From NCBI GenBank assembly GCA_027452245.1, contig DAIDGW010000079.1, positions 1 through 64,000 on the forward strand: 64,000 bases of DNA, read 5' to 3'. The notes beneath the pieces were generated by a model. The model was not told where the DNA came from. It made no database searches and saw nothing but the letters and a program-made list of their open reading frames with translations. Below, one piece after another: positions 1-64,000 of the stretch. How positions within the stretch are numbered: position 1 is the first letter of the stretch; each line of letters begins with the position of its first letter. Origin of the DNA: Acidobacteriaceae bacterium. Its GTDB lineage: Bacteria; Acidobacteriota; Terriglobia; Terriglobales; Acidobacteriaceae. The translations under genes and the position numbers were made by a program.

Positions 1-1
1 G

Positions 2-595
2 GGCCTGCAATTTGGCGTTGCCCTCTTTGTATGGTTGCTGATTGCAATTCCCGCATGCGCCCAAGCGACCGCCTCCGATCAGGGCAGCCTTCCCTGGGAC
101 ATCAGCGTGTGGGCTGGGGGCAAAACCGGCGAAGCGAATACCAATTCGTTTACCGAAGCCCAGATTCTGAGCGGAGGATTTTTTGTCGGCAGAATGGTGA
201 CCGGCGAGATCGGACAAGGGTGGTACAGCGGGGAGATCGAGTACGGGGGAAACGTGGTTCCACTGTTCATTCAATTCCGGCCGAAACACATTTTCGGGGC
301 GGAGTTCGAACCAGTGATTTTGCGATGGAATTCAACTTTGCCTTCGGGGCGGTTCAGACCCTATATCGAGCTTGCCGGCGGCGGAGTGATGACGAACCAC
401 AATATTCCTCCGGGGGATACTTCCAGTTTTAACTTCACCGCCCGGGCGGGAGGAGGTTTTCTCATCAGCCATTCGAGCGGGCACGCATTCGATGTGGGGA
501 TCTTCTGGTCGCACATCTCGAATGCAAATTTGGGGCGAGACAATCCGCAATTCAACGGAATTCAATTGCGTCTCGCCTATCATTGGCGCAGGTAA
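2..595 (+). CDS. PagL-like acyloxyacyl hydrolase / outer-membrane barrel, 5' end cut off
   Basis: The reading frame is open to the left edge, so the true start lies outside the window; 197 residues are visible. The first visible residues (GLQFGVALFVWLLIAIPACAQA, split here as a hydrophobic run ending in AxA-Q) form the end of a signal peptide. The rest alternates short amphipathic strands and ends in an aromatic C terminus (AYHWRR), as in outer-membrane beta-barrels. Near the end HISNANLG resembles the His-x-Ser-Asn motif of lipid A 3-O-deacylases (PagL family), which remove an acyl chain from lipid A in the outer membrane. The catalytic Glu expected about a dozen residues later is not evident (QFNG there), so enzyme activity is uncertain. 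It converges on modC with a 12-base gap. Confidence 0.65.
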   Translation, partial: GLQFGVALFVWLLIAIPACAQATASDQGSLPWDISVWAGGKTGEANTNSFTEAQILSGGFFVGRMVTGEIGQGWYSGEIEYGGNVVPLFIQFRPKHIFGAEFEPVILRWNSTLPSGRFRPYIELAGGGVMTNHNIPPGDTSSFNFTARAGGGFLISHSSGHAFDVGIFWSHISNANLGRDNPQFNGIQLRLAYHWRR

Positions 596-607
596 GAGGA
601 CACAGGG

Positions 608-1789
608 TCAGCGCATCAGGTGGCAGGAGTGGGTTTTGATGACCAACCAGACCGGGCGCGGGCCCTCGAGTTGCAAGGCGTCGCGTGCGGCGAGGGTGAG
701 ATGAACTTCCATGGTGAGGCCGCAGTCAATGTGGGCGGCCACGATCACATCGCGCTGCTGCAATGAAACCAGTGTTCCGGCGATGATGTTTCGCGCACTG
801 AGGCCGACGGGCGGCGCAACGGCCAGCAGAATATCTCCGGCACGGATACCGATGCGAAGGCTGTCTCCAGCAGCGGCACGAACTAACGGGGTTTCGAGTT
901 CCACAAATTTTTGAGCGTCACTGGATTGCAGGCGGCAGGTCATGGTGCCACGATCGGCGTGCAGCGAGTCGACGGTGGCATCGAAGATGTTCTCAAATCC
1001 TGCCAGTTGGGCAACGGTTTCCTGCCGGGGCGCACCGAGCACTTCGTGGGGAGTTCCTAGAGCGAGGACGCGTCCGCGGTCGAGCACGATGGCATGCTCT
1101 CCGAGCGCGAAGACTTCTTCCCGGCTGTGGGTCACATAAAGGATGGGAATCTGATGGGCGCGGTTCCAGGTGCGCAAATCGTCAAGGATTCTTCCCTTGG
1201 TTGCGGCATCAAGTGCGGCCAACGGCTCATCGAGCAATAACGCCTCGGGATCGGTAACCAAGGTCCGGGCCAGCGCCACGCGCTGCTGTTCGCCGCCGGA
1301 GATTTCCCGGGGCTTGCGCCGGGCGAGATGGCCGATGCGCATCTGGTCGAGCATGGCTGAAGCACGCTCGCGGCGTTGGAGATGATGTAAGCCGGACAAG
1401 CCATACTCCACATTCTGCTGAATGCTGAGATGAGGAAACAGGGCGAGATCCTGCAGCACGTAGCCGACTTTGCGTTTGGCAGGAGGGACGTTGCAGGCGA
1501 TGGCGAAATCAAAGAGAAGGCGGGCGCCGACCGCGATCTGCCCTTGATCCGGAACGGACAAACCGGCAACGCAATCGAGCAGCGTGGTTTTGCCTGCTCC
1601 GGAGGGGCCAAAGAGAATCGTGACTCCGGGCCGCGCCACGAATTCGACATCCAGAACAAACGCGTGCTCATGCGCCGGAATGCGCTTCTGCACACGGACA
1701 TGAAGACCGGGTTCCGATTCGCGATCCAAGGCTTCTGGCTTGCGAATAATTGATCGAGTTACTGCCTGGCTGAAGTTTGCCTGGTTCAT
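608..1789 (-). CDS. modC: Molybdate ABC transporter ATP-binding protein
   Basis: This cytoplasmic ATPase would power molybdate (or tungstate) import through the ModB channel. It has 393 residues, a little longer than typical ModC. Visible motifs are Walker A GPSGAGKTT at 61-69, the ABC signature SGGEQQR at 164-170 and Walker B LLLDEP at 184-189, followed by a D-loop and a switch His (YVTHSREE). The last third carries a TOBE/Mop-type oxyanion-binding domain (LSARNIIAGTL onward), which distinguishes ModC from general ABC ATPases. The N terminus has about 30 extra residues before the ABC core, so an internal start is possible. Its ATG overlaps the modB stop codon by four bases, indicating translational coupling in a modABC operon. 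Confidence 0.92.
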   Translation of the reverse strand: MNQANFSQAVTRSIIRKPEALDRESEPGLHVRVQKRIPAHEHAFVLDVEFVARPGVTILFGPSGAGKTTLLDCVAGLSVPDQGQIAVGARLLFDFAIACNVPPAKRKVGYVLQDLALFPHLSIQQNVEYGLSGLHHLQRRERASAMLDQMRIGHLARRKPREISGGEQQRVALARTLVTDPEALLLDEPLAALDAATKGRILDDLRTWNRAHQIPILYVTHSREEVFALGEHAIVLDRGRVLALGTPHEVLGAPRQETVAQLAGFENIFDATVDSLHADRGTMTCRLQSSDAQKFVELETPLVRAAAGDSLRIGIRAGDILLAVAPPVGLSARNIIAGTLVSLQQRDVIVAAHIDCGLTMEVHLTLAARDALQLEGPRPVWLVIKTHSCHLMR

Positions 1790-2475
1790 CGCGAGGCTCT
1801 CGGCAGAGTCCAGTTCCAGTTTCTGCGGTTGAATCCGTAAACAATGGCGAGGGCTGCGAAACAGAAGAAGAGCAGGACCAGCGCGGTCTGATTTGCGGCC
1901 GCATAGTCGGAGATCTCGACGCGATCGAAAATGTCGATAGAAAGAGTGCGGGTCACGCCGGGAATATTTCCGCCGACCATCAACACGACTCCGAATTCGC
2001 CCAGGGTGTGGGCAAAGCTGAGGGCAGCGCCGGTAATGACTCCGGGGATCGAGAGAGGTAGAACGATGTGGAAGAAAGTGCGCAGAGGCGAGACCCCGAG
2101 TGTCGCCGAGGCGGCCATCAACTTGCGATCAACGGCGGAAAACGCGGCAGCAAAGGGCTGAACGGCAAAGGGCAGACTGTAAAGAATCGAGCCAATGACC
2201 AATCCCCAGAAGGTAAAGGCGAGAGTATGACCGGTCCAGGCGATCCACCAGCGCCCAAGGGGGCTGTGCGGCCCCAGGGCCAGGAGCACATAGAAGCCCA
2301 GAACGGTGGGCGGCAGAACAATGGGAAGCGCCACGACGGCCTCAACGAGAAACTTCCAACGCCAGCGCGAAAATGCGATCCAGTAGGCGAGGGGCAGGCC
2401 AATGGTGAGCAAAATCGCGGACACGACGAGGGCTAGTTCGACGGTTAGCCCGAATGCTTGCCAGTTGATAGCCAT
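1786..2475 (-). CDS. modB: Molybdate ABC transporter permease
   Basis: This inner-membrane permease has 229 residues and about five to six hydrophobic segments, the usual size for ModB. The binding-protein-dependent transport signature is visible as AASATLGVSPLRTFFHIVLPLSIPG (given here as the EAA-loop region), centred on the A-x-x-LG-x-s-x-x-x-F-x-x-V-x-LP pattern that docks on the ATPase. It lies between modA (90-base gap upstream) and modC (four-base overlap downstream). The channel passes molybdate delivered by ModA into the cytoplasm for molybdenum cofactor synthesis. Confidence 0.92.
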   Translation of the reverse strand: MAINWQAFGLTVELALVVSAILLTIGLPLAYWIAFSRWRWKFLVEAVVALPIVLPPTVLGFYVLLALGPHSPLGRWWIAWTGHTLAFTFWGLVIGSILYSLPFAVQPFAAAFSAVDRKLMAASATLGVSPLRTFFHIVLPLSIPGVITGAALSFAHTLGEFGVVLMVGGNIPGVTRTLSIDIFDRVEISDYAAANQTALVLLFFCFAALAIVYGFNRRNWNWTLPRASR

Positions 2476-2565
2476 CGTGGTATTCGCGCCCCCGATGCGG
2501 CGACCTGGAACGGCGGTGGTGAAGCTTTAACTCGACCACGAATACGATCGCACGCGCCCGCAAAA

Positions 2566-3357
2566 CTACGGCACGACGAAGCCGTACTTTTCAAGGATAT
2601 CGGTGGCCATCTTCGTTCTCATGAAGGCAAGAAACTGTTGCGCTTCTTTTTTATGGCGCGAGTGTGAGATCAACACGGCCCCCTGGTCGAGGGACGGGTA
2701 AGCCTCGCTCGGGATGATCCAATATTTTCCCTTGCCTTGCATGGCCGGCGACATGGCGAAGGAAAGAGGAATGAATCCGGCCTGCGCGTTGCCGGATTCG
2801 ACGAACTCCGCGGCCTGGGCAACGCTCTCGCCCACAACCATGCGATCGAGAAGACGGTCGTAGATCTGAACATGTTTCATGGCTGCGACCGCCGCGCGTC
2901 CATATGGGGCACGATCAGGATTGGCAATGGCGATGCGCTTCAGCGCGGGATTGGCCAGCACACTCATGCCACCATGTTGCACGTCGACGGAAGAATCGGC
3001 GGGCACCCAGAGAATCAGTTTGCCGGTTGCGTAGCGGTAGAGGCTTCCCTGTTCGGCGTCGCCTTTGGAAATAAGATCGCGGGGAAAATCCATATCAGCG
3101 GAAAGAAAGACATCGAAAGGCGCGCGATTCTCAATCTGATGAGCCAGGATCCCGGAGGCGCCGTAGGAGATCCGGACCTTGATGCCGGAAGATTTTTCAA
3201 ACGCCTCTGCGATCTCCTTCAGCGCCGGATTCAGGTCTGCGGCAGCGGCAACGGTGATTTCGTGAACACTCTTCGCTGCTGCGAGTGCAGGCTTGGATAT
3301 GCAGCAGAACAGGGGCAGTCCCAGCAAGATCGAAAGAAACCATTTCATTGTCTTCAT
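2566..3357 (-). CDS. modA: Molybdate-binding periplasmic protein
   Basis: This 263-residue exported solute-binding protein captures molybdate in the periplasm and delivers it to ModB. It begins with a signal peptide (MKTMKWFLSILLGLPLFCC onward, ending near PALAAA). The mature protein starts with the ModA pattern VAAAADLNPALKEIAEAFE and continues with SYGASGILAHQIENRAPFDVF, which contains the Ser residues that bind the oxyanion and the conserved FDVFLSAD segment. First gene of modABC. It is divergent from the large gene starting at about 3580. No molybdoenzyme gene is present in the window, and I found no ModE-like operator or Moco riboswitch in the 222-base upstream gap. Confidence 0.92.
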   Translation of the reverse strand: MKTMKWFLSILLGLPLFCCISKPALAAAKSVHEITVAAAADLNPALKEIAEAFEKSSGIKVRISYGASGILAHQIENRAPFDVFLSADMDFPRDLISKGDAEQGSLYRYATGKLILWVPADSSVDVQHGGMSVLANPALKRIAIANPDRAPYGRAAVAAMKHVQIYDRLLDRMVVGESVAQAAEFVESGNAQAGFIPLSFAMSPAMQGKGKYWIIPSEAYPSLDQGAVLISHSRHKKEAQQFLAFMRTKMATDILEKYGFVVP

Positions 3358-3545
3358 GACCGATCATTGTTCCTCGGTACCCATTCCCGAAATGCCGATT
3401 GTACAGGCTGGGGCGTTTTTCCTGAACTCCGGGGTGGCAGCGCGTGCCTATCGTTTTGGTGGGAGGGGACGTCAAAGTCTTCCCGTTTTGGACAAAAAGC
3501 ATTCCCAAAGTGGGCTAACTTCCGCAGAGGAATGGCTGTTTTTCG

Positions 3546-3574
3546 TTGACCCGACTCGCCGCTGTTTCCATACT
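3546..3574 (+). promoter_or_regulatory. Candidate sigma-70 promoter
   Basis: TTGACC and CATACT are separated by 17 bases. The predicted transcription start would fall at about 3581, next to the first possible start codon of the large secreted protein. This would favour the downstream GTG at 3610 as the real start. No activator site is visible. Confidence 0.3.
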
Positions 3575-3579
3575 CGCCA

Positions 3580-6500
3580 GTGACCCTCAGAACATCTCCC
3601 TTCGACTGCGTGCGGCGTTGTTTTGCCGCATCCTTAATGATGTTGATTGCGGCGGCTTGCGTTGCCGCGCAGAACACAGATCCAGCGGATAAAAGCGCCA
3701 GGAACTCTCGCCGGATTCAGCAACAAGAGGAATGGTTCCTGCATGGACGCCGCATGCCGGGGCAGCCGGCCGCGGCACTTCGGCATCGCGCCATTCAGCA
3801 GAAAGCCCGGATGCGGGTAGAGCGACCGGCATTGCCCGCGTATTCCATCACATTGCCGGTTGCGCCAAACACGTGGCAACCACTAGGTCCGGCTCCGCTT
3901 GCTTCAGACGCCAGCGGAACGGGGCTGGAGGATTATGGCCCGGTCACCGGGCGCGTCACCGCAGTAGCGATCGACCCTGCCGATCCCAGCGGAAATACGG
4001 TGTATATCGGAGCAGCGCAGGGTGGAATCTGGAAGTCGCCTAATGCTACAGCCAGTCCAGCCTCAGGGGTGATATGGAATCCGGTTGCCGACAATCAACC
4101 CACGCTTGCGATCGGAGCGATTGCGATCCAACCCGGCAATAACGATCCCAGCAAAGCTGTAGTGCTGGCGGCAACGGGAGAGGCAAACAATTCTGCAGAC
4201 TCTTATTTCGGGCTGGGCATACTGCGATCAAGCAATGGCGGGGCGTCGTGGACACTGATCTCCTCCGCGAATAACGGGGCTATCTCTTTCAGCGGGCTCG
4301 GCGGAGCAAGGATGGCCTTTGGAAACGGGAACACGGTGGTTGCGGCGATGGGAACTGCTCCGGAAGGAATGATTTCAGGAGCAGGTACGGGCAGCACGCT
4401 GCCGGGGCTTTATACGTCGCTCGATGCGGGACAGAGTTGGAGCTACAACGCACTGGTGGATCCCGGCGAGCAGCCGGTGAATGCTACCCCGGCTTCTGGA
4501 ATTGCGTACAACGCGGCTGCCGGGGTTTTCGTCGCCGCCGTCCGGTATCACGGGTTCTATTGGTCTACAGATGGACAGCATTGGACGCGACTCAGTTCGC
4601 AGCCGGGAGGAGGAATTCTTTCTTCCGCGGCGTGTCCGGCGCAGTCATCGACGAATAACGATGCATGCCCGATGTATCGCGGTGAGGTTACAGTCGTCCC
4701 CGGACGGAACGAGATGTATGTCTGGTTCGTGTATCTGGATGCCTCGGGGAATCCGCAGGATGGCGGGATCTGGAAAAGCGTGAACGGGGGCGTGGCTTGG
4801 ACGCAAATCAGCGACAGCGGGATTACGAACTGCGGCGATGCTTTTGGTTGTGGGGTTGCGCAGGCGACTTACAATTTTGAGCTGCTTGCGATTCCGAATG
4901 GGGCCGATACCGATCTGGTTGCCGGAGCGGTGAACATCTATAGGTGCGGGATCACGTCGGCGAACCCAACGTGCAACACGACTCCATTTCTTAATCTCAC
5001 GCATGCGTACGGATGCGTTCCCATTGGAGCACCGGCGCATGTTTTTCCCGATCAGCACGCGCTGGCTTTCGCACTGCCGAACAGCGGAACGGATTCGGGC
5101 AATATCCTGACGTTGTTTGCCAATGACGGAGGCATGTATCGCCTGCTAAGCGAAGCGGGCGCTCTCGGTTCAGGGTCGTGCAACGACCGCTTTTCGTTCG
5201 ACAATCTCAATCAGAATCTGGGATCGCTGACGGAGTTCGTCAGCTTCTCGGAGCATCCGAGCGACCCGAATACTGTGCTGGGCGGGGCACAGAGTCTCGG
5301 CTCGCCGGGAACGGCTTCCGCCACCAGCAGCACGAGTTGGATCGACGTCGCCAGCGGAGATGGAGGATATAACGCCATTGATCCGTACGTGCCCAACGAC
5401 TGGTTCATCAGCAACGCGGATATTTCTCCGGGGGGAGTGGGAATTGAGGAGTGTTCCAGTGGAGTGAGCTGCCGCGAGACCAGCTTCACATCGGTGGTAA
5501 GCAGCACCGATGTGGGTGGCGATGACGGCGGATTCTACTTCCCTTACCTGCTCGATCCGAAATCTTCGAGCTCGATGTTGATCGGGACGTGCCGCGTTTG
5601 GCGCGGTCCGCGACTGGGCGGAACCTTCATCGATCTGAGCCCGAATTTTGACACGCTGGGCTCGGGAACCTGCACGGGGAGCGAGGTGAATGTCGTGCGG
5701 TCGATCGCCGTGGGTGGCGCGACTGACGGCAGCGGATCCAAGGTGGTCTATGCCACGACTGACGGACCCGGACCGCTGAATGGCACGTCGCCGGCGGGAG
5801 GGAATGTCTGGATCACCACGAATGCGAGCGCGGGAGTGCAGGGGTTCGTAGAGGCGACAGGCAGTATCAATCCCAACCAGTTTCCCGTATCGAGTGTTGC
5901 GATTGACACTACGGATCCGAGCGGGAATACCGCTTACGTCACGATCATGGGATTCACGGGCGGCACCGGCCACGTCTGGAAGACGACCAATGCCGGGGCA
6001 AGCTGGAGCGACTTCACGGGGAATCTTCCTGACTCGCCAGCGAATGCGATCATCGTCGATTCCGGGGCCGCGACCGTGTATGCCGGAACGGATGCCGGCG
6101 TATTCCAGAGCAGCACGAGTAGCGCGAACTGGACGGAAGTGGGGCCGGCGGCGTCCAGTGGACAATCCGGTTATCTGCCCAACGTGGCGGTGACCGGGCT
6201 GGCGATCTTCAATTCCGGCGGACAGAAGCTGCTTCGCGCTTCGACGTACGGGCGCGGCATCTGGCAATTCAGCCTGTCGCAGAGTTTCGCGATCGCAGTG
6301 AGCAATTCGCCGCTGACCATTTTCCCTTCCCAGACTGCGACATTCAATGGAACGGTGAGTGCAATCAACGGGTACTCGAGCAACATCACACTGAGTTGCA
6401 TTGCCGGGGAAACTGGAACTCCGAGTATTTGCACGCCCAAGCCTCTGGTGCTGGTGGCGACAACGAATACGCCATTTACGGTGACTGCGGGTGCGGTTGT

Positions 6501-8742
6501 GGGCGACTACACCTTCGCAGTGCAAGGCACGGGATCAGATCCCAATGGCACGACGGAACAATCCGGGCCGGTCACGCTGCACGTGGTGAACTTCGGCCTG
6601 ACCACGCCGTCACCCGATTCCATCACGATGGCGCCCGGGTCTACATCGCCCCCGGTGAACTTCGAAGTGACAGCAGCGGGATCGTTCAATCAGACGGTGA
6701 CGGTGTCGTGCGCGATCAATGTGCCGGGCGGGGGATGCAGCCTGACCCCGGGGAACAGCGTAAATCCGACTTCGGCAGATCCGGTTACCATGACAGCAAC
6801 AATCTCTTTGCCGATGGGGACAGCATCCGGAACCTACACGGCCACGATCACGGCCAACACCGCTGGAGCACCCGCGGCTGTAACGTCGAACTTTACGGTC
6901 ATCGTCTCGACCGCGCCAGATTTTGCCCTTCAGCAACTCGGCGCATTTGCAGCAGTAAAGGCGGGAGGCACTTCGGAGAACGGATCGGTGAAAGTAACAT
7001 CGCTGAATGGATTTTCCGGCAGTGTCGCGCTTTCGTGTTCGCTGGTGTCGGGAAATGGAAGCTGCAACGTGAGTCCGACCTCGGTGAACAGTTATCCCAG
7101 TAATGTCAGCGTGAGCATAAATGCGACGGCTCTGAGCGCCGGAAGTTATCAGCTGACGGTTGCGGGCATATCAGGATCGCTCACGCACACGCTCACGGTT
7201 GGGTTCGACGTTGCGGATTATCAGGTGTCGGGGACAGCCGCACTCGCCGTCGGCCCGGCCAGTGAAGGCGTGGATACGCTCACTCTTACACCTTCGGCGT
7301 ACTACAGCGGCGGCATCGTCACAGCCTGTGATGTGAGTTCGATTCCACTGGCGAGCTGTTCTCTCAATAAGACCAGCCCAATTCCGGTGATGACGGGAGT
7401 ACCGGTTTCCTTCACGGCCACGATCTCCATTCCGAAAATGACGGTGCCAGGAAACTACAACATCAGTGTCAATACGCAAGACTCAGGTGGCTTTCCAGCG
7501 CATAATTTCCCGATAACGGTGACAGTTGGGCAGGACTTCACGGTTACATCGTCCACCAGTTCGCAAACCGCAGCTCCGGGGCAGACGACCAGTCCTTACA
7601 ATCTGACCATTGCGCCGGCCGGAGTATCGTTCAGCAATCCAGTGACATTTGCGTGCGGCGGGCTTCCGGCAGGGGCACAGTGCACGTTCAATCCGAGTTC
7701 GGCGATTCCGGGCAGCACGGGAGCGAGCGTGAGCTTGACGGTATCTACATCGAATTCGACGCCGACGGGCAGTTCGACGGTGACGATCACTGCAGGCTCG
7801 GGATCGATCGCGCATGCGATCGCGGTCACGCTGGATGTAGTCGCGGGCAACGCGTTGCAGGTGATCACAGCCGCACCGTTTTCCGCAAAGGCCGACGCCG
7901 CTTCGCAGGTGAGCGCCACGGTCACGGTGACCCCCAACTACAGCGGGAAGATAAATGTCACGTGCGATGCGTCTTCGATCGCGGGGCAATGCGCGGTCTC
8001 GCCCGCAAATCCCGTACAGATTGCGGCAGGCACGCCCGTATCGTTGCAGCTGACGCTGAACGTTCCGAGTTCAGCCGCACCGAATCCTTCGAACAATTAC
8101 AACATCAACCTGACGATTGCGGATGTCTCCGGCCAGCCGAGCAAGTCGGAGAGCTTGCCGATCACCGTGATCCAGGATTTCAGCATCAATTCGTCTACGA
8201 GTGGCCAGACTGTATCTCCGGGACAGACGAGCGGCGCTTATAACCTGACGGTTGGGCCGATTGGGGCGAAATTTTCCGGCGCGGTCAGCTTCTCCTGCTC
8301 GGGATTACCCACCGGCGCGGAATGCCTGTTCAGCCCGACATCGGTTACGCCGGGCAGTACGCCAACCAGCGTGGTGATGGCCATTTCAACCACCGTGTCG
8401 AGCACCCGTCTGCGCCGACCGCAAGGGCCGGAATGGTACCTGGCATTCTGGTGCATGCTGCCGGGAATTGTTCTTGCCGGAAGTTGCAGAGGAGTTGGTA
8501 AACGCTTCGGTCGCCATGCCGGATTTTACGCGGGGACTCGCCGACGGAGCGTTCAGCATCTTGCCGGTATGGCGCTGCTGCTGGTCCTGGCATGCGTGAT
8601 GTCGTCCTGCGCCGGCGGAACTGGTGGCGGGAGCGGATCGGGAGGCTCGGGAACGCTGCTGGGCACCTATGCGATTTCAGTGACAGGAAAAGCGGGCTCG
8701 CTGACCCATAGCACGCCGGTGACCCTTACTGTCATGCAATAG
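3580..8742 (+). CDS. Giant secreted BNR/sortilin-type propeller protein with Ig-like repeats and an internal membrane hairpin
   Basis: A 1720-residue exported protein of unknown role. The start is uncertain: GTG 3580 gives the longest frame, but GTG 3610 gives a cleaner signal peptide (MRRCFAASLMMLIAAACVAAQ, cut after AAQ) and no start has a good Shine-Dalgarno sequence. Residues about 80-900 carry BNR/Vps10-like propeller blades (IWKSPNA, ILRSSNGGASWTLIS, LYTSLDAGQSW, VWKTTNAGASWSDF). From about 900 on there are seven or eight Ig-like repeats rich in Cys pairs and in PGQT-T/S-YNLT. Residues about 1610-1690 break the last Ig-like repeat with two hydrophobic segments, a basic loop, a Cys after LACVMSS, and a Gly/Ser-rich stretch. 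The protein then resumes with a normal terminal strand. Probably surface-exposed; ligand unknown. Confidence 0.8.
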   Translation: MTLRTSPFDCVRRCFAASLMMLIAAACVAAQNTDPADKSARNSRRIQQQEEWFLHGRRMPGQPAAALRHRAIQQKARMRVERPALPAYSITLPVAPNTWQPLGPAPLASDASGTGLEDYGPVTGRVTAVAIDPADPSGNTVYIGAAQGGIWKSPNATASPASGVIWNPVADNQPTLAIGAIAIQPGNNDPSKAVVLAATGEANNSADSYFGLGILRSSNGGASWTLISSANNGAISFSGLGGARMAFGNGNTVVAAMGTAPEGMISGAGTGSTLPGLYTSLDAGQSWSYNALVDPGEQPVNATPASGIAYNAAAGVFVAAVRYHGFYWSTDGQHWTRLSSQPGGGILSSAACPAQSSTNNDACPMYRGEVTVVPGRNEMYVWFVYLDASGNPQDGGIWKSVNGGVAWTQISDSGITNCGDAFGCGVAQATYNFELLAIPNGADTDLVAGAVNIYRCGITSANPTCNTTPFLNLTHAYGCVPIGAPAHVFPDQHALAFALPNSGTDSGNILTLFANDGGMYRLLSEAGALGSGSCNDRFSFDNLNQNLGSLTEFVSFSEHPSDPNTVLGGAQSLGSPGTASATSSTSWIDVASGDGGYNAIDPYVPNDWFISNADISPGGVGIEECSSGVSCRETSFTSVVSSTDVGGDDGGFYFPYLLDPKSSSSMLIGTCRVWRGPRLGGTFIDLSPNFDTLGSGTCTGSEVNVVRSIAVGGATDGSGSKVVYATTDGPGPLNGTSPAGGNVWITTNASAGVQGFVEATGSINPNQFPVSSVAIDTTDPSGNTAYVTIMGFTGGTGHVWKTTNAGASWSDFTGNLPDSPANAIIVDSGAATVYAGTDAGVFQSSTSSANWTEVGPAASSGQSGYLPNVAVTGLAIFNSGGQKLLRASTYGRGIWQFSLSQSFAIAVSNSPLTIFPSQTATFNGTVSAINGYSSNITLSCIAGETGTPSICTPKPLVLVATTNTPFTVTAGAVVGDYTFAVQGTGSDPNGTTEQSGPVTLHVVNFGLTTPSPDSITMAPGSTSPPVNFEVTAAGSFNQTVTVSCAINVPGGGCSLTPGNSVNPTSADPVTMTATISLPMGTASGTYTATITANTAGAPAAVTSNFTVIVSTAPDFALQQLGAFAAVKAGGTSENGSVKVTSLNGFSGSVALSCSLVSGNGSCNVSPTSVNSYPSNVSVSINATALSAGSYQLTVAGISGSLTHTLTVGFDVADYQVSGTAALAVGPASEGVDTLTLTPSAYYSGGIVTACDVSSIPLASCSLNKTSPIPVMTGVPVSFTATISIPKMTVPGNYNISVNTQDSGGFPAHNFPITVTVGQDFTVTSSTSSQTAAPGQTTSPYNLTIAPAGVSFSNPVTFACGGLPAGAQCTFNPSSAIPGSTGASVSLTVSTSNSTPTGSSTVTITAGSGSIAHAIAVTLDVVAGNALQVITAAPFSAKADAASQVSATVTVTPNYSGKINVTCDASSIAGQCAVSPANPVQIAAGTPVSLQLTLNVPSSAAPNPSNNYNINLTIADVSGQPSKSESLPITVIQDFSINSSTSGQTVSPGQTSGAYNLTVGPIGAKFSGAVSFSCSGLPTGAECLFSPTSVTPGSTPTSVVMAISTTVSSTRLRRPQGPEWYLAFWCMLPGIVLAGSCRGVGKRFGRHAGFYAGTRRRSVQHLAGMALLLVLACVMSSCAGGTGGGSGSGGSGTLLGTYAISVTGKAGSLTHSTPVTLTVMQ

Positions 8743-8813
8743 GACATGTGTCTCAACTCACATCGTGAAATTCGCGCTTGCGCATACAATGGCAGCGATT
8801 GCCAGTGCGTACC

Positions 8814-10043
8814 ATGAATAACTCATACCAGGTCATCATCATTGGCGGAGGCGTGGTTGGCCTCGCCGTAGCCCTCGAAATCACGCAGCGCTATCCCGAT
8901 CTCAACCTGCTTGTGCTCGAGAAGGAAGATCAGGTCGCCCGCCATCAAAGCGGACACAACAGCGGCGTGATCCACTCGGGAATTTATTACAAGCCAGGGT
9001 CGCTGAAGGCCAAGCTTTGTGTGGCAGGCGCGCGGGCGATGGTGGAGTTCTGCCGCAAGCACAATGTGCCGCATAACGTTTGCGGGAAGGTGATCGTCGC
9101 CACGCGGGCGGAGGAATTGCCTCGCCTGTCGGAACTGAAGAGCCGCGCAGAGGCCAACGGACTGGTGGGCGTTCGCGAAATCTCCCCCGAAGAGTTACGG
9201 GAATTCGAGCCCCATGCCCGCGGAGTTGGCGCTCTGCACATCCCTTCGACCGGCGTAACGGATTTCGCGCAGGTCTGCGGCAAGTATGCGGAACTGATTT
9301 CCGCGCATGGCGCGACGGTGCTTACATCGGCTGGGGTGCGTGGCATTCGGAGATCGCCAACAGAGATTGTGATCGAAACGGAGCGGGAGGAGTACACGGC
9401 CGCCAGCGCCATCAACTGCGCAGGACTGCATAGCGACCGCGTCGCCAAAATGGCGGGCGACAAACCCGGCATCACGGTCGTGCCGTTTCGCGGAGAGTAC
9501 TACGATCTGATTCCGCAACGGGCCGACCTGGTGCGCAGCCTGATCTATCCGGTTCCCGATCCCCGCTTCCCTTTTTTGGGCGTGCATTTCACGCGGCGTA
9601 TTTCGGGCAAGGTCGATGCCGGGCCGAATGCCGTGCTGGCGTGGTCGCGCGAAGGCTACCGGCACACGGATGTCAATCTGGAGGACGTCGCGTCGTGGAT
9701 CGGGTTTGCGGGATTCTGGCGAATGGGCATGCGCAACTGGCGCGATGGTATTGGAGAATTCTACCGCTCGTTTTACAAGCCGGCATTCGTGAGGGCATTG
9801 CAGCGAATGCTGCCGGAGGTTCGCGAGTCTGACCTGGTTCCGGGAAGTGCCGGAGTGCGCGCACAAACGCTGAAACCAGATGGAACTCTGCTCGATGACT
9901 TTCACCTGCTTCCGTCAGGAAACATGCTGCACGTGCTGAATGCTCCGTCGCCGGCGGCGACCGCATCGCTGATGATCGCCAAGACTGTGGTCGATGTGGC
10001 GGCCGAGCATTCCATTCTGAAGGCTACGCACGCAGTACGTTGA
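8814..10043 (+). CDS. lhgO: L-2-hydroxyglutarate oxidase (FAD-dependent)
   Basis: This FAD enzyme oxidises L-2-hydroxyglutarate to 2-oxoglutarate, feeding electrons to the respiratory chain. The protein has 409 residues from ATG 8814, a typical length. It has the Rossmann motif IIIGGGVVGLAVALE right at the N terminus, then the LhgO hallmark HQSGHNSGVIHSGIYY and KAKLCVAGARAM. The C terminus keeps GSAGVRAQ and HVLNAPSPAATASL, where the flavin is closed in. A TTG 36 bases upstream would add 12 residues unlike the family, so ATG 8814 is chosen. It is convergent with the pentaheme cytochrome gene, with only four bases between the stop codons. Confidence 0.9.
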   Translation: MNNSYQVIIIGGGVVGLAVALEITQRYPDLNLLVLEKEDQVARHQSGHNSGVIHSGIYYKPGSLKAKLCVAGARAMVEFCRKHNVPHNVCGKVIVATRAEELPRLSELKSRAEANGLVGVREISPEELREFEPHARGVGALHIPSTGVTDFAQVCGKYAELISAHGATVLTSAGVRGIRRSPTEIVIETEREEYTAASAINCAGLHSDRVAKMAGDKPGITVVPFRGEYYDLIPQRADLVRSLIYPVPDPRFPFLGVHFTRRISGKVDAGPNAVLAWSREGYRHTDVNLEDVASWIGFAGFWRMGMRNWRDGIGEFYRSFYKPAFVRALQRMLPEVRESDLVPGSAGVRAQTLKPDGTLLDDFHLLPSGNMLHVLNAPSPAATASLMIAKTVVDVAAEHSILKATHAVR

Positions 10044-10047
10044 AGGT

Positions 10048-11682
10048 TCAGCGGGTGGCCTCTGCGCGCGCGAGCACGATGGATCTCGCTTGCGGCATGG
10101 ATTCGTAATAGTGCACGAAACGCTGTGTCTCCATTGCCTGATAAGGCCGCAGATTGTGCGCCCAGCGGAATCCGATCGGCTGATACCAGAGTTCAGCTTC
10201 GAGCTGGAACGGTCCCTGCGCGGCAGTGGTATTCACGATATATCGGACCAGAGCACCGGCTCCGGTGAAGTTGGGATCGCTGGCAGCATCGCCCATAACG
10301 GCAATATCTTTTTCGGCTGAGTTCTTGTCGAATCCATAAGGTAGCAAGCGGTCGTCTTTCAGATAGCCGACGGCATCCGCAAGGCCGGTCGTGACGTGCC
10401 CGTTTTCATCTCCCAGAATAGGTTCGAAGATCTCCACCTGGTCACCGCTGGTAATGGTGCGAAAGTGGGGTTCGTAGGCAAGCGGGTTGAGATCGTTCAC
10501 GTTTCCCTGAATCGATCCATCTGGATTGAGTTTGCCCGATTCAAAAATCACGCTTCCCTGATGATCGCGAACGACAAAGTGCAACCAGGCGCGGCGCGAC
10601 GGAAATGCGGTGGGCAATTTGTGACCGGTTCGATTTTCCACGAAGACATCGACCGCCAGCTTGCCCGAGTTCAGGTCCACGTTGCGGATGGTCACTTTTG
10701 CGGCTTGCGACTGGAGAAACCCCATGGTGCGGCGGGCTTCGGCATCGAGTTCCAGGGGCATTGCGCCGACGCTGAGATCGGTGCGATATAGATTGAGCAT
10801 TCGCAGAATGAAGAAGTTTCCGCCCGTGAAAGTATGCTGCCGCACACCGCGCCGCGGCACTCCGAGAACAGAAACGATGGGCACATCTTCTCCGACGTCC
10901 GGCATATGGCAGGACTGGCAACTCTGACGCCCGGCGTAGTCACTATGCAGCCACTCCTGGTAAGGGACCTGCTCAGGAAATTTGCCGAGCACTTTCCCGC
11001 CGGGACCGAGCGAAGTCGTGTACAAGGTGTGACAAGTGGCGCACAATGCTGACTCTCCAATGTGCAGAGACTCGGTGGGACGGAATCCACCGGTGGAGGT
11101 TTGCATGATGTGCGCCCGCGGCTCCGGAACGGAATAGGGACCGAACTCCGGGTGATCGTCCTTGACGGAGGGAGTTTCGATTACGAAACCGCCATTGAAG
11201 CTGTCGTGCGCGCCAAGCTTCTGTTTGCTGATCTGGTGGCAGAGGGAACAGGAAACTCCATCTTCTGCCAATGCGTTTTTCTTGGGGTGGGCGTCGAAGG
11301 GCAAGTGCGAGAAAACGCGTCCCTTTCGGCCATGCAACTTGGCTTCGTAACGAGCCATTGGCATATGGCAGTCGGCGCAACCGTCTTCGATGTCGGCGAC
11401 CGACTGGGGATGATCGAAGTCTTCACGACGCACGCTGGCTTGCCAGTAAGGATCACGGGAGGAATTGCCCATGATGCTGGCCCGCCAGTCGAAACCGAAT
11501 GATATGTCGCGTCCTTTTGGTGTCGTGATGCCGTTGTGGCAGGCGAGACAGCGGTCGGAGGTATGAAATCTGGGCTGCAGCTCTTCCTTGTCAGCCTTGC
11601 CGGCGCCGCAAAGGAAAGAAGATGCCGCGAGCAGGGCGAGGAGGCCGAATAAATTGCGCGATAGGGTCGGCATTCTCATCAC
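10048..11682 (-). CDS. Exported pentaheme c-type cytochrome
   Basis: A 544-residue protein with a short signal peptide (LFGLLALLAASSFLCGA) and five CxxCH heme-attachment sites, at about residues 45 (CLACH), 102 (CADCH), 145 (CSLCH), 214 (CATCH) and 255 (CQSCH). All hemes lie in the first half. The second half (about 300-544) is heme-free and strand-rich, ending in a domain with YIVNTTAAQGPFQLEAELWYQPIG. This resembles cytochrome c554-like multiheme proteins found next to outer-membrane electron conduits. Its ATG overlaps the stop of the upstream cytochrome-barrel gene by four bases, so the two are co-translated and probably work as one electron-transfer unit. Substrate unknown. Confidence 0.8.
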   Translation of the reverse strand: MMRMPTLSRNLFGLLALLAASSFLCGAGKADKEELQPRFHTSDRCLACHNGITTPKGRDISFGFDWRASIMGNSSRDPYWQASVRREDFDHPQSVADIEDGCADCHMPMARYEAKLHGRKGRVFSHLPFDAHPKKNALAEDGVSCSLCHQISKQKLGAHDSFNGGFVIETPSVKDDHPEFGPYSVPEPRAHIMQTSTGGFRPTESLHIGESALCATCHTLYTTSLGPGGKVLGKFPEQVPYQEWLHSDYAGRQSCQSCHMPDVGEDVPIVSVLGVPRRGVRQHTFTGGNFFILRMLNLYRTDLSVGAMPLELDAEARRTMGFLQSQAAKVTIRNVDLNSGKLAVDVFVENRTGHKLPTAFPSRRAWLHFVVRDHQGSVIFESGKLNPDGSIQGNVNDLNPLAYEPHFRTITSGDQVEIFEPILGDENGHVTTGLADAVGYLKDDRLLPYGFDKNSAEKDIAVMGDAASDPNFTGAGALVRYIVNTTAAQGPFQLEAELWYQPIGFRWAHNLRPYQAMETQRFVHYYESMPQARSIVLARAEATR

Positions 11683-12833
11683 CAGCCTTTAGTCAGTCCG
11701 CCGTCCTGCCAATCCCAGAGCAGGTACATCATCAGTTGTACCGGCCTTCCCACGGTATTGGTGGCGGGGAAACGGACCCCAAGGGCGCCGCGGATGTGCT
11801 GCCGCGGGCTGATGGAGACTTCCATCTGCGGAATTACATCCCAGTCCATCTTTGCTCCATTGGCGAGATCGCGGGTGGAGACGAACTCGACCATGGGGGA
11901 CCACAGGCGGCCGAGACCGTGGTCGGCGGCAATGTTTTGGCCAATGGCCGTGTTGAAGAAGAGCGACTGCGGAGCCAGATTCGTATGCCGGGGCAGGTCG
12001 GCGCCAAACTGCGTCTCAAAGAAAGTCTGCGTTTTGAAAAGCTGATCGTAGGCGGCGAAAGTTTCAAACGTGGTCGCTCCCGAACCGAAGCCGCGGAATT
12101 TGTTTCCGCTGGGCACGATCACTCCGCCGAACAGGCTCATAATCGATCCGGTGTGCAGGCTGGAGAACATGACCCGTTTTATGCCAAGAGTCGCGTCGCC
12201 AACGCCTCCGTACCAGGTGTGATTTTCATCCTGAAAATCGAAAGGCACGTCCACCTCGATTTGATTTTTGACGCCGAAACGCTGTTCGTGGATCACCTGG
12301 CTGGTCACCCCGGGCGTTCCCCGGGCGTTCACCGCACTCATAATCACTTCTTCATCTTCCGGATATGCCTTCTCGGTGACGAAGGCGAGTGGAAGGTTCA
12401 GCTCTGCGCGCGGCCAATGCGGATTACGGCAGAAATGGCGGAGATAATGCACCACCTCATCGACCTGACCGGAAGTGAGAGCTTCGCCGAATGCGGGCAT
12501 GATTTGTGAGAATCCCTGATACGGGCCGCCATGAGTAATTACGCCTTTGTAGGCGGAATCCAGTTCAGCCGTGGTCTGATCGCAGCGCGTGAAATCGGGA
12601 AAACTTGATGGCTTACGGAACGCGCTGATCAGGGTTGGCATGCCGCGCCCGTCTTCGCCGTGGCAGGAAACGCAAGCCGCGTGGTAGATCTGGTCTCCGG
12701 TTTTTAGCTGAGGGAAGGAACTGACGCGCGCCTGGCCAAAGCCTCCATTAACGTTTAAGGCAACAAGCAAAGCAGTTGCCGTCGCAGTCGCCATCCAGCG
12801 AGCGAAGCGAAGCAGCGGCCTTGCCATGTCCAT
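11679..12833 (-). CDS. Monoheme cytochrome c fused to a barrel-like C-terminal domain
   Basis: A 384-residue exported protein. After a signal peptide ending near FGQA, residues about 45-150 form a class-I cytochrome c: CVSCHGEDGRG at 54-64, with the downstream Met ligand probably in QIMPAFGE. From about 165 onward it changes to alternating strands with aromatic girdle residues (WYGGVGDATLGIKRVMF, LMMYLLWDWQDGG), like outer-membrane barrels. A second fusion with the same logic occurs at 22627-24051. It is the first gene of a two-gene operon with the pentaheme cytochrome. I infer an outer-membrane electron conduit. Alternatively the C-terminal half may be an exported non-porin beta-sandwich domain. 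Confidence 0.75.
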   Translation of the reverse strand: MDMARPLLRFARWMATATATALLVALNVNGGFGQARVSSFPQLKTGDQIYHAACVSCHGEDGRGMPTLISAFRKPSSFPDFTRCDQTTAELDSAYKGVITHGGPYQGFSQIMPAFGEALTSGQVDEVVHYLRHFCRNPHWPRAELNLPLAFVTEKAYPEDEEVIMSAVNARGTPGVTSQVIHEQRFGVKNQIEVDVPFDFQDENHTWYGGVGDATLGIKRVMFSSLHTGSIMSLFGGVIVPSGNKFRGFGSGATTFETFAAYDQLFKTQTFFETQFGADLPRHTNLAPQSLFFNTAIGQNIAADHGLGRLWSPMVEFVSTRDLANGAKMDWDVIPQMEVSISPRQHIRGALGVRFPATNTVGRPVQLMMYLLWDWQDGGLTKGW

Positions 12834-12953
12834 AAGGTCTTTCAGACGCGAACGTGTTCGTACTTAGAGACAGAGAGGCGGAATCGAGTTGCGTGCCTTT
12901 TCTGCAAAATGCAATAAGGTTGTGGAACCGGGATCCGGCTGATGATCAATTTC

Positions 12954-12974
12954 AGGAATTCCGAAAAAATTCCT
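12954..12974. repeat. Operator-like inverted repeat between divergent genes
   Basis: AGGAATT and AATTCCT form perfect 7-base arms around a 7-base A-rich spacer. The element lies in the 275-base region between the cytochrome operon (minus) and the HPF-sigma gene (plus). It could bind a regulator of either unit. The arms are short, so chance is possible. Confidence 0.3.
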
Positions 12975-13108
12975 TATGTTGAGGCGACGAACCCCGTAGT
13001 GGACACTTGCGAATCCCGCATGCACCAGTTTCCCGCGGGTGTACAATCGGTTTAGAGAAGCAAAAGCACTTGGTTGCGCAACTTCGTTACAGCAAGGCCG
13101 AGGCGCTC

Positions 13109-14152
13109 ATGAATGTCCACGTAAGTTACCGTCTTGCAAAAACGCCCTCCGTTGAAAAAGATTTCCAGCACCAGATCGAAAAGTTGCAAAAGAGGCTGCA
13201 GGTTTTCCGTCCCGAACTGATTCACTTGAAAGCATCTGTGGACGAGAACACGCCGCGGGAGGGAGTCAGCGTTTCGCTGAACTTGCGCTTGCCTTCGGGA
13301 CAGATGGCGGTGCAGAAGGCAGCGTCAACTCCGGATGCTGCCGTGCGTGCGGCTTTTGACGATCTGCTGCAGCAGGTCAACAAGCACAAGGACCTGTTGC
13401 GTGCTTCGCACAAGTGGCAGCGACGCCGCAGCGAGACATCGCAACGCCGCCCTCCGCAGGTACCGTTCGAGCAAACGCTTGCGGCTGTGGATCTGCCGAA
13501 GATTTCGGCGGAGGACATCCGCTCCTACGTGAATGCCAATCTGTCGCGGCTCGAGCGCTTTATAGAACGGGAAATCCTGATCCGCGAAACCCAGGAACTG
13601 CTCGTCCGCGGCGCGGTTACAAAAGAAGAAGTCGTCGACGAAACGATTGCCGCTGCCCTCGCCGACGGTCAGGAAAAGCCGGAGCGTCTGACGCTGGAGC
13701 CGTGGCTCTACCGGCTCGCCTTGCAGGCACTCTACGAACTCTCGCGGACAGAAGAGAGCAACGGAAATGCAGTTCATCTGGAAGATTCGGCGCGGCGACG
13801 CAATATCGCCGGGAATGATGAGCCGCAGTTGCAATTTCATCAGCCCGACGAAGCTTTCCTCGGAGAGACAGTCGTTGCCGACAAGCGGGCTTCGACGCCG
13901 GAACAGATTCTCGCTTCCGACGAAGTCATGCGCCTGATCGCCGCAAACCTGCGACACGTCGGCGGACACACCCGGGAGGCATTTATTCTCTACGCTATCG
14001 AAGGCTTCAGCGTCGAGGAGATCTCGGGCATCACCGGCCTCGACTCTCAATCGGTACTGCAGTCGATCGCCAAGGCGCGCGACCACTTACGTAAGGCGCC
14101 CGGGCTTGAAGGCCAATTTGGCGGCCGGCTCATTCCTTCGGGCGCCGCTTAA
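13109..14152 (+). CDS. HPF/RaiA ribosome-hibernation domain fused to a sigma-70-like region
   Basis: A 347-residue protein with an unusual two-part plan. Residues 1-105 match the HPF/RaiA (S30AE) fold: an N-terminal MNVHVSYR strand, a long helix, paired strands (GVSVSLNLRLPSG) and a second helix with PDAAVRAAFDDLLQQV. Known HPF proteins bind the decoding centre and silence ribosomes. A basic linker follows (HKWQRRRSETSQRR). Residues about 132-215 look like sigma region 2 (EVVDETIAAAL, LEPWLYRLALQALYEL). Residues about 265-330 look like region 4, with REAFILYAIEGFSVEEISG and a recognition helix SQSVLQSIAKARDHLRK. The ATG at 13109 is chosen because upstream codons add a non-homologous tail; GAGG lies about seven bases before it. 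The gene lies 37 bases upstream of a Balon/eRF1-like gene in the same direction. Confidence 0.8.
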   Translation: MNVHVSYRLAKTPSVEKDFQHQIEKLQKRLQVFRPELIHLKASVDENTPREGVSVSLNLRLPSGQMAVQKAASTPDAAVRAAFDDLLQQVNKHKDLLRASHKWQRRRSETSQRRPPQVPFEQTLAAVDLPKISAEDIRSYVNANLSRLERFIEREILIRETQELLVRGAVTKEEVVDETIAAALADGQEKPERLTLEPWLYRLALQALYELSRTEESNGNAVHLEDSARRRNIAGNDEPQLQFHQPDEAFLGETVVADKRASTPEQILASDEVMRLIAANLRHVGGHTREAFILYAIEGFSVEEISGITGLDSQSVLQSIAKARDHLRKAPGLEGQFGGRLIPSGAA

Positions 14153-14189
14153 TCCAACCCTACAACTCGGTCATTTTTGGGGAGAAGAT

Positions 14190-15437
14190 ATGACTCTGAC
14201 TCGTGAGCAAATCCGGGAATTAGCTGGAATTCACGATATCAATAGCTGTGCGCTAACGTTTTACTATCAACCCTCGACGCCGCGGAACAAGGCACATAAG
14301 GAGGACGCAATCCTGATCAAAGACCTTGTCCGTGAGGCACAACGCAACCTGGAAACCAGGACCAATGGCAGCAAAGAGAGTGCGCGAACCGATCTCGACC
14401 GCATTATGCGCATGATCAGCGACTTTCGCATGAATGGAACGCATGCCAAGGCAGTGTTCGCCTGCTCGAGCCTGGGATTCTGGCGCGAATATGATTTGCC
14501 TCCGCAACTGCCCGCAACCCAGATTTTCGTAGACCGCCGCTTTCATCTCAGGCCTCTGGCACGCATGTTGGGAGCTTTCCCGCGGCTAGGAATTGCACTG
14601 GTCGACCGACACCGCGCGCGCCTGTTCGAATTACGTTTAGGCGAACTGACGGAACGGGAAGACCTGTTCCATCCTCTGCCGCGCCGCGGACGAAGCGATG
14701 GTTTTGGCGGATACGATGCAGGCCACGCCGAGCGCCGCTATGAAGACGAAGCCCGGCAACATTTCAAGAACGTCGCCGAGGCGCTGAAGGAATGGCAGGA
14801 GCGCGGCCTGTTCGAGAAATGGATTCTGGGCTGCCTGGATGTTCACCGTACGGTGCTGGAACCGATGCTGCACCCTTATGTCAGCCGGGCGCTGCTGGGG
14901 CGATTCACGGCAGATGTTGCCCACATCAGCCCCGACGAGATTCGTACGGAGGCGGAGAAAGTCTTGAAGGAGTGGCAGGACCGGCGCCGTCACGAACTGG
15001 TTGCGCAAACTCTGGATCAAGCCCGCGGGCACGCCCGTGGCGCGACTGGATTGCGGCGGGTGCTGCGTTCGCTGGAAATGGGCGAGGTGCAGACGCTGCT
15101 GATTGGCGAGAACTTTCTCGCGCAGGCCGTGGAGTGTTCCAGTTGCGGACATCTGGACGCTCACCTCGTGAGCCAATGTCCTGCCTGCGGCAATCCAACT
15201 CACCGTGTGGTAGATGTATGCGAGGCGATTCTGCCGCGTGTCATCGCCAGCGATATAGAGCTTTTTTACATCAAGGACGATCCCGAGTTTGACAAGGTCG
15301 GCAACATTGCCGCCCTGCTCCGCTTCCGCGCCGAGCAGGGTTCCAATGTGCAGTCCATTGAAGCGGGAATGCAAAATCAGTCTGAGGGAGAAGCCAAAGA
15401 ATATCCTGGGCGACTGCGGCGATTTGCCAGCCGGTAA
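14190..15437 (+). CDS. Bacterial eRF1/Pelota-superfamily protein (Balon-like)
   Basis: A 415-residue cytoplasmic protein starting at ATG 14190 after a strong GGGGAGAAG site. The middle (about 130-280) resembles eRF1 domain 2: RLGIALVDRHRARLFELRLGE, then helices with ERRYEDEARQHFKNVAEAL. The last third (about 285-390) resembles the L7Ae-like domain 3 with a zinc-ribbon insert (C316, C319, C330, C333). The catalytic GGQ of true release factors is missing; the matching loop reads GFGGYDAG at 171-178. Bacterial members (baeRF families) include Balon, a hibernation factor that enters the ribosomal A site. Linkage to an HPF-domain gene supports a hibernation or rescue role rather than termination. 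Older databases may call it a host-attachment or hypothetical protein. Confidence 0.8.
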   Translation: MTLTREQIRELAGIHDINSCALTFYYQPSTPRNKAHKEDAILIKDLVREAQRNLETRTNGSKESARTDLDRIMRMISDFRMNGTHAKAVFACSSLGFWREYDLPPQLPATQIFVDRRFHLRPLARMLGAFPRLGIALVDRHRARLFELRLGELTEREDLFHPLPRRGRSDGFGGYDAGHAERRYEDEARQHFKNVAEALKEWQERGLFEKWILGCLDVHRTVLEPMLHPYVSRALLGRFTADVAHISPDEIRTEAEKVLKEWQDRRRHELVAQTLDQARGHARGATGLRRVLRSLEMGEVQTLLIGENFLAQAVECSSCGHLDAHLVSQCPACGNPTHRVVDVCEAILPRVIASDIELFYIKDDPEFDKVGNIAALLRFRAEQGSNVQSIEAGMQNQSEGEAKEYPGRLRRFASR

Positions 15438-15466
15438 TTTCTCATTCACTTTCTGGTTCCCATTTT

Positions 15467-15505
15467 CTGCCGACCACGGTATTTTTGGTCGGCAGTTTTC
15501 ATTTT
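15467..15505 (+). terminator. Rho-independent terminator of the HPF-sigma/Balon-like unit
   Basis: A perfect 9-base stem (CTGCCGACC / GGTCGGCAG) with an 11-base loop is followed by TTTTCATTTT. It lies 30 bases past the stop codon of the eRF1-like gene. Confidence 0.88.
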
Positions 15506-15651
15506 CAATAGCGTTTTCGCACTGCCCGATTCACCTGCCACACCGTCCCCGAAGCTAACGGACGATTCTGTGAACATCCCCGGAAGGTTGCCTCTGTATC
15601 GTGGTATGCTTTCGGCTTTCCCTGCCGGGACCTTTCATAAGGAGGATTACT

Positions 15652-16896
15652 TTGACCTTCTCGCGACGTGACTTTGTAAAGACCTCTGTTCTCGGAACTT
15701 TAGCCACCGGAGTTGGCACCCATACCGCAAAGCCGTTGTCAGAAAGCGTAAGCCCTCACCAGGGATCTTCGGGCTCGTACAAGCGTCCGGTCATCATCTG
15801 CGCGCATAACGGCTACAACTACATCGACGACGCTTATGCGTTCCTGAAAGGTGGCGGCGATACGCTCGATGCCGCGTTGCGCGTGGTGAAGGGTCCGGAG
15901 GACGATCCGAACGATACCAGCGTGGGGCTTGGCGGCTTGCCGAATGAAGACGGTGTGGTGGAACTCGATTCGTGCTGCATGCACGGTCCAACACGGCGTG
16001 CTGGATCCGTGGGCGCGCTGCACAACGTGAAGAACGCATCGCAAGTCGCAAAGGCGGTAATGACCGACACGGGGCACGTCATGCTGGTGGGCGAGGGCGC
16101 GGAGAATTTTGCCCATGCCATGGGATTCCCGCGTGAAAACCTGCTCACCGATCATTCGCGAAAGATATGGCTGCTGTGGAAGGAGTATCACACGCCAAAT
16201 GACTGGTGGGGGCCGGGACTCGACGATCCGAACTGGCAGCCACCGCGGGAAGCAGGCAAGTCGCAGTCAGAGTTGTGGCAGAACACGTACCGGCGGCTGG
16301 AAGAGCGCGCGGCCGATCTGGGGATTCCGCCGGAGTTGCGCGAGGATGCAATCTACAAAGTGGTCTACCCGCCCACGGGAACCATTCACTGCTCGGCGCT
16401 CAACGAAAAGGGCGAGATTTCGGGCTGTACCACAACCAGCGGACTGGCCTACAAGATGTCGGGACGGGTAGGCGATTCGCCGATCATCGGAGCGGGATGC
16501 TACACCGATCAGGACGTGGGATCGGCGGGGGCGACGGGCAGCGGCGAGGAAAACATCAAGGTCGCGGGCGCGCACACGATTGTCGAGAACATGCGCCATG
16601 GCATGACGCCGGAAGAAGCCGGCATGGATGCCCTGAAACGCATCGCCCGCAACTACAACCACGACATGACCCGGCTGCAGTATGTGGACATGATCTATTA
16701 CGTTCTGCGCAAAGACGGAGCCTTCGCGGGCGTTTCGCTATGGACAGGCTATCAGGCTACCAAGCCGCATACGATTGTCGTCCACGATGGCGAGAAGCGC
16801 TCAGTGCAGACCAAGGCGCTTTTCGAGGGATACTCGCGCGACTTCCCGCCTCCAGTACAGGTGCCGGAAGCAGTCAAAAAGCAGATGATGCGATAG
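15652..16896 (+). CDS. Tat-exported glycosylasparaginase (N4-(beta-GlcNAc)-L-asparaginase, Ntn hydrolase)
   Basis: This enzyme cleaves the bond between GlcNAc and asparagine in glycopeptides. The start is TTG 15652, six bases after a perfect AAGGAGG. That makes a Tat signal, SRRDFVKTSVLGTLATG, directly at the N terminus of a 414-residue protein. Ntn features are ICAHNGY early on, and PPTGTIHCSAL, where T244 is the likely autoprocessing nucleophile. The family usually reads HDTIG here, so the flanks differ. SGRVGDSPIIGAGCY and the GSGEENIK region form the conserved beta-subunit core. It begins a three-gene run of exported hydrolases (stop to next start is four bases). It may help degrade glycoprotein glycans together with the GH2 enzyme. 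Confidence 0.85.
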   Translation: MTFSRRDFVKTSVLGTLATGVGTHTAKPLSESVSPHQGSSGSYKRPVIICAHNGYNYIDDAYAFLKGGGDTLDAALRVVKGPEDDPNDTSVGLGGLPNEDGVVELDSCCMHGPTRRAGSVGALHNVKNASQVAKAVMTDTGHVMLVGEGAENFAHAMGFPRENLLTDHSRKIWLLWKEYHTPNDWWGPGLDDPNWQPPREAGKSQSELWQNTYRRLEERAADLGIPPELREDAIYKVVYPPTGTIHCSALNEKGEISGCTTTSGLAYKMSGRVGDSPIIGAGCYTDQDVGSAGATGSGEENIKVAGAHTIVENMRHGMTPEEAGMDALKRIARNYNHDMTRLQYVDMIYYVLRKDGAFAGVSLWTGYQATKPHTIVVHDGEKRSVQTKALFEGYSRDFPPPVQVPEAVKKQMMR

Positions 16897-16900
16897 GAAG

Positions 16901-18286
16901 ATGAAACCGATGAAGAGAACTGGGAAATTTGGGCTGAGCACAATTCTGGCCTTCAGCCTCGCGGCGTCTTTAAGTTTGGCGGCGACTGCGCTGGCGCAAT
17001 CGGCGAAGGACACGAAAGAGGCCGACGCCGTCTATCCCGAGGCGCATTCATTGTATGTCGACATTCACGAGCATCCGGAACTGTCGGGGCACGAAGTACA
17101 GACCTCAGCCAAACTTGCGGCAAAGCTGCGCGAACTCGGATACAACGTTACCGAGCACGTGGGCGATACCGGCATCGTCGCCATTATGAAAAACGGTCCG
17201 GGACCGACCATCATGCTGCGCACCGAGCTCGATGCCCTTCCCGTCGAGGAAAAGACCGGACTGCCTTATGCCAGCAAAGTTCAAGAGCACAACGATGCCG
17301 GAGTCGATGTACCGGTAATGCACGCCTGCGGGCACGACCTGCACATGGCTGCACTGATTGGAACGGCCGACATCATGGCGCACAGCAAGAACAGCTGGCA
17401 CGGCACGCTCATGCTGATTGGGCAACCCGCGGAAGAAACGATCGGCGGCGCCCAAGGAATGATCAAAGACGGACTGTTCACCCGCTTTCCCAAGCCCGAT
17501 GCGGCGGTGGCGCTGCACGTGGCGAATATCCTGCCGGCAGGAACCGTCGGCGTGGTTCCCGGGGTGTATGACACGAACTCGGATTCGGTGCGGATCACAA
17601 TTTACGGCAAAGGCGGACACGGCGCGGCGCCGCAGGCGACGATTGATCCTATCGTAATCGCGGCGAGGACAATTCTGTCGCTGCAGACGATTGTGTCGCG
17701 CGAAATAAAGCCGGGCGAGATGGCGATCGTGACCGTCGGCTATGTGCACGCAGGAACGAAGAACAACATTATTCCCGATCACGCGGAGATGGGATTGACG
17801 ATCCGGACCTTCAAGGCGGACGTCCGCAAACATGTTCTGGACGCGATCACGCGGATCACAGATGCCGAGGCGCAGGCTGCCGGCGTTCCGAAGCCGCCGC
17901 TCATCGAGCACTATGAAGGTACCGACGCCGTGTATAACGATCCCGCTCTGGCCGAGCATTTGAAGGGCGTGCTGGAAAGCGCGCTGGGAAAGGACAACGT
18001 CTCGGTGAACGGGCCGATCACGCCATCGGAAGATTTCTCGTATTTCGTGGAGCAGGGCGTGCCCGGATTTTATTTCAATCTGGGCGGCGCCGATCCGGCA
18101 AAATTCGCGGCAGCAAAGGAGTCGGGAACGATGTTGCCCTCGAACCATTCTCCGCTGTTTGCGCCGGATGTCGATCCCGCGCTGCACACCGCGATCGTTT
18201 CGGAAGTGGCCGTCTTGCGGAATTTGCTAAATACTTCGCCGGAAGAACTACACAGGCTGACCAGTGACAAAACCAGCGGGGAGTAA
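16901..18286 (+). CDS. Exported M20D-family amidohydrolase/carboxypeptidase
   Basis: A 461-residue zinc amidohydrolase of the M20D (HipO/IAA-amino-acid hydrolase) group, which removes acyl or amide groups from N-acylated amino acids. A signal peptide (about residues 1-33, ending ALAQS) sends it to the periplasm. Metal-binding and catalytic motifs are LRTELDALPVEE, MHACGHDLHMA and GQPAEETIGGAQGM; the dimerisation lid follows, with GKGGHGAAPQATIDP. Near the C terminus SEDFSYFVEQGVPGFYF supplies the last ligand. It lies four bases after the glycosylasparaginase stop and seven bases before the GH2 gene, so the three are likely one operon. It could act on aspartate or peptide products released by its neighbours. 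Confidence 0.88.
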   Translation: MKPMKRTGKFGLSTILAFSLAASLSLAATALAQSAKDTKEADAVYPEAHSLYVDIHEHPELSGHEVQTSAKLAAKLRELGYNVTEHVGDTGIVAIMKNGPGPTIMLRTELDALPVEEKTGLPYASKVQEHNDAGVDVPVMHACGHDLHMAALIGTADIMAHSKNSWHGTLMLIGQPAEETIGGAQGMIKDGLFTRFPKPDAAVALHVANILPAGTVGVVPGVYDTNSDSVRITIYGKGGHGAAPQATIDPIVIAARTILSLQTIVSREIKPGEMAIVTVGYVHAGTKNNIIPDHAEMGLTIRTFKADVRKHVLDAITRITDAEAQAAGVPKPPLIEHYEGTDAVYNDPALAEHLKGVLESALGKDNVSVNGPITPSEDFSYFVEQGVPGFYFNLGGADPAKFAAAKESGTMLPSNHSPLFAPDVDPALHTAIVSEVAVLRNLLNTSPEELHRLTSDKTSGE

Positions 18287-18292
18287 TCCTGA

Positions 18293-20791
18293 ATGATGAA
18301 TTTCAGCCGGCGGGAGTGGCTGCGCTCCGGTCTGGCGCTCTCTGCCTCCGCACTGTTCGAAAGCTCAATCGCGCGCGCCCAGGCACTGCTCGCGGGCGTT
18401 CCGGCGGCCTCTCCGGCGGTAAGTCCTCGAGAGCAACTGCTGCTCGACTTTGGCTGGAAATTCTTTCAGGGACACGCCTGCGATCCGGCGCGGGACCTGG
18501 GGTTCGGTAAAGACCAGGGAGACTTCGCCAAGTCCGGGGATTTCGATTTTGCGACGGAAAAGTTCGACGATTCCAAGTGGCGCAGCCTGAACTTGCCTCA
18601 CGACTGGGCTGTCGAGTTGCCCTTCGTCCACGACGATCAATTGATGTCGCACGGGTACAAGCCGCTGGGGCGCAGCTATCCCGAGACCAGCGTGGGCTGG
18701 TATCGCCGCGTGTTTGCTATCCCGAAACAAGATGCGGGACGGCGAATCGCGATTCAGTTCGACGGTGCGTTCCGCAGCGCGCTGGTTTTCCTGAATGGAT
18801 ATTTCATTGGCCGCAACGACAACGGCTACGCTCCGTTTCGCTTTGATGTAAGCGATTTTGTGAACTACGGCGGACGAAATTACCTGATGGCCCGCATGGA
18901 CGCCAGCTTCGGCGATGGCTGGTTCTATGAAGGCGCGGGGATCTACCGGCACGTGTGGTTGACCAAAACCGATGCACTGCATCTGGGCCAATGGGAAAGC
19001 TATGTACGGCCTTCGGTTAAAGGAAGTAAGGCGGAGCTTGTGCTGGGAACTAGAGTCGTGAATCAAGGCCGCCAGCCGGAAGATTGTCGCGTGCGCTGGA
19101 GGATTTTCGATGCCGCGGGGGAGCAGGTCGCGGCTGCTGATTCCGCGACCCAATCGATTGCGGCAGACGGAAATGCCCTGTTTACGGCACAAACTGAACT
19201 GTCCGATGCGGTTTGGTGGTCGCCAGAAAACCCGCACCTGTATTCCGCGATCGTGAGCGTCGAATCTGCGAGTAAAGCGCGCGATGCCGAGCTCATGCCG
19301 TTCGGCGTGCGCTCCATAAACTTCGACGCGAACAAAGGATTCTTCCTCAATGGCAAGCCGGTCAAGATCAAAGGGACCTGTAATCACCAGGATCACGCCG
19401 GTGTAGGCGCTGCGCTTCCCGATCGGCTGCAGTATTACCGCCTGGCAGTCTTGAAAGAAATGGGATCGAACGCGGTCCGCACATCGCACAATATGCCGAC
19501 GCCAGAGTGGGTGGAAGCTTGCGACCGACTCGGCATGATGATGATGTGCGAGACGCGCATGATGAGTTCGAATCCGGAAGGCCTGCAGCAGCTGGAGTTG
19601 ATGATCAAGCGTTACCGCAACTCACCCTCGATCATCTTGTGGTCGATGGGGAACGAGGAAGGAACACTGATGGGGGCTCCGCAGGGTCCGAAGGTGATTT
19701 CTGACATGGTGGCGAGGGCGCACGAACTTGATCCCACACGGCTATGTACGGCCGCAGTCAATGAAGAATTCGACACGCATTTTCCCGATGCGCTTGATGT
19801 CATGGGCTTCAATTACAACCTGGGCGTGCCGGACAAGTGGCACGAGCGACATCCGAACAAGCCTTGCGTCGGATCGGAGACGGCCAGCACGGTGGCTACC
19901 CGCGGCATTTATATCAACGACAAGCTGCGGAATTGGGTCAGCGCCTACGATCTGAACTATCCTCCGTGGGCGGAAACCGCTGAACAGTGGTGGAAGCTCT
20001 ATGGCACACGCGAATGGCTCGCGGGCGGCTTTGCCTGGACTGGCTTTGACTACCGCGGCGAACCAACGCCCTACGGATGGCCCTCAATCAGTTCGCAGTT
20101 CGGCATCGTCGATATGTGCGGCTTCCCCAAGGACGATTTTTATTATTACAAGGCATGGTGGGGAGCGGAACCGGTGCTGCACCTGTTTCCGCACTGGAAT
20201 TGGGGAGAGCGCGAAGGCGAAACGATTTCCGTGTGGGTGCATTCCAATCTTGATGAAGTGGAATTGTTCCTGAACGGCAAAAGCCAGGGTTCGCAAAAGG
20301 TGCAGCCGCTTTCTCATTTGGAGTGGAAGGTCAAATATGGACCCGGGGTCCTCGAAGCGCGCGGCCGGAAGCATGGAAAGGTTGTGCTCACCGACAAGCG
20401 TCAGACCACGGGAGAGCCGATGGCGATCCGCTTAACTACTGATCGCAGCGAGATTGATGCCGATGGCCAAGATCTTGCGCTGCTACGCGTCGAAGCGCTC
20501 GACAAGGACGGCTTGCCGGTTCCAACGGCAGATAACCTGATCCATTTCCGGATCAACGGGGAAGGCGCTCTGATCGGCGCCGGCAATGGCGATCCCAATT
20601 GCCAGGAATCGGATAAAGAACCCAGGCGCAGCCTGTTTAACGGACTGGCGCAAGTGATCGTGCAGGCAAGCCGCACGCCCGGAGAAATCACGATCGAAGC
20701 TTATAGTGAGGACGGAGATTCGCCGAAACTTACGCCGGCAAAGGCAATTATCACGACCAAAACAGTTACCTTGCGGCCAGCAATGGACTAA
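18293..20791 (+). CDS. Tat-exported glycoside hydrolase family 2 (beta-galactosidase-like)
   Basis: An 832-residue GH2 enzyme. The N terminus NFSRREWLRSGLALSASAL is a twin-arginine signal. The order is a sugar-binding jelly-roll domain (about 50-235, with PHDWAVE and GWYRRVF), an Ig-like domain (about 240-340), the TIM barrel from about 345, then Ig-like C-terminal domains (after about 620). In the barrel SMGNEEG places the acid/base at E455, and GSETAST places the nucleophile at E529. The last region (RLTTDRSEIDADGQDLALLRVEALD) is a typical GH2 C-terminal Ig-like module. It probably removes terminal beta-galactosyl or related residues from imported or extracellular glycans. Exact specificity cannot be read from the sequence. 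Confidence 0.9.
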   Translation: MMNFSRREWLRSGLALSASALFESSIARAQALLAGVPAASPAVSPREQLLLDFGWKFFQGHACDPARDLGFGKDQGDFAKSGDFDFATEKFDDSKWRSLNLPHDWAVELPFVHDDQLMSHGYKPLGRSYPETSVGWYRRVFAIPKQDAGRRIAIQFDGAFRSALVFLNGYFIGRNDNGYAPFRFDVSDFVNYGGRNYLMARMDASFGDGWFYEGAGIYRHVWLTKTDALHLGQWESYVRPSVKGSKAELVLGTRVVNQGRQPEDCRVRWRIFDAAGEQVAAADSATQSIAADGNALFTAQTELSDAVWWSPENPHLYSAIVSVESASKARDAELMPFGVRSINFDANKGFFLNGKPVKIKGTCNHQDHAGVGAALPDRLQYYRLAVLKEMGSNAVRTSHNMPTPEWVEACDRLGMMMMCETRMMSSNPEGLQQLELMIKRYRNSPSIILWSMGNEEGTLMGAPQGPKVISDMVARAHELDPTRLCTAAVNEEFDTHFPDALDVMGFNYNLGVPDKWHERHPNKPCVGSETASTVATRGIYINDKLRNWVSAYDLNYPPWAETAEQWWKLYGTREWLAGGFAWTGFDYRGEPTPYGWPSISSQFGIVDMCGFPKDDFYYYKAWWGAEPVLHLFPHWNWGEREGETISVWVHSNLDEVELFLNGKSQGSQKVQPLSHLEWKVKYGPGVLEARGRKHGKVVLTDKRQTTGEPMAIRLTTDRSEIDADGQDLALLRVEALDKDGLPVPTADNLIHFRINGEGALIGAGNGDPNCQESDKEPRRSLFNGLAQVIVQASRTPGEITIEAYSEDGDSPKLTPAKAIITTKTVTLRPAMD

Positions 20792-20890
20792 TGTTCCCGA
20801 CAAAGTGCACCGGCGCCCGCCGGCACATGTGATGAAGGGCTCGTCACGCAGTAGCAGCGACGATCAGCAGCCAGCCTGAAATATGAATTA

Positions 20891-21592
20891 TTACGGATGA
20901 GCAACGAAGGTGAAATCCACGTTTTTGGTTTCATTGCCAGTAATCGTTACGTCCGCCGTTTTAGTTCCGTAGTCTTCCTGCCATGCAGTAATGGTGTACT
21001 TGCCGGGCTTCAGATCGGGCAGCGTAAACGTGCCGTTCTCTCCGGTAATGGCATAGTGGTTCGTCTTCAGAACCGCTAACCAGCCGCGCATCCACGGATG
21101 GAGGTTGCACTTCACCAAAATGAATTCGGGCTGATCGAACTTCACCCGAATGGGAGCCGCACCGGGCGGTTGCGACTTGTTCCACTCACGATTCACCTGG
21201 GGCTCCGGGTGGACGTTGTGCGAAGTTCTATCCTCATTGACAACATCAAGGTCCTGGCCGGTGTGCAAAGCAATCACATGCGGCACGTAGCGGCAGCCCT
21301 TCTGCGTAAGTGTGACCGCTTGAGCGGGAGGGTTGGCATCGTCCGCGCCCTGTGAAATGTAGACCAGTACATTCTGGAGGGTGTTTCCGGGGCCAGTGAC
21401 CACAGTTTCGGAAACCGGAGGAGTACGGTACTGCGCCTTACAGGAAGGCTCCCGCGACATGTCGATGGGATGCGGTTTAGCTGGATTTCCCGTGTACGTA
21501 ACTTTGCCGGTAATAGAACCGGCGAAGGTCATCGCAGGGCAGAGCGCAATTACGAATACGGCGGCGTACAGCTTTTTCCAATGCATCTGCAT
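20891..21592 (-). CDS. Exported cupredoxin-like protein with a transthyretin-type regulatory domain
   Basis: A 233-residue exported protein with a signal peptide ending near MTFAG. The central part resembles a cupredoxin: DVVNEDRTSHNVH supplies a probable His ligand and KCNLHPWMRGW supplies a Cys-x-x-His-x-x-Met set suited to type-1 copper. Residues about 180-215 (ENGTFTLPDLKPGKYTITAWQ) match the carboxypeptidase-regulatory/transthyretin-like beta-sandwich. It is the last gene of a cytochrome operon, 17 bases after the diheme cytochrome stop. A periplasmic copper electron carrier feeding or draining the cytochromes is plausible, though copper binding is inferred only from the residue pattern. 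Confidence 0.7.
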   Translation of the reverse strand: MQMHWKKLYAAVFVIALCPAMTFAGSITGKVTYTGNPAKPHPIDMSREPSCKAQYRTPPVSETVVTGPGNTLQNVLVYISQGADDANPPAQAVTLTQKGCRYVPHVIALHTGQDLDVVNEDRTSHNVHPEPQVNREWNKSQPPGAAPIRVKFDQPEFILVKCNLHPWMRGWLAVLKTNHYAITGENGTFTLPDLKPGKYTITAWQEDYGTKTADVTITGNETKNVDFTFVAHP

Positions 21593-21609
21593 GATCCTGA
21601 AAAAGTCTC

Positions 21610-22566
21610 CTATTCACTGCCCATGCCGGAGGGCGGCCTGATTGCGGGCTGGGCCTGGGACTTTTGCCCGTCCGGCTTCTCCACATAGGGAGGAATCTCC
21701 CCGTGCGCGGCCGCGAGAATCTCGTTTTCTCTGCCGGGACGGTGTACCTGCAGCACCCGCAGGAAATGGACAAGATCCCACGCGTCTGCCGGCTTGATGA
21801 TGTCGGCATAGGACGGCATCGGAGTTCCATCGAGGCCGGTCATGAATATTTTATAGAGATCGCGATTCGTCGTTCCACACTTGAACCGGGAATCCTTGCT
21901 GGACTCCGCGAAGTCGTACGGACGGATCGGCTGATCTTTGCTGTCGGTCAGGGTGGAAGCTGAAGGACCGTCCCCACGGCCCTGCGGGCCGTGACACTTC
22001 CAGCACTCCAACTTGGTGAACAGATACTTGCCATGCGAAATGCTCTCGATGGTGATTGGCGGTTCGGGGGGTATCGGAATGGGATCGCCCGGCTTTTCCT
22101 TCTGCCAGCGAGGAGAGAACGTCTTGATGTAGGCCACCAGATCCGCCTTCTGCTGACGAGTGAAGGTATTCCACGGGGGCATGTTTGAATTGACCAAGCC
22201 GCGACCGATCGTGTTGAATAGATCCTCATCTGTTGGAAGCATGCCGGTCGGCGTCGACCGGCATTTGAAGGTCGCCATCGTGAAGTCACGCGGCTTGGGA
22301 TCGAGCCACGCGGCATTCTCGCCATTGCCGTCACCGCGCGTGCCGTGACAGCCGGCGCAATAGCGAACGTAGTCATACTTGACGCGGCCAGAGTCGGAGT
22401 GGCCGACAATACCTCCGATCTGGCTCTCCATCTGGGAACGACCCACGTTCGGGTGAGGACCCACGTCCGGCGCCTGATCCTGAGCAGATCCGGCCACCGT
22501 AAACGCAGCGGAAAGAACAAGACTTGCAACTATCTTTACCAGCGGCATCGGTCTTAGTTCATTCAT
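21610..22566 (-). CDS. Diheme cytochrome c
   Basis: A 318-residue exported protein with two class-I cytochrome c domains. Heme sites are CAGCH (70-74) followed by GTRGDG, and CWKCH (188-192) followed by GPQGRGDG. Likely Met ligands are in NSNMPPW and GTPMPSYAD. The signal peptide ends near VAGSAQ. The start is taken as ATG 22566, with GAGG ten bases upstream; a TTG two codons earlier is possible. It sits between the cytochrome-barrel gene and the cupredoxin-like gene, so it probably shuttles electrons across the periplasm between an outer-membrane partner and the respiratory chain. Confidence 0.88.
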   Translation of the reverse strand: MNELRPMPLVKIVASLVLSAAFTVAGSAQDQAPDVGPHPNVGRSQMESQIGGIVGHSDSGRVKYDYVRYCAGCHGTRGDGNGENAAWLDPKPRDFTMATFKCRSTPTGMLPTDEDLFNTIGRGLVNSNMPPWNTFTRQQKADLVAYIKTFSPRWQKEKPGDPIPIPPEPPITIESISHGKYLFTKLECWKCHGPQGRGDGPSASTLTDSKDQPIRPYDFAESSKDSRFKCGTTNRDLYKIFMTGLDGTPMPSYADIIKPADAWDLVHFLRVLQVHRPGRENEILAAAHGEIPPYVEKPDGQKSQAQPAIRPPSGMGSE

Positions 22567-22626
22567 TAGCAAGAATCCTCATGGTGAATTCGTTTCTCTT
22601 GTATTCCGAGAAGCAGCCGCTCGTCC

Positions 22627-24051
22627 CTAGAATGCGAAGTCAAATCCCGTCAGGAATTCGCTGCTATTAACATTGCTGGGAGTCAGGCCCAAGGTTGGCC
22701 CGGTCCCATCCTGATGCAGCCAGTTGTACTCGTTATGCCACGCGAAGCCTGCGCGGCTGGTCATGAACGGGTTGTACCGAACTGCGGCCGTATAGGTGGT
22801 GATGTCGCCAAGGTTTAACGGCGTTCCCGGAGTCGCCTGTTGCGACATGCGGATCGTCTCAAATCGTCCAATGAAGATCAGAGTGGGGCTGTACACATAG
22901 TGGGGTTCCACCAGCACTCCGTTCCACGTCGGAGCGCGCGATCCTATCGGCAGGCTGGTACCCGGGAGGTTGTTTAAAGTTCCGGGGATGTCGATGGCAT
23001 CTCCGTAACCTTGGCCGAACCAGGCATTATCCCAGCCATGCTGGGTTACGACTTGCAGGTCGAAGTGTTCGCCGAAATAGAACTGTCCGACGACGCCCTC
23101 GCGATGGAACGACTTGTTTCCGATGCCGGTGCCCCCCAGCGGCGTGCCACCGCTGGTGAGCCATTGCGTGGGCGCGTCGCCGATCATGGCATAACCCCCG
23201 ATGCGATCGACCCCCAGTTTGCCGACGTCAAAAGCCTGGCTTGCTGTAAAAAACCCCGAGTAGGAATTCGCGCCGTAAACCAAGCCCGGCTGACCATCAC
23301 TGGAGCTCAGTATGGACGCGGAATACCTCGTCCGATCATTGGTGGAATGGCCCATGAGTTCGAGGCCGAGTTGATTATCGCCAATCTGGCCGAAGATATT
23401 GCCATCGCCAACGGGAATGAAATGGTACAGCTGGTAAATTCCGCCGTTTCCGGTAAGGGTCAGAATGCGCTTTTCAGAGAGCAGGTTATCCAGTTCGAAT
23501 TTGCCCAGCTTGATGTTCAGCCAGGGCGTCCCCAGGACGTTATCCAGCCTCGCCATGACAGTTTCAAAGTGGAAGTTCCCGGCATTATCCGACGACGGCA
23601 ATACGTAGAATGAGATGTTCTTTTCCAGAGTACCCGCGGTGTGGAAATCGAGACCGCTCAAATCAAAACCCGAACTCGTAACTCGCGTGATAGCCGAGGT
23701 CGAAGGAATGGCCGCGCCCGTATTGTAGGCATCGACCAGCACCTTGCCCGTGCTCACGCGGTGCCAGATGGGCGTGATGCGGAACGTCGCCGGCCAATAA
23801 CTTGGGTTCTGCCAAATCGGGGAATCGCGATCATTCATCAGTTGGTAGCCGTTGTCTTTGAACTTTTGCCCGAAGTAGTTGAGCATGGGCCACGACTCGT
23901 GGCAGGCAGAGCAACGCAACCCATATTTTCTGGCAAACGCAGGAAGCGCATGCGCGGGTTGAACTTCCCCGAGTACCAACAGGATCACCAGCGCAACTGA
24001 GCTGAAGCAGAACGTCACGCGAATACGACGGCTCCAAGTCCCGATATACAT
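22627..24051 (-). CDS. Outer-membrane barrel-like protein with an N-terminal heme c site
   Basis: A 474-residue protein. The start is ATG 24051 because GAGG lies eight bases before it and the product begins with a normal signal peptide ending AHALP; an ATG 18 bases upstream would add six residues. Just after the signal peptide, YGLRCSACHESWPMLNYFG carries one CxxCH. The remaining 420 residues are rich in alternating strands, Gly and aromatic residues (FHFETVMARLDNV, GVVGQFYFGEHFDLQVV, ARYNPFMTSRAGFAW split by short turns) and end in Phe (GFDFAF), typical of outer-membrane barrels. It is the first gene of a three-gene electron-transfer operon. A barrel with its own periplasmic heme suggests a short electron conduit. 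Confidence 0.78.
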   Translation of the reverse strand: MYIGTWSRRIRVTFCFSSVALVILLVLGEVQPAHALPAFARKYGLRCSACHESWPMLNYFGQKFKDNGYQLMNDRDSPIWQNPSYWPATFRITPIWHRVSTGKVLVDAYNTGAAIPSTSAITRVTSSGFDLSGLDFHTAGTLEKNISFYVLPSSDNAGNFHFETVMARLDNVLGTPWLNIKLGKFELDNLLSEKRILTLTGNGGIYQLYHFIPVGDGNIFGQIGDNQLGLELMGHSTNDRTRYSASILSSSDGQPGLVYGANSYSGFFTASQAFDVGKLGVDRIGGYAMIGDAPTQWLTSGGTPLGGTGIGNKSFHREGVVGQFYFGEHFDLQVVTQHGWDNAWFGQGYGDAIDIPGTLNNLPGTSLPIGSRAPTWNGVLVEPHYVYSPTLIFIGRFETIRMSQQATPGTPLNLGDITTYTAAVRYNPFMTSRAGFAWHNEYNWLHQDGTGPTLGLTPSNVNSSEFLTGFDFAF

Positions 24052-24262
24052 ATCGGTTTCCTCGCTCATCTTCTTTTTGGGTACGAAATCCTCGGTGCAG
24101 AAAGGAAACTACAAAACCAGCCCGACGTAAAGTGCTTAGTCTATTTTTGATTTTTCAATTCGATCCCAATCGGTCGAAAGCAGAAGGCCTACACCCCCAT
24201 TCCGGATTATCATGGTCTTTGGGACACGCAGCAAAGATCGGCATCCCAATTCCCTACAAAAA

Positions 24263-24291
24263 TTGACATGAACAGTGTTTCAGGATATGAA
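24263..24291 (+). promoter_or_regulatory. Strong sigma-70-like promoter
   Basis: TTGACA and TATGAA are separated by exactly 17 bases. Transcription would start at about 24298. This rules out the first in-frame GTG (24300) as a normal ribosome start and supports GTG 24345, which has GAGG seven bases upstream. Confidence 0.65.
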
Positions 24292-24344
24292 ATCTCCCTG
24301 TGCTCGCAATTGGGAGATTTCTGTCGCGTCGTCGAGGCTTACAC

Positions 24345-25385
24345 GTGTCTGGCCATCGCAGGATCAAGCTTTTGAATTCTTTGCGATCCGGGATTTCCGT
24401 ACTCATTGTCTCCCTCTCCTTTGTGCTCATTCCCAGTCACTCGTCTGCCCGGGAGAAAGACGGCGTCCAATACGGCGCCGGTCTGGTAGTAAATGTTCCA
24501 TTCCCTGAATCGGACGTCGAAAGAGTCGTCGCCAGCGTCGCTCAGAACGGAATCATCCGAGGTACGAAGGAGTACAACAAGGACCAGTACATAGCCGGCG
24601 CCGACGAGAGGATGTCGTCGAACGCGTTTCCTGATCACATTCAGGAAGGAATCGTTTTCTACAAGGTCAAGGCCCGCGCGCTCGATCCCAGAAACTTCAA
24701 AGACGGCGGCGATCTGGGAACCTTAACCGTGCGATATGTATTGCTTCCGCAAGGCGATAAAAACACTATTCTGCGCATCAATGCTATTTTCGTCGAAGAT
24801 TTTCGGCACAGTTCTCATCCCTCAAATGGCTCGGTAGAACAAGCTGAGTACAAAGATATCCATGATCGGCTGGAATCCATGCAGGTCATGCGCGAGCAAA
24901 CTGCGGAGATTCAAAGAGAACGTGAATCGGCCCAAACGGGCGCCACAGAAACCCAGCCTGAGACAACATCGGATCGCCCCGCGACAGGTCCGGCTAGTTC
25001 ATACCAGCCGCATTCTGTTCAACACCCTGCGGCGACGGCGGAACCGTATGCACCTGCATCAGTTGATGTGCCGCATCCACTTCCGGCGCAAATCATGAAT
25101 GTGGAATCGGCCTCAGGAGGACAAGATTCCGTTCCCGCCGTTGCGGATGAAACTCAGAATCTGGAGCAGCGCGTTAAGAAACTTCGGCAGGAACTGGAAC
25201 GGGTGGTAAAAGTCCCCGGCGCTCCGCTTAAGTCTGCGCCATTTCATACGGCCAGCACCCTGCAATTGCTGGGCCCGGGAACCGAGGTTTTGATCGAGAT
25301 CGCGACTCCATACTGGTTGGGGATCGAAACCCACGAGGGGCAGCATGGGTGGATCATGAAGGATGAATTGGAGCAAAAGCCGTGA
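24345..25385 (+). CDS. Exported protein of unknown function with a C-terminal SH3-like domain
   Basis: A 346-residue protein that I do not recognise by name. From GTG 24345 it begins MSGHRRIKLLNSLRSG and then a hydrophobic stretch ending SHSSA, a standard signal peptide. Residues about 40-170 form a compact domain (GLVVNVPFPESDVERVVASV, TLTVRYVLLPQGDKNTILRI). Next comes a low-complexity Gln/Pro/Ala/Thr-rich linker (about 190-270), a short coiled-coil (ETQNLEQRVKKLRQELERVV), and a bacterial SH3-like end (STLQLLGPGTEVLIEI, WLGIETHEGQHGWI). The stop codon overlaps the next GTG start by four bases, and the next protein has the same general plan, so the pair may act together at the cell wall. Confidence 0.65.
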   Translation: MSGHRRIKLLNSLRSGISVLIVSLSFVLIPSHSSAREKDGVQYGAGLVVNVPFPESDVERVVASVAQNGIIRGTKEYNKDQYIAGADERMSSNAFPDHIQEGIVFYKVKARALDPRNFKDGGDLGTLTVRYVLLPQGDKNTILRINAIFVEDFRHSSHPSNGSVEQAEYKDIHDRLESMQVMREQTAEIQRERESAQTGATETQPETTSDRPATGPASSYQPHSVQHPAATAEPYAPASVDVPHPLPAQIMNVESASGGQDSVPAVADETQNLEQRVKKLRQELERVVKVPGAPLKSAPFHTASTLQLLGPGTEVLIEIATPYWLGIETHEGQHGWIMKDELEQKP

Positions 25386-26812
25386 GAAGGCGCTTAATTG
25401 CAATCATCCAGCTCTTTGCATTTGCACTATTGCTGGGCGTCCGCGGTTTCACCCAAGTCAGCAGTAATGAACGCGCTTTCCCGCAATCGAAAAGCACCAT
25501 CGAGCAGACGCTGAAAACGCTGCGCAACGAGATGGCAGGGCGACTGCCCACTCTGGAAGGATTTGCGCAGCACGGTGATCACCCACTCGACCGTTATAAG
25601 CACGGGTACTATCAGACGATTGTGGAACTGACTTCGATGCCTTCCGGCGGAACAATGGTTCGAGTCACCGCGAAGGTCACCGCATGGTATTCGGATCCCC
25701 TGCCTTCGGGTTCGGAATATGAGCTTCTCCCCTCCAACGGCCGGATCGAGGGAGACCTGCTCAACCAATTGGCGGATCAACTAGCGACGGCGGGTGCAGA
25801 CGTCCCGCAACCTGTCGCTCCAAAGCCGGCATCGTCGCTGACTACTCAAGCAGCAATAACGCCGGCACGGGTGTCCCCAGCCACTGCGCCAAAGGATGCT
25901 GTCGCCGCAACAACACCACCCGGAAGCACAACCGCTGTATTGCACACGCAACCGGAGATTGCCGCGAAAACCGTTGAAAAACTCAGCAATTCCTCTGAGG
26001 CGACCCTGGCTACCGCTCCCATGCCTCGCATCCCGGAAAATGGCGGAACCTTTTCCGCATCTGTTGCAACTAAGCTCCGGAAATCGGAAGCATCTGTTTC
26101 GATCTTGCCGAAAGCTGCGGCACCTGACGTTGAGCCGCCTTCCGGTTTGTTGGCGGAAGCAGAAAGTCTGGAAGAAGTACTTCGCAATCAGGCGCACCCG
26201 AAGAATCTTGTCGCGGTGCGGAAATCAGGAACCCCAGTGGTGAGTTCGCCAAGTTTGAACGCAAAAACGCTGTTTATGGCCAGCGAGCACGATGAATTCG
26301 AACTGCTGGATTTCAAGCCGGACTGGGTACACGTCCGCATTTCGGGTCTTTCGCGCGGTTGGATCTGGCGCGACAGTGTGGAAATGCCGGAAGGTATTCC
26401 CGATGCTGAAAACAGCGGCCTCGGGCCGGGACCTGCGGCCAGTGAGCTATTCAAGGTAAACAGCGAAGAGACGGCACCTTTCCCCGGCGACTGGGCGCCG
26501 CTGCGCGGCAAGAATGTAAGAATTGTTTCCGTTCAGAAGGTTGATGACGCCGCCAAGGATCCTGGGGAACAGGCACGCTTGGCATTCGCCAAGTCAGTCC
26601 TGGACAAGGCGTATGCAGAAATCTCCGAGAAGTCGCCGGAACTCGCGGGAGTCGTAGTGATCTTCGATTCCGCAGACGGCGGCATGATTGCAGCCACGTT
26701 TGACAGCCTGAAACAATGGAAAGCCGGGAGTCTTTCCGACGCGGCATTGTGGCATCAATGTTATTTCGATCCGCCCGAAACAATAGCAAGTGGTGCGGGT
26801 GGCAGCAATTGA
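25382..26812 (+). CDS. Exported protein of unknown function with an SH3-like domain, paired with the upstream gene
   Basis: A 476-residue protein starting at GTG 25382, which overlaps the previous stop (GTGA). It has a signal peptide (RRRLIAIIQLFAFALLLGVRG). An N-terminal domain (about 30-130) with helix EQTLKTLRNEMAGRL and strands TMVRVTAKVTAWYSD is followed by a long Ala/Pro/Thr-rich linker (about 135-265). Then comes an SH3-like segment (LVAVRKSGTPVVSSPSLNAK, EFELLDFKPDWVHVRI, GWIW) at about 275-335. A final alpha/beta domain (about 365-470) follows, with EQARLAFAKSVLDKAYAEI and AGVVVIFDSADGGMI. No enzyme motif was recognised. It probably binds peptidoglycan or another surface polymer, but this is inference from the SH3-like segment only. 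Confidence 0.65.
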   Translation: MRRRLIAIIQLFAFALLLGVRGFTQVSSNERAFPQSKSTIEQTLKTLRNEMAGRLPTLEGFAQHGDHPLDRYKHGYYQTIVELTSMPSGGTMVRVTAKVTAWYSDPLPSGSEYELLPSNGRIEGDLLNQLADQLATAGADVPQPVAPKPASSLTTQAAITPARVSPATAPKDAVAATTPPGSTTAVLHTQPEIAAKTVEKLSNSSEATLATAPMPRIPENGGTFSASVATKLRKSEASVSILPKAAAPDVEPPSGLLAEAESLEEVLRNQAHPKNLVAVRKSGTPVVSSPSLNAKTLFMASEHDEFELLDFKPDWVHVRISGLSRGWIWRDSVEMPEGIPDAENSGLGPGPAASELFKVNSEETAPFPGDWAPLRGKNVRIVSVQKVDDAAKDPGEQARLAFAKSVLDKAYAEISEKSPELAGVVVIFDSADGGMIAATFDSLKQWKAGSLSDAALWHQCYFDPPETIASGAGGSN

Positions 26813-26993
26813 GTCGCGGTTTGAGTTATCATCCGAGTACGGTCCAGTTTTGCTTGACTGTGATGTTCTCGGAATAGCTATGCAGTCCTCGGCTGCATTT
26901 CGGCCAGTGGGTGCCGGAATGTTCGAGTCAGCAGAATCGGCGTATGCCGGACCTCGGTGCTGACGTCTCGCAGTTAGAAACGCGGTTCACTTA

Positions 26994-27914
26994 ATGAAGA
27001 CAGAACATACGTATACAAGCGTCAGCTCCCTGCTGCGCGACTACGCCGAATTGACCAAATTGAGAGTCACGACTCTCATCATCATGACAGCTTGGTGCGG
27101 ATACTTTTTTGGAATGCAGCGCGCCGGTTCGGGCTGGTTGAACTGGGGACTGTTCCACGCCCTGCTGGGCATTGGCCTGGTATCCAGCGGGACAGCCGCC
27201 TTGAACGAAGTGATGGAGCAGGATGTCGATAAGAACATGCGACGCACTTCGCAGCGTCCGCTACCGGCCAGTCGCATGAGCGTCTTGCATGCAATGGTAG
27301 TCGGACTCGTTACAGCAGTGGGCGGCTCGTTGTATCTGGCGATTTTCACCAATCCGCTGACCGGCCTTCTCACCTTCCTCACATCTGTTATTTATTTAGC
27401 CGCATATACTCCGTTGAAGCGGGTTTCGCCCATCTGCACTTTCGTCGGAGCCTTTCCGGGAGCAATGCCCGGCGTTCTGGGATGGACGGCGGCGCGTGGG
27501 CAACTCGAATGGGGAACGCTGATCCTGTTCGCAATTCTTTTTGTCTGGCAGTTTCCACACTTCTTCTCCATCGCGTGGCTTTATCGCGAAGACTATGCCA
27601 GCGGCGGGGTCCGCATGTTACCCGTTGTAGAAGAAGACGGACGTTCCACGGCGCACCGCATCCTTGCCTATTCCATCGCGCTGATTCCCATCAGCGTGCT
27701 GCCGAGTTTCCTGGGAATGGCGGGCAAGATTTATCTGGTAGGAGCGATCCTGCTCGGCTTCGGCATGCTTTATTTCGGAGTCCGGTTGGCATGCCTGAAT
27801 ATGCCGCTCACCAGTGCTAAATCCAAGAAATACGCTCGTCAGGTGCTGCAGGCGTCGGTGATTTATCTGCCGCTGCTGTTTGCTCTGATGATGATCAACT
27901 CGGCTCGTACGTAA
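26994..27914 (+). CDS. ctaB: Protoheme IX farnesyltransferase (heme O synthase)
   Basis: This inner-membrane UbiA-family prenyltransferase converts heme B to heme O for terminal oxidases. It has 306 residues with about eight or nine hydrophobic segments. The first Asp-rich motif is NEVMEQDVDKNMRRTSQRPLP (shown as its N-x3-D-x3-D core with RPLP), which binds prenyl diphosphate and Mg. Other family landmarks are AAYTPLKRVSP, GAFPGAMPGVLGW, WQFPHFFSIAW and YREDYASGGVRMLPV. The ATG at 26994 lacks a strong Shine-Dalgarno site. No oxidase gene is adjacent, so its partner oxidase must lie elsewhere. It converges on the cytochrome c peroxidase gene across a shared terminator. Confidence 0.93.
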   Translation: MKTEHTYTSVSSLLRDYAELTKLRVTTLIIMTAWCGYFFGMQRAGSGWLNWGLFHALLGIGLVSSGTAALNEVMEQDVDKNMRRTSQRPLPASRMSVLHAMVVGLVTAVGGSLYLAIFTNPLTGLLTFLTSVIYLAAYTPLKRVSPICTFVGAFPGAMPGVLGWTAARGQLEWGTLILFAILFVWQFPHFFSIAWLYREDYASGGVRMLPVVEEDGRSTAHRILAYSIALIPISVLPSFLGMAGKIYLVGAILLGFGMLYFGVRLACLNMPLTSAKSKKYARQVLQASVIYLPLLFALMMINSART

Positions 27915-27936
27915 GAACGGTCCGCTACCGGATCTG

Positions 27937-27967
27937 GGCATTCTCCCTGGGAAGATGCCTCTTTTCT
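27937..27967. terminator. Terminator between ctaB and the cytochrome c peroxidase gene
   Basis: GGCATTCTCCC pairs with GGGAAGATGCC (11 pairs, with one wobble and one mismatch), and a TCTTTTCTT tail follows on the plus strand. The two flanking genes are convergent. Confidence 0.65.
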
Positions 27968-27969
27968 TA

Positions 27970-29106
27970 TCACTCTCCGCCAGCTGTGTTCTTGTTTCCT
28001 GCCGGAGGCCCAAGATTATCGCGCTGCGGGCCCGTGAGCGATTCGAGAAAAGCAAGAAGATCGTCGCGCTCATCAAAAGTCAGGAAATCCAGCGCGTGCA
28101 TCTCTTTATCCAGGTGCGGGTTCTGGTTGCCTCCTCCGATGTAGTGCGCCAGAGCATCTTGCAGGGTCGGGAAACTTCCGTCGTGCATATAAGGCGCACG
28201 CTGGGCCACGTTGCGCAGAGTCGGAGTTTTGAAAGCGCCGGTGTCGGCCTCGTTCTTGGTCTGCGTGAAGCGTCCCAGGTCGTTTAAGTTTCCGTCAACA
28301 TCGGCGCCGACTCCCAGGTTGTGAAACTTGTTATCGGTAAACAGGGCGTAGTGTTTACCGATGGTGTGACACACCTCGCAGTTTCCCTTTTTCGGGTCCA
28401 TGAACAACTTGAGTCCACGCTGCGCGGATGCCGAGAGCGCCTTCCGGTCGTGCCCGTAATAAAACCGGTCAAACGGTGAATCGCCGCTCACTACTGTGCG
28501 TTCGAAGGACCCGATCGATTTCACAACGAGATCGATGGTGATCTGATCGGTACCCCACGCTTGCCTGAACTCCGCAACATAGGCCGGGTTTGCCTGCAGG
28601 CGCTTCACGGCATCGGCGTGGGTCGTTGCCATTTCCACTGGATTCGCAATGGGCCCTTTCGCCTGCTCCTCCAGGCTGGGAGCCCGGCCATCCCAGAATT
28701 GCAGGTCGTTGTATGCCGAGTTAATTACGGTAGGCGAGTGCCGGGTTCCCTTCTTTCCGCCGACACCCAGAGAGACGGGATGCCTGTCGGTGAAGCCGGT
28801 GTCAGGAGAATGGCACGACGCGCAGGAAATCGTCCCATCCGCCGAAAGAATCGGATCGTAATACAACTTGCGCCCCAGCGCGATCGTTTCTGCTGTGGGG
28901 GGATTGTCCGCCGGTATGGGAACAGGCGGCAATCCCAAAGGAGGCTTGATCTGCACAACCTTTCCGACAGGCATAACCGCTGCTGCCTGAGGCGCCGGCG
29001 TCGCATTTTCCGTCAATTGCAGACGGGGATGAATCGAAAACAAGAGAAGAAATGCGACTATCGCCAGCAATACCACCGCGAAGACTCCAAAATGAATGCG
29101 CTTCAT
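27970..29106 (-). CDS. Diheme cytochrome c peroxidase (CCP/MauG family)
   Basis: An exported 378-residue enzyme that would reduce H2O2 with electrons from cytochromes or copper proteins. The start is ATG 29106 with GAAAGGGG upstream; the frame stays open further but lacks homology. A single N-terminal hydrophobic segment (VFAVVLLAIVAFLLLFS) is a signal or membrane anchor. The two heme sites are CASCHSPDTGFTD (95 on) and CEVCHTIGKHY in the second domain. LGRKLYYDPILSADGTISC and KTPTLRNVAQRAPYMHDGSFPTLQDAL (in parts) are classic family blocks, with the Met-containing YMHDG segment close to the high-potential heme. It is convergent with ctaB. Confidence 0.92.
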   Translation of the reverse strand: MKRIHFGVFAVVLLAIVAFLLLFSIHPRLQLTENATPAPQAAAVMPVGKVVQIKPPLGLPPVPIPADNPPTAETIALGRKLYYDPILSADGTISCASCHSPDTGFTDRHPVSLGVGGKKGTRHSPTVINSAYNDLQFWDGRAPSLEEQAKGPIANPVEMATTHADAVKRLQANPAYVAEFRQAWGTDQITIDLVVKSIGSFERTVVSGDSPFDRFYYGHDRKALSASAQRGLKLFMDPKKGNCEVCHTIGKHYALFTDNKFHNLGVGADVDGNLNDLGRFTQTKNEADTGAFKTPTLRNVAQRAPYMHDGSFPTLQDALAHYIGGGNQNPHLDKEMHALDFLTFDERDDLLAFLESLTGPQRDNLGPPAGNKNTAGGE

Positions 29107-29491
29107 GTGGCCCCTTTCTTCAGCGCCCGCAAAGCTGCATGCGGAGCAATCTATTGGCAAAGCCAATGCAATAGTCTGCGCAAACACCTGCATCTTCGCT
29201 GTGATCTCGCACACCCTCGAACGAGAGAAATTCGCTCTCCCCTAAGTCACTGTATTCAAGCAAGTTATACGATTGCACAGGAAAACTGCGAATTTCGCGC
29301 CAATGCCGTCTATGGCACGAAGTGGTGATTACCCCGTGGGTACGAACTTCCATTACTGTCTTGCGATTGTGCAAGTTCATGGACGAACGTAATCTCGACC
29401 CATGACGAACAACAAACAACCCCAAAGCGGCAGCAGCTCGGAGCAGCCGCAGCTTTCAACGGGAAATCAGTTCGTCAGGAGAGCCCCACTC
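29107..29491. other. 385-base divergent intergenic region
   Basis: It separates the peroxidase gene (minus) and the small exported-protein gene (plus). No RNA gene or credible open frame is seen. A short nested dyad lies at about 29344-29378 (GAACTT ... AAGTTC, enclosing CTTGC ... GCAAG), which could be an operator. No convincing promoter pair was found. Confidence 0.35.
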
Positions 29492-29992
29492 ATGTCCTCT
29501 ATCCTCCGTTACAGCGTTATCGTCCTCGTTTTGGCCGCCACCTGCTTCGCCGGCGAATTGCCGGACGCGCCCAGCAGCTCGATTCGCACGCGCATGGAAC
29601 TGGACCCGGCGATGATCTCCGCAGTCGCTCCGAGCATTCAGCTGCAGCAGTCGACTCCCGAACACAAAATCGTCGATAAGAAGTTTCTCGCGCTGGCAGT
29701 CATCTCGACCGGCAGCACCTTCGCCGACTCGTTCACGACCATGTTCGCTACGCAGAACTGGCTGGGCGGGAAAAAGGGCGTTTGCAACATGGAAGTTCAG
29801 TCGGCTTACCTTTATGGGGTTCACCCGACCGCGGGACGCGCGTATGCCGTGGCTTCAGTGAAGAGCGCGGGCGCCCTCGCCACCGCATACTTCCTGCGCA
29901 AGCATCACTCCAAATTCTGGAGCGCGGCGCTGCTCGGCAATACCGCGATTAGCCTCGAGGGCGTTACCCAGAATATGATCAACTGCAACTAG
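29492..29992 (+). CDS. Small exported protein of unknown function
   Basis: A 166-residue protein. ATG 29492 is chosen because CAGGAG lies about ten bases before it and the product then starts with a normal signal peptide (MSSILRYSVIVLVLAATCFAG, cut after CFAG). A 30-codon upstream extension is hydrophilic and low in complexity. The mature part has two weakly hydrophobic helices (KFLALAVISTGSTFADSF, SVKSAGALATAYFLRKHH) and a Cys at each end (VCNMEVQSAYL, MINCN). Similar short proteins are common in acidobacteria, but I know no function. It precedes the xylanase gene in the same direction by 68 bases. Confidence 0.6.
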   Translation: MSSILRYSVIVLVLAATCFAGELPDAPSSSIRTRMELDPAMISAVAPSIQLQQSTPEHKIVDKKFLALAVISTGSTFADSFTTMFATQNWLGGKKGVCNMEVQSAYLYGVHPTAGRAYAVASVKSAGALATAYFLRKHHSKFWSAALLGNTAISLEGVTQNMINCN

Positions 29993-30026
29993 ACGCTGAT
30001 CGTAAATCCACAAAACCGCTATTGAC

Positions 30027-30060
30027 CGGTCTGGAAGCATCATGTCTAATTTCCAGACCG
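30027..30060 (+). promoter_or_regulatory. Perfect 10-base inverted repeat abutting the xylanase ATG
   Basis: CGGTCTGGAA (30027-30036) and TTCCAGACCG (30051-30060) are exact reverse complements with a 14-base spacer. The right arm ends one base before ATG 30061. A possible promoter TTGACC-17-TCTAAT (30022-30050) overlaps it. It could be an operator covering the -10 region, or an RNA hairpin controlling translation. Confidence 0.6.
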
Positions 30061-31134
30061 ATGATCAATCGACGTGAGTTCCTTCAAGGTTGTGCAGTGG
30101 CATCCGCGGCTGGAACAGCTTTTTCTCCGTTGCTCCTGGCCAGCGCGGATGAGACCCTGAAAGCGGCCGCAGCCCAGGCCGGATTGCTTTACGGATCGCC
30201 GCTGTTTCCGCAGGATTTTCGCAATCCCGATCTGCTTCGTCTCTATGCCGAGCAAACCTCGATCATCACCGTGCCGGTTTACATGCGTAAAACCGAACGG
30301 GAGCGCGGGCAATTTGATTTTTCCGTCGCCGATCGCGTGAGCGGGTTTGCCCGCAATCACGACATCAAGATTCGTGGGCATGCGCTCGTCTACGGCAACG
30401 CCACTCCTGAATGGGTCAGCGCAGTTCCGCGCGAGCAAGCCGAAAAGGTCCTGGTTAATCACGTGCGCACGCTGGTTTCCCGCTATGCGGGCCAGATGCA
30501 ATCCTGGGACGTCGTGAACGAAGCCATCGATCAGCATTCGGACCAGCCCAATTCCCTGCGCCAGACGGTCTGGCTCGACCTCCTCGGCCCTGATTACATT
30601 GAATTGGCGTTTCGAACAGCCGCCGAAGCAGACCCCAAGGCTATCCTCACTTACAACGATTTTGGCATCGAAGGTGATTCTCCCGATCAGGACCGAAAGC
30701 GCAATGCCATCCTGCACATGATCGAGCATTTAAAAAAGAAGGATGTGCCGATCGGCGCCATGGGAATTCAGTCGCATATCGGACCGCAGTGGAACGGCAC
30801 GAAGCTGGCCGGATTCCTGGATGAAATCCAAAAGATGGGCCTGCAGATCTATATCACCGAGCTCGATGTGCGGGATAAAGATCTCCCCGCCAATATTGCA
30901 GACAGAGACCGGGCCGTCGCCGATACCTATCGCCGTTATTTGGACGCAGTTCTCCAGAATTCAGCCGTGGAAGCTGTGCTCACATGGGGCCTCTACGATG
31001 GGGACAGCTGGCTGCAGGAGCACCAATCCCGCAGCGACGGACTTCCCATTCGGCCGCTTCCCTTCGATGAGGACTTGCGGCCAAAACCGGTGGTGAAAGC
31101 CATGATTCAGGCGTTTCAAAGCCGCCGCTCTTAA
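30061..31134 (+). CDS. Tat-exported GH10 endo-1,4-beta-xylanase
   Basis: A 357-residue xylan-degrading enzyme of GH family 10. ATG 30061 gives a twin-arginine signal at once (INRREFLQGCAVASAAG), which supports this start over an upstream TTG. The TIM barrel begins near residue 40. SWDVVNEAID puts the acid/base at E154, and YITELDV puts the nucleophile at E267. The usual GHTLVWH segment reads GHALVYG, so the Trp and His that normally line the -1 subsite are changed. That may mean altered substrate choice. There is no carbohydrate-binding module. It lies next to a putative operator and a GH-poor neighbourhood; the GH39-like and SGNH-like genes are 13 kb away. Confidence 0.88.
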   Translation: MINRREFLQGCAVASAAGTAFSPLLLASADETLKAAAAQAGLLYGSPLFPQDFRNPDLLRLYAEQTSIITVPVYMRKTERERGQFDFSVADRVSGFARNHDIKIRGHALVYGNATPEWVSAVPREQAEKVLVNHVRTLVSRYAGQMQSWDVVNEAIDQHSDQPNSLRQTVWLDLLGPDYIELAFRTAAEADPKAILTYNDFGIEGDSPDQDRKRNAILHMIEHLKKKDVPIGAMGIQSHIGPQWNGTKLAGFLDEIQKMGLQIYITELDVRDKDLPANIADRDRAVADTYRRYLDAVLQNSAVEAVLTWGLYDGDSWLQEHQSRSDGLPIRPLPFDEDLRPKPVVKAMIQAFQSRRS

Positions 31135-31225
31135 ATCGTTGTCTCTGTAGGAAAATTGAAGGTAACCTATACGTAACCACAAGAAAACACTCGCTCTGAA
31201 ACCCGCGACTAGAGTCTAAGGTCTC

Positions 31226-31256
31226 TTGACAGCAAGTTGCAGAGACCGCATATTAG
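31226..31256 (+). promoter_or_regulatory. Candidate promoter of the tandem halogenase genes
   Basis: A consensus -35 TTGACA is followed after 19 bases by TATTAG (or after 17 by CATATT). It lies about 90 bases before the first halogenase start. Spacing is slightly long for the better -10. Confidence 0.4.
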
Positions 31257-31345
31257 GTGCACAGACATTTCGTTCCGTCATTGGCGGTATCCCCCCGAAA
31301 ACTTGAAGTCGCATCACCCCATTAACTTACTCAAGGAGCAGGAAC

Positions 31346-32731
31346 TTGGTTTCCACAAAGCCAGATTTTGATGTAGCTATTATTGGTGGCGGGCCCGCTG
31401 GCAGTTCGATGGGCGCATATTTAGCGAAAGCCGGCGTGAATTGCGTTGTGCTCGAGCGCGAACTTTTTCCCCGTCCGCACGTGGGTGAGTCTCTTGTGCC
31501 CTCCGCGATGAGGGTGTTTCGTGACCTGAATTTCCTCGACCAGATGGAAGAAGCGAGGTTCCCGCACAAATTTGGGGCGGCCTGGACCGCCGAAGATCGC
31601 GGCGCTTATGACATGGATTTCAAAGGCGGATTTGATAACGGCAAAGGCGAGTGCATCGCCCCTGAGTCTCACGTCGATATTCGCTTCAATGAGCGCGTGC
31701 AGGAAGGCGTGGACCGCGAGTACACCTACCACGTAGATCGCAGCAAATTCGATCTGATGTTGCTGCATCACGCCAACAAGCTTGGCGCTTCGGTTTACGA
31801 GGGCGTCCGCGTGAACTCCGTGGATTTTTCACAAGAGAATCCGGAAGTGCGCTTCAAGGTGGGCCGCTCCGGGCGTGAACTGGGCGTGAATGCAAGGATG
31901 ATCGTCGATGCCAGCGGTCGCAATACTTTCCTTGGTAACCAACTGAAGCTCAAGATTAAAGATCCGGTTTTCGATCAGTACGCCATTCACACTTGGTTCG
32001 ACAACTACGATCGCAAAGTCTTCGCCAAGAAGAACGAGCATCGTGATTTCATCTTCATTCACTTCCTGCCGATTTCGAATACATGGATCTGGCAGATTCC
32101 TATTAGTGAAACCATCACCAGCATCGGCGTTGTCACCCAAAAGCGAAACTTCGCCAAGTCCAAGCAGGAGCGCGAGGAGTTCTTCTGGAACGCCGTCGGC
32201 ACTCGTCCGGCGCTGCGCGACGCTTTAGAAAAAGCCGACCAGATGCATCCGTTCAAAGACGAAGGCGACTACAGCTATGCCATGAAGCAGGTCACCGGCG
32301 ACGGCTGGATGATGGTCGGGGATGCCGGCCGTTTCGTCGACCCCATCTTCTCCACCGGCGTGAGCATCGCGCTCAACAGCTCGCGTTTCGCCCACAACAA
32401 CATCATTGCCGCCCTGGAAAAGGGTGACGTGTCACGCGCCAGCTTCGCCGAATTCGAGAACAAGATCCGCCTCGGTACCAAGAACTGGTACGAGTTCATT
32501 TCCGTGTATTACCGGCTGAATGTTCTCTTCACCTACTTCGTCGGTGATCCGCGTTATCGCCTGGATGTTCTCAAACTGCTGCAGGGCGACGTTTACGACG
32601 ATGCCGCGCCGCCGGTACTTCAGAAGATGAAGAAGATGGTTTCTGAAGTCGAACAGAACGAAAAGCATCCGTGGCACAAGCTTCTGGGCGACATGACCGT
32701 CGACGCATTCAAGGAAGCTGCCACCATCTAG
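31346..32731 (+). CDS. Flavin-dependent halogenase-like protein, copy 1
   Basis: A 461-residue FAD protein starting at TTG 31346, seven bases after AAGGAG. The Rossmann motif is AIIGGGPAGSS (11-21), followed by a VGESLVPS block. FPHKFGAAW places the conserved catalytic Lys at K75. TWIWQIP (246-252) contains the full W-x-W-x-I-P signature that separates halogenases from monooxygenases. GDAGRFVDPIFSTGV (325-339) binds FAD. The closest type is the phenol/pyrrole class (PltA, CmlS, CndH), which chlorinate or brominate activated aromatics with reduced FAD. No carrier protein, NRPS/PKS or flavin reductase gene is nearby, so the substrate is unknown. A geranylgeranyl-reductase-like oxidoreductase is the alternative, but W-x-W-x-I-P argues against it. 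Confidence 0.82.
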   Translation: MVSTKPDFDVAIIGGGPAGSSMGAYLAKAGVNCVVLERELFPRPHVGESLVPSAMRVFRDLNFLDQMEEARFPHKFGAAWTAEDRGAYDMDFKGGFDNGKGECIAPESHVDIRFNERVQEGVDREYTYHVDRSKFDLMLLHHANKLGASVYEGVRVNSVDFSQENPEVRFKVGRSGRELGVNARMIVDASGRNTFLGNQLKLKIKDPVFDQYAIHTWFDNYDRKVFAKKNEHRDFIFIHFLPISNTWIWQIPISETITSIGVVTQKRNFAKSKQEREEFFWNAVGTRPALRDALEKADQMHPFKDEGDYSYAMKQVTGDGWMMVGDAGRFVDPIFSTGVSIALNSSRFAHNNIIAALEKGDVSRASFAEFENKIRLGTKNWYEFISVYYRLNVLFTYFVGDPRYRLDVLKLLQGDVYDDAAPPVLQKMKKMVSEVEQNEKHPWHKLLGDMTVDAFKEAATI

Positions 32732-32763
32732 GTGGCGTACTTAACCATTTCAGGGAGGAAACA

Positions 32764-34116
32764 TTGGTTATCAGCAATCCGGATTTTGATGTAGCTATTA
32801 TCGGCGGCGGTCCCGCCGGATCGTCCATGGCCTGCTATCTTGCCAAGGCCGGCGTGAGTTGCGTTGTATTCGAGCGTGAACTTTTCCCGCGGCCGCACGT
32901 GGGTGAGTCGTTAGTTCCTTCGTCCACCCGCGTGTTCAAGGATCTCGACTTCCTCGGGCAAATGGAAGCAGCAAAATTCCCTCATAAGTTCGGGGCAGTC
33001 TGGACGACCGACGATAACAAAATGCCCTACGTCCACGATCTGGAGGGACTCGCTCCTGATTGCAACGTGGACATCCGCTTCGAAGAACGCCCGCAGGCCG
33101 GAATCGACAAGACTTATACCTATCACGTGGATCGCGGCAAGTTCGACCTGATGCTTCTGCAGCATGCGGTTAAACTCGGCGCGACGGTTTACGATGGCGT
33201 TAAGGTCGCTTTGGTCGACTTCGGGTCCAAACACCCGCTTGTGCGATTCACTATGGGCTCCAGGGAAATGAGCGTCAGCTGCAAAATGGTCGTCGATGCC
33301 AGCGGGCGCAATACTTTCCTCGGAAACCAACTGAAGCTCAAAGTTCAGGATACGGTTTTCGATCAGTACGCCATCCACTCCTGGTTCGATGGTTATGATC
33401 GCAAGGTATTTGCCAAGCGCGACACCAATCTAGATTACATCTACATCCATTTCCTGCCGATCTCGAACACATGGATCTGGCAGATTCCAATTAGTGATTC
33501 TGTGACCAGCATCGGCGTGGTTACGCAGAAGAAGAACTTCGCGAAATCGAAGGCTGACCGCGAGAAGTTTTTCTGGGAATCTGTCGGGAGCCGCCCCATG
33601 ATCGAGGAAACACTTCGTAAATCCAACCGCATTCGTCCGTTCAAGGACGAAGGCGATTACAGCTACGCCATGAAACAGCTCTGTGGCGATAGCTGGATGA
33701 TGGTCGGCGATGCCGGACGTTTCGTCGATCCCATTTTCTCGACGGGTGTCAGCATTGCGCTGAACAGCTCACGTTTCGGCCACAAGGACATTCTCGCGGC
33801 TCTCGAGAAAAATGATTTCTCGCGCGCCAGCTTTGCCAACTACGAAAACACACTGCGTCTCGGCACCAAAAACTGGTACGAGTTCATCACCGTTTATTAC
33901 CGGCTTAACGTTCTGTTCACCTACTTCATCAGCGATCCTCGGTACCGCCTGGACGTCTTGAAGCTTCTGCAGGGCGACGTCTATGACGATGCCGCGCCGC
34001 CGGTGCTCGAAAAAATGAAGAAGATGGTGGCGGACGTCGAGCAAAACCCGAAACATCCGTGGCACAAGCTGTTGGGCGATCTCACAGCCAACGCTTTCCG
34101 GCCCGTGGAAGTCTAG
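32764..34116 (+). CDS. Flavin-dependent halogenase-like protein, copy 2
   Basis: A 450-residue paralogue of the gene just upstream, 32 bases after its stop. It starts at TTG 32764 after GGGAGG. The same motifs are kept: AIIGGGPAGSS, VGESLVPS, FPHKFGAVW with the catalytic Lys, TWIWQIPIS and GDAGRFVDPIFSTGVSIAL. The last 150 residues are almost identical to copy 1 (for example NVLFTYF and KLLQGDVYDDAAPPVL), while the 85-120 region, likely the substrate side, differs clearly in sequence and length. This points to a tandem duplication with divergence in substrate choice. The transcription unit appears to end at the terminator at 34137-34176. Confidence 0.82.
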   Translation: MVISNPDFDVAIIGGGPAGSSMACYLAKAGVSCVVFERELFPRPHVGESLVPSSTRVFKDLDFLGQMEAAKFPHKFGAVWTTDDNKMPYVHDLEGLAPDCNVDIRFEERPQAGIDKTYTYHVDRGKFDLMLLQHAVKLGATVYDGVKVALVDFGSKHPLVRFTMGSREMSVSCKMVVDASGRNTFLGNQLKLKVQDTVFDQYAIHSWFDGYDRKVFAKRDTNLDYIYIHFLPISNTWIWQIPISDSVTSIGVVTQKKNFAKSKADREKFFWESVGSRPMIEETLRKSNRIRPFKDEGDYSYAMKQLCGDSWMMVGDAGRFVDPIFSTGVSIALNSSRFGHKDILAALEKNDFSRASFANYENTLRLGTKNWYEFITVYYRLNVLFTYFISDPRYRLDVLKLLQGDVYDDAAPPVLEKMKKMVADVEQNPKHPWHKLLGDLTANAFRPVEV

Positions 34117-34136
34117 GCAGCACTCTCAATTTCGAC

Positions 34137-34176
34137 CGGCAGTGAAGTCGATCCCGACTCACTGCCGTTGTTTTTC
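34137..34176 (+). terminator. Terminator after the halogenase pair
   Basis: CGGCAGTGAAGTCG pairs with CGACTCACTGCCG around an ATCC loop, with one bulged A. TTGTTTTT follows. It lies 20 bases after the stop codon of copy 2. Confidence 0.9.
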
Positions 34177-34227
34177 CGATAGCTTCTTGCCAACGTGCCG
34201 TAAATTGCCCGCAGCACGCAACGCGAT

Positions 34228-35712
34228 ATGTCGAAGACGAGTCGAAATTTCGTTGTCGCCTACGTTCTTCTCGTCGGCATCCCCATTCTTGCCCTGGTCG
34301 GCATGTTGCGATGGGGTAACTCGCTAACCGCTCCTGTTTCGGCCCCGCCGGCTCCGTTTGCGCAGGCCGCTCCAGGTACGCCGGCCACGCCATACAGCAA
34401 TCCCATCATGCCCAATCTTTTCGTGCTGGTCTTGCAGATCGCGGTCATCCTCGCAATCTGCCGCATCGTGGGCATGGTGTTTCGCTGGATTCACCAACCG
34501 CGCGTCGTGGGTGAGATGTTCGCCGGCATTCTGCTGGGACCTTCGTTTCTCGGCTGGATGTCGCCCGGAATATCCAACTATCTCTTCCCGGCCACCAGCC
34601 TTGGCTTCCTCAGTGCGCTGAGCCAGATCGGCATCATCATCTTCATGTTCCTGGTTGGTCTGGGGATCAATCCCAAGGAGCTCAAGTCACACGGCCATGC
34701 CGCCGTCCTGATCAGTCATGTCAGCATCACGGCGCCCTTCGTTCTGGCTGGACTGCTCTCACTGTATCTCTATCCGAAACTTTCAGATTCTTCGGTCAGC
34801 TTCACCAGCTTTGCTTTGTTTATGGGCGCGGCAATGAGCGTCACCGCGTTCCCTGTTCTGGCGCGCATCCTGAATGACCGCGACCTGCTCAGCACTCCTT
34901 TGGGGACCGTGTCGATTGCCTGTGCGGCGGTTGATGACATCACGGGCTGGTGCATTCTGGCCTACATCGTCGCGCTGATCCATGCCGCGCACGAAAGCAA
35001 GCCTCTCTGGATGACCTTCGCCGGACTCCTGGGTATCGGACTCGTCGGCGTCTATGTTCTTCGTCCGTTGCTACAGAATTTCGAGCGCTTGTACTCACAG
35101 CGCGGAGAATTAAGCGAGAGCATGCGCGCCTTGCTCCTGTTTCTGGTTCTCGTTGCAGCTCTCGCCACCCAGTGGCTGGGACTGCATCTCCTGTTCGGTG
35201 CGTTTCTGATGGGCGCCTTGATGCCGAAGGACCACAAATTTATCCGCTATATCGTGGACCGGTGTGAGACCGTGACCGTCACCTTACTACTGCCGCTGTT
35301 TTTCGCATTTACTGGACTGCGCACCAACATTGGCCTGGTCAACGGCAGAGAGATGTGGATCTTCTGCGGACTGATTATCGGATGCGCCATTCTTGGCAAG
35401 CTGGGCGGCTCCATGGCTGCGGGAGTGCTGAGCGGCATGTCCGTTCGCGAGTCCGCAGGACTGGGCGCTCTCATGAATACCCGCGGCTTGATGGCTCTTG
35501 TCATCCTCGATATTGGCTTGGATATAAAAGTCATCTCTCCCGCGCTTTTTTCCATGATGGTGCTGATGGCATTGGTGACCACTTTCCTCACCACGCCGCT
35601 GCTTGAGATCGTCTGCCCCGAGCGCGTCTTTCGCGCACGTGTGGTGCAGGCCTCCTCTGGGCCCGAACTTGCCTCTATGGGACTGGACTCAGGCAATAGC
35701 TCGGCCGCATGA
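34228..35712 (+). CDS. CPA2-family monovalent cation:proton antiporter
   Basis: A 494-residue integral membrane protein with about 13 hydrophobic segments. It belongs to the CPA2 (Kef/NapA-like) antiporters, which exchange Na+ or K+ for protons. It has QPRVVGEMFAGILLGPSFLG near the first core helix, and AAMSVTAFPVLARIL for the unwound helix. In the ion-binding helix CAAVDDITGW has an Asp-Asp pair (236-237), as in electrogenic NapA-type exchangers. No C-terminal TrkA-N or USP domain is present. A Pro/Ala-rich loop (about 34-58) separates the first helix from the rest. It follows the halogenase terminator, so it is a separate unit. Confidence 0.88.
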   Translation: MSKTSRNFVVAYVLLVGIPILALVGMLRWGNSLTAPVSAPPAPFAQAAPGTPATPYSNPIMPNLFVLVLQIAVILAICRIVGMVFRWIHQPRVVGEMFAGILLGPSFLGWMSPGISNYLFPATSLGFLSALSQIGIIIFMFLVGLGINPKELKSHGHAAVLISHVSITAPFVLAGLLSLYLYPKLSDSSVSFTSFALFMGAAMSVTAFPVLARILNDRDLLSTPLGTVSIACAAVDDITGWCILAYIVALIHAAHESKPLWMTFAGLLGIGLVGVYVLRPLLQNFERLYSQRGELSESMRALLLFLVLVAALATQWLGLHLLFGAFLMGALMPKDHKFIRYIVDRCETVTVTLLLPLFFAFTGLRTNIGLVNGREMWIFCGLIIGCAILGKLGGSMAAGVLSGMSVRESAGLGALMNTRGLMALVILDIGLDIKVISPALFSMMVLMALVTTFLTTPLLEIVCPERVFRARVVQASSGPELASMGLDSGNSSAA

Positions 35713-35924
35713 AGTTTCAGCAAAACGCTGCACGTTTTTGCATACTGCAAGATCTTGCACCATCGAAAAATAGGCCTTGAATGTCCCGATTTCTGCTGTG
35801 CAGTACGAGAGAATCTGCTATGATGCTCCTCATTGTAGTGGTTGGCATAACAAGCCGCCCGACAAGGGCTGGTTCGATCCTCCCTCTAATTCCCCCGATT
35901 ACCTGATCCCGGGAGCTCCGCCGA

Positions 35925-38336
35925 ATGATGAAGTGGGCCACATCCATACTGATCCTGCTGGCATTATCTGCCTCCATTTCCGTTGCCCAAACTCCCACCA
36001 CGTTCGAAGGCATCGACGCGTCACAAATCAGTAAACCGGGCTTCGACATTGACCCGAATGGCTCGATTGGTACCAGGCAGTTTATGGAATGGGTGAACGT
36101 CGCCTACCAGGGATACGACAAGGTGACGTTTGCTCCTGTCTGGTCCACACCACAGTCGGGCATCACTCCATGGAAAAACGCAGGCTTGTCCGGTTGTTAC
36201 AACATTAGCGGCGATGGCGTGATTCTCTTCGATCGCTTGGCATCCCGTTGGGTAGTTGCTGGACATGATGTCTCGAACGGCGTGAATTATTACTGCATTG
36301 CCGTCTCCAACACGGACGACCTGACTTCCAGCACTCTTGCCTGGTATGCCTACGCCTTCAACATGAACTCCATCATCGGCCAAAACTCACAAGGGAAATT
36401 TTATTTCCCTGATTGGCCGAAGCTTGGCACCTGGGCGGATGGATATTACCTTTCAATGGATCTGGAAGATCCCAGCAATAACTACCAGGAAGTAGGAGTC
36501 GTCGCTTGCGCTTTGGACCGCACCGACATGCTGATCGGGGCCACCCCCGACAGTCCCCAGTGTTTTAAGCAGCCCACAACCATAAACGGTTCTCTCGAGC
36601 TTGGGCATAGCCTCATTCCCGCGGACGTCAACGGCACGACTCCGCCTCCTACAGGCCGGGATGAATTTTTCGTAAGTATTGAAAACCCGGCCAACGACGG
36701 AGTCACTACCACCTCGGATACTTTCAACCTTTGGGATTTCCATGTTGATTGGTCGAATCCCGCGAACTCAACATTTACTCAGAGCACTCCTAGCGTCGCT
36801 CCGTACACACCCGGCTGCTACCAACCGACTCAGATCGCGAATACCATTTGCGTTCCTGAGCCTTCGACCGCCACTACGGGCAAGCACATTGATTCGGTAG
36901 GCGACCGCTTCATGCCGCGGCTGGATTACCGAAACTTCGGCTCCTACGAATCCTTCTTGTTCAGCCATACCATCCAGCCCGGTACCAGCAAGCAAACTGG
37001 AATTCGCTGGTATGAACTCCGCGGGCCCGGCACACCGACTGTCTATCAGGATGGCACCGTCAATCCGGACAACGTTCTCTACCGCTTCATGCCAAGTATC
37101 GCGCAGGATAGCAGCGGCGAAGCCACGGTCGGTTATAGCGTCTCGAGCAGTTCCACTCATCCCAGTATCCGCGCCTCGTGGTGGAGCTTGACCAATCCGA
37201 CGCCACCCAGCGAATTTTCTATCTTCGCCGGAACCGGCGACGAGGAAAACGCCAGCAACTGGGGCGATTACACGAGCATGACCGTAGACCCGGTCGATGG
37301 CTGCACCTTCTGGTATGTCGACGAATATTTCAGCCAGAATCAGACGGGCACGCAACACGATTGGCAAACCCGCATCGCTAACTTCCAACTGCCCGGCTGC
37401 GGCGGGGTAAGTCTGCTGCCTGCTTCCGGACTTTCCTTCGGATCGGTCGCCGTGGGGAGTAATGCAGCACAGACCGCAACCCTGGTCAACAACGGCAGCA
37501 CGACATTAACCATCAGCAACATCGGCTTCACCGGCGCCAATCCCGGCGACTTTTCGCAAACCAATAACTGCGCTGGCAGTCTTGCGTCGGGTTCCAGTTG
37601 TCAAATCACAGTAACTTTTTCGCCCGCCACTATGGGTTCGCAGTCCGCGACACTGAGTGTCACCGACGATGCGAATAACAGCCCTCAGTCGATCGCCCTC
37701 ACAGGCACCGGTATCACCGCCGTAACCCTTTCTACTTCCAGCCTCAACTTCGGCAATGTCGTAATTCATACGACCTCCGCCGCTCCGGCTGTCACTCTCA
37801 CAAATAACCAGAGCGTGCCTCTTACAAACATCAGTATCTCGGCAGTGGCGCCATTCAGCGAGACAAATACCTGCGGAACCTCCATCGCAGCGGGCGCATC
37901 CTGCAGGATCATGATCAGCTTTACGCCAACGGCGCTCGGCATTGTATCGGGGAGCGTCACCATCACTGATAGTGCCGCCAATAGCCCGCAATCCATCTCC
38001 GTCAAGGGCAGGGGCATCAATCCGGTCACTTTCGCTCCCGGTCAGCTGAATTTCGGGACCGTCAGCGTCGGCAGCTCCAGCAGCCCTGTTTCGACCGTCT
38101 TGACGAATAACCAGGCGGTCGCACTTACGATCTCGAGTATCAGCATTGTGGGCAATGATCGAGCGGATTATTCGCAGGCCAATACCTGCCCGTCGTCTCT
38201 TGTTGCCGGTGGAACCTGCACAATTACTGTGACGTTCACACCGAGGGCAAAAGGCACCCGGACAGCCACCATCAAGGTAGTCGACAGCGCCTCCACGAGC
38301 CCGCAGGGAGTAAGACTATCGGGAACGGGGCAGTAA
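35925..38336 (+). CDS. Large secreted protein with three C-terminal choice-of-anchor D repeats
   Basis: An 803-residue exported protein with a signal peptide (ATSILILLALSASISVAQ). The first 490 residues form a propeller-like or sandwich region with many Trp/Tyr and Cys residues (FMEWVNVAYQGYDKV, WWSLTNPTPPSEF, DWQTRIANFQLPGC), of unknown function. Residues about 495-803 hold three repeats of about 100 residues of the ASPM-SPD2-Hydin/choice-of-anchor D type (LSFGSVAVGS, LNFGNVVIHT, LNFGTVSVGS; each with a Cys pair and a GTG end). Such modules occur in surface-attached proteins. The repeats also appear in the SGNH-like family 15 kb downstream. Adhesion or substrate binding is inferred. A GGGAG site lies about 11 bases before the ATG. 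Confidence 0.78.
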   Translation: MMKWATSILILLALSASISVAQTPTTFEGIDASQISKPGFDIDPNGSIGTRQFMEWVNVAYQGYDKVTFAPVWSTPQSGITPWKNAGLSGCYNISGDGVILFDRLASRWVVAGHDVSNGVNYYCIAVSNTDDLTSSTLAWYAYAFNMNSIIGQNSQGKFYFPDWPKLGTWADGYYLSMDLEDPSNNYQEVGVVACALDRTDMLIGATPDSPQCFKQPTTINGSLELGHSLIPADVNGTTPPPTGRDEFFVSIENPANDGVTTTSDTFNLWDFHVDWSNPANSTFTQSTPSVAPYTPGCYQPTQIANTICVPEPSTATTGKHIDSVGDRFMPRLDYRNFGSYESFLFSHTIQPGTSKQTGIRWYELRGPGTPTVYQDGTVNPDNVLYRFMPSIAQDSSGEATVGYSVSSSSTHPSIRASWWSLTNPTPPSEFSIFAGTGDEENASNWGDYTSMTVDPVDGCTFWYVDEYFSQNQTGTQHDWQTRIANFQLPGCGGVSLLPASGLSFGSVAVGSNAAQTATLVNNGSTTLTISNIGFTGANPGDFSQTNNCAGSLASGSSCQITVTFSPATMGSQSATLSVTDDANNSPQSIALTGTGITAVTLSTSSLNFGNVVIHTTSAAPAVTLTNNQSVPLTNISISAVAPFSETNTCGTSIAAGASCRIMISFTPTALGIVSGSVTITDSAANSPQSISVKGRGINPVTFAPGQLNFGTVSVGSSSSPVSTVLTNNQAVALTISSISIVGNDRADYSQANTCPSSLVAGGTCTITVTFTPRAKGTRTATIKVVDSASTSPQGVRLSGTGQ

Positions 38337-38532
38337 TTGATGAATATGGATTGCTTGCAACCTTTGCGGCGTTTGGAAGAACCAACTCTCCGCCACCGGG
38401 ACGGTGTGGTGGGGGCACTAAGTTCCAGGACGCCGACGGATCACGTTTCAGGTTCGTCTTCAGTTTTTTGGCTCACCCAGTCCCGTCAGGCTATCAGGCA
38501 CCAAAATCGAGTTCCGCAGGCAGGTAGTTCAA

Positions 38533-40980
38533 ATGAACGTCTCATCTAGATTTTTGAACCTGTGTGTTCTAGCGCTTGTCGGCCTCACTAGTTGCCCCAG
38601 TTCACTTTATGGGCAGACCAGTGTAACTACGAGCCGCTACGACAACGGCAGGACCGGACTCAACGATGCCGAAACCTACCTGAATCCCAGCAACGTAAAT
38701 ATCGCTACATTCGCCAAGCTTGGATCTTACAACGTCGACGGCTATGTCGTGGCCCAGCCCTTGTATATGCCCAACATTTCCATCGGCGGAGTGTCGCACA
38801 ATGTAGTCTACGTGGCCACGCAGCACGACAGTCTCTATGCCTTCGACGCAGATAACCTGACTGGCGCTCCCCTGTGGCAGGTTAGTTTTATTAATCCATC
38901 GGGTAATGTCACCACAGTTCCTATCTCTGAACAGGGATGCGCAAAGGTCAATGGCTATACCGAGATGGGTATTCAGGGCACCCCCGTCATCGATCCCACC
39001 ACCAACACTTTGTACGTTGATGTGAAGACAAAAGAGGTAGTGAACGGAACCACGAATTACGTCCACCGACTGCACGCGATCGACATCACCACCGGTGCGG
39101 AAAAGTTCGGGGGGCCCGTCCAAATCACCGGCTCCATCCCGACCCTGCACGGCACGCTCACCTTCGACACGGCTAAGGGCTGCCAGCGTCCCGGATTGCT
39201 TCTCAGCAACGCAACCGTTTACATCGCCTTCGGATCGAACGGTTGTGATAACACCCATGGTTGGGTTTTCGCCTACGACGCCGCTACCCTCACCCAGCTT
39301 GCCATTTACAATACTTCGCCCAATCAGACCCGCGGTTCTTCCGTGTGGCAGGCTGGCGCGGGAATCGCCGCCGATGCCACCGGCAACGTCTTCTTCATCA
39401 GTGCAAACGGCACCTTTGATGTAAATAATGGCGGATCGGATTACGGCGACACCTTCCTGAAATTGGATCCCACGACCCTGGATGTAACCGACTACTTCAC
39501 ACCGTATGACCAGGCCAATATGGCGGCCAACGACCTTGACCTCGGATCCGGCGGCGCCGTGGTTGTGAGCAATCTCGATGGAATGTATTCCAGCGTTGTA
39601 ATTGGCGCTGGTAAGACTGGAACCATCTACGTCGTAAATCCCACCGACATGGGTCACTATAGCAGCACCACCAATAATGTTATTCAGTGGATGCAAACCG
39701 TTGTAAACGAGGTGGACGCTACTCCCGCATTTTGGAACGATACTGTGTATTTCGCTCCCGACCATGCCCCCGCAGTTTCTTACTCACTCCAACAAGACGG
39801 CACCTTGGTCGCTACCGGATCTGCAACCGGACAGATCATTCCCGTCGGCGGCCCTACCCTCTCCGCCAATGGCAACACGAACGGCATTATGTGGCTGGTG
39901 CGCAATGATGGCAATACGGCCCGCCAACTCTCCGCTTTTGACGCAACAAAGATGGTGGAAATCTACAACACCGCCCAGTCCGGCACCCGTGACACCCTGG
40001 GTATGACCGCCCATTTCGTCGTCCCCACGGTGGCCAACGGGAAAGTCTTTGTCGGAACCCAGACCCAACTGGTCGTGTACGGCCTGATGCCGGTCATCGC
40101 TGCCACATCGGGAAGCAATCAGACGGGCACTGCGGGCAGCACATTGCCCATTCCACTTTCGATCCAGGTAACCAATCCTTATACCGGCAGTCCGCTATCT
40201 GGAGTAAGTGTCACCTTCAGCGGGCTCGGCAGCTTTGGTACTCCGACCGTCGTGACCGATACCAACGGAAACGCCAGTACAACTTACACGCTTCCCACGA
40301 CGATCACCCAACCAACGATTACCATCACCGCGGGCAGCACTGGCTATGCTTCCGGAACTTTCACCGAGACGGTGACGCCGGCCGCTCCGGCAAAAATCGC
40401 TTATGTCTCCGGCGGCTCACAATCAGGAATCGTGGGAACGATGTTGACGAATCCCGTCGTGTACAAGGTCACTGATCAATACGGGAATGCCATCCCCGGA
40501 GTTGCCGTAACGTTTGCCGATAGCCCCAATCACGGCATCTTTGGTTCCAACCCCGTTACGACCGACTCGACTGGCAAAGCAACGGTAACTTATACCTTGC
40601 CAACCAGAGCGGGTTACACCGGGATTACCCCCTCGGCTGGAGCCGTGGTTGGAAATCGGGTTCAGGAGCATGCCCTCGCGGGCGCTGCGGCATCCATCGC
40701 CATCACTTCCGGCAACAAGCAATCGGCGCCGCCCAATACTCTGCTGTCCCGTCCGCTGACGGTTAAGGTTACCGATCAGTATGGGAACCCTGTCGCAGGT
40801 GTGACCGTGACTTATACAGACAATGGCGCGGGCGGGATTTTCTCGAGCCCTACCGCCGTAACCAGCGCCTCCGGACTCGCCGGCGTCAGTTACACGACTC
40901 CAGCCCAGGCTGGCTTGCTTACCATTAATGCATCGGCAGGAAGTTTAGGTCCGGTCTCGTTCTTGGAAAATGTTACATAG
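38533..40980 (+). CDS. Secreted PQQ-like beta-propeller with three Big_1 Ig-like repeats
   Basis: An 815-residue exported protein. Its signal peptide (FLNLCVLALVGLTSCPSSLYGQ) may be a lipoprotein signal because of the Cys. Residues about 30-520 have repeating PQQ-like propeller blades (VVYVATQHDSLYAFDADN, TNTLYVDVKTKE, GKVFVGTQTQLVVYGL). Residues about 525-815 contain three invasin/intimin-type Ig repeats (Big_1), each with the V-T-D-x-x-G-N-P-x-x-G-V-x-V-x-F pattern (VTDQYGNAIPGVAVTFAD, VTDQYGNPVAGVTVTYTD) and a TDS-G-K-A-T-V-T-Y strand. It lacks the Asp/Cys pattern of PQQ dehydrogenases, so an adhesive role is more likely than catalysis. No transmembrane anchor is seen. Confidence 0.8.
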   Translation: MNVSSRFLNLCVLALVGLTSCPSSLYGQTSVTTSRYDNGRTGLNDAETYLNPSNVNIATFAKLGSYNVDGYVVAQPLYMPNISIGGVSHNVVYVATQHDSLYAFDADNLTGAPLWQVSFINPSGNVTTVPISEQGCAKVNGYTEMGIQGTPVIDPTTNTLYVDVKTKEVVNGTTNYVHRLHAIDITTGAEKFGGPVQITGSIPTLHGTLTFDTAKGCQRPGLLLSNATVYIAFGSNGCDNTHGWVFAYDAATLTQLAIYNTSPNQTRGSSVWQAGAGIAADATGNVFFISANGTFDVNNGGSDYGDTFLKLDPTTLDVTDYFTPYDQANMAANDLDLGSGGAVVVSNLDGMYSSVVIGAGKTGTIYVVNPTDMGHYSSTTNNVIQWMQTVVNEVDATPAFWNDTVYFAPDHAPAVSYSLQQDGTLVATGSATGQIIPVGGPTLSANGNTNGIMWLVRNDGNTARQLSAFDATKMVEIYNTAQSGTRDTLGMTAHFVVPTVANGKVFVGTQTQLVVYGLMPVIAATSGSNQTGTAGSTLPIPLSIQVTNPYTGSPLSGVSVTFSGLGSFGTPTVVTDTNGNASTTYTLPTTITQPTITITAGSTGYASGTFTETVTPAAPAKIAYVSGGSQSGIVGTMLTNPVVYKVTDQYGNAIPGVAVTFADSPNHGIFGSNPVTTDSTGKATVTYTLPTRAGYTGITPSAGAVVGNRVQEHALAGAAASIAITSGNKQSAPPNTLLSRPLTVKVTDQYGNPVAGVTVTYTDNGAGGIFSSPTAVTSASGLAGVSYTTPAQAGLLTINASAGSLGPVSFLENVT

Positions 40981-41254
40981 AATGGACCTAACGATTCTTC
41001 CGGGGCTTGCTTTACCGGATATTATTTCTTCTCTGGGGACTGATAGTGTGTGCAAGATTATTCATCTTGATGCCAGGTCAGGTATTTTGCATAATCGTAA
41101 AAGCCTCCCTCGTGTCGTTTGTTTCCCCCTGTACCGGACTTTCTCGAATAATAATTATCCGGAAATGATGCATTGCAGTAATGCAACTTTGGAATAGCCT
41201 GCGCTACGCAGGTCATTTCCTTCCCGTGCCTAAATTCTGTGGGAGGTTCAGCTC

Positions 41255-44074
41255 GTGAAAATGTTCCGCGTACTTAGCCTGCTAACTGCCATCGCCGTCG
41301 TGATGGGAATCAGCTTGGGTTCCATCCCTGCGCATGCACAAAATATCATCAGCACGTTCGTTGGCGGAGGCCCGACTCCAACCGCGCCACTGTCGGCCGA
41401 CCTTCCCGGCCCGGTTTCCGCAGTCAGAGACTCTTCGGGAAACACCTACATCTCGGCTCCGCTCTCCACCGACATTTTCAAGCTGACGGCCGCAGGCAGC
41501 CTCTCCGTGTTTTCGGGACAGGGTTACGGCGGATTTAATGGCGATGGCGGCCAAGCCAGCGCCGCTGTTCTTGGAAATCCGGCAGGCATCGCGTTTGACA
41601 GCCAGGGCAATATGTACTTTGCCGACTATGGCTCTTCGCGCGTGCGCCGCATTGATGCCACAACGGGCACCATCACCACCGTCGCCGGGAGCGGCACGAA
41701 GTGCGATATCTCGACGAACCCCTGCGGTGATGGCCAAAACGCCACGGGTAAGACAGCCCTACTAAATATGCCGGAAGCCGTCGCGCTCGACGGCAGCGGC
41801 AACCTGTATATCGCCGATGCGGTCGACAACAGAATTCGCATGGTCGCCGGCGTCACCAGTTGCTGGCAAAGCAACAGCTGCATCATCACAACCGTGGTGG
41901 GAAACGGAGCAACTTGCAGCAATCCGTCCAGCCCTTGTGGTGACGGAGGCGCTGCAACCGCGGCTCAGTTGAACTATCCCGAAGGCGTGGCCGTCGATGC
42001 CGCCGGCAACATTTATGTCTCTGACACTCTCGATCAACGAGTTCGCATCGTATCCGGCGGCACCATCAATGCCTTTGCCGGAAATGGCGGCTACTGCGTT
42101 AACTCCGCCACCAGTTGCGGTGACGGACATCCCGCCACACTGGCTCACTTGTATCGCCCGCAGGGTCTCGCGGTCGATGGCTCTGGCGACGTTTACATTG
42201 CCGACACATTCGATCAACGCGTCCGCGTCGTAAACTCCTCGGGAACCATCAACGCCTTCGCTGGAACCGGCGTTCAAGGCTACGCCGGTGATGGCGGCGC
42301 GGCAGTCTACGCAAATCTCGATCTCCCCGTCGGCGTCTCCCTCGACAATGCTGGTAACGTTGTCATCGCCGACACGGGCAACCAGCGCGTTCGCGTCGTC
42401 TCCAGCACCGGAGCCATTTCAACCCTGGCGGGTGGCGGAAATGGTGGAGACGCTGGCCCGGCGGCAAGCGCCATCCTCGCCGGCCCCTATAGCGTCGCGG
42501 AAGATTCTGCCGGCAACCTCTACATCGCCGATACCGGTAACAACCGCATTCGCGAAGTTTCCAACGGAGTCATTACGACAATCGCCGGAACCGGCAGCGC
42601 TGGTTTCAGTGGCGATAATGGGCCAGCTACCAGCGCAACTATGTATGGACCTCAGTACGTCGTCGTCGACTCCAAGGGCAACGTCTTCTTCTCCGATACG
42701 GGGAACCTTGTCGTGCGCCGCATCGACGCCGCGACACATGCCATCACAACCGTTGCCGGCACCTACGGTGTTTCCTGCTCTCCCACCACGGCCAAGTGCG
42801 GTGACGGTGGTCCGGCTACCGGCGCCCAGATCACCTGGCCTTGGGGACTCGCCATCGACGCCAATGACAATCTCTACATTGCGGATTATTACGCCTTCAG
42901 AATCCGCCTCGTGAACGGATCGACGCAAACCATTACCACCTTCGCCGGAACTGGAAACTTGGGCAAGAAAGGCAATGGCGGTCCGGCCACTCAAGCCTAT
43001 TTGAACCACCCTTCCGGAGTAGCCGCCGATAACAACGGCAACGTCTACATCGCCGACCAGTACAACTTCTCCGTCCGTGTCGTCAATTCGAGCGGAATCA
43101 TTAACGATTTCATGGGTGACGGCAAGGCCTGCTTGTGCGGCAACGGCGGCCCCGCCCTTAACGGCAGTATGTGGAATCCGCAGAATGTCGCCACCGATCC
43201 CTCCGGAAACGTGTTCATCTCCGGCGGAAACGACAATGTCGTGCAGCGCGTTAACGCCACTACCACGATCTGGGGGACGGTCGCCGGCAATCCCTTGAAA
43301 CCTCTTCTCGGCGGTTTCGGCGGAGACGGCGGCCCGGCAACTTTGGCAACTCTGGCCAACTTCGGAGTGACGGTCGATGCCGGCAACAACCTCTACATCG
43401 CAGACGAAGGCAACAATCGCATCCGTACCGTTCATCTCACGCCGGCAGCTTCACTTCCCACAGTACCCATGAACTTCGGCCATGTTGCCATCAATACGGG
43501 CAGCAAGCCTTTATCGGCGAAGCTTACCAGCACCGGCGGAGTTGATCTCAATCTGACCAGCATCGCCATCAGCGGAACCAATGCCAACAACTTCAGTCAG
43601 ACCAACACCTGTGGAACTCTGCCCGGGTTGTTGGGGGTCGATGCGGCCTGCTCCACCAGCGTCGTGTTCACGCCCAGTTTCTATGGACAGGCAAAAGCCA
43701 CGCTGACTTACACCGATAACGCTACCAACAGCCCGCAGAGCATTGCCCTGTCCGGACAGGGTCCTGATTTCTCAATTAAGGCTTCTCCGAGCTCAATCAC
43801 GGTTTCCCCTGGAAACTCGGGCCAGCTCAGCATCGTCCTCGCTCCGATCGCCGCATTCAACCAGACCGTTACCCTTAGCTGCCTGGGCGCACCGGCAGGA
43901 ACTTCGTGCACCGCCAATCCGAGTAGCGTCACGATGAATGGCAGCACCAACAGTACCTCGCAACTGAACCTCGCCGTCGGCAGTACAACCGCACCCGGGA
44001 CCTACACGCTTACCGTCAAGGGCGTGTTCGCTCCGCTGCAGCACCCCGTGAAGATCACTCTGACGGTACCGTAA
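41255..44074 (+). CDS. Secreted NHL-repeat propeller protein with C-terminal Ig-like domains
   Basis: A 939-residue exported protein starting at GTG 41255, eight bases after GGGAGG. Its signal peptide ends PAHAQ. Residues about 50-720 hold about eleven NHL repeats with the core G-x-A-V-D-x-x-G-N-x-Y-I-A-D-T-x-N-x-R-x-R-V (for example GVAVDAAGNIYVSDTLDQRV) joined by GDGGPAT-A-x-L segments, enough for two propellers. One choice-of-anchor D repeat (about 730-830) and a final Ig-like repeat (FSIKASPSSITVSPGNSGQL) follow. NHL propellers bind proteins, RNA or glycans. This one is surely extracytoplasmic. It ends at a strong shared terminator. Regular codon-level repetition makes the gene prone to recombination. 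Confidence 0.85.
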   Translation: MKMFRVLSLLTAIAVVMGISLGSIPAHAQNIISTFVGGGPTPTAPLSADLPGPVSAVRDSSGNTYISAPLSTDIFKLTAAGSLSVFSGQGYGGFNGDGGQASAAVLGNPAGIAFDSQGNMYFADYGSSRVRRIDATTGTITTVAGSGTKCDISTNPCGDGQNATGKTALLNMPEAVALDGSGNLYIADAVDNRIRMVAGVTSCWQSNSCIITTVVGNGATCSNPSSPCGDGGAATAAQLNYPEGVAVDAAGNIYVSDTLDQRVRIVSGGTINAFAGNGGYCVNSATSCGDGHPATLAHLYRPQGLAVDGSGDVYIADTFDQRVRVVNSSGTINAFAGTGVQGYAGDGGAAVYANLDLPVGVSLDNAGNVVIADTGNQRVRVVSSTGAISTLAGGGNGGDAGPAASAILAGPYSVAEDSAGNLYIADTGNNRIREVSNGVITTIAGTGSAGFSGDNGPATSATMYGPQYVVVDSKGNVFFSDTGNLVVRRIDAATHAITTVAGTYGVSCSPTTAKCGDGGPATGAQITWPWGLAIDANDNLYIADYYAFRIRLVNGSTQTITTFAGTGNLGKKGNGGPATQAYLNHPSGVAADNNGNVYIADQYNFSVRVVNSSGIINDFMGDGKACLCGNGGPALNGSMWNPQNVATDPSGNVFISGGNDNVVQRVNATTTIWGTVAGNPLKPLLGGFGGDGGPATLATLANFGVTVDAGNNLYIADEGNNRIRTVHLTPAASLPTVPMNFGHVAINTGSKPLSAKLTSTGGVDLNLTSIAISGTNANNFSQTNTCGTLPGLLGVDAACSTSVVFTPSFYGQAKATLTYTDNATNSPQSIALSGQGPDFSIKASPSSITVSPGNSGQLSIVLAPIAAFNQTVTLSCLGAPAGTSCTANPSSVTMNGSTNSTSQLNLAVGSTTAPGTYTLTVKGVFAPLQHPVKITLTVP

Positions 44075-44113
44075 CCCGGCCGCCCTGGCCGCGGAAAGAA
44101 GCTGGAACAGAAA

Positions 44114-44150
44114 GAGGACGATGCCGCAAAGCATCGTCCTCAACTTTTTT
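44114..44150. terminator. Bidirectional terminator between the NHL gene and a GH39-like gene
   Basis: A perfect 11-base stem (GAGGACGATGC / GCATCGTCCTC) with a 6-base loop is followed by AACTTTTTT on the plus strand and by TTTCTGTT on the minus strand. Both flanking genes run into it. Confidence 0.92.
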
Positions 44151-44162
44151 CGTAAATTGCGG

Positions 44163-46130
44163 TTATTGATTCTTCAGGAAAATCGGCTTGTATCCGATCG
44201 GAACCGTTTTTCCTGAAATTGTGTGGCTGTTCCCTTCCAGGTCCAGGTAATGATAGTAATTCGGGCTCACCGGCGGGAAGGTGTACGTCGTCGTCGTGCA
44301 CACCCCGTTGCTGCAGCTTTGCGATGTGTCCCACACCGCTAATGCCTTCAAACCGCTGCTGCTGGTGAAGGTACATGTCCAGACAGTACCGCTCGCCTGA
44401 CACGACTGCGCCATGTTCAGGCCCGTAAGCCAGCTTTCCACTTGCGTCAGCGCCAGCCCGCTGGTGCAAGTGAATCCCGAACCGCTCGAATCCGGTGTGG
44501 TGCAACCCGTGGTGCTGTTCTGCGACCACATCACTCCGGAAACTTCCCAAGCATACCAGTACACGCGGCTCACTCCCGAACTCCAATGCAGCAGGTACGA
44601 TCGGGCAACAAATCCTGCCCTCTCGTCCGGATCCGGGAAGGTCACGTGTTCGCCCCAGCTGAACTCCGTATCGAATAGCGGCTTGCCCAGCAATCCATAC
44701 GTGGTCTGCGCCCCATCGCGTACCGTGCTGACCAGCGTCGGAATCTTCTCGGCGGTGGGTCCGTTGTAGCCATGGAACGCGATTACATCCGTGTACTGCG
44801 CTCCGCCTTGCGAAAAGAAATCCGATAACGACGAGTTGATTGCGTCCCCGCCCAATGCAGGCGATGGCGATAGAATCAGCGCGGTCTTGTCAATGGGGGC
44901 ATTCGTGCAGTTCGGGCCTACTCCCTTGATGATGCACGCCGCATCCTGCGCCATTCGCACAAGCTGCGCCGTCGTCCCTCGCCAGAAGGTATTCACATTG
45001 GGCTCATTCCATACCTCGTAATATTTGATATGTGCTGTGCTGCTGTTCACGCTGTGCGTTGCAATTGCCGTCACCCAATCCTTCCAGTGCTGGTTCGTTC
45101 CCGTGCCATCGGCATTCAGATCGCCCGGCCAGTAGCATTCTCCCGGACCGCCTCCCCAAGTCGCCTGGTCTTCGGCACATCCCGGCGTCTGCGTACACGG
45201 TGACGAGGTATTCGGTCCGCATTGCGCCCACACCGGCGTCATCGCCAGATCGTAGAGCACATCGGCATTATGCGATTGCGCATCCGCCAATTTTTGGTCG
45301 AGCGTCGTCCAGTCGTAGACACCTTGCGCAGTGTTGATCAGCGCCCAGTTCACGCCCGCATCCCACAGGCGCTGTCCTGCCGTCGGCGAACTCGGCCACG
45401 GCGTCGTCGCCAGATCGATATGCATGTCGAAAAAGTTGGCTGGCACGGAACTGGAACTCAGGTTCAAATTGACGTTAATCGTGTACGTCTGGTGCGCGTT
45501 CTTGGGAAACTTACCGGAATCGTCAGCGCGCGCGGTAAACGTAAACGCTCCCGTCTCTTTGGTCGATCCTGATATCCCGCCACTCGAGGTCAAGCTGATT
45601 CCGGCGGGTAGAGCACCGCTCGTAATCTTCCACGTGTACGGAGGCGTCCCGCCGGTGGCCTGCAAATTCTCCGAATAGGCTCCTCCCACCAGCGTATTGG
45701 GCAAACTTGTCGTCGTGATTACCAGCGCTGGTATTGGAGAAAGCGTTACCGTCGCAGTTGCCGATTTCGTCTTATCAGCAGTGCTGGTCGCGGTCACCGT
45801 CGCGCTCGTCTGCGTCGTGACCCACGGAGCCGTGTACAGTCCGCTGCTGCTGATCGAACCGCTGCTCGTTTTCCAGGTTACCCCGGTCTTGGTCGTATTC
45901 TTTACGACCGCGGTGAATTGCTGGGTCTGCAGCGATTCCAGACTCGCAGTGGTCGGACTGATCGATACGGTGATGGTGGAGGGTGTGCCGGAACCGTTGC
46001 CTGTTAATTGGGCCCGAACAGAAACGCTGACTGCAAGTACGAGGGCAACAGCGGCCATACCTCTGCTCCGTGCAAAAAGCACAGCGCGCCGCTGTTGGAT
46101 CCAGGTTGGGGGAAAACCCAGGGTCCACAT
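44163..46130 (-). CDS. Secreted clan-A glycoside hydrolase-like protein with two Ig-like N-terminal domains (GH39-like), copy 1
   Basis: A 655-residue exported protein. ATG 46130 follows AAAGGA by six bases, and the signal peptide ends VSVRAQ. Residues about 53-130 form a BIG2-like Ig domain (ITVSISPTTASLESLQTQQF), and about 138-220 a putative Ig (He_PIG) domain (GGTPPYTWKITSGALPAGISL). The remainder is a TIM-barrel glycosidase with disulfide-forming Cys pairs (CGPNTSSPCTQTPGC). YYEVWNEPN gives the acid/base E376, and LFDTEFSWG gives the nucleophile E489. This is the layout of GH39/GH5-type clan-A enzymes. The substrate may be xylan or another plant or soil glycan. It is divergent from, and clearly homologous to, the next gene. 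Confidence 0.78.
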   Translation of the reverse strand: MWTLGFPPTWIQQRRAVLFARSRGMAAVALVLAVSVSVRAQLTGNGSGTPSTITVSISPTTASLESLQTQQFTAVVKNTTKTGVTWKTSSGSISSSGLYTAPWVTTQTSATVTATSTADKTKSATATVTLSPIPALVITTTSLPNTLVGGAYSENLQATGGTPPYTWKITSGALPAGISLTSSGGISGSTKETGAFTFTARADDSGKFPKNAHQTYTINVNLNLSSSSVPANFFDMHIDLATTPWPSSPTAGQRLWDAGVNWALINTAQGVYDWTTLDQKLADAQSHNADVLYDLAMTPVWAQCGPNTSSPCTQTPGCAEDQATWGGGPGECYWPGDLNADGTGTNQHWKDWVTAIATHSVNSSTAHIKYYEVWNEPNVNTFWRGTTAQLVRMAQDAACIIKGVGPNCTNAPIDKTALILSPSPALGGDAINSSLSDFFSQGGAQYTDVIAFHGYNGPTAEKIPTLVSTVRDGAQTTYGLLGKPLFDTEFSWGEHVTFPDPDERAGFVARSYLLHWSSGVSRVYWYAWEVSGVMWSQNSTTGCTTPDSSGSGFTCTSGLALTQVESWLTGLNMAQSCQASGTVWTCTFTSSSGLKALAVWDTSQSCSNGVCTTTTYTFPPVSPNYYHYLDLEGNSHTISGKTVPIGYKPIFLKNQ

Positions 46131-46493
46131 AAGAATCCTTTGTACAAATGAGTACGACGCCTATCCTATGGAAAGCTCGGTACTGGGAACAGATACCAAA
46201 GGGACATTGGCCCAAAACCCTCCAGGGATAAGGGTTTCGGCCTACTGGGCCATGCCCGGATTGCTCAACAGTCTACCTCCTTCCGGCAATTCTCGTAAAT
46301 CCTTGGCGAGCCCATTCGGCAAGTCACCAATTGCCATTTCGCATAAACGAAAGTCTCGCCTCCATTGACCCTCGCGTACTTCTTCACCTGTCCCGATGGG
46401 CACCAGCCCTGACGCGACGTTGGACACCTGTCTTCGGCTGCTTTCGCCCCGTAGATTCAGCCTGCGGTACAGCAGCGCACAAACGAGGCGGCC
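46131..46493. other. 363-base divergent intergenic region
   Basis: It separates the two divergent GH39-like paralogues and must hold promoters for both. I see no open frame of merit, no RNA gene, no strong hairpin and no clear -35/-10 pair. Confidence 0.35.
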
Positions 46494-48482
46494 ATGTTAC
46501 GCGAGCATCTTCCCCTGAGCTGGGCGTATGACAAGACCTATGATCCGCAGTCCACGCAGAACGTTTTAACTGTTCTTTTCACCTTCATGCTCTTGCTGTC
46601 TTTGTTTGGATGTGCAGGCGGCACCGGCACCGCTCCGCCCAATCCCAGTAGTTCCTCCATTGCCGTGGCGGTCACTCCCCTGAGCGCGATCGTCTCGTCT
46701 TCTGGGACACAGCAATTTGCCGCCACTGTTAGCAACAGCAGCAATACTGCAGTGAATTGGTCCGTTTCTGCCGGAAAAATCTCTTCATCCGGCATGTTCA
46801 CCGCACCCACCGTTACGCAAGCAACGACCGTGAACCTGACAGTGACCAGCGTTGCCGATTCCAGCAAGTCTGCCAGCGCGGTCATCACTGTCCGTCCTGC
46901 AGCCGCCGGCCCCGTACCGCTCGCAGTCACAACCGATTCACTGGCCACCGCGATCACCGGCGTTCCCTACGGCGCCACCTTCTCTGCCACCGGTGGAACT
47001 TCGCCCTATACATGGACTCTCTCCTCCGGACAGTTGCCCGGCGGAATCACCCTCAGTTCAGGTGGTATTCTCTCGGGTACGACCAGTCAGTCCGGCCCTT
47101 ACAACTTCGTGGTGCGCGTTGCTGACTCGTCCTCTCCTGCGAATTCCGCCACGGGCTCATTCACTTTGGTGGTGGACAGCTCAGCGGTCAATAGCGGCGA
47201 GCCGCTGACCTTCTTCGGCATGCACGCGAACCACGCCTCCACTCCTTGGCCCAGCGTCCCGGTGGGAGCCATGCGGCTCTGGGACGCCGACAATGCCACC
47301 TGGCCATTCCTCAATACCGCGCAAGGCGCCTATGACTGGACCGTACTCGACACGCGCCTCGCCGAGGCGCAACAGAACAGCGCCGACGTTCTCTATGATC
47401 TTGGGCGCACCCCCGTCTGGGCGCAATGCGGCCCGTCCACTTCTTCGCCGTGCACGCAAACTCCCGGATGCGCCTACTCCACCAGTTCGTGGGGCGGCGG
47501 CCCGGGACAGTGCTACTGGCCGGGCGACTTGAATTCTGACGGCACCGGCAGCAACCAGCATTGGAAGGATTGGGTCACCGCCATCGCCACCCACAGCGTG
47601 AACAGCACGACGGCTCATATCAAGTATTACGAAATCTGGAATGAGCCCAACGACACCGACTACTTCCGTGGCACCACCGCGCAGTTGGTTCGTATGACCG
47701 CCGATGCCGCCTGCATCATCAAAGGCGTCGGCCCCGGCTGCACCAATCAGGCGATCGATCCCAACGCCATGATCGTGACTCCGGCAGCCACCTACGCGGG
47801 CGCTTTGATCAACACCTGGCTCTCCGGATTCTTCGCCGATGGCGGCGCACAGTACGTCGACGTCATCGCCTTCCACGGCTACGATGGAACGGTTCCCGAA
47901 AACATTGTGGGCATCGTGAGCACCATCGACTCCGGATCCATCGCCACCTACAACCAGTCCTCGAAACCCCTGTTCGACACCGAGTTCAGTTGGGGATTGA
48001 ACAATCCCATTACCGATCCCGATCAGCAGTCCGGCTTCGTGTCGCGTTCCCTGCTGTTGCACTGGAGTTCCAATGTGCAGCGCCTCTATTGGTACAGCTG
48101 GGACACCTCCGGAACCATGTGGAGCGCCACCAGCACCCCCGGATGCGCGACTCCGGATCCTAGCGGCAATGGATTCGACTGTGAAATCTCGCAGGCCTTT
48201 GCCGAAACGCAAAGCTGGATTCTCGACGCCACACTCACCGCGCCGTGTTCATCCTCAGGCACCGTTTGGACGTGCACTCTGACGAAGGCGAATGGCTATC
48301 AGGCGCTTGCTGTCTGGGATACCTCGCAAACCTGCAGCAACGGCCACTGCACGACTTCCAACTTCCAGATCCCTACCGGATCCGGTTATGTTCACTATCT
48401 CGATCTCGCCGGTCAAACCAGTTCCATGAGTGGATCGACCGTCGCCATCGGATACAAACCAATCTTGCTGCAAAATCAGTAA
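46494..48482 (+). CDS. Secreted clan-A glycoside hydrolase-like lipoprotein (GH39-like), copy 2
   Basis: A 662-residue paralogue of the divergent neighbour. The ATG follows GAGG by five bases. The N terminus is longer than a normal signal peptide, and the hydrophobic run ends LSLFGC-AGG, a lipobox with Cys at 40. The same order follows: BIG2-like domain (about 55-135), He_PIG domain (about 143-227), then the barrel. YYEIWNEPN gives acid/base E384, and LFDTEFSWG is the nucleophile block. Cys positions (CGPSTSSPCTQTPGC, CYWPGDLN) are kept. Copy 1 has no lipobox, so one product may be released and the other tethered. A terminator follows at 48499-48545. Confidence 0.78.
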   Translation: MLREHLPLSWAYDKTYDPQSTQNVLTVLFTFMLLLSLFGCAGGTGTAPPNPSSSSIAVAVTPLSAIVSSSGTQQFAATVSNSSNTAVNWSVSAGKISSSGMFTAPTVTQATTVNLTVTSVADSSKSASAVITVRPAAAGPVPLAVTTDSLATAITGVPYGATFSATGGTSPYTWTLSSGQLPGGITLSSGGILSGTTSQSGPYNFVVRVADSSSPANSATGSFTLVVDSSAVNSGEPLTFFGMHANHASTPWPSVPVGAMRLWDADNATWPFLNTAQGAYDWTVLDTRLAEAQQNSADVLYDLGRTPVWAQCGPSTSSPCTQTPGCAYSTSSWGGGPGQCYWPGDLNSDGTGSNQHWKDWVTAIATHSVNSTTAHIKYYEIWNEPNDTDYFRGTTAQLVRMTADAACIIKGVGPGCTNQAIDPNAMIVTPAATYAGALINTWLSGFFADGGAQYVDVIAFHGYDGTVPENIVGIVSTIDSGSIATYNQSSKPLFDTEFSWGLNNPITDPDQQSGFVSRSLLLHWSSNVQRLYWYSWDTSGTMWSATSTPGCATPDPSGNGFDCEISQAFAETQSWILDATLTAPCSSSGTVWTCTLTKANGYQALAVWDTSQTCSNGHCTTSNFQIPTGSGYVHYLDLAGQTSSMSGSTVAIGYKPILLQNQ

Positions 48483-48498
48483 CCCCCATCGCTCGCCC

Positions 48499-48545
48499 TG
48501 CCCATCCTCACCGCGCCTTCTGCGGCAGGATGGGCACCTTTTATC
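48499..48545 (+). terminator. Terminator after the second GH39-like gene
   Basis: A 10-base stem (TGCCCATCCT / AGGATGGGCA) with an 18-base loop is followed by CCTTTTAT. It sits 17 bases past the stop codon. Confidence 0.65.
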
Positions 48546-48610
48546 ACCTTGCTCCAATCGCATCTAACCGTCATGATGATATTGATCATGCCGATTCCGG
48601 GGAGGCTGGT

Positions 48611-49600
48611 TTGCCAGCGATCTTAAGACGCTTTGCCATTCTTTTCCTTCTTCTTGGCTCCGTATATTCGTGGTCTCAACCTTTCGTTGCCAAACCGCTC
48701 AACGATCTCGGAACCGGCAGGTACAAGGGCTTCGAAGGCGGCCTTTACGAAAACGGCAGCAACGTCGTACCTTCCGAACACAATATTGACGGATTGGCCC
48801 TCCTCGACCAGATCAAGCCGGTTCGCGGTAAATTCGTCTTCCTCGGAATCGGCATGAGCAACGCCATGATCGAGTTCGAGACCTTCAAGGATCTCGCCGC
48901 CGCCAGTGGCCGCGTCAATCACGATTCCATGGTCGTCGTGAACGGAGCCCTCGGTAATATGACCGCATGCGCCTGGGCTCCCGCAACCCATACTCCCCGT
49001 CAGCATAACTGCCGCATGCCGGGTTTCGTTCCCAACCAGTACGACCGGGTCCGCGACGAAATCCTCAAACCGCTGGGCCTCTCCGAAGACCAGGTCGAGG
49101 TCATCTGGATGCTCAACGCCGATCCTCGCCCGGACACTTCGTTGCCCGCCAGCGACGCCGACGCCTACGAGTACGAGCGCTATCTTGCCGACACCGTCCG
49201 CGCCACTCGCAAACGTTATCCCAACCTGAAAATGCTTTTCATCTCAAGCCGCGCCTACGCCGGATATGCAACCACACCGCTCAATCCCGAACCTTACGCC
49301 TATGAATACGGATTCTCCGTCAAGTGGGCCATCCAGGCGCAGATCGATCAATTGCGCGGCGGCAAAGTCGATAGTCGGGCTGGCGATCTCGATTACAAAA
49401 AAGGCGTTGCCCCCTGGATTGCATGGGGACCGTACCTGTGGGCAGATGGCACCACGCCGCGCTCCGATGGACTTACCTGGGATCGCTCCGAATTCGGCGA
49501 CGATGGCACCCATCCCAACTTCCGCGGACGCCAGAAAATCGCCCGCCTGCTCATGGACTTTTTCCTGAACTCGCCCTACACCATCTGGTTCAAGAAATAG
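48611..49600 (+). CDS. SGNH-hydrolase-like secreted protein, family member A (single-domain form)
   Basis: A 329-residue protein with no Ig domains. The frame is open far upstream but overlaps the GH39-like gene. TTG 48611 is chosen because GGGGAGG lies five bases before it and it yields a signal peptide (LRRFAILFLLLGSVYSWSQ). Family blocks are DLGTGRYKGFEGGLY, FLGIGMSNA (putative nucleophile S83, replacing the usual GDS), NPEPYAYEYGFSVKWA, WADGTTPRSDGL and DDGTHPNF near the C terminus, with D298 and H301 as the probable Asp-His pair. The layout fits SGNH esterases or acetylhydrolases, but the family is not one I can name. It is the simplest member and shows the minimal catalytic unit. Confidence 0.65.
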   Translation: MPAILRRFAILFLLLGSVYSWSQPFVAKPLNDLGTGRYKGFEGGLYENGSNVVPSEHNIDGLALLDQIKPVRGKFVFLGIGMSNAMIEFETFKDLAAASGRVNHDSMVVVNGALGNMTACAWAPATHTPRQHNCRMPGFVPNQYDRVRDEILKPLGLSEDQVEVIWMLNADPRPDTSLPASDADAYEYERYLADTVRATRKRYPNLKMLFISSRAYAGYATTPLNPEPYAYEYGFSVKWAIQAQIDQLRGGKVDSRAGDLDYKKGVAPWIAWGPYLWADGTTPRSDGLTWDRSEFGDDGTHPNFRGRQKIARLLMDFFLNSPYTIWFKK

Positions 49601-49789
49601 TCCAGCCCCGCTGGCTCCCCGCAATTGTTGGCGCGCGAGCCTTTCCCTCCGAAACTTTCTCCCGCATTCGGGGTTTGCCGAGAAGGTCAAGTCTGAATAC
49701 CTGTTCGCTCGCTGCCCTACATATTCCGGCCGCGGCTGCTGTCTGCCCTAATAATGACTACTTAGCTGAGGTGGTGTAAGAGCGCATCT

Positions 49790-51853
49790 ATGTGGGGTAG
49801 TTCACGATACGACCGCCCTCTCGCATTTGCCGTACTGCTTTGCCTGATTTCGGTCTATACCGCTTGCGGCGGGGGCTCTTCCTCCACGCAATCGGTTTCT
49901 CCGACACTCACTGCGCTGACGATCGCCCCGGCGAACCCGAGCGTGGGTATGGGCGTTACCCAGCAGCTAAAAGCAACTGGCCAATTCAGTAACGGTTCCA
50001 GTCAGGACGTCACCGCTTCCACTTCCTGGAGTTCTTCCGACACGACCAAGGCGACCTTCAGCCCGAGCACGGCTGGTCTGGTAAACGGAATCGCCGTCGG
50101 TTCCTGCACAGTAACCGCCACCTACCAGGGAAAATCTTCTACCGCTACTCTCACTATCCTGAGTATTGCCGGACTTTCAATTGGTCCGGCCAATCCCACC
50201 ATCCCGGTCGGCGGCACACAGCAGTTCACCGCCACCGCTACCTTCCAGAATGGCTCCACTGCCGTGGTTACCTCCCTCGCAACCTGGTCCTCGTCTGATA
50301 ACACGAGAGCCACAATTCAGAACACTGGACAGGCCAATCCCGGTCTCGCCACCGCTGTCAGCGCTGCCTCCCCCGCTCCGAATATTCAGGCCACCTTCGA
50401 GGGATCGACTGCCCTCACCCTGCTCTACATCAGCAGCAACGCTCCCCAAAATGGCCTGAGCCTGGGGGTTGTCAATCCTTCACTCTCGCCGGGAGCAACT
50501 TTGCAGATCGTCTCCGTCGCTGATTACACCGACGGATCCAGCAAGCCCGTGACCAGCCTGACAGCCTGGACTTCCTCCAACCCCGCGGTCGCCACCGTGA
50601 GTAGTGCCACTCCTGGACTCGTCTCCGCCCTCTCCGCCGGCCAGGCCACCATCACCGCCACTGATAACGGATTCTCGGCTACCGCAGCCTTGACCGTCTC
50701 ACCCTCTGCCGAAACCGTCCCACTTTCCGACATGACGCAATCGGGCCAGAACTATCTCGGATTCGTTGGCGGACTTTACGGCGCCAACAGCAATACCGTT
50801 CCATCCGGCCATGACTTCGATGGCAAAGCCCTCGCCGCTCAGATCACGCCTCTCGATCAGAACGGCAACCCCAGTGCCAGCGGAACTGTCGTTTTCCTCG
50901 GCATCGGTATGTCCAACGCCTTGATTGAATTCGGGCGTTTCATCACCGATGCCGCTGTTGTGGGATCGGGTGTGAACCAGACCAATCTGGGAATCGAGAA
51001 TGGCGCCCACGGCGCGGTCACGGCCTGCCCCTGGACTTTCGCCCAAGGCCTGCCCACCATCTGCGGCGGAACCGGGGTGCCTGCCGAAAATCAATACGAC
51101 CGCGTCCGCGACACCGTTCTCGCCACCGCCACCACCGCACCCAATGTGCCTGCCGGTTGTGGAACCACCACGTCTCCCTGCCTGACTGAATCTCAGGTGC
51201 AGGTCATCTGGATGACGAATGCCAACCCGGATCCCGGGCTCCGCGGCTATGACTCCCTGAGTTCCACCACGAACTGCGCCACCGAGGCATCCGCCGCGAA
51301 CTTCACCACCGAAGCTTGCCGCTACGAGTCGCAAATGGGAGCCATTGTCCGGGCCGCCAAATCGCGCTATCCCAACCTCAAGCTCATTTTCTTCAGCAGC
51401 CGCATCTACGCCGGCTACGCAGTGTCGACCCTCAATCCTGAGCCTTACGCCTACGAATACGGCTTCTCCGGACAATGGCTCGTCACCGCGCAAATCAATC
51501 AGATGAACAATTCCACAGTCGATCCGGTAGCCGGAGATCTCTCCTACAGCGTCTCCAATCCGCAGTCCTCCGTCGGCGCCTGGGTTGGCTGGTCGTCTTA
51601 TCTTTGGGCGGACGGTACCACCAAGCGCAGTGATGGCCTCAACTGGTGTAATGGCCAGCTCAGTTCGCCGTGCAATGGGGAGCAGGATTTCGCCACCGAC
51701 GGCACGCACCCCAGCTCCAGTAATCCCGATACTCCTCCCTACGACGGCGCTTATAAATTCGTCAGCGGTACGCCCTGGGGACTCATGCAATACTTCCAAA
51801 CCTCTCCGTATACTTGCCCGTGGTTCAGCGCCACTCCCGCCACCTGTCCGTAG
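49790..51853 (+). CDS. SGNH-like secreted lipoprotein, family member B, with BIG2 repeats
   Basis: A 687-residue protein. The N terminus has a lipoprotein-like signal (LCLISVYTAC-GGGSSS, Cys 26). Three BIG2-type Ig repeats follow (LTALTIAPANPSVGMGVTQQL, LSIGPANPTIPVGGTQQF, LGVVNPSLSPGATLQI). From about 320 the SGNH-like domain begins: GFVGGLYGANSNTVP, VVFLGIGMSNALIEF, NQYDRVRD, QVQVIWMTNANPDPG, NPEPYAYEYGFS and TDGTHPS at the end. It is closest to member A in the catalytic part but with larger Cys-containing insertions. The first 23 bases of the gene closely resemble the start of the small gene at 54542. Confidence 0.65.
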   Translation: MWGSSRYDRPLAFAVLLCLISVYTACGGGSSSTQSVSPTLTALTIAPANPSVGMGVTQQLKATGQFSNGSSQDVTASTSWSSSDTTKATFSPSTAGLVNGIAVGSCTVTATYQGKSSTATLTILSIAGLSIGPANPTIPVGGTQQFTATATFQNGSTAVVTSLATWSSSDNTRATIQNTGQANPGLATAVSAASPAPNIQATFEGSTALTLLYISSNAPQNGLSLGVVNPSLSPGATLQIVSVADYTDGSSKPVTSLTAWTSSNPAVATVSSATPGLVSALSAGQATITATDNGFSATAALTVSPSAETVPLSDMTQSGQNYLGFVGGLYGANSNTVPSGHDFDGKALAAQITPLDQNGNPSASGTVVFLGIGMSNALIEFGRFITDAAVVGSGVNQTNLGIENGAHGAVTACPWTFAQGLPTICGGTGVPAENQYDRVRDTVLATATTAPNVPAGCGTTTSPCLTESQVQVIWMTNANPDPGLRGYDSLSSTTNCATEASAANFTTEACRYESQMGAIVRAAKSRYPNLKLIFFSSRIYAGYAVSTLNPEPYAYEYGFSGQWLVTAQINQMNNSTVDPVAGDLSYSVSNPQSSVGAWVGWSSYLWADGTTKRSDGLNWCNGQLSSPCNGEQDFATDGTHPSSSNPDTPPYDGAYKFVSGTPWGLMQYFQTSPYTCPWFSATPATCP

Positions 51854-51897
51854 GAGTCAAACTTCTGGAGTCGTTCTGATGTGCAGTTTTCTTCATC

Positions 51898-51926
51898 TTG
51901 ACACCCACACTGGCCGACACCACAAT
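51898..51926 (+). promoter_or_regulatory. Candidate promoter for SGNH-like member C
   Basis: TTGACA and CACAAT are separated by 17 bases, about 127 bases before the ATG at 52053. The -35 is exact and the -10 is moderate. Confidence 0.35.
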
Positions 51927-52052
51927 GATGCGTCTGGAAAAAGCTCTTCTATCACCCGTCTTACAAGCTCTCTCCCTTAATTCGATGGAAATACGTATCC
52001 CATTGAATCGTAACCGTTTTATTATCTGGCTGAGCTTTGATAAAGAGAAGAC

Positions 52053-53981
52053 ATGAAGCCGATTGTGGACCGCAAATGCCTGCTGCCGCTGGTTCTGAGC
52101 GGCCTGCTGTTTCTGGCACATGCTGCCAGCGCACAAACGTCTTACACGATCAAACCGACCAGCAAAGATTTCGGTACTGTGACCGTAGGGTTGGTAAGCT
52201 CGTCCAGCGATTTCGTCGTGACCAACACAGGATCGACGGCGATTACGGTGAACAGCTACACGCTTTCCGTGCCGCAATTCTTGTTCTTTTCAGGCTGGGC
52301 GCCGAAAACCCTGCTTCCAGGTGAGTCAACCTCTTACGATCTCCGGTTCGCGCCCGGTGCGGCGCAAAGCTACTCCGGGACATTTACCATCAACGTCAAT
52401 AACACGCCCAACGTAATTTCTCTTACCGGCACAGGACAAACCGTGAATGCGTCTCCGGTGCTCAGCGCAACCTCGCTCGATTTCGGCTCGAATCCCGCGG
52501 GCCAAACCAGCCCTTCGCAAACCGTAACCGTCACCAATAACGGGACGGCCAAGGTTACTCTCTCCTCTATCACCGTCGATCCTCCTTTCCAGGTAAGTGG
52601 ATTCAGCGGATCCACGGTGATCAACGGCGGAGCTTCGTTTTCGGTACAGGTCAGCGCTCGCGGAACCTCGGCCGGCACCGACAAAAACGTTCTCGTCTTC
52701 AACTACGATGTCGCGCCCAGCAACGGCGTAGCGCTGTCAGCGACCACCACCACAGCGGCAGCATTGGCCATCACTTCTTTTCCCACGCTACCATTGGGCA
52801 CGGTCAAAGCCCCTTATCTTTCAACTTTGCTCGCCGCCGGCGGAACGCCGCCTTACGCATTCTCTCTCCCCTCCGGTTCGACTCTGCCCGGCGGACTCGC
52901 CCTTTCCAGCGCGGGAACGATCAGTGGCACTCTCGCCAAGAATGTTTCCGCAGGAACTTACAACTTCACTGTCCAGGTACAGGATTCCAGTTCGATCCCG
53001 AACATTGCGACCCTGCCCATGACTCTCAACGTTCTCCCTCTGACCGGCTCTCACTGCCAGAACATCACTTGGCTCATGGGGCAAACCGGCACGCCGGGTG
53101 TTCCTATCAATGATCTCGGCACAGGAAAATACCTTGGCAAGCAAGGTGGCCTTTATCCCAAGGGCACCAATGTTCCTCCACCCGACCACACTTCCGACGG
53201 TATTGCCATTGCCCAGACCGTTCAACCGCTCGACGCCAACGGAAATGTCGATCCTGTCAATGGCAAAATCGGCGTCTTGTCGGTCGGCATGTCCGCCACG
53301 TTCGACGTTTTCCTGACCTTCATGAACGATGCCAACAACGATCCTACAAAAAATCCCGCCGTCGTCTTTGTACCCGGAGCACAACCGCGGGCCAGCGCCG
53401 CAATGTGGGCCGATCCCAATAATGCCGTTTGGAATCCTGTATTCCAGAATTTCCTGCCACAAAGCGGCCTGACTGCCGACCAAGTCCAGATCGCCTGGGT
53501 CAATGATGGCGACCCGACTGAGGGAATCTTTCCTGGCAACATGCAGGCGACGCAGGCCAATCTCGAATCCATCGCTCAGAACCTGCATTCCAAGTTTCCC
53601 AACATGAAGCTCGCCTACTTTGGCACTCGTTTTTATGGCGGATATTCTAACGGCACCGCCCACCCAGCCAACCCCGAGCCCTTCGCGTACCAGAATGGAT
53701 TTGCCGTCAAGTGGAGCATTCAGGACCAACTCGCGGGCCTGGCTTCCCTCAACTACGACCCCAAGAAGGGACCCGTTATGGCTCCCTGGATGGCTTGGGC
53801 CCTCTACGATTGGGCGAACGGGTTGCTGGCCCGCAGCGACGGATTGGTTTGGACCTGCCAGGATATGGCATCCGACGGAACTCATCCTTCCGTGCCCTAC
53901 GGCCGCGAGAAAGACGCCAACATGCTGCTCTACTTTTTTAAAACCGACCAAACCACCACGCCGTGGTTTCTGGCGCAGTAG
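52053..53981 (+). CDS. SGNH-like secreted protein, family member C, with choice-of-anchor D modules
   Basis: A 642-residue exported protein (signal peptide ending AASAQ; GAGAAG upstream of the ATG). Two choice-of-anchor D-like modules (FGTVTVGLVSSSSDFVVTN, LDFGSNPAGQTSPSQTVTV) span about 30-235. A He_PIG domain (about 240-325) precedes the SGNH-like domain (about 335-642): NDLGTGKYLGKQGGLYPKG, VLSVGMSATFDVF, NPEPFAYQNGFAVKW, WANGLLARSDGLVW and SDGTHPS, ending in FFKTDQTTTPWFLAQ. It is nearer to members D-F than to A and B. Its last codons take part in an 11-base inverted repeat with 54008-54018. Confidence 0.68.
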   Translation: MKPIVDRKCLLPLVLSGLLFLAHAASAQTSYTIKPTSKDFGTVTVGLVSSSSDFVVTNTGSTAITVNSYTLSVPQFLFFSGWAPKTLLPGESTSYDLRFAPGAAQSYSGTFTINVNNTPNVISLTGTGQTVNASPVLSATSLDFGSNPAGQTSPSQTVTVTNNGTAKVTLSSITVDPPFQVSGFSGSTVINGGASFSVQVSARGTSAGTDKNVLVFNYDVAPSNGVALSATTTTAAALAITSFPTLPLGTVKAPYLSTLLAAGGTPPYAFSLPSGSTLPGGLALSSAGTISGTLAKNVSAGTYNFTVQVQDSSSIPNIATLPMTLNVLPLTGSHCQNITWLMGQTGTPGVPINDLGTGKYLGKQGGLYPKGTNVPPPDHTSDGIAIAQTVQPLDANGNVDPVNGKIGVLSVGMSATFDVFLTFMNDANNDPTKNPAVVFVPGAQPRASAAMWADPNNAVWNPVFQNFLPQSGLTADQVQIAWVNDGDPTEGIFPGNMQATQANLESIAQNLHSKFPNMKLAYFGTRFYGGYSNGTAHPANPEPFAYQNGFAVKWSIQDQLAGLASLNYDPKKGPVMAPWMAWALYDWANGLLARSDGLVWTCQDMASDGTHPSVPYGREKDANMLLYFFKTDQTTTPWFLAQ

Positions 53982-54018
53982 GAGCAGCAGAACCACGCAA
54001 CCGGCCTGCCAGAAACCA
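53964..54018 (+). repeat. 11-base perfect inverted repeat at the 3' end of SGNH-like member C
   Basis: TGGTTTCTGGC (53964-53974, inside the last codons) and GCCAGAAACCA (54008-54018) are exact reverse complements, 33 bases apart. TTTCAT follows. It may act as a weak terminator. The right arm read on the minus strand encodes KWFLA, resembling the PWFLA end shared by members C-F, so a remnant copy is possible. Confidence 0.4.
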
Positions 54019-54541
54019 TTTCATCCCACGCAGTTGCACGCTGGATTGATCAGCGACCTCAATACGGGCGGTTCCGGCGGCGGCAAAAGTCAAGCCCCTT
54101 TTTGCGATCGATGCACCGTGACTGGTGCAGAGCGCTTCTAATCCGCTGAATCCAGAGTCGATCGACAGCCATATTGCTGTGTAAATCAATTCACATATGT
54201 CGTTTATTTTCAACTATATACAAACGAACGTTGAACCGTTTTAACTCCCCGTCAGAAGCGGCCCATCGGTGACCGAGAATAAGATCGAGCCGGGGGAGAT
54301 CATCGCTTCATCCACCCTTCTAAGTGCCGCATTGGCCATTTCTGCAGCTGGACGGAAGAGCCTTTCGACAAGAATAAATCCCTCAATCCAACGCTCCCGC
54401 GCAGGCTGTGATTCTGCTCATAGCAAAGTAAAAACAGTACGCGCAAAATACAGGCAGCATTTTCTAGCCGATGGTGCGATTCCGCGCTTGATTCAATCTG
54501 GTAGTTCAACCTTCTACTTCAAGTTCAAGGAGGGCGCATCC
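53982..54541. other. 560-base intergenic region
   Basis: It lies between SGNH-like member C and a small exported protein. It contains the right arm of the inverted repeat above and a small hairpin at about 54110-54127 (TGCACC / GGTGCA, without a T-run). An AT-rich stretch lies at about 54170-54245. The plus-strand frame upstream of 54542 stays open but has no coding character. No RNA gene is recognised. Confidence 0.35.
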
Positions 54542-54970
54542 ATGTGGAGTAATTCAATATTCCCGAAAGTTGCAGCCACGCTCGTTGGATTGATGCTCGG
54601 CGCGGCCGGTGCATTCGCCGTAAGCCGGCCGGGGACCATGATCGGCAGATCGGGTCATATCTGGCTCAACCAACCCACGCAGATTGATGGCATGACCTTG
54701 AAACCAGGACAGTATCGAATCTGGCACGAAACTACCGATTCGCGGAATGCGCTGGTCATTCACCAGGTCGGGGATCCCGACCTTGCCCTGCAGAACTCGG
54801 ATCTGGAAATGGTCGGAACGCCCGTTTCTGTGTCGTGCCGAGTGCAAGCGCTCGATGTCCCCGCCAGACGTACGATGGTGACGACTGTGCCCGCTGGCCG
54901 CGGAAAGCGCATTACTCGTGTCGAAATCAAGGGGGAGAGGATCGCGCTTCTTTTAAAAGCGTCTGAGTAA
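54542..54970 (+). CDS. Small exported protein of unknown function
   Basis: A 142-residue protein. ATG 54542 is preceded by AAGGAGGG at a seven-base distance, which decides the start against the longer open frame. The signal peptide (VAATLVGLMLGAAGAFA) is followed by strands such as WLNQPTQIDGMTLKPGQYRIWHE and a basic C-terminal part (RGKRITRVEIKGERIALLLKASE). The pattern is reminiscent of small exported beta-sandwich proteins seen in acidobacteria. I cannot name a family. It is next to another small membrane-protein gene. Confidence 0.62.
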   Translation: MWSNSIFPKVAATLVGLMLGAAGAFAVSRPGTMIGRSGHIWLNQPTQIDGMTLKPGQYRIWHETTDSRNALVIHQVGDPDLALQNSDLEMVGTPVSVSCRVQALDVPARRTMVTTVPAGRGKRITRVEIKGERIALLLKASE

Positions 54971-55061
54971 AGGAAGAAAGTGGTGTTTGCGATTGCACGC
55001 TCCGGCGGAGGTAAACATCCAAAACTGTTACGCGCATACGCAATCTGGAAGAGGAGAAGAC

Positions 55062-55289
55062 ATGCCTGATCGGGAGTTCACTATGCCGGAGATCGGCCTT
55101 TTCGCCGCAACTCGAGTCGCCCTGGGAATTGGTATTGGCCTGTTGATTTCACGCTCGCTCAGCAAAGACTCGTCAAAAGCGGCGGGCATCGCGCTTACCG
55201 TGATGGGAGGCCTGACCACCATCCCATTCATCATGCGGGCCGCCTCACGTTGCAAATCCGATGTTTCGGAAATCAGGACGGCTGCGTAA
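55062..55289 (+). CDS. Small membrane protein of unknown function
   Basis: A 75-residue protein starting at ATG 55062 after GAGGAGAAG. It has two hydrophobic segments (LFAATRVALGIGIGLLIS and GIALTVMGGLTTIPFIM) and short polar ends, so it is probably an inner-membrane hairpin. No motif is recognised. It follows the 54542 gene by 91 bases in the same direction and faces the terminator of the minus-strand operon. Confidence 0.55.
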   Translation: MPDREFTMPEIGLFAATRVALGIGIGLLISRSLSKDSSKAAGIALTVMGGLTTIPFIMRAASRCKSDVSEIRTAA

Positions 55290-55320
55290 ACGCCGCCATC
55301 CATCACCTGGCAGACCGCAC

Positions 55321-55351
55321 AAAAAAAGCCGCCAGCTTTCGCAGGCGGCTT
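55321..55351 (-). terminator. Strong terminator of the six-gene minus-strand operon
   Basis: Read on the minus strand, AAGCCGCC pairs with GGCGGCTT around a 10-base loop and runs into a seven-T tract. It lies 28 bases beyond the stop codon of SGNH-like member D. Confidence 0.92.
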
Positions 55352-55378
55352 GAATTGCAGACTACCCTTTCCGCGGGA

Positions 55379-57325
55379 CTACTGCGGAGGAGCCAGGAAC
55401 CACGGCGCGGTGGTATCCGCGGTTTTGAAGAAGTTCAGGATCTGCAGCGCGTCCTTCTGCTTCCCTTTCGGGATCGAAGGATGGTTGCCGTCCGCCTTCG
55501 CGTCCTGACAACTGAAGACCAGGCCGTCGCTGCGCGCGAGCAATCCGTTCGCCCAGTAATACGCACCCCAGGCCAACCAGGGTGCCTTCACAGGTCCATT
55601 CGCCGAGTTGTAGTTGAGCGCCGGCGATCCGTTGAGTTGAGCCGCAATCATGTTCTTTACCGCAAATCCCGACTCGTACGCATAAGGCTCATCGTTGGCT
55701 GGATGCAGAATTCCGTTCGAATAACCCGTGTAGTAGCGCGACGAGTAATATGCCAGCTTCAGATTGGGGAAATAATTGTGAAGGTTCTGCGCCAATCCTT
55801 CGAGTTGTCCCGTCAATTGGTACATATCGCTGGGAAATGTTCCGCTGCTGAGCGCATCTGACTCTGCCACCCATGCGGCCACCACTTGATTAGCTGTCAC
55901 GCCCGCTTGGGGAAGCAGGTAGTTCAAGTCGGAAGCCCATACCGAATCTTTCGGATCGGCATAGCGCGATCCGAGTACTCCGTTCATGGCCAGGTTCACA
56001 ATGACCAGCTTGGGATTGACGGTCGGGTCGGCTTGGGCCGCCGAGATAAATCCATCCCAATCCGTGTGTGCGGTGGACATGCCCACCCCGATCAGCACCT
56101 CTTTGCCATTCAGCGGATCGGGATTGCCATTGGCATCGAGCGGCTGAATGGCATTCGCGAAAGCCATTCCGTCCGCATCATGACTGGCGGGCATGAGGTT
56201 GCTGCCATTGGGATACAGGCCGCCTTCAAAGCCTTGATAAGTCCCAGTTCCAAGATCGGTCAGAGGAACCATCGGCGTCGTCGTGCCAGTTACATCGGTC
56301 GTGATGTTGTTGCAATTCGATCCTGTGGGAGCATCCACGGGCAAAGTCATCTGTGCGGTCGCGGTGTTGTTGCTTGTGTCCGTTACCTGCACGGTGAATG
56401 GATAGTTTCCCAGCTTCACCGTAGAAGCCACGCTACCGGTGATCGAACCCGAACTGGACAGCGTGAGGCCGGAGGGCAGCGTGGACCCTGCCGCCAAGGC
56501 CCATGTAGTGGATCCGACATTGCCCGCTGGCAGCAGCGTGGCCAGATACGCCGCGCCTTGCGTTGCTGATGGCAATATCGAGTAGCTCGCAACCGCTAAT
56601 GCCGTCGCGGCAGTTCCAGTTCCTGTCAGGCTCACGCCTTTCCCCGGAACGTTATCGAAGCTGAAATAAAGAGTGCTGTAATACGTACTCGCGGAAGGTG
56701 CGTAAAACGTAACCGGAAAATTAAGAGTCGTGCCCGGCTTCATGATCGTAGGCAGGGTATATCCCGAGATCGTAAATGGCGGATCAATGGTGATGGCATT
56801 CAGCGTCATGTTCGATTTCCCGGTATTGGAAACCGAAACCGTGGTCGGGGCGCTCGTCGTGCCCACCGGCTGACTGAAGGCGTATGTCGCAGGCGTGACC
56901 GAGGCCGCAGCCAGAGTCTTCTTCCCGGTTCCCGTAAGAGTCACGACTGCCGGTTGGCTGTAGCCGTCAATCGTCATCGAGATGCTTCCCGTGAAGGTCT
57001 GCACCGCATCGGGCACGAAGTTGAGCTGAAAGGCCATGCTTTCTCCGGGATTCAACGTTACCGGGGCATAACCATCAATCAAATGGAATTCCGACGGCGT
57101 AATACTGAAACTGCTGATCGTCAAGGTCGTGGTGCTTGTGTTTGTAATGGAGGCTGTCGATCCGTTGCTCGGCATACCGACGGCAATCTGCCCCCAACTG
57201 ATCTGCCCTGAGGCAGGAAGGACCTTGTATTGCGCGTGCGCCGGAATGGCGAGCGTCGCAATGATGGCCAGGAGCAGCAACTTGGCCATGCTCTCCACTG
57301 CAGATCTTGTGTCCTTATGCTTCAT
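55379..57325 (-). CDS. SGNH-like secreted protein, family member D
   Basis: A 648-residue exported protein whose signal peptide ends PAHAQ; a CAGGGAG site lies upstream of ATG 57325. Two choice-of-anchor D-like modules (WGQIAVGMPSNGSTASITN and YAFSQPVGTTSAPTTVSVS) are followed by a He_PIG domain (about 245-335) and the SGNH-like domain. Blocks are DLGTGTYQGFEGGLYPNGSN, VLIGVGMSTAH, NDEPYAYESGFAVKN, PWLAWGAYYWANGLLARSDG and DGNHPS, ending APWFLAPPQ. In the last block Thr of DGTHP is Asn, but the Asp and His are kept. It is the distal gene of the operon, just before the terminator. Confidence 0.7.
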   Translation of the reverse strand: MKHKDTRSAVESMAKLLLLAIIATLAIPAHAQYKVLPASGQISWGQIAVGMPSNGSTASITNTSTTTLTISSFSITPSEFHLIDGYAPVTLNPGESMAFQLNFVPDAVQTFTGSISMTIDGYSQPAVVTLTGTGKKTLAAASVTPATYAFSQPVGTTSAPTTVSVSNTGKSNMTLNAITIDPPFTISGYTLPTIMKPGTTLNFPVTFYAPSASTYYSTLYFSFDNVPGKGVSLTGTGTAATALAVASYSILPSATQGAAYLATLLPAGNVGSTTWALAAGSTLPSGLTLSSSGSITGSVASTVKLGNYPFTVQVTDTSNNTATAQMTLPVDAPTGSNCNNITTDVTGTTTPMVPLTDLGTGTYQGFEGGLYPNGSNLMPASHDADGMAFANAIQPLDANGNPDPLNGKEVLIGVGMSTAHTDWDGFISAAQADPTVNPKLVIVNLAMNGVLGSRYADPKDSVWASDLNYLLPQAGVTANQVVAAWVAESDALSSGTFPSDMYQLTGQLEGLAQNLHNYFPNLKLAYYSSRYYTGYSNGILHPANDEPYAYESGFAVKNMIAAQLNGSPALNYNSANGPVKAPWLAWGAYYWANGLLARSDGLVFSCQDAKADGNHPSIPKGKQKDALQILNFFKTADTTAPWFLAPPQ

Positions 57326-57385
57326 TGATTGGTATCTCCCTGAGTTCGAGCCACTATGTTGTGAAGTGGATTCTTCTGAATTCTT

Positions 57386-59332
57386 TCAATGCGCCAAAAA
57401 CCATGGAGCCGTTGTGTCGTCAGTCTTAAAAAAGTTCAGCAAAATATTCGCGCCTTTGTCGCGTCCGGGAAGGGGAGGTAATGAGGGATGAATTCCATCC
57501 GAGGTATAGTCCTGGCATGTCCAGACAAATCCATCTTCCCGGGGAAGCAGTCCGTTGGCCCAGACGTAGGACGACCAGTCCATCCACGGAGCTTTCACCG
57601 GGCCATTCGCCGGGTTGTAGTTGAGCGATGCCAGCCCGTCTAACTGATCCTGAATCGACCATTTGACGGCGAAATTGGATTCATAGGCGTACGGCTCGGG
57701 GCTCTCGGGATTGCGGGGGTTATTGGAGTAGCCGCCATACATCCGGCCGGTGAAATACGCCAGCTTCAGATTTCTGAATTTGCGGTGGAGGTTCTGCGCA
57801 ATCTCCTCCAGGTTCGATTGCAGGGTGCTCATATCCTGTGGAAAGGTTCCGCTGGGATAGGAAACATCGCTTACCCAGGCCGCGACCACTTGGCTGGGCG
57901 TCACATTCGACTGAGGCAAAAAGTAGTCGATAATGTCGGCCCAGACGGGAGCATTCCCCTGCGCAAAATCTCCTGCCGTGGCATTGTCCTGCGCGCCATT
58001 GACCAGCACGAGATGAGTTTTGTCGACAGTCGGGTCGGCGAAAACGAAATTCTGCAGGCCGACGAACAAAGTGTGCGAGGCTGACATCCCGATCGACAGC
58101 AGAACATATTTGCCGTTCGGATCGCGCTTGCCGTTCGAATCGAGAGGATAGATGCTATCCGCAAACTTGACTCCGTCAGAGTCATGCCCGGCCGGACGTA
58201 TATTCGAGCCCCCCGGATACAGTCCTCCCTCAGATCCGAGATAGGTCCCGGTTCCAAGATCGGGCAGATCGATCAGCGGTGAAGTCGTGCCGGCAACATC
58301 GCTCGTGATCGCGGAGCACTTTGCCCCGGTCTGGGCATTGACCGTGAACGACAGTGTGGCATACGCAACATTGGAAGCCGAATCCGTGACCATCACGCTG
58401 AAGGGATAATTCCCATTGGCCACAGTCGATTCCAACGTTCCACTGATGATCCCCGTGTTCGATAAAGTAAGACCTTGCGGAAGGCTTGTGCCTGCAGCCA
58501 GCGTCCAGTAAGTCGTACCAACCCCTCCGGCTGAAGTCAGTTCTGCGTAATAAGCACTGGCATGGGTGGCCAGGGGCAGCACCGGAAAGGTGGTAACCGC
58601 CAGTCCAGACGGGGCCACCGCCGTCGCAGTCAAAGCCGCGCCTGAGGAGTTCACCACATCGTGAGAAAAAACCAGCGTTCCGTTGTAAGTACCGGCTTGC
58701 GTGGCGAAGTAGGTGACCTGCACGCTGGTCGATTGCCCCGGGCCGAGGGTGACAAGCCCGTTGTAGCCGCTCAATGAAAAGGGCGGCAGGACGGTGGCGG
58801 CCGTTACTTCCAGATTCGACGTTCCCATATTGGTGACCGTCACCGTCTGCGGGGCGCTGGTCGAACCCAGGGGCTGAGGGCCAAAGGTCAAGGTCGTGGG
58901 CGACACCTGCGCAATGGCTCCCGTAATGTATGCCGTGCCGGTGATGGGAACGACGACTGGATTGGAAACACCGGAGATATTAATCGTCAGTTGCCCGGAG
59001 AACTTCTGAGCCAAATCAGGCACAAACCTGATCTGATAGACTTCCTTCCCGCCAGGAGGAAGAGTAATAGGCGCCCAGCCGTCTACTAGCTGAAATTCTG
59101 ACGGGCTGAGGGAGAAACTGCTGATCGTAAAGGACTGAGTTCCCGTATTCAGTACAGTGATACTCTTCCCGCTGCTGGCGATTCCCACCGGGTTCTTCGG
59201 TCCGAAGCTGATCGAAGCCGGAGTCACTGAGTAAGAGACCTGTGCCTGGGCCGTCATCGCGAGAAGGAACACGGCCGCTCCTGCGATAATCGCAACCGAC
59301 TTCAACTTATGCAATACGTGTCTGAAAGTCAT
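57386..59332 (-). CDS. SGNH-like secreted protein, family member E
   Basis: A 648-residue protein. ATG 59332 is chosen because it begins a good signal peptide (SVAIIAGAAVFLLAMTAQAQ); a start 75 bases upstream would overlap the neighbouring gene. Modules follow the same order: two choice-of-anchor D-like domains (FGPKNPVGIASSGKSITV, LTFGPQPLGSTSAPQTVTV), He_PIG, and SGNH-like. Catalytic-domain blocks are DLGTGTYLGSEGGLYPGGSN, LLSIGMSASHTLF, SPEPYAYESNFAVKWSIQ, WANGLLPREDGF and SDGIHPS. REDG replaces RSDG, and Ile replaces Thr in DGTHP. It is co-directional with members D and F, separated by about 50-60 bases. Confidence 0.7.
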   Translation of the reverse strand: MTFRHVLHKLKSVAIIAGAAVFLLAMTAQAQVSYSVTPASISFGPKNPVGIASSGKSITVLNTGTQSFTISSFSLSPSEFQLVDGWAPITLPPGGKEVYQIRFVPDLAQKFSGQLTINISGVSNPVVVPITGTAYITGAIAQVSPTTLTFGPQPLGSTSAPQTVTVTNMGTSNLEVTAATVLPPFSLSGYNGLVTLGPGQSTSVQVTYFATQAGTYNGTLVFSHDVVNSSGAALTATAVAPSGLAVTTFPVLPLATHASAYYAELTSAGGVGTTYWTLAAGTSLPQGLTLSNTGIISGTLESTVANGNYPFSVMVTDSASNVAYATLSFTVNAQTGAKCSAITSDVAGTTSPLIDLPDLGTGTYLGSEGGLYPGGSNIRPAGHDSDGVKFADSIYPLDSNGKRDPNGKYVLLSIGMSASHTLFVGLQNFVFADPTVDKTHLVLVNGAQDNATAGDFAQGNAPVWADIIDYFLPQSNVTPSQVVAAWVSDVSYPSGTFPQDMSTLQSNLEEIAQNLHRKFRNLKLAYFTGRMYGGYSNNPRNPESPEPYAYESNFAVKWSIQDQLDGLASLNYNPANGPVKAPWMDWSSYVWANGLLPREDGFVWTCQDYTSDGIHPSLPPLPGRDKGANILLNFFKTDDTTAPWFLAH

Positions 59333-59382
59333 GGCAGTCACCCCACAAATGAAATGAGGGCCCGTGTCCTTATCGCAGGTTC

Positions 59383-61347
59383 CTAACTGCTCGGCGCCAA
59401 AAACCATGGCACAGTCGTGTCATCACTTTTGAAGAAATTCAACAGCATGTCTGTATCTTTTTCCCGCCCTGCGGGATTCGAAGGATGCGTACCATCCGAT
59501 TGAATGTCCTGACAGCTCCACACCAATCCATCGCTGCGCGGAATCAGTCCGTTCGCCCAGTCATAATCCGCCCACGACATCCAGGGAGCCATCACCGGAC
59601 CCAGTGCGGGGTTATAGTTCAGCGAAGGCGATCCGTTGATCTGATCTTCAATTGCCCATTTGACAGCAAAGGCGGACTGATAGGCATACGGCTCGGTATC
59701 CGCCGGGTCGCGAACTCCGTAAGAATATCCCCCGTAGTAGCGGCTGGTGAAATAAGCCAACTTCAGGTTCGGAAACAATGTATGCAGGTTCTGCGCGATG
59801 GATTCCAGGTCCGCCTTGAGCAGATCCATGTCGGTGGGGAACGTACCGGTGGGATTGCCGATTACATCCATGATCCAGGCTGCAACCACTTGATTGGCAG
59901 TTACCCCAGATTGCGGCAGGTAATAACTCTGAATGGTTGCCCAGTAAGGACTCGTGATCGAAGACAAATCTGCGGCACCAGCTTTCGGCTCAGCCCCCGG
60001 AACCATCACCAGGTATGAGTTCTTCATCGGGTCGGCGTCAAGGTTGGTGGTGAACTGCTGGAAGTCATCAAACGCAATAGAATTCCCAACGGACAGGAGC
60101 GCATACTTCCCATTCGGATCGTAATTGCCATTGCCATCCAGCGGCTGAATGCCCTGCGCAATCGCGACTCCATCGGCATCATGCAATGGGGGCCTGACGT
60201 TGCTTCCGTTCGGATAGAGGCCCCCCTCGTAGCCGAGGTAAAGGTTATTTCCCAGATCCGTAATCGGGACCAGCGGAGGTGCGGAATTTCCCAGAGGCCA
60301 ACTGATGTTATTGCAGGCCGCACCCGTAGGCTTGTCCACGGGCAAGGTCAACTGTGCCGTTGCCGTGTCCGGGGGCACGTTCGAATCGGTCGCCATGACG
60401 CCGATTGAATAGTTGCCCACAGTCACGCTTGAATTGAGTGTCCCCGAGAGGATGCCCGCCGAGCTAAGTGACAGCCCGAGAGGCAGAATGGTTCCGGGCG
60501 ACAGTTTCCAGGATACGGCACCCACTCCCCCACTCGCACTCAGGGTTGCCGAGTATGCCGCGAGTTGAGTGGCGCTGGGAAGGGTGGCGTAAGTACTAAT
60601 TCCGAGGGAGGTTGGAGTAACTCCGGTACCTTGCAGGTCGATGCCACTCGCCGGGACACCCGCGTAGCTGACGACTAATACATTGTCAAAGGTTCCCGGG
60701 GCCGTGGCCGTAAAGGTGACGTTAAAAGAGGCCGATTGCCCCGGTTTCAGCGTCCCGGTGTTGCCTGAAACGGTAAATGGAGGCTGCACGCTGATCGAGT
60801 TAACCGACAGGTTAGCCTTGCCAATATTTTTCACCGTCGCGCTCTGCGGAGCGCTAGTGGTGCCAACCGGAACATTTCCGAAGTTCAGCGACAAGACTGA
60901 GAGCTGCGGCAAGGCCGAGGTTGTGTATCCGTGTCCGGTCAGATTCACAACAATGGGACTCGTCAGGCAGGATACGTTGAGCGTGAACTGGGCCGTTACC
61001 GTTCCCTGAGCCGTGGGAACAAAAATGACCGCGAAATTCGCTACTTGCCCGGGCCCGAGGGTAATCGGGGCAGCTCCGTAGTTCAGGTAAAACTCTGGTG
61101 ATCCAGAGAGCGAAAAGCTACTGACGGTAAAACTGGAGCTTCCCGTATTGGTGATTGAGATTGGCTGGGAGTGGCTCTGCAATCCAACATATGCGTTAAC
61201 AGATGCGGAAAGCGAGGCTGGAACCATCTTGTAACTCTGCGCCGCCGCATTGCCGGGCCACAGCGAGAACGCGACCGCCATACTGAGTACGCAGAAATAA
61301 AGGCGGCTGAGCTTCGATTTCGCCGCGGCTGAGGTTGTCCCTTCCAT
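59383..61347 (-). CDS. SGNH-like secreted protein, family member F
   Basis: A 654-residue protein starting at ATG 61347 behind CGGAGGG. The signal peptide (LYFCVLSMAVAFSLWPGNAAAQ) is preceded by a short basic stretch. It has two choice-of-anchor D-like modules, a He_PIG domain and the SGNH-like domain with DLGNNLYLGYEGGLYPNGSN, EPYAYQSAFAVKWAIEDQI, DWANGLIPRSDGL and SDGTHPS. The first block reads LLSVGNSIA: the putative nucleophile Ser is kept while the usual Met before it is Asn. The start lies 11 bases after the sulfotransferase stop, which links the SGNH family to sulfated-glycan synthesis. Confidence 0.7.
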   Translation of the reverse strand: MEGTTSAAAKSKLSRLYFCVLSMAVAFSLWPGNAAAQSYKMVPASLSASVNAYVGLQSHSQPISITNTGSSSFTVSSFSLSGSPEFYLNYGAAPITLGPGQVANFAVIFVPTAQGTVTAQFTLNVSCLTSPIVVNLTGHGYTTSALPQLSVLSLNFGNVPVGTTSAPQSATVKNIGKANLSVNSISVQPPFTVSGNTGTLKPGQSASFNVTFTATAPGTFDNVLVVSYAGVPASGIDLQGTGVTPTSLGISTYATLPSATQLAAYSATLSASGGVGAVSWKLSPGTILPLGLSLSSAGILSGTLNSSVTVGNYSIGVMATDSNVPPDTATAQLTLPVDKPTGAACNNISWPLGNSAPPLVPITDLGNNLYLGYEGGLYPNGSNVRPPLHDADGVAIAQGIQPLDGNGNYDPNGKYALLSVGNSIAFDDFQQFTTNLDADPMKNSYLVMVPGAEPKAGAADLSSITSPYWATIQSYYLPQSGVTANQVVAAWIMDVIGNPTGTFPTDMDLLKADLESIAQNLHTLFPNLKLAYFTSRYYGGYSYGVRDPADTEPYAYQSAFAVKWAIEDQINGSPSLNYNPALGPVMAPWMSWADYDWANGLIPRSDGLVWSCQDIQSDGTHPSNPAGREKDTDMLLNFFKSDDTTVPWFLAPSS

Positions 61348-61358
61348 GAGCCCTCCGA

Positions 61359-62429
61359 TTAAGCCGACTCTCCCGTTTGTTTGGTTTGGGAGAGGAACTG
61401 TCCGGCTTTCGCTGAACGGTACTTTTGCAACAATCCAATAGGGCCAAAGCTGTAAATAAGGACAACGATGGTATCCAGTGCGCGGTAGGCGCGGAACAAG
61501 CACTCATCGGCGACACGCTCCGGGAAGCTCGGCAACTCGCGGCGTTCTTCTTCCGCATCTGCCGCTTCCGGGGGCCACGCGTCGCTATACTGCCTGCGCC
61601 ATAGACTTACATAACGTGCAATCTTCCGCTTCATGGCCAAGGGCAGAACCTCCGGCCGCGGATTCTTGGAGACAATCTTCTCGCTCTTGACGCCGGAGTG
61701 ATGTTCCCCTTCGTAGATGGCGGAACGGTCCGCGCCATCAAGCGTCGTCATCTTCAATTCAAATGGAACTCGGAGAAATTCGGCGATTCCCCGCATCACC
61801 TGTTCCGGCTGATGCACGAGATCCTCATATTGAATTTCGTGCACAGCCACGCCCGCCTGAAGCAGGCGATCAGCCTCCACTTTCATGCGGTGCAAGCCGA
61901 ATAATGCGCGATGCGGAATCCCGCGCTTGGTAAACCATCTATCTTTTTTGGCGGCGCGCAGGATGCTTCGGCATACATCCGCGGGATGGCGCCAAATAAT
62001 GATGAATTGGGCGTCAGGAAAGTCGCGAGCGATCCGTCCCAGGGAGTCATAGTAATTCGGTGACTTGCATCCCCAGATGCAGGCGCTTTTGCCAACGGCG
62101 TAGCGGCCGTAGACGGCACGCATCGCAGATGCCAAGCCATCGATCTTCTCGGAAAACTGTTGGGCATTGAGCTTGTGTCGGCTCAGTGCGCTGTTCCAGA
62201 ACTCCCACCGCGCAAGCCAGCCCCGCCTGCCTGCGTTCGTAATAAAGAGCGGCCACAGTACCGGCAATTCGCCTTCATACATGAGCGCAATCTGGCTGTG
62301 CTGGTTGAGCAAGGCATAGAGCAGAGAAGTTCCGGAGCGCCACATGCCAACAACGAACAGCGGGCTGCGACGAAGATCGTCCGCTTGTTGTGGGACGGTT
62401 GCGCTTTCTGTGGTTGGAACGGTGCCCAT
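61359..62429 (-). CDS. PAPS-dependent sulfotransferase
   Basis: A 356-residue cytoplasmic sulfotransferase. The 5'-phosphosulfate-binding loop is VVGMWRSGTSLLYALLN (27-42), with the usual RSGTS core. The 3'-phosphate-binding segment is IIIWRHPADVCRSIL (143-157), with Arg and Ser in their family places. Downstream, VHEIQYEDLVHQPEQVM is the conserved late block. The enzyme moves sulfate from PAPS to a hydroxyl of a sugar, lipid or peptide. Here, between a GDP-sugar epimerase and secreted SGNH-like proteins, a sugar acceptor is most likely. A C-terminal hydrophobic patch (LDTIVVLIYSFGPIGLL) may hold it near the membrane. Confidence 0.88.
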   Translation of the reverse strand: MGTVPTTESATVPQQADDLRRSPLFVVGMWRSGTSLLYALLNQHSQIALMYEGELPVLWPLFITNAGRRGWLARWEFWNSALSRHKLNAQQFSEKIDGLASAMRAVYGRYAVGKSACIWGCKSPNYYDSLGRIARDFPDAQFIIIWRHPADVCRSILRAAKKDRWFTKRGIPHRALFGLHRMKVEADRLLQAGVAVHEIQYEDLVHQPEQVMRGIAEFLRVPFELKMTTLDGADRSAIYEGEHHSGVKSEKIVSKNPRPEVLPLAMKRKIARYVSLWRRQYSDAWPPEAADAEEERRELPSFPERVADECLFRAYRALDTIVVLIYSFGPIGLLQKYRSAKAGQFLSQTKQTGESA

Positions 62430-62511
62430 TTTATTCCGGTAACTTTGCTTTGGAACTGATAATGACCGGGTGGTCCTGCATCCACGACCACCCGGTCAAG
62501 TTACGTTTCCG

Positions 62512-63513
62512 CTATCTCGCCGAGACAAGTTCAGATTGCTCGACGCTCTTCCTGGTGACTTGTGAAGCGATCCACTTATAGGTAACGGCCAACCCCTGCT
62601 CGAGGCGGATGGACGGTTCCCAGCCAAGCACCTTGCGCAGCAAGGTATTGTCGCTGTTACGGCCGCGAACTCCTTGCGGTCCGGTCAGGTTATGACGCTT
62701 GTTCAGGCGCTTGCCGGCGATGCCCGAAACCATATCGACCAGTCCGTTGATGGTGACCAGTTCATCGGTTCCCAGGTTCAGAGCATCGTGATAATCCGAG
62801 GCCATGATGCGGATCAGGCCTTCCACGCAATCGTCGACGTACATAAACGAACGCGTCTGCTCGCCGTCGCCCCAGATCTCAATCTCGCTGCCATTGGACG
62901 CCAAGGCAACCTTGCGGGAAATTGCCGCCGGAGCTTTCTCTTTTCCGCCGTCATAAGTTCCGAGGGGACCGTAGACATTGTGGAAACGAACGATGCGCGT
63001 CTCGAATCCGTAGTCCTTGTAGTAATAGCGGCAGAGTTCCTCGGCAAACAGCTTCTCCCATCCATACCCCGGTTCCGGATCTGCCGGGTACGCATCCTCT
63101 TCCTTCAATGGCTTAACATCCGGATCCTTTTGCTTGGCCTGGTTGTAGACGCAGGCTGACGAGGAGAACAGGAACCGTTTCACGCCATTCTGCCGGCTGG
63201 CTTCGAGCATGTGTGCGTTGATGAGAATGTTGTTGCGGCTGATATCGGCATGGTTCGCGGTGATGTAGCCGATGCCACCCATGTCGGCTGCCAGGTTATA
63301 GACCTCGTCGATCCCACCGCGTGTGGCCAACAGGCAGCAATCAATCTTGCGCAGATCGAGGATCTCGAACTCATCCCCCGCACTCTTTTCGTACTCGGGG
63401 TACTTGATATCCACCCCACGAACCCAATTGCCGTCGGCTTTGAGCCGCTTTACCAGGTGATGACCGATGAAACCCCCAGCCCCTGTGACCAAAATCCGTT
63501 TCTGCTTGTTCAT
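62512..63513 (-). CDS. GDP-mannose 3,5-epimerase-like NDP-sugar epimerase
   Basis: A 333-residue SDR-family epimerase with the NAD motif VTGAGGFIGHHLVKRL. It closely resembles plant GDP-mannose 3,5-epimerase in several blocks: FSSSACVYN (catalytic C121), GYGWEKLFAEELC (Y150 and K154), RFHNVYGPLGTYDGGKEKAPAA (catalytic Lys near 191-193), GDGEQTRSFMYVDDCVEGL, and GPQGVRGRNSDNTLLRKVLGW. That enzyme converts GDP-D-mannose to GDP-L-galactose and GDP-L-gulose. ATG 63513 follows AGGAGAGG and begins directly before the Rossmann strand, so it is preferred over a start 30 bases upstream. It would supply an L-sugar for the polysaccharide made by this locus. Confidence 0.85.
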   Translation of the reverse strand: MNKQKRILVTGAGGFIGHHLVKRLKADGNWVRGVDIKYPEYEKSAGDEFEILDLRKIDCCLLATRGGIDEVYNLAADMGGIGYITANHADISRNNILINAHMLEASRQNGVKRFLFSSSACVYNQAKQKDPDVKPLKEEDAYPADPEPGYGWEKLFAEELCRYYYKDYGFETRIVRFHNVYGPLGTYDGGKEKAPAAISRKVALASNGSEIEIWGDGEQTRSFMYVDDCVEGLIRIMASDYHDALNLGTDELVTINGLVDMVSGIAGKRLNKRHNLTGPQGVRGRNSDNTLLRKVLGWEPSIRLEQGLAVTYKWIASQVTRKSVEQSELVSAR

Positions 63514-63572
63514 GTTCCCGTTCCTCTCCTGAATTCTCACCAAAATGAAGTTCCTTACTCGTCAGCTATTGC

Positions 63573-64000
63573 TTACTCGTAAACACGCAAGTTCGTCAGT
63601 TCAAGAAACACGTTCCAAACGAATTCCGACCCTTGCACCAGGTAGCGGCGCCAGAGCCGCTTCGGCTCTGCCAGCAGGCGGAACAGCCACTCCAAGCCGT
63701 GCTCGCGCATCCACGACGGAGCCTGCTTAAGCCGGCCGCTGTTCAGGTCAAAGGCCGCGCCTACCCCCAGCATCAATGGAACCTTCAGCTTGTCGCGATG
63801 CTCCCTCATCCAGCGCTCCTGCTTGGGAGTGCTGAGGCCGACCCAGATAACATCCGGAGCGGCTTCGTTGATCAGCGCAACCAGGTCGCGATCTTCCTGT
63901 TCGGTTAGTGGCCGGAATGGCGGGCAGTAGGTGCCGGCAATACGGATTCCATGCCTTTCCTGTTCAACCTGCGCCAGATGATCGGCTACGCCCGGGGCTC
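63573..64000 (-). CDS. WecG/TagA/CpsF-family glycosyltransferase, start beyond the right edge
   Basis: The visible 142 codons are the C-terminal part of a GT26 family protein; the N terminus lies outside the window. Characteristic blocks read IRIAGTYCPPFRPLTEQED, VIWVGLSTPKQERWMREH, LMLGVGAAFDLNSGRLKQAP and LEWLFRLLAEPKRLWRRYL, the hallmark of WecG/TagA enzymes. These transfer ManNAc(A) or a related sugar to an undecaprenyl-diphosphate-linked GlcNAc, an early step in surface-polymer synthesis on the inner face of the membrane. The stop lies 59 bases before the epimerase ATG. This is the first visible gene of the minus-strand unit running to the terminator at 55321. Confidence 0.9.
   Translation of the reverse strand, partial: APGVADHLAQVEQERHGIRIAGTYCPPFRPLTEQEDRDLVALINEAAPDVIWVGLSTPKQERWMREHRDKLKVPLMLGVGAAFDLNSGRLKQAPSWMREHGLEWLFRLLAEPKRLWRRYLVQGSEFVWNVFLELTNLRVYE

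Follow-up and report, generated by a model that had tools for sequence, protein, structure and literature searches.

Here we describe six homologous genes in a 64,000-nucleotide stretch of DNA (the window) from an Acidobacteriaceae bacterium. Their products are probably secreted carbohydrate O-acyl esterases of the SGNH superfamily directed at polysaccharides, an activity and a substrate that we infer. The assignment is based on homology, predicted fold, conservation of catalytic residues, and a gene neighborhood kept in close relatives. The members, A to F, lie three per strand (Table 1), as an earlier note on this DNA described, and each has a signal-peptide-like N-terminus in its sequence, in keeping with the note's view that the proteins are secreted.

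Table 1. Array members, their domains, and neighboring genes in the window.
Feature	Position	Strand	Description
Glycosidase-like protein with paralog	44163..46130	-	Paralog of the protein encoded at 46494..48482, from which its gene diverges; GH39 beta-xylosidases match weakly in the PDB
Glycosidase-like protein with He_PIG	46494..48482	+	128 bp upstream of A, same strand; pair also in L003 and L004
Member A	48611..49600	+	Signal peptide and catalytic domain only; AlphaFold2 model of domain
Catalytic domain of A	48677..49597	+	Computed codon positions: Ser61 48857-48859, Asp276 49502-49504, His279 49511-49513
Member B	49790..51853	+	N-terminal Cys motif, three Big_2 stretches, catalytic domain 50708-51850
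Member C	52053..53981	+	Two choice_anch_D stretches, Ig-like region, catalytic domain 53097-53978
Member D	55379..57325	-	Two choice_anch_D stretches, He_PIG, catalytic domain 55382-56275
Member E	57386..59407	-	Two choice_anch_D stretches, He_PIG, catalytic domain 57389-58279
Member F	59383..61347	-	Two choice_anch_D stretches, Ig-like region, catalytic domain 59386-60276, GNS block I; AlphaFold2 model of domain
Sulfotransferase (Sulfotransfer_3)	61359..62429	-	11 bp upstream of F, same strand
NDP-sugar epimerase/dehydratase	62512..63543	-	

In an all-against-all BLASTP comparison of the full proteins, 15 of 15 pairs were significant. The weakest pair, B/F, has an E-value of 4.8e-24, which rules out chance similarity. 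The catalytic domains are 34–60% identical, with 52% for A/B, 54–60% within C–F, and 34–39% for A or B against C–F. Five blocks (GGLY, G[MN]S, EP[YF]AY, R[SE]DG, and DGxHP) follow one another in an identical order in every member, as noticed previously. Block I is GMS in A–E and GNS in F. The earlier note was right that neither is the expected GDS, but this is not an oddity of the array: GMS is the usual block I of the family, with Met in 81 of the 87 rows of the family alignment. That alignment joins the six window rows to 81 rows from 74 of 80 scanned loci; L006, L066, L070, L071, L076, and L081 were excluded for split or incomplete domains.

Outside the catalytic domain, profile scans, which with Pfam covered 28 window ORFs, agreed with the earlier description of A as bare, B as carrying three Big_2 repeats, and C–F as carrying two choice_anch_D modules. 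The He_PIG domain ascribed to all of C–F passes the Pfam cut-off in D and E only and is not listed in C or F at E ≤ 1; despite this, C–F align with one another across the region by BLASTP. Member A is small at 329 aa and starts with TTG, with GGGGAGG 5 bases 5' of the start codon, while the ORF of F is open to 61503. The proposed lipobox of B does contain an N-terminal Cys motif, YTAC. It is not canonical, as Tyr occupies position -3; lipidation of B is plausible from its sequence.

A tree of 108 rows, from which identical copies and incomplete domains were excluded, places A and B apart from C–F at a deep split (support 100/99), which indicates that the two groups derive from two old subfamilies. 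A congeneric genome has best-match counterparts for all six members, in the same order and spread over two contigs, and dN/dS against these counterparts is approximately 0.06–0.12 for A–D, where dS is saturated, and undefined for E and F. Judged from these counterparts and ratios, the array is an old inherited set. By the deep split it is not a single six-fold expansion, contrary to the local expansion first suggested. The accompanying idea of module swapping among members is likewise unsupported. C–F share one architecture, and A (no module) differs from B (Big_2), so modules were gained or lost within the A/B subfamily. Selection of the members for different targets is possible, and a division of labor among them may be supposed.

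The domain is encoded at no fewer than 432 places across many phyla in a genome scan of a one-genome-per-species collection. The family lacks a name, as proposed, in that Pfam and NCBIfam assigned none of the six window domains above cut-off and a PDB sequence search returned no solved homolog (best E 0.17 and 0.88, both unrelated). Chance-level Pfam entries (GAD-like, Leader_CPA1, Peptidase_S15; E 0.1–0.8) fall on the domain of C, E, and F, with none in A, and NCBIfam across the 87 rows yielded scattered weak entries, the best at E 0.036. Neither Lipase_GDSL_2 (PF13472) nor Lipase_GDSL (PF00657) reaches E ≤ 1 in any member of the array. Each matches 8 of the 87 rows, PF13472 with a best E of 0.01 and PF00657 with a best E of 5.9e-4, which gives the family a weak tie by sequence to these lipases, and profile searches of the array's own genome returned two other genes for each, the array not being among those found with Lipase_GDSL_2. 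We recognized no paper dealing with this family in the open-licence literature. Seven Streptomyces plasmid records hold a relative of approximately 37% identity annotated as 'hypothetical protein'.

AlphaFold2 models of the A and F domains (pLDDT 96.6 and 93.1, pTM 0.94 and 0.92, respectively) contain a five-stranded alpha/beta fold of SGNH type (clan CL0264). The F model was built from 53 of the 87 alignment rows, and the alignments behind the two models overlap. For A, the best VIA matches are the CE3 structure 5b5s (Z 14.7, rmsd 3.1, 184 residues aligned), PatB 8tlb (14.3), and isoamyl-acetate esterase 3mil (14.1). By title or enzyme name, 44 of the best 50 VIA rows are esterases, lipases/acylhydrolases, acyltransferases, or GDSL proteins, and the other 6 have neutral titles; absence of a family from these lists does not exclude it. 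F is matched by CE3 5b5l and 2vpt at Z 13.7 each. Foldseek ranks GDSL esterase Cj0610c first for A (E 1.2e-6) with modest TM-scores (0.42/0.58 for the best match). Its 12 matches at E ≤ 0.001 include one Rossmann-fold dehydrogenase (1jtv), an enzyme type that is common further down the list. A viral structure library returned esterase, lipase, hydrolase, and tail proteins plus many unnamed ones, at 9–18% identity. Taken as predictions, the models support an SGNH hydrolase fold for the shared C-terminal domain, as the earlier note suspected.

The catalytic residues are equally consistent with that note, which had singled out a Ser and a late Asp-x-x-His. In the numbering of A, Ser61 and His279 are conserved in all 87 rows, and Asp276 and Gly90 in 86. 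In the A model, Ser61 sits at the end of strand 1, between strand 52–59 and helix 61–76, and the Asp-x-x-His immediately precedes the last helix, the places expected of a nucleophile and a block V pair. We also used hhalign at four settings against an SGNH reference profile of 46 rows, drawn from 59 loci among which several genes had been retrieved twice, by separate searches. Asp276/His279 fell on the reference block V pair in all four, and Ser61 fell on the Ser of GDS in two and was unaligned in the other two. The block II candidate, Gly90, follows strand 85–89, is Leu in D, and is not placed on the reference Gly by hhalign. Position 149, the block III candidate, is Asn in 44 rows and Asp in 32, with a column assignment uncertain by one; within the array it is Asp in A, C, and D, Asn in B, a gap in E, and Ile in F. 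Here hhalign left the reference Asn one column off (Pro150) or unmatched.

Since the block III Asn could not be located with certainty, the oxyanion hole may be non-canonical. Several other residues are strongly conserved. Arg192 (83 of 87) is family-specific and present in all six members, Asn62 (77 of 87) is present in A and B, and Lys146 (74 of 87) is absent from all six; the consensus Asn62 and Glu66 are lost in C–F. It is conceivable, though we hold it to be doubtful, that the family has no fixed block III Asn and stabilizes the oxyanion otherwise, for example through Arg192, Asn62, or, in most relatives, Lys146, with the site of C–F rebuilt further. W250 and W255 (87 of 87 each) and Y194 (84 of 87) would suit a sugar-binding site.

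Among known systems, CE3 (2vpt, 5b5s) is one of the best structural matches of both models and shares the Ser nucleophile after strand 1 and the late Asp-x-x-His. In contrast, identity is 9–14%, the array domain is approximately 100 residues longer with GMS for GDS, and two features are its own, a GGLYP N-terminus and a loop with SSRxYxGY...NPEPYAYE that follows strand 4. The likeness to CE3 seen here is structural. The PatB/DUF459 peptidoglycan O-acetyltransferases (8tlb, 8gr2, 7tlv) are likewise extracytoplasmic with an SGNH fold and hold Foldseek ranks 1–4 for A, but are 7–14% identical. The SASA/CE6 sialate and xylan acetylesterases (PF03629; 1zmb, 2apj) share the fold at Z 12.4 and 12.3 for A. 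In the excerpt of PMC9487903, SASA enzymes lack the usual block III Asn and carry a Gln beside the block I Ser and an HQGE motif, whereas the array family has Met before the Ser and no HQGE in its consensus. Neither DUF459 nor SASA is among the 12 Pfam families matched by any of the 87 members at E ≤ 1. CE20 esterases, which the excerpt of PMC12313940 describes as SGNH carbohydrate esterases of unusual active-site architecture, may resemble the array in this respect; they were compared through general structure and family searches only.

The gene order around A suggests a link to glycan breakdown. Of four A-type loci, three (those of the window, L003, and L004) have a glycosidase-like gene directly upstream of the A-type gene, and L005 lacks it. 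This neighbor is confined to the window's genus and L004, occurring in 2 of 14 Acidobacteriaceae regions, both the congener's. On the congener's other contig, the F counterpart and the sulfotransferase flank a further, more distant relative of this glycosidase-like protein (31.5%). Neighbor clustering over 80 loci gave no family-specific partner and none common across phyla; leaving aside the family's own set, antisense shadow ORFs spanned the most loci (13), followed by regulator-like (9) and kinase-like (8) proteins, and the other sets were groups of at most five loci common to close relatives. A PQQ-propeller-like protein (38533-40980, named by reading), also a neighbor in L186 and L188, was dropped as a partner because it has 7 matches in the genome. 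We scanned 38 full-length relatives with extra length for partner domains. L072 has a partial GH26 module N-terminal to the domain (E 2.7e-7, above cut-off, 160–262 of 311 positions), L016 has a GH115_C domain, two relatives have dockerins, and Ig-like stalks recur.

With PatB among the closest structures (8tlb above; 7tlv, Foldseek E 3.2e-6), the six proteins might instead be extracytoplasmic PatB-like O-acyltransferases that attach acyl groups to the glycan of the cell itself or relocate them there. Upstream of D–F on the same strand are genes for a sulfotransferase, an epimerase, a WecG-type glycosyltransferase, and an O-antigen-ligase-like protein, which would fit, and the PMC9487903 excerpt mentions superfamily O-acetyltransferases without a standard oxyanion hole. 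We nevertheless consider this unlikely. No MBOAT or AT3 membrane partner was found among 20 window proteins and seven L114 proteins (cut-offs 1e-5 and 1e-8), which cover part of the region only, and the Ig-like stalks and dockerins of relatives suggest work outside the cell. Action on lipids, as secreted SGNH-fold lipases or phospholipases, seems less likely again: the fold does include lipid esterases, and lysophospholipase PlaA (8a26) is in the VIA list of A at Z 12.5, but both carbohydrate esterases and O-acetyltransferases stand above it, though by a Z gap of only about 2, and the glycosidase-like neighbors and partial GH26 fusion speak for sugars.

Some members, chiefly E and F and perhaps D, could have lost catalysis and now serve as binding or stalk proteins, given the gap and Ile in the block III column of E and F, the block II Leu of D, and the loss of Asn62 and Glu66 from C–F. 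This is improbable, as no member has lost the Ser or the Asp-His pair and the D domain is 80% identical to its congener counterpart with a dN/dS of approximately 0.06.

As polysaccharide-directed esterases, the six proteins would use Ser61 to attack the ester carbonyl with the help of the His279/Asp276 pair, holding the acyl group on Ser61 until its release by water. The substrate would be an O-acyl, most likely O-acetyl, group on an extracellular polysaccharide. Member A probably partners the glycosidase encoded upstream, with ester removal preceding chain cleavage, and B, a probable lipoprotein, and C–F, with their long Ig-like stalks, may bring this chemistry to bear at different distances from the cell.

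The domain would add one more candidate to the carbohydrate esterase families, one for which no family name or solved structure was found, and A, as a single-domain protein, lends itself to expression and crystallography. If the family does stabilize its oxyanion without a fixed Asn, this would be a new active-site layout acting on a polysaccharide ester to which no esterase family has yet been assigned. The array itself offers a natural set in which two subfamilies would combine one shared chemistry with different stalks.

Six ORFs in the window, A to F, have in common a domain at the C-terminus, some 300 residues long; A-C run on the plus strand and D-F on the minus strand, the two halves facing each other. 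All 15 pairwise BLASTP comparisons were significant, the weakest being B/F at 4.8e-24, which bears out the earlier note's six-protein array with three members per strand. The window covers bases 1 to 64,000 of contig C79 (100,897 bases) in a genome of 6.2 Mb and 97.6% estimated completeness, whose genes have their nearest named relatives in Acidobacteriaceae and other Terriglobia. A whole-genome search returned six copies of the domain at E ≤ 0.001, every one inside the array. The gap between the half-arrays holds a small ORF, for which no Pfam match at E ≤ 1e-5 was found.

Coordinates of the array members and of further features in the window and in compared loci (L)
Feature	Position	Strand	Remark
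A	48611-49600	+	
B	49790-51853	+	
C	52053-53981	+	
D	55379-57325	-	
E	57386-59407	-	
F	59383-61347	-	
Small ORF	54542-54970	+	142 aa, probably secreted
Two adjoining tryptophan-halogenase-like flavoproteins	31346-34116	+	
GH10 protein	30022-31134		beside the flavoproteins
NRPS-type genes	L114 5274-9389 and 16725-18605	-	condensation, adenylation, thioesterase domains; among glycan genes right of window
IS1595-type transposase gene	L003 12444-13433	-	between B and C counterparts
Protein with two tandem domain copies	L060 780-3140		Rhodothermales; second copy truncated by contig end
Very large protein with C-type domain	L192 3003-9323		genome G421; ~2107 aa
Very large protein with C-type domain	L188 3989-7777		genome G084; ~1263 aa

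No Pfam or NCBIfam model scored above its cut-off on the shared domain of A to F, and a PDB sequence search found no relative of it. AlphaFold2 models were built for A on the 87-sequence alignment (mean pLDDT 96.6, pTM 0.94) and for F on 53 of the same sequences with F as head (93.1 and 0.92). In the VIA structure comparison, the first match for A was the carbohydrate esterase family 3 (CE3) structure 5b5s (Z 14.7, rmsd 3.1 over 184 residues), followed by PatB, isoamyl-acetate esterase, Cj0610c and CE3 2vpt; the top rows for F were likewise CE3 (Z 13.7). Since matches that differ by no more than one Z unit count as tied, the closest structural family cannot be named from this comparison. By title or enzyme name, 44 of the 50 rows for A are esterases, lipases/acylhydrolases, acyltransferases or GDSL proteins; the other six carry neutral titles (2o14, 2hsj, 3dc7, 7bxb, 7bxc, 2apj). 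Foldseek by itself was less clear-cut: it gave 12 matches for A at E ≤ 0.001, 11 SGNH-type and one a Rossmann-fold dehydrogenase, with dehydrogenases common lower down and a similar mixture for F. The VIA comparison took in the 1000 best Foldseek chains, and none of these dehydrogenases appeared among its 50 rows for A or F. Weak matches to Lipase_GDSL (best E 5.9e-4) and Lipase_GDSL_2 (best E 0.01) each occurred in 8 of 87 members. Comparing the family's profile with one built from 46 SGNH rows of this phylum placed the DGxHP block on the reference's (E 9e-5 as a single comparison, probability 59). As far as prediction goes, the models and VIA matches uphold the SGNH fold proposed earlier, and the domain is predicted to be an unnamed family within this well-known superfamily.

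The putative catalytic residues are nearly invariant, with Ser61 and His279 (A numbering) in 87/87 rows and Asp276 in 86/87. In the A model Ser61 directly follows strand 52-59 and begins a helix, and the Asp-x-x-His pair lies just before the last long helix; Ser66, Asp261 and His264 are placed identically in the F model. A Ser after strand 1 and a late Asp-x-x-His are the SGNH layout as set out in a review (PMC9487903). The Met of block I, noted earlier as a departure from GDS, is the family norm, being present in 81/87 rows. The unusual part of the active site appears to be block III. Its candidate Asn, column 149, is Asn in 44/87 rows and Asp in 32/87 (Asp in A, C and D, Asn in B, a gap in E and Ile in F), and global profile alignment under four settings put the reference Asn on a Pro one column further in two and gave no match in two, so column 149 is only putatively the name-giving Asn. 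The family's oxyanion hole may depart from the standard block III; the altered oxyanion holes that the same review describes for the SASA, DHHW (PatB1) and PC-esterase families would be precedents. Family-specific conserved residues follow strand 4 (SSRxYxGY...NPEPYAYE) and strand 5 (W250, W255, R262, D264), and may be substrate contacts. Lys146 is found in 74/87 rows, yet is absent from all six array members.

Maximum-likelihood analysis of 108 domains gave a tree with two sides (support 100/99, from a bootstrap that had not settled completely). A and B fall on one, inside an 11-row Acidobacteriota set (100/99), and C to F on the other, inside an 18-row Acidobacteriaceae set (100/100). Because the tree parts A/B from C-F, the array combines two genes of one old subfamily with four of another, and the single six-fold local expansion read into it earlier must be corrected. 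Best-match counterparts of all six members (60-76% identity) occur in a congener, G403, which is probably one genome with L003 (Terriglobia bacterium SRVP_7). One G403 contig carries a glycosidase-like pair and the A, B and C counterparts, and another the D, E and F counterparts followed by a further glycosidase-like gene, a sulfotransferase and an epimerase; the C counterpart is near its contig end, so the two are likely continuous. Against the counterparts, dN/dS was about 0.07, 0.11, 0.12 and 0.06 for A to D, with saturated dS, and undefined for E and F; in qualitative terms only, A to D appear to be under purifying selection. The other sampled genomes of the genus had two, three and no copies.

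The family is widespread but patchy. Scanning 84,980 species genomes gave 470 pattern matches, 432 of them relatives, and the best 80 of these span Acidobacteriota, Gemmatimonadota, Planctomycetota, Myxococcota, Actinomycetota, Rhodothermota, Ignavibacteriota, Chloroflexota and candidate phyla. Counting the window's genome, the domain occurred in 16/297 genomes of the phylum sample and 11/150 of the Acidobacteriaceae sample. Two genomes from another genus of Acidobacteriaceae (G339 and G387) each gave ten match pieces, some belonging to a single gene. Their divergence is much greater (best E about 1e-46 to 1e-45), and they may represent a second expansion of the domain family, separate from this one.

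The gene 128 bp upstream of A, on the same strand, is glycosidase-like and encodes a He_PIG domain. Its product scores above the Glyco_hydro_cc cut-off, with weaker GH39 and GH5 matches, and its divergently oriented paralog scores above the GH5 'Cellulase' cut-off with weak PDB matches to GH39 beta-xylosidases; we take such proteins to be of clan GH-A. In the window and in relatives' loci L003 and L004 this gene stands immediately before the A-type gene, and it is absent from L005; among the compared loci, the array neighbourhood was not kept outside the genus and L004. Of 38 relatives with extra length, seven carry Por_Secre_tail, which lies C-terminal of the domain in L072 and N-terminal in L060, L028 and L051, and so is not the usual tail in these three. 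Other partners are He_PIG (5), Big_2 (4), Dockerin_1 (2), a partial GH26 and a GH115_C (one each). Ahead of D-F, on the right of the array, lie genes of the same strand for sulfotransferases, for glycosyltransferases of WecG type and group 1 and for an O-antigen-ligase-like protein, together with NRPS genes.

The substrate and activity of the array proteins are what we infer. Neighbourhood and partner domains, taken together, favour A being a carbohydrate esterase that works outside the cell; in the case of D-F, a role on exopolysaccharide made by the cell itself would be just as likely.
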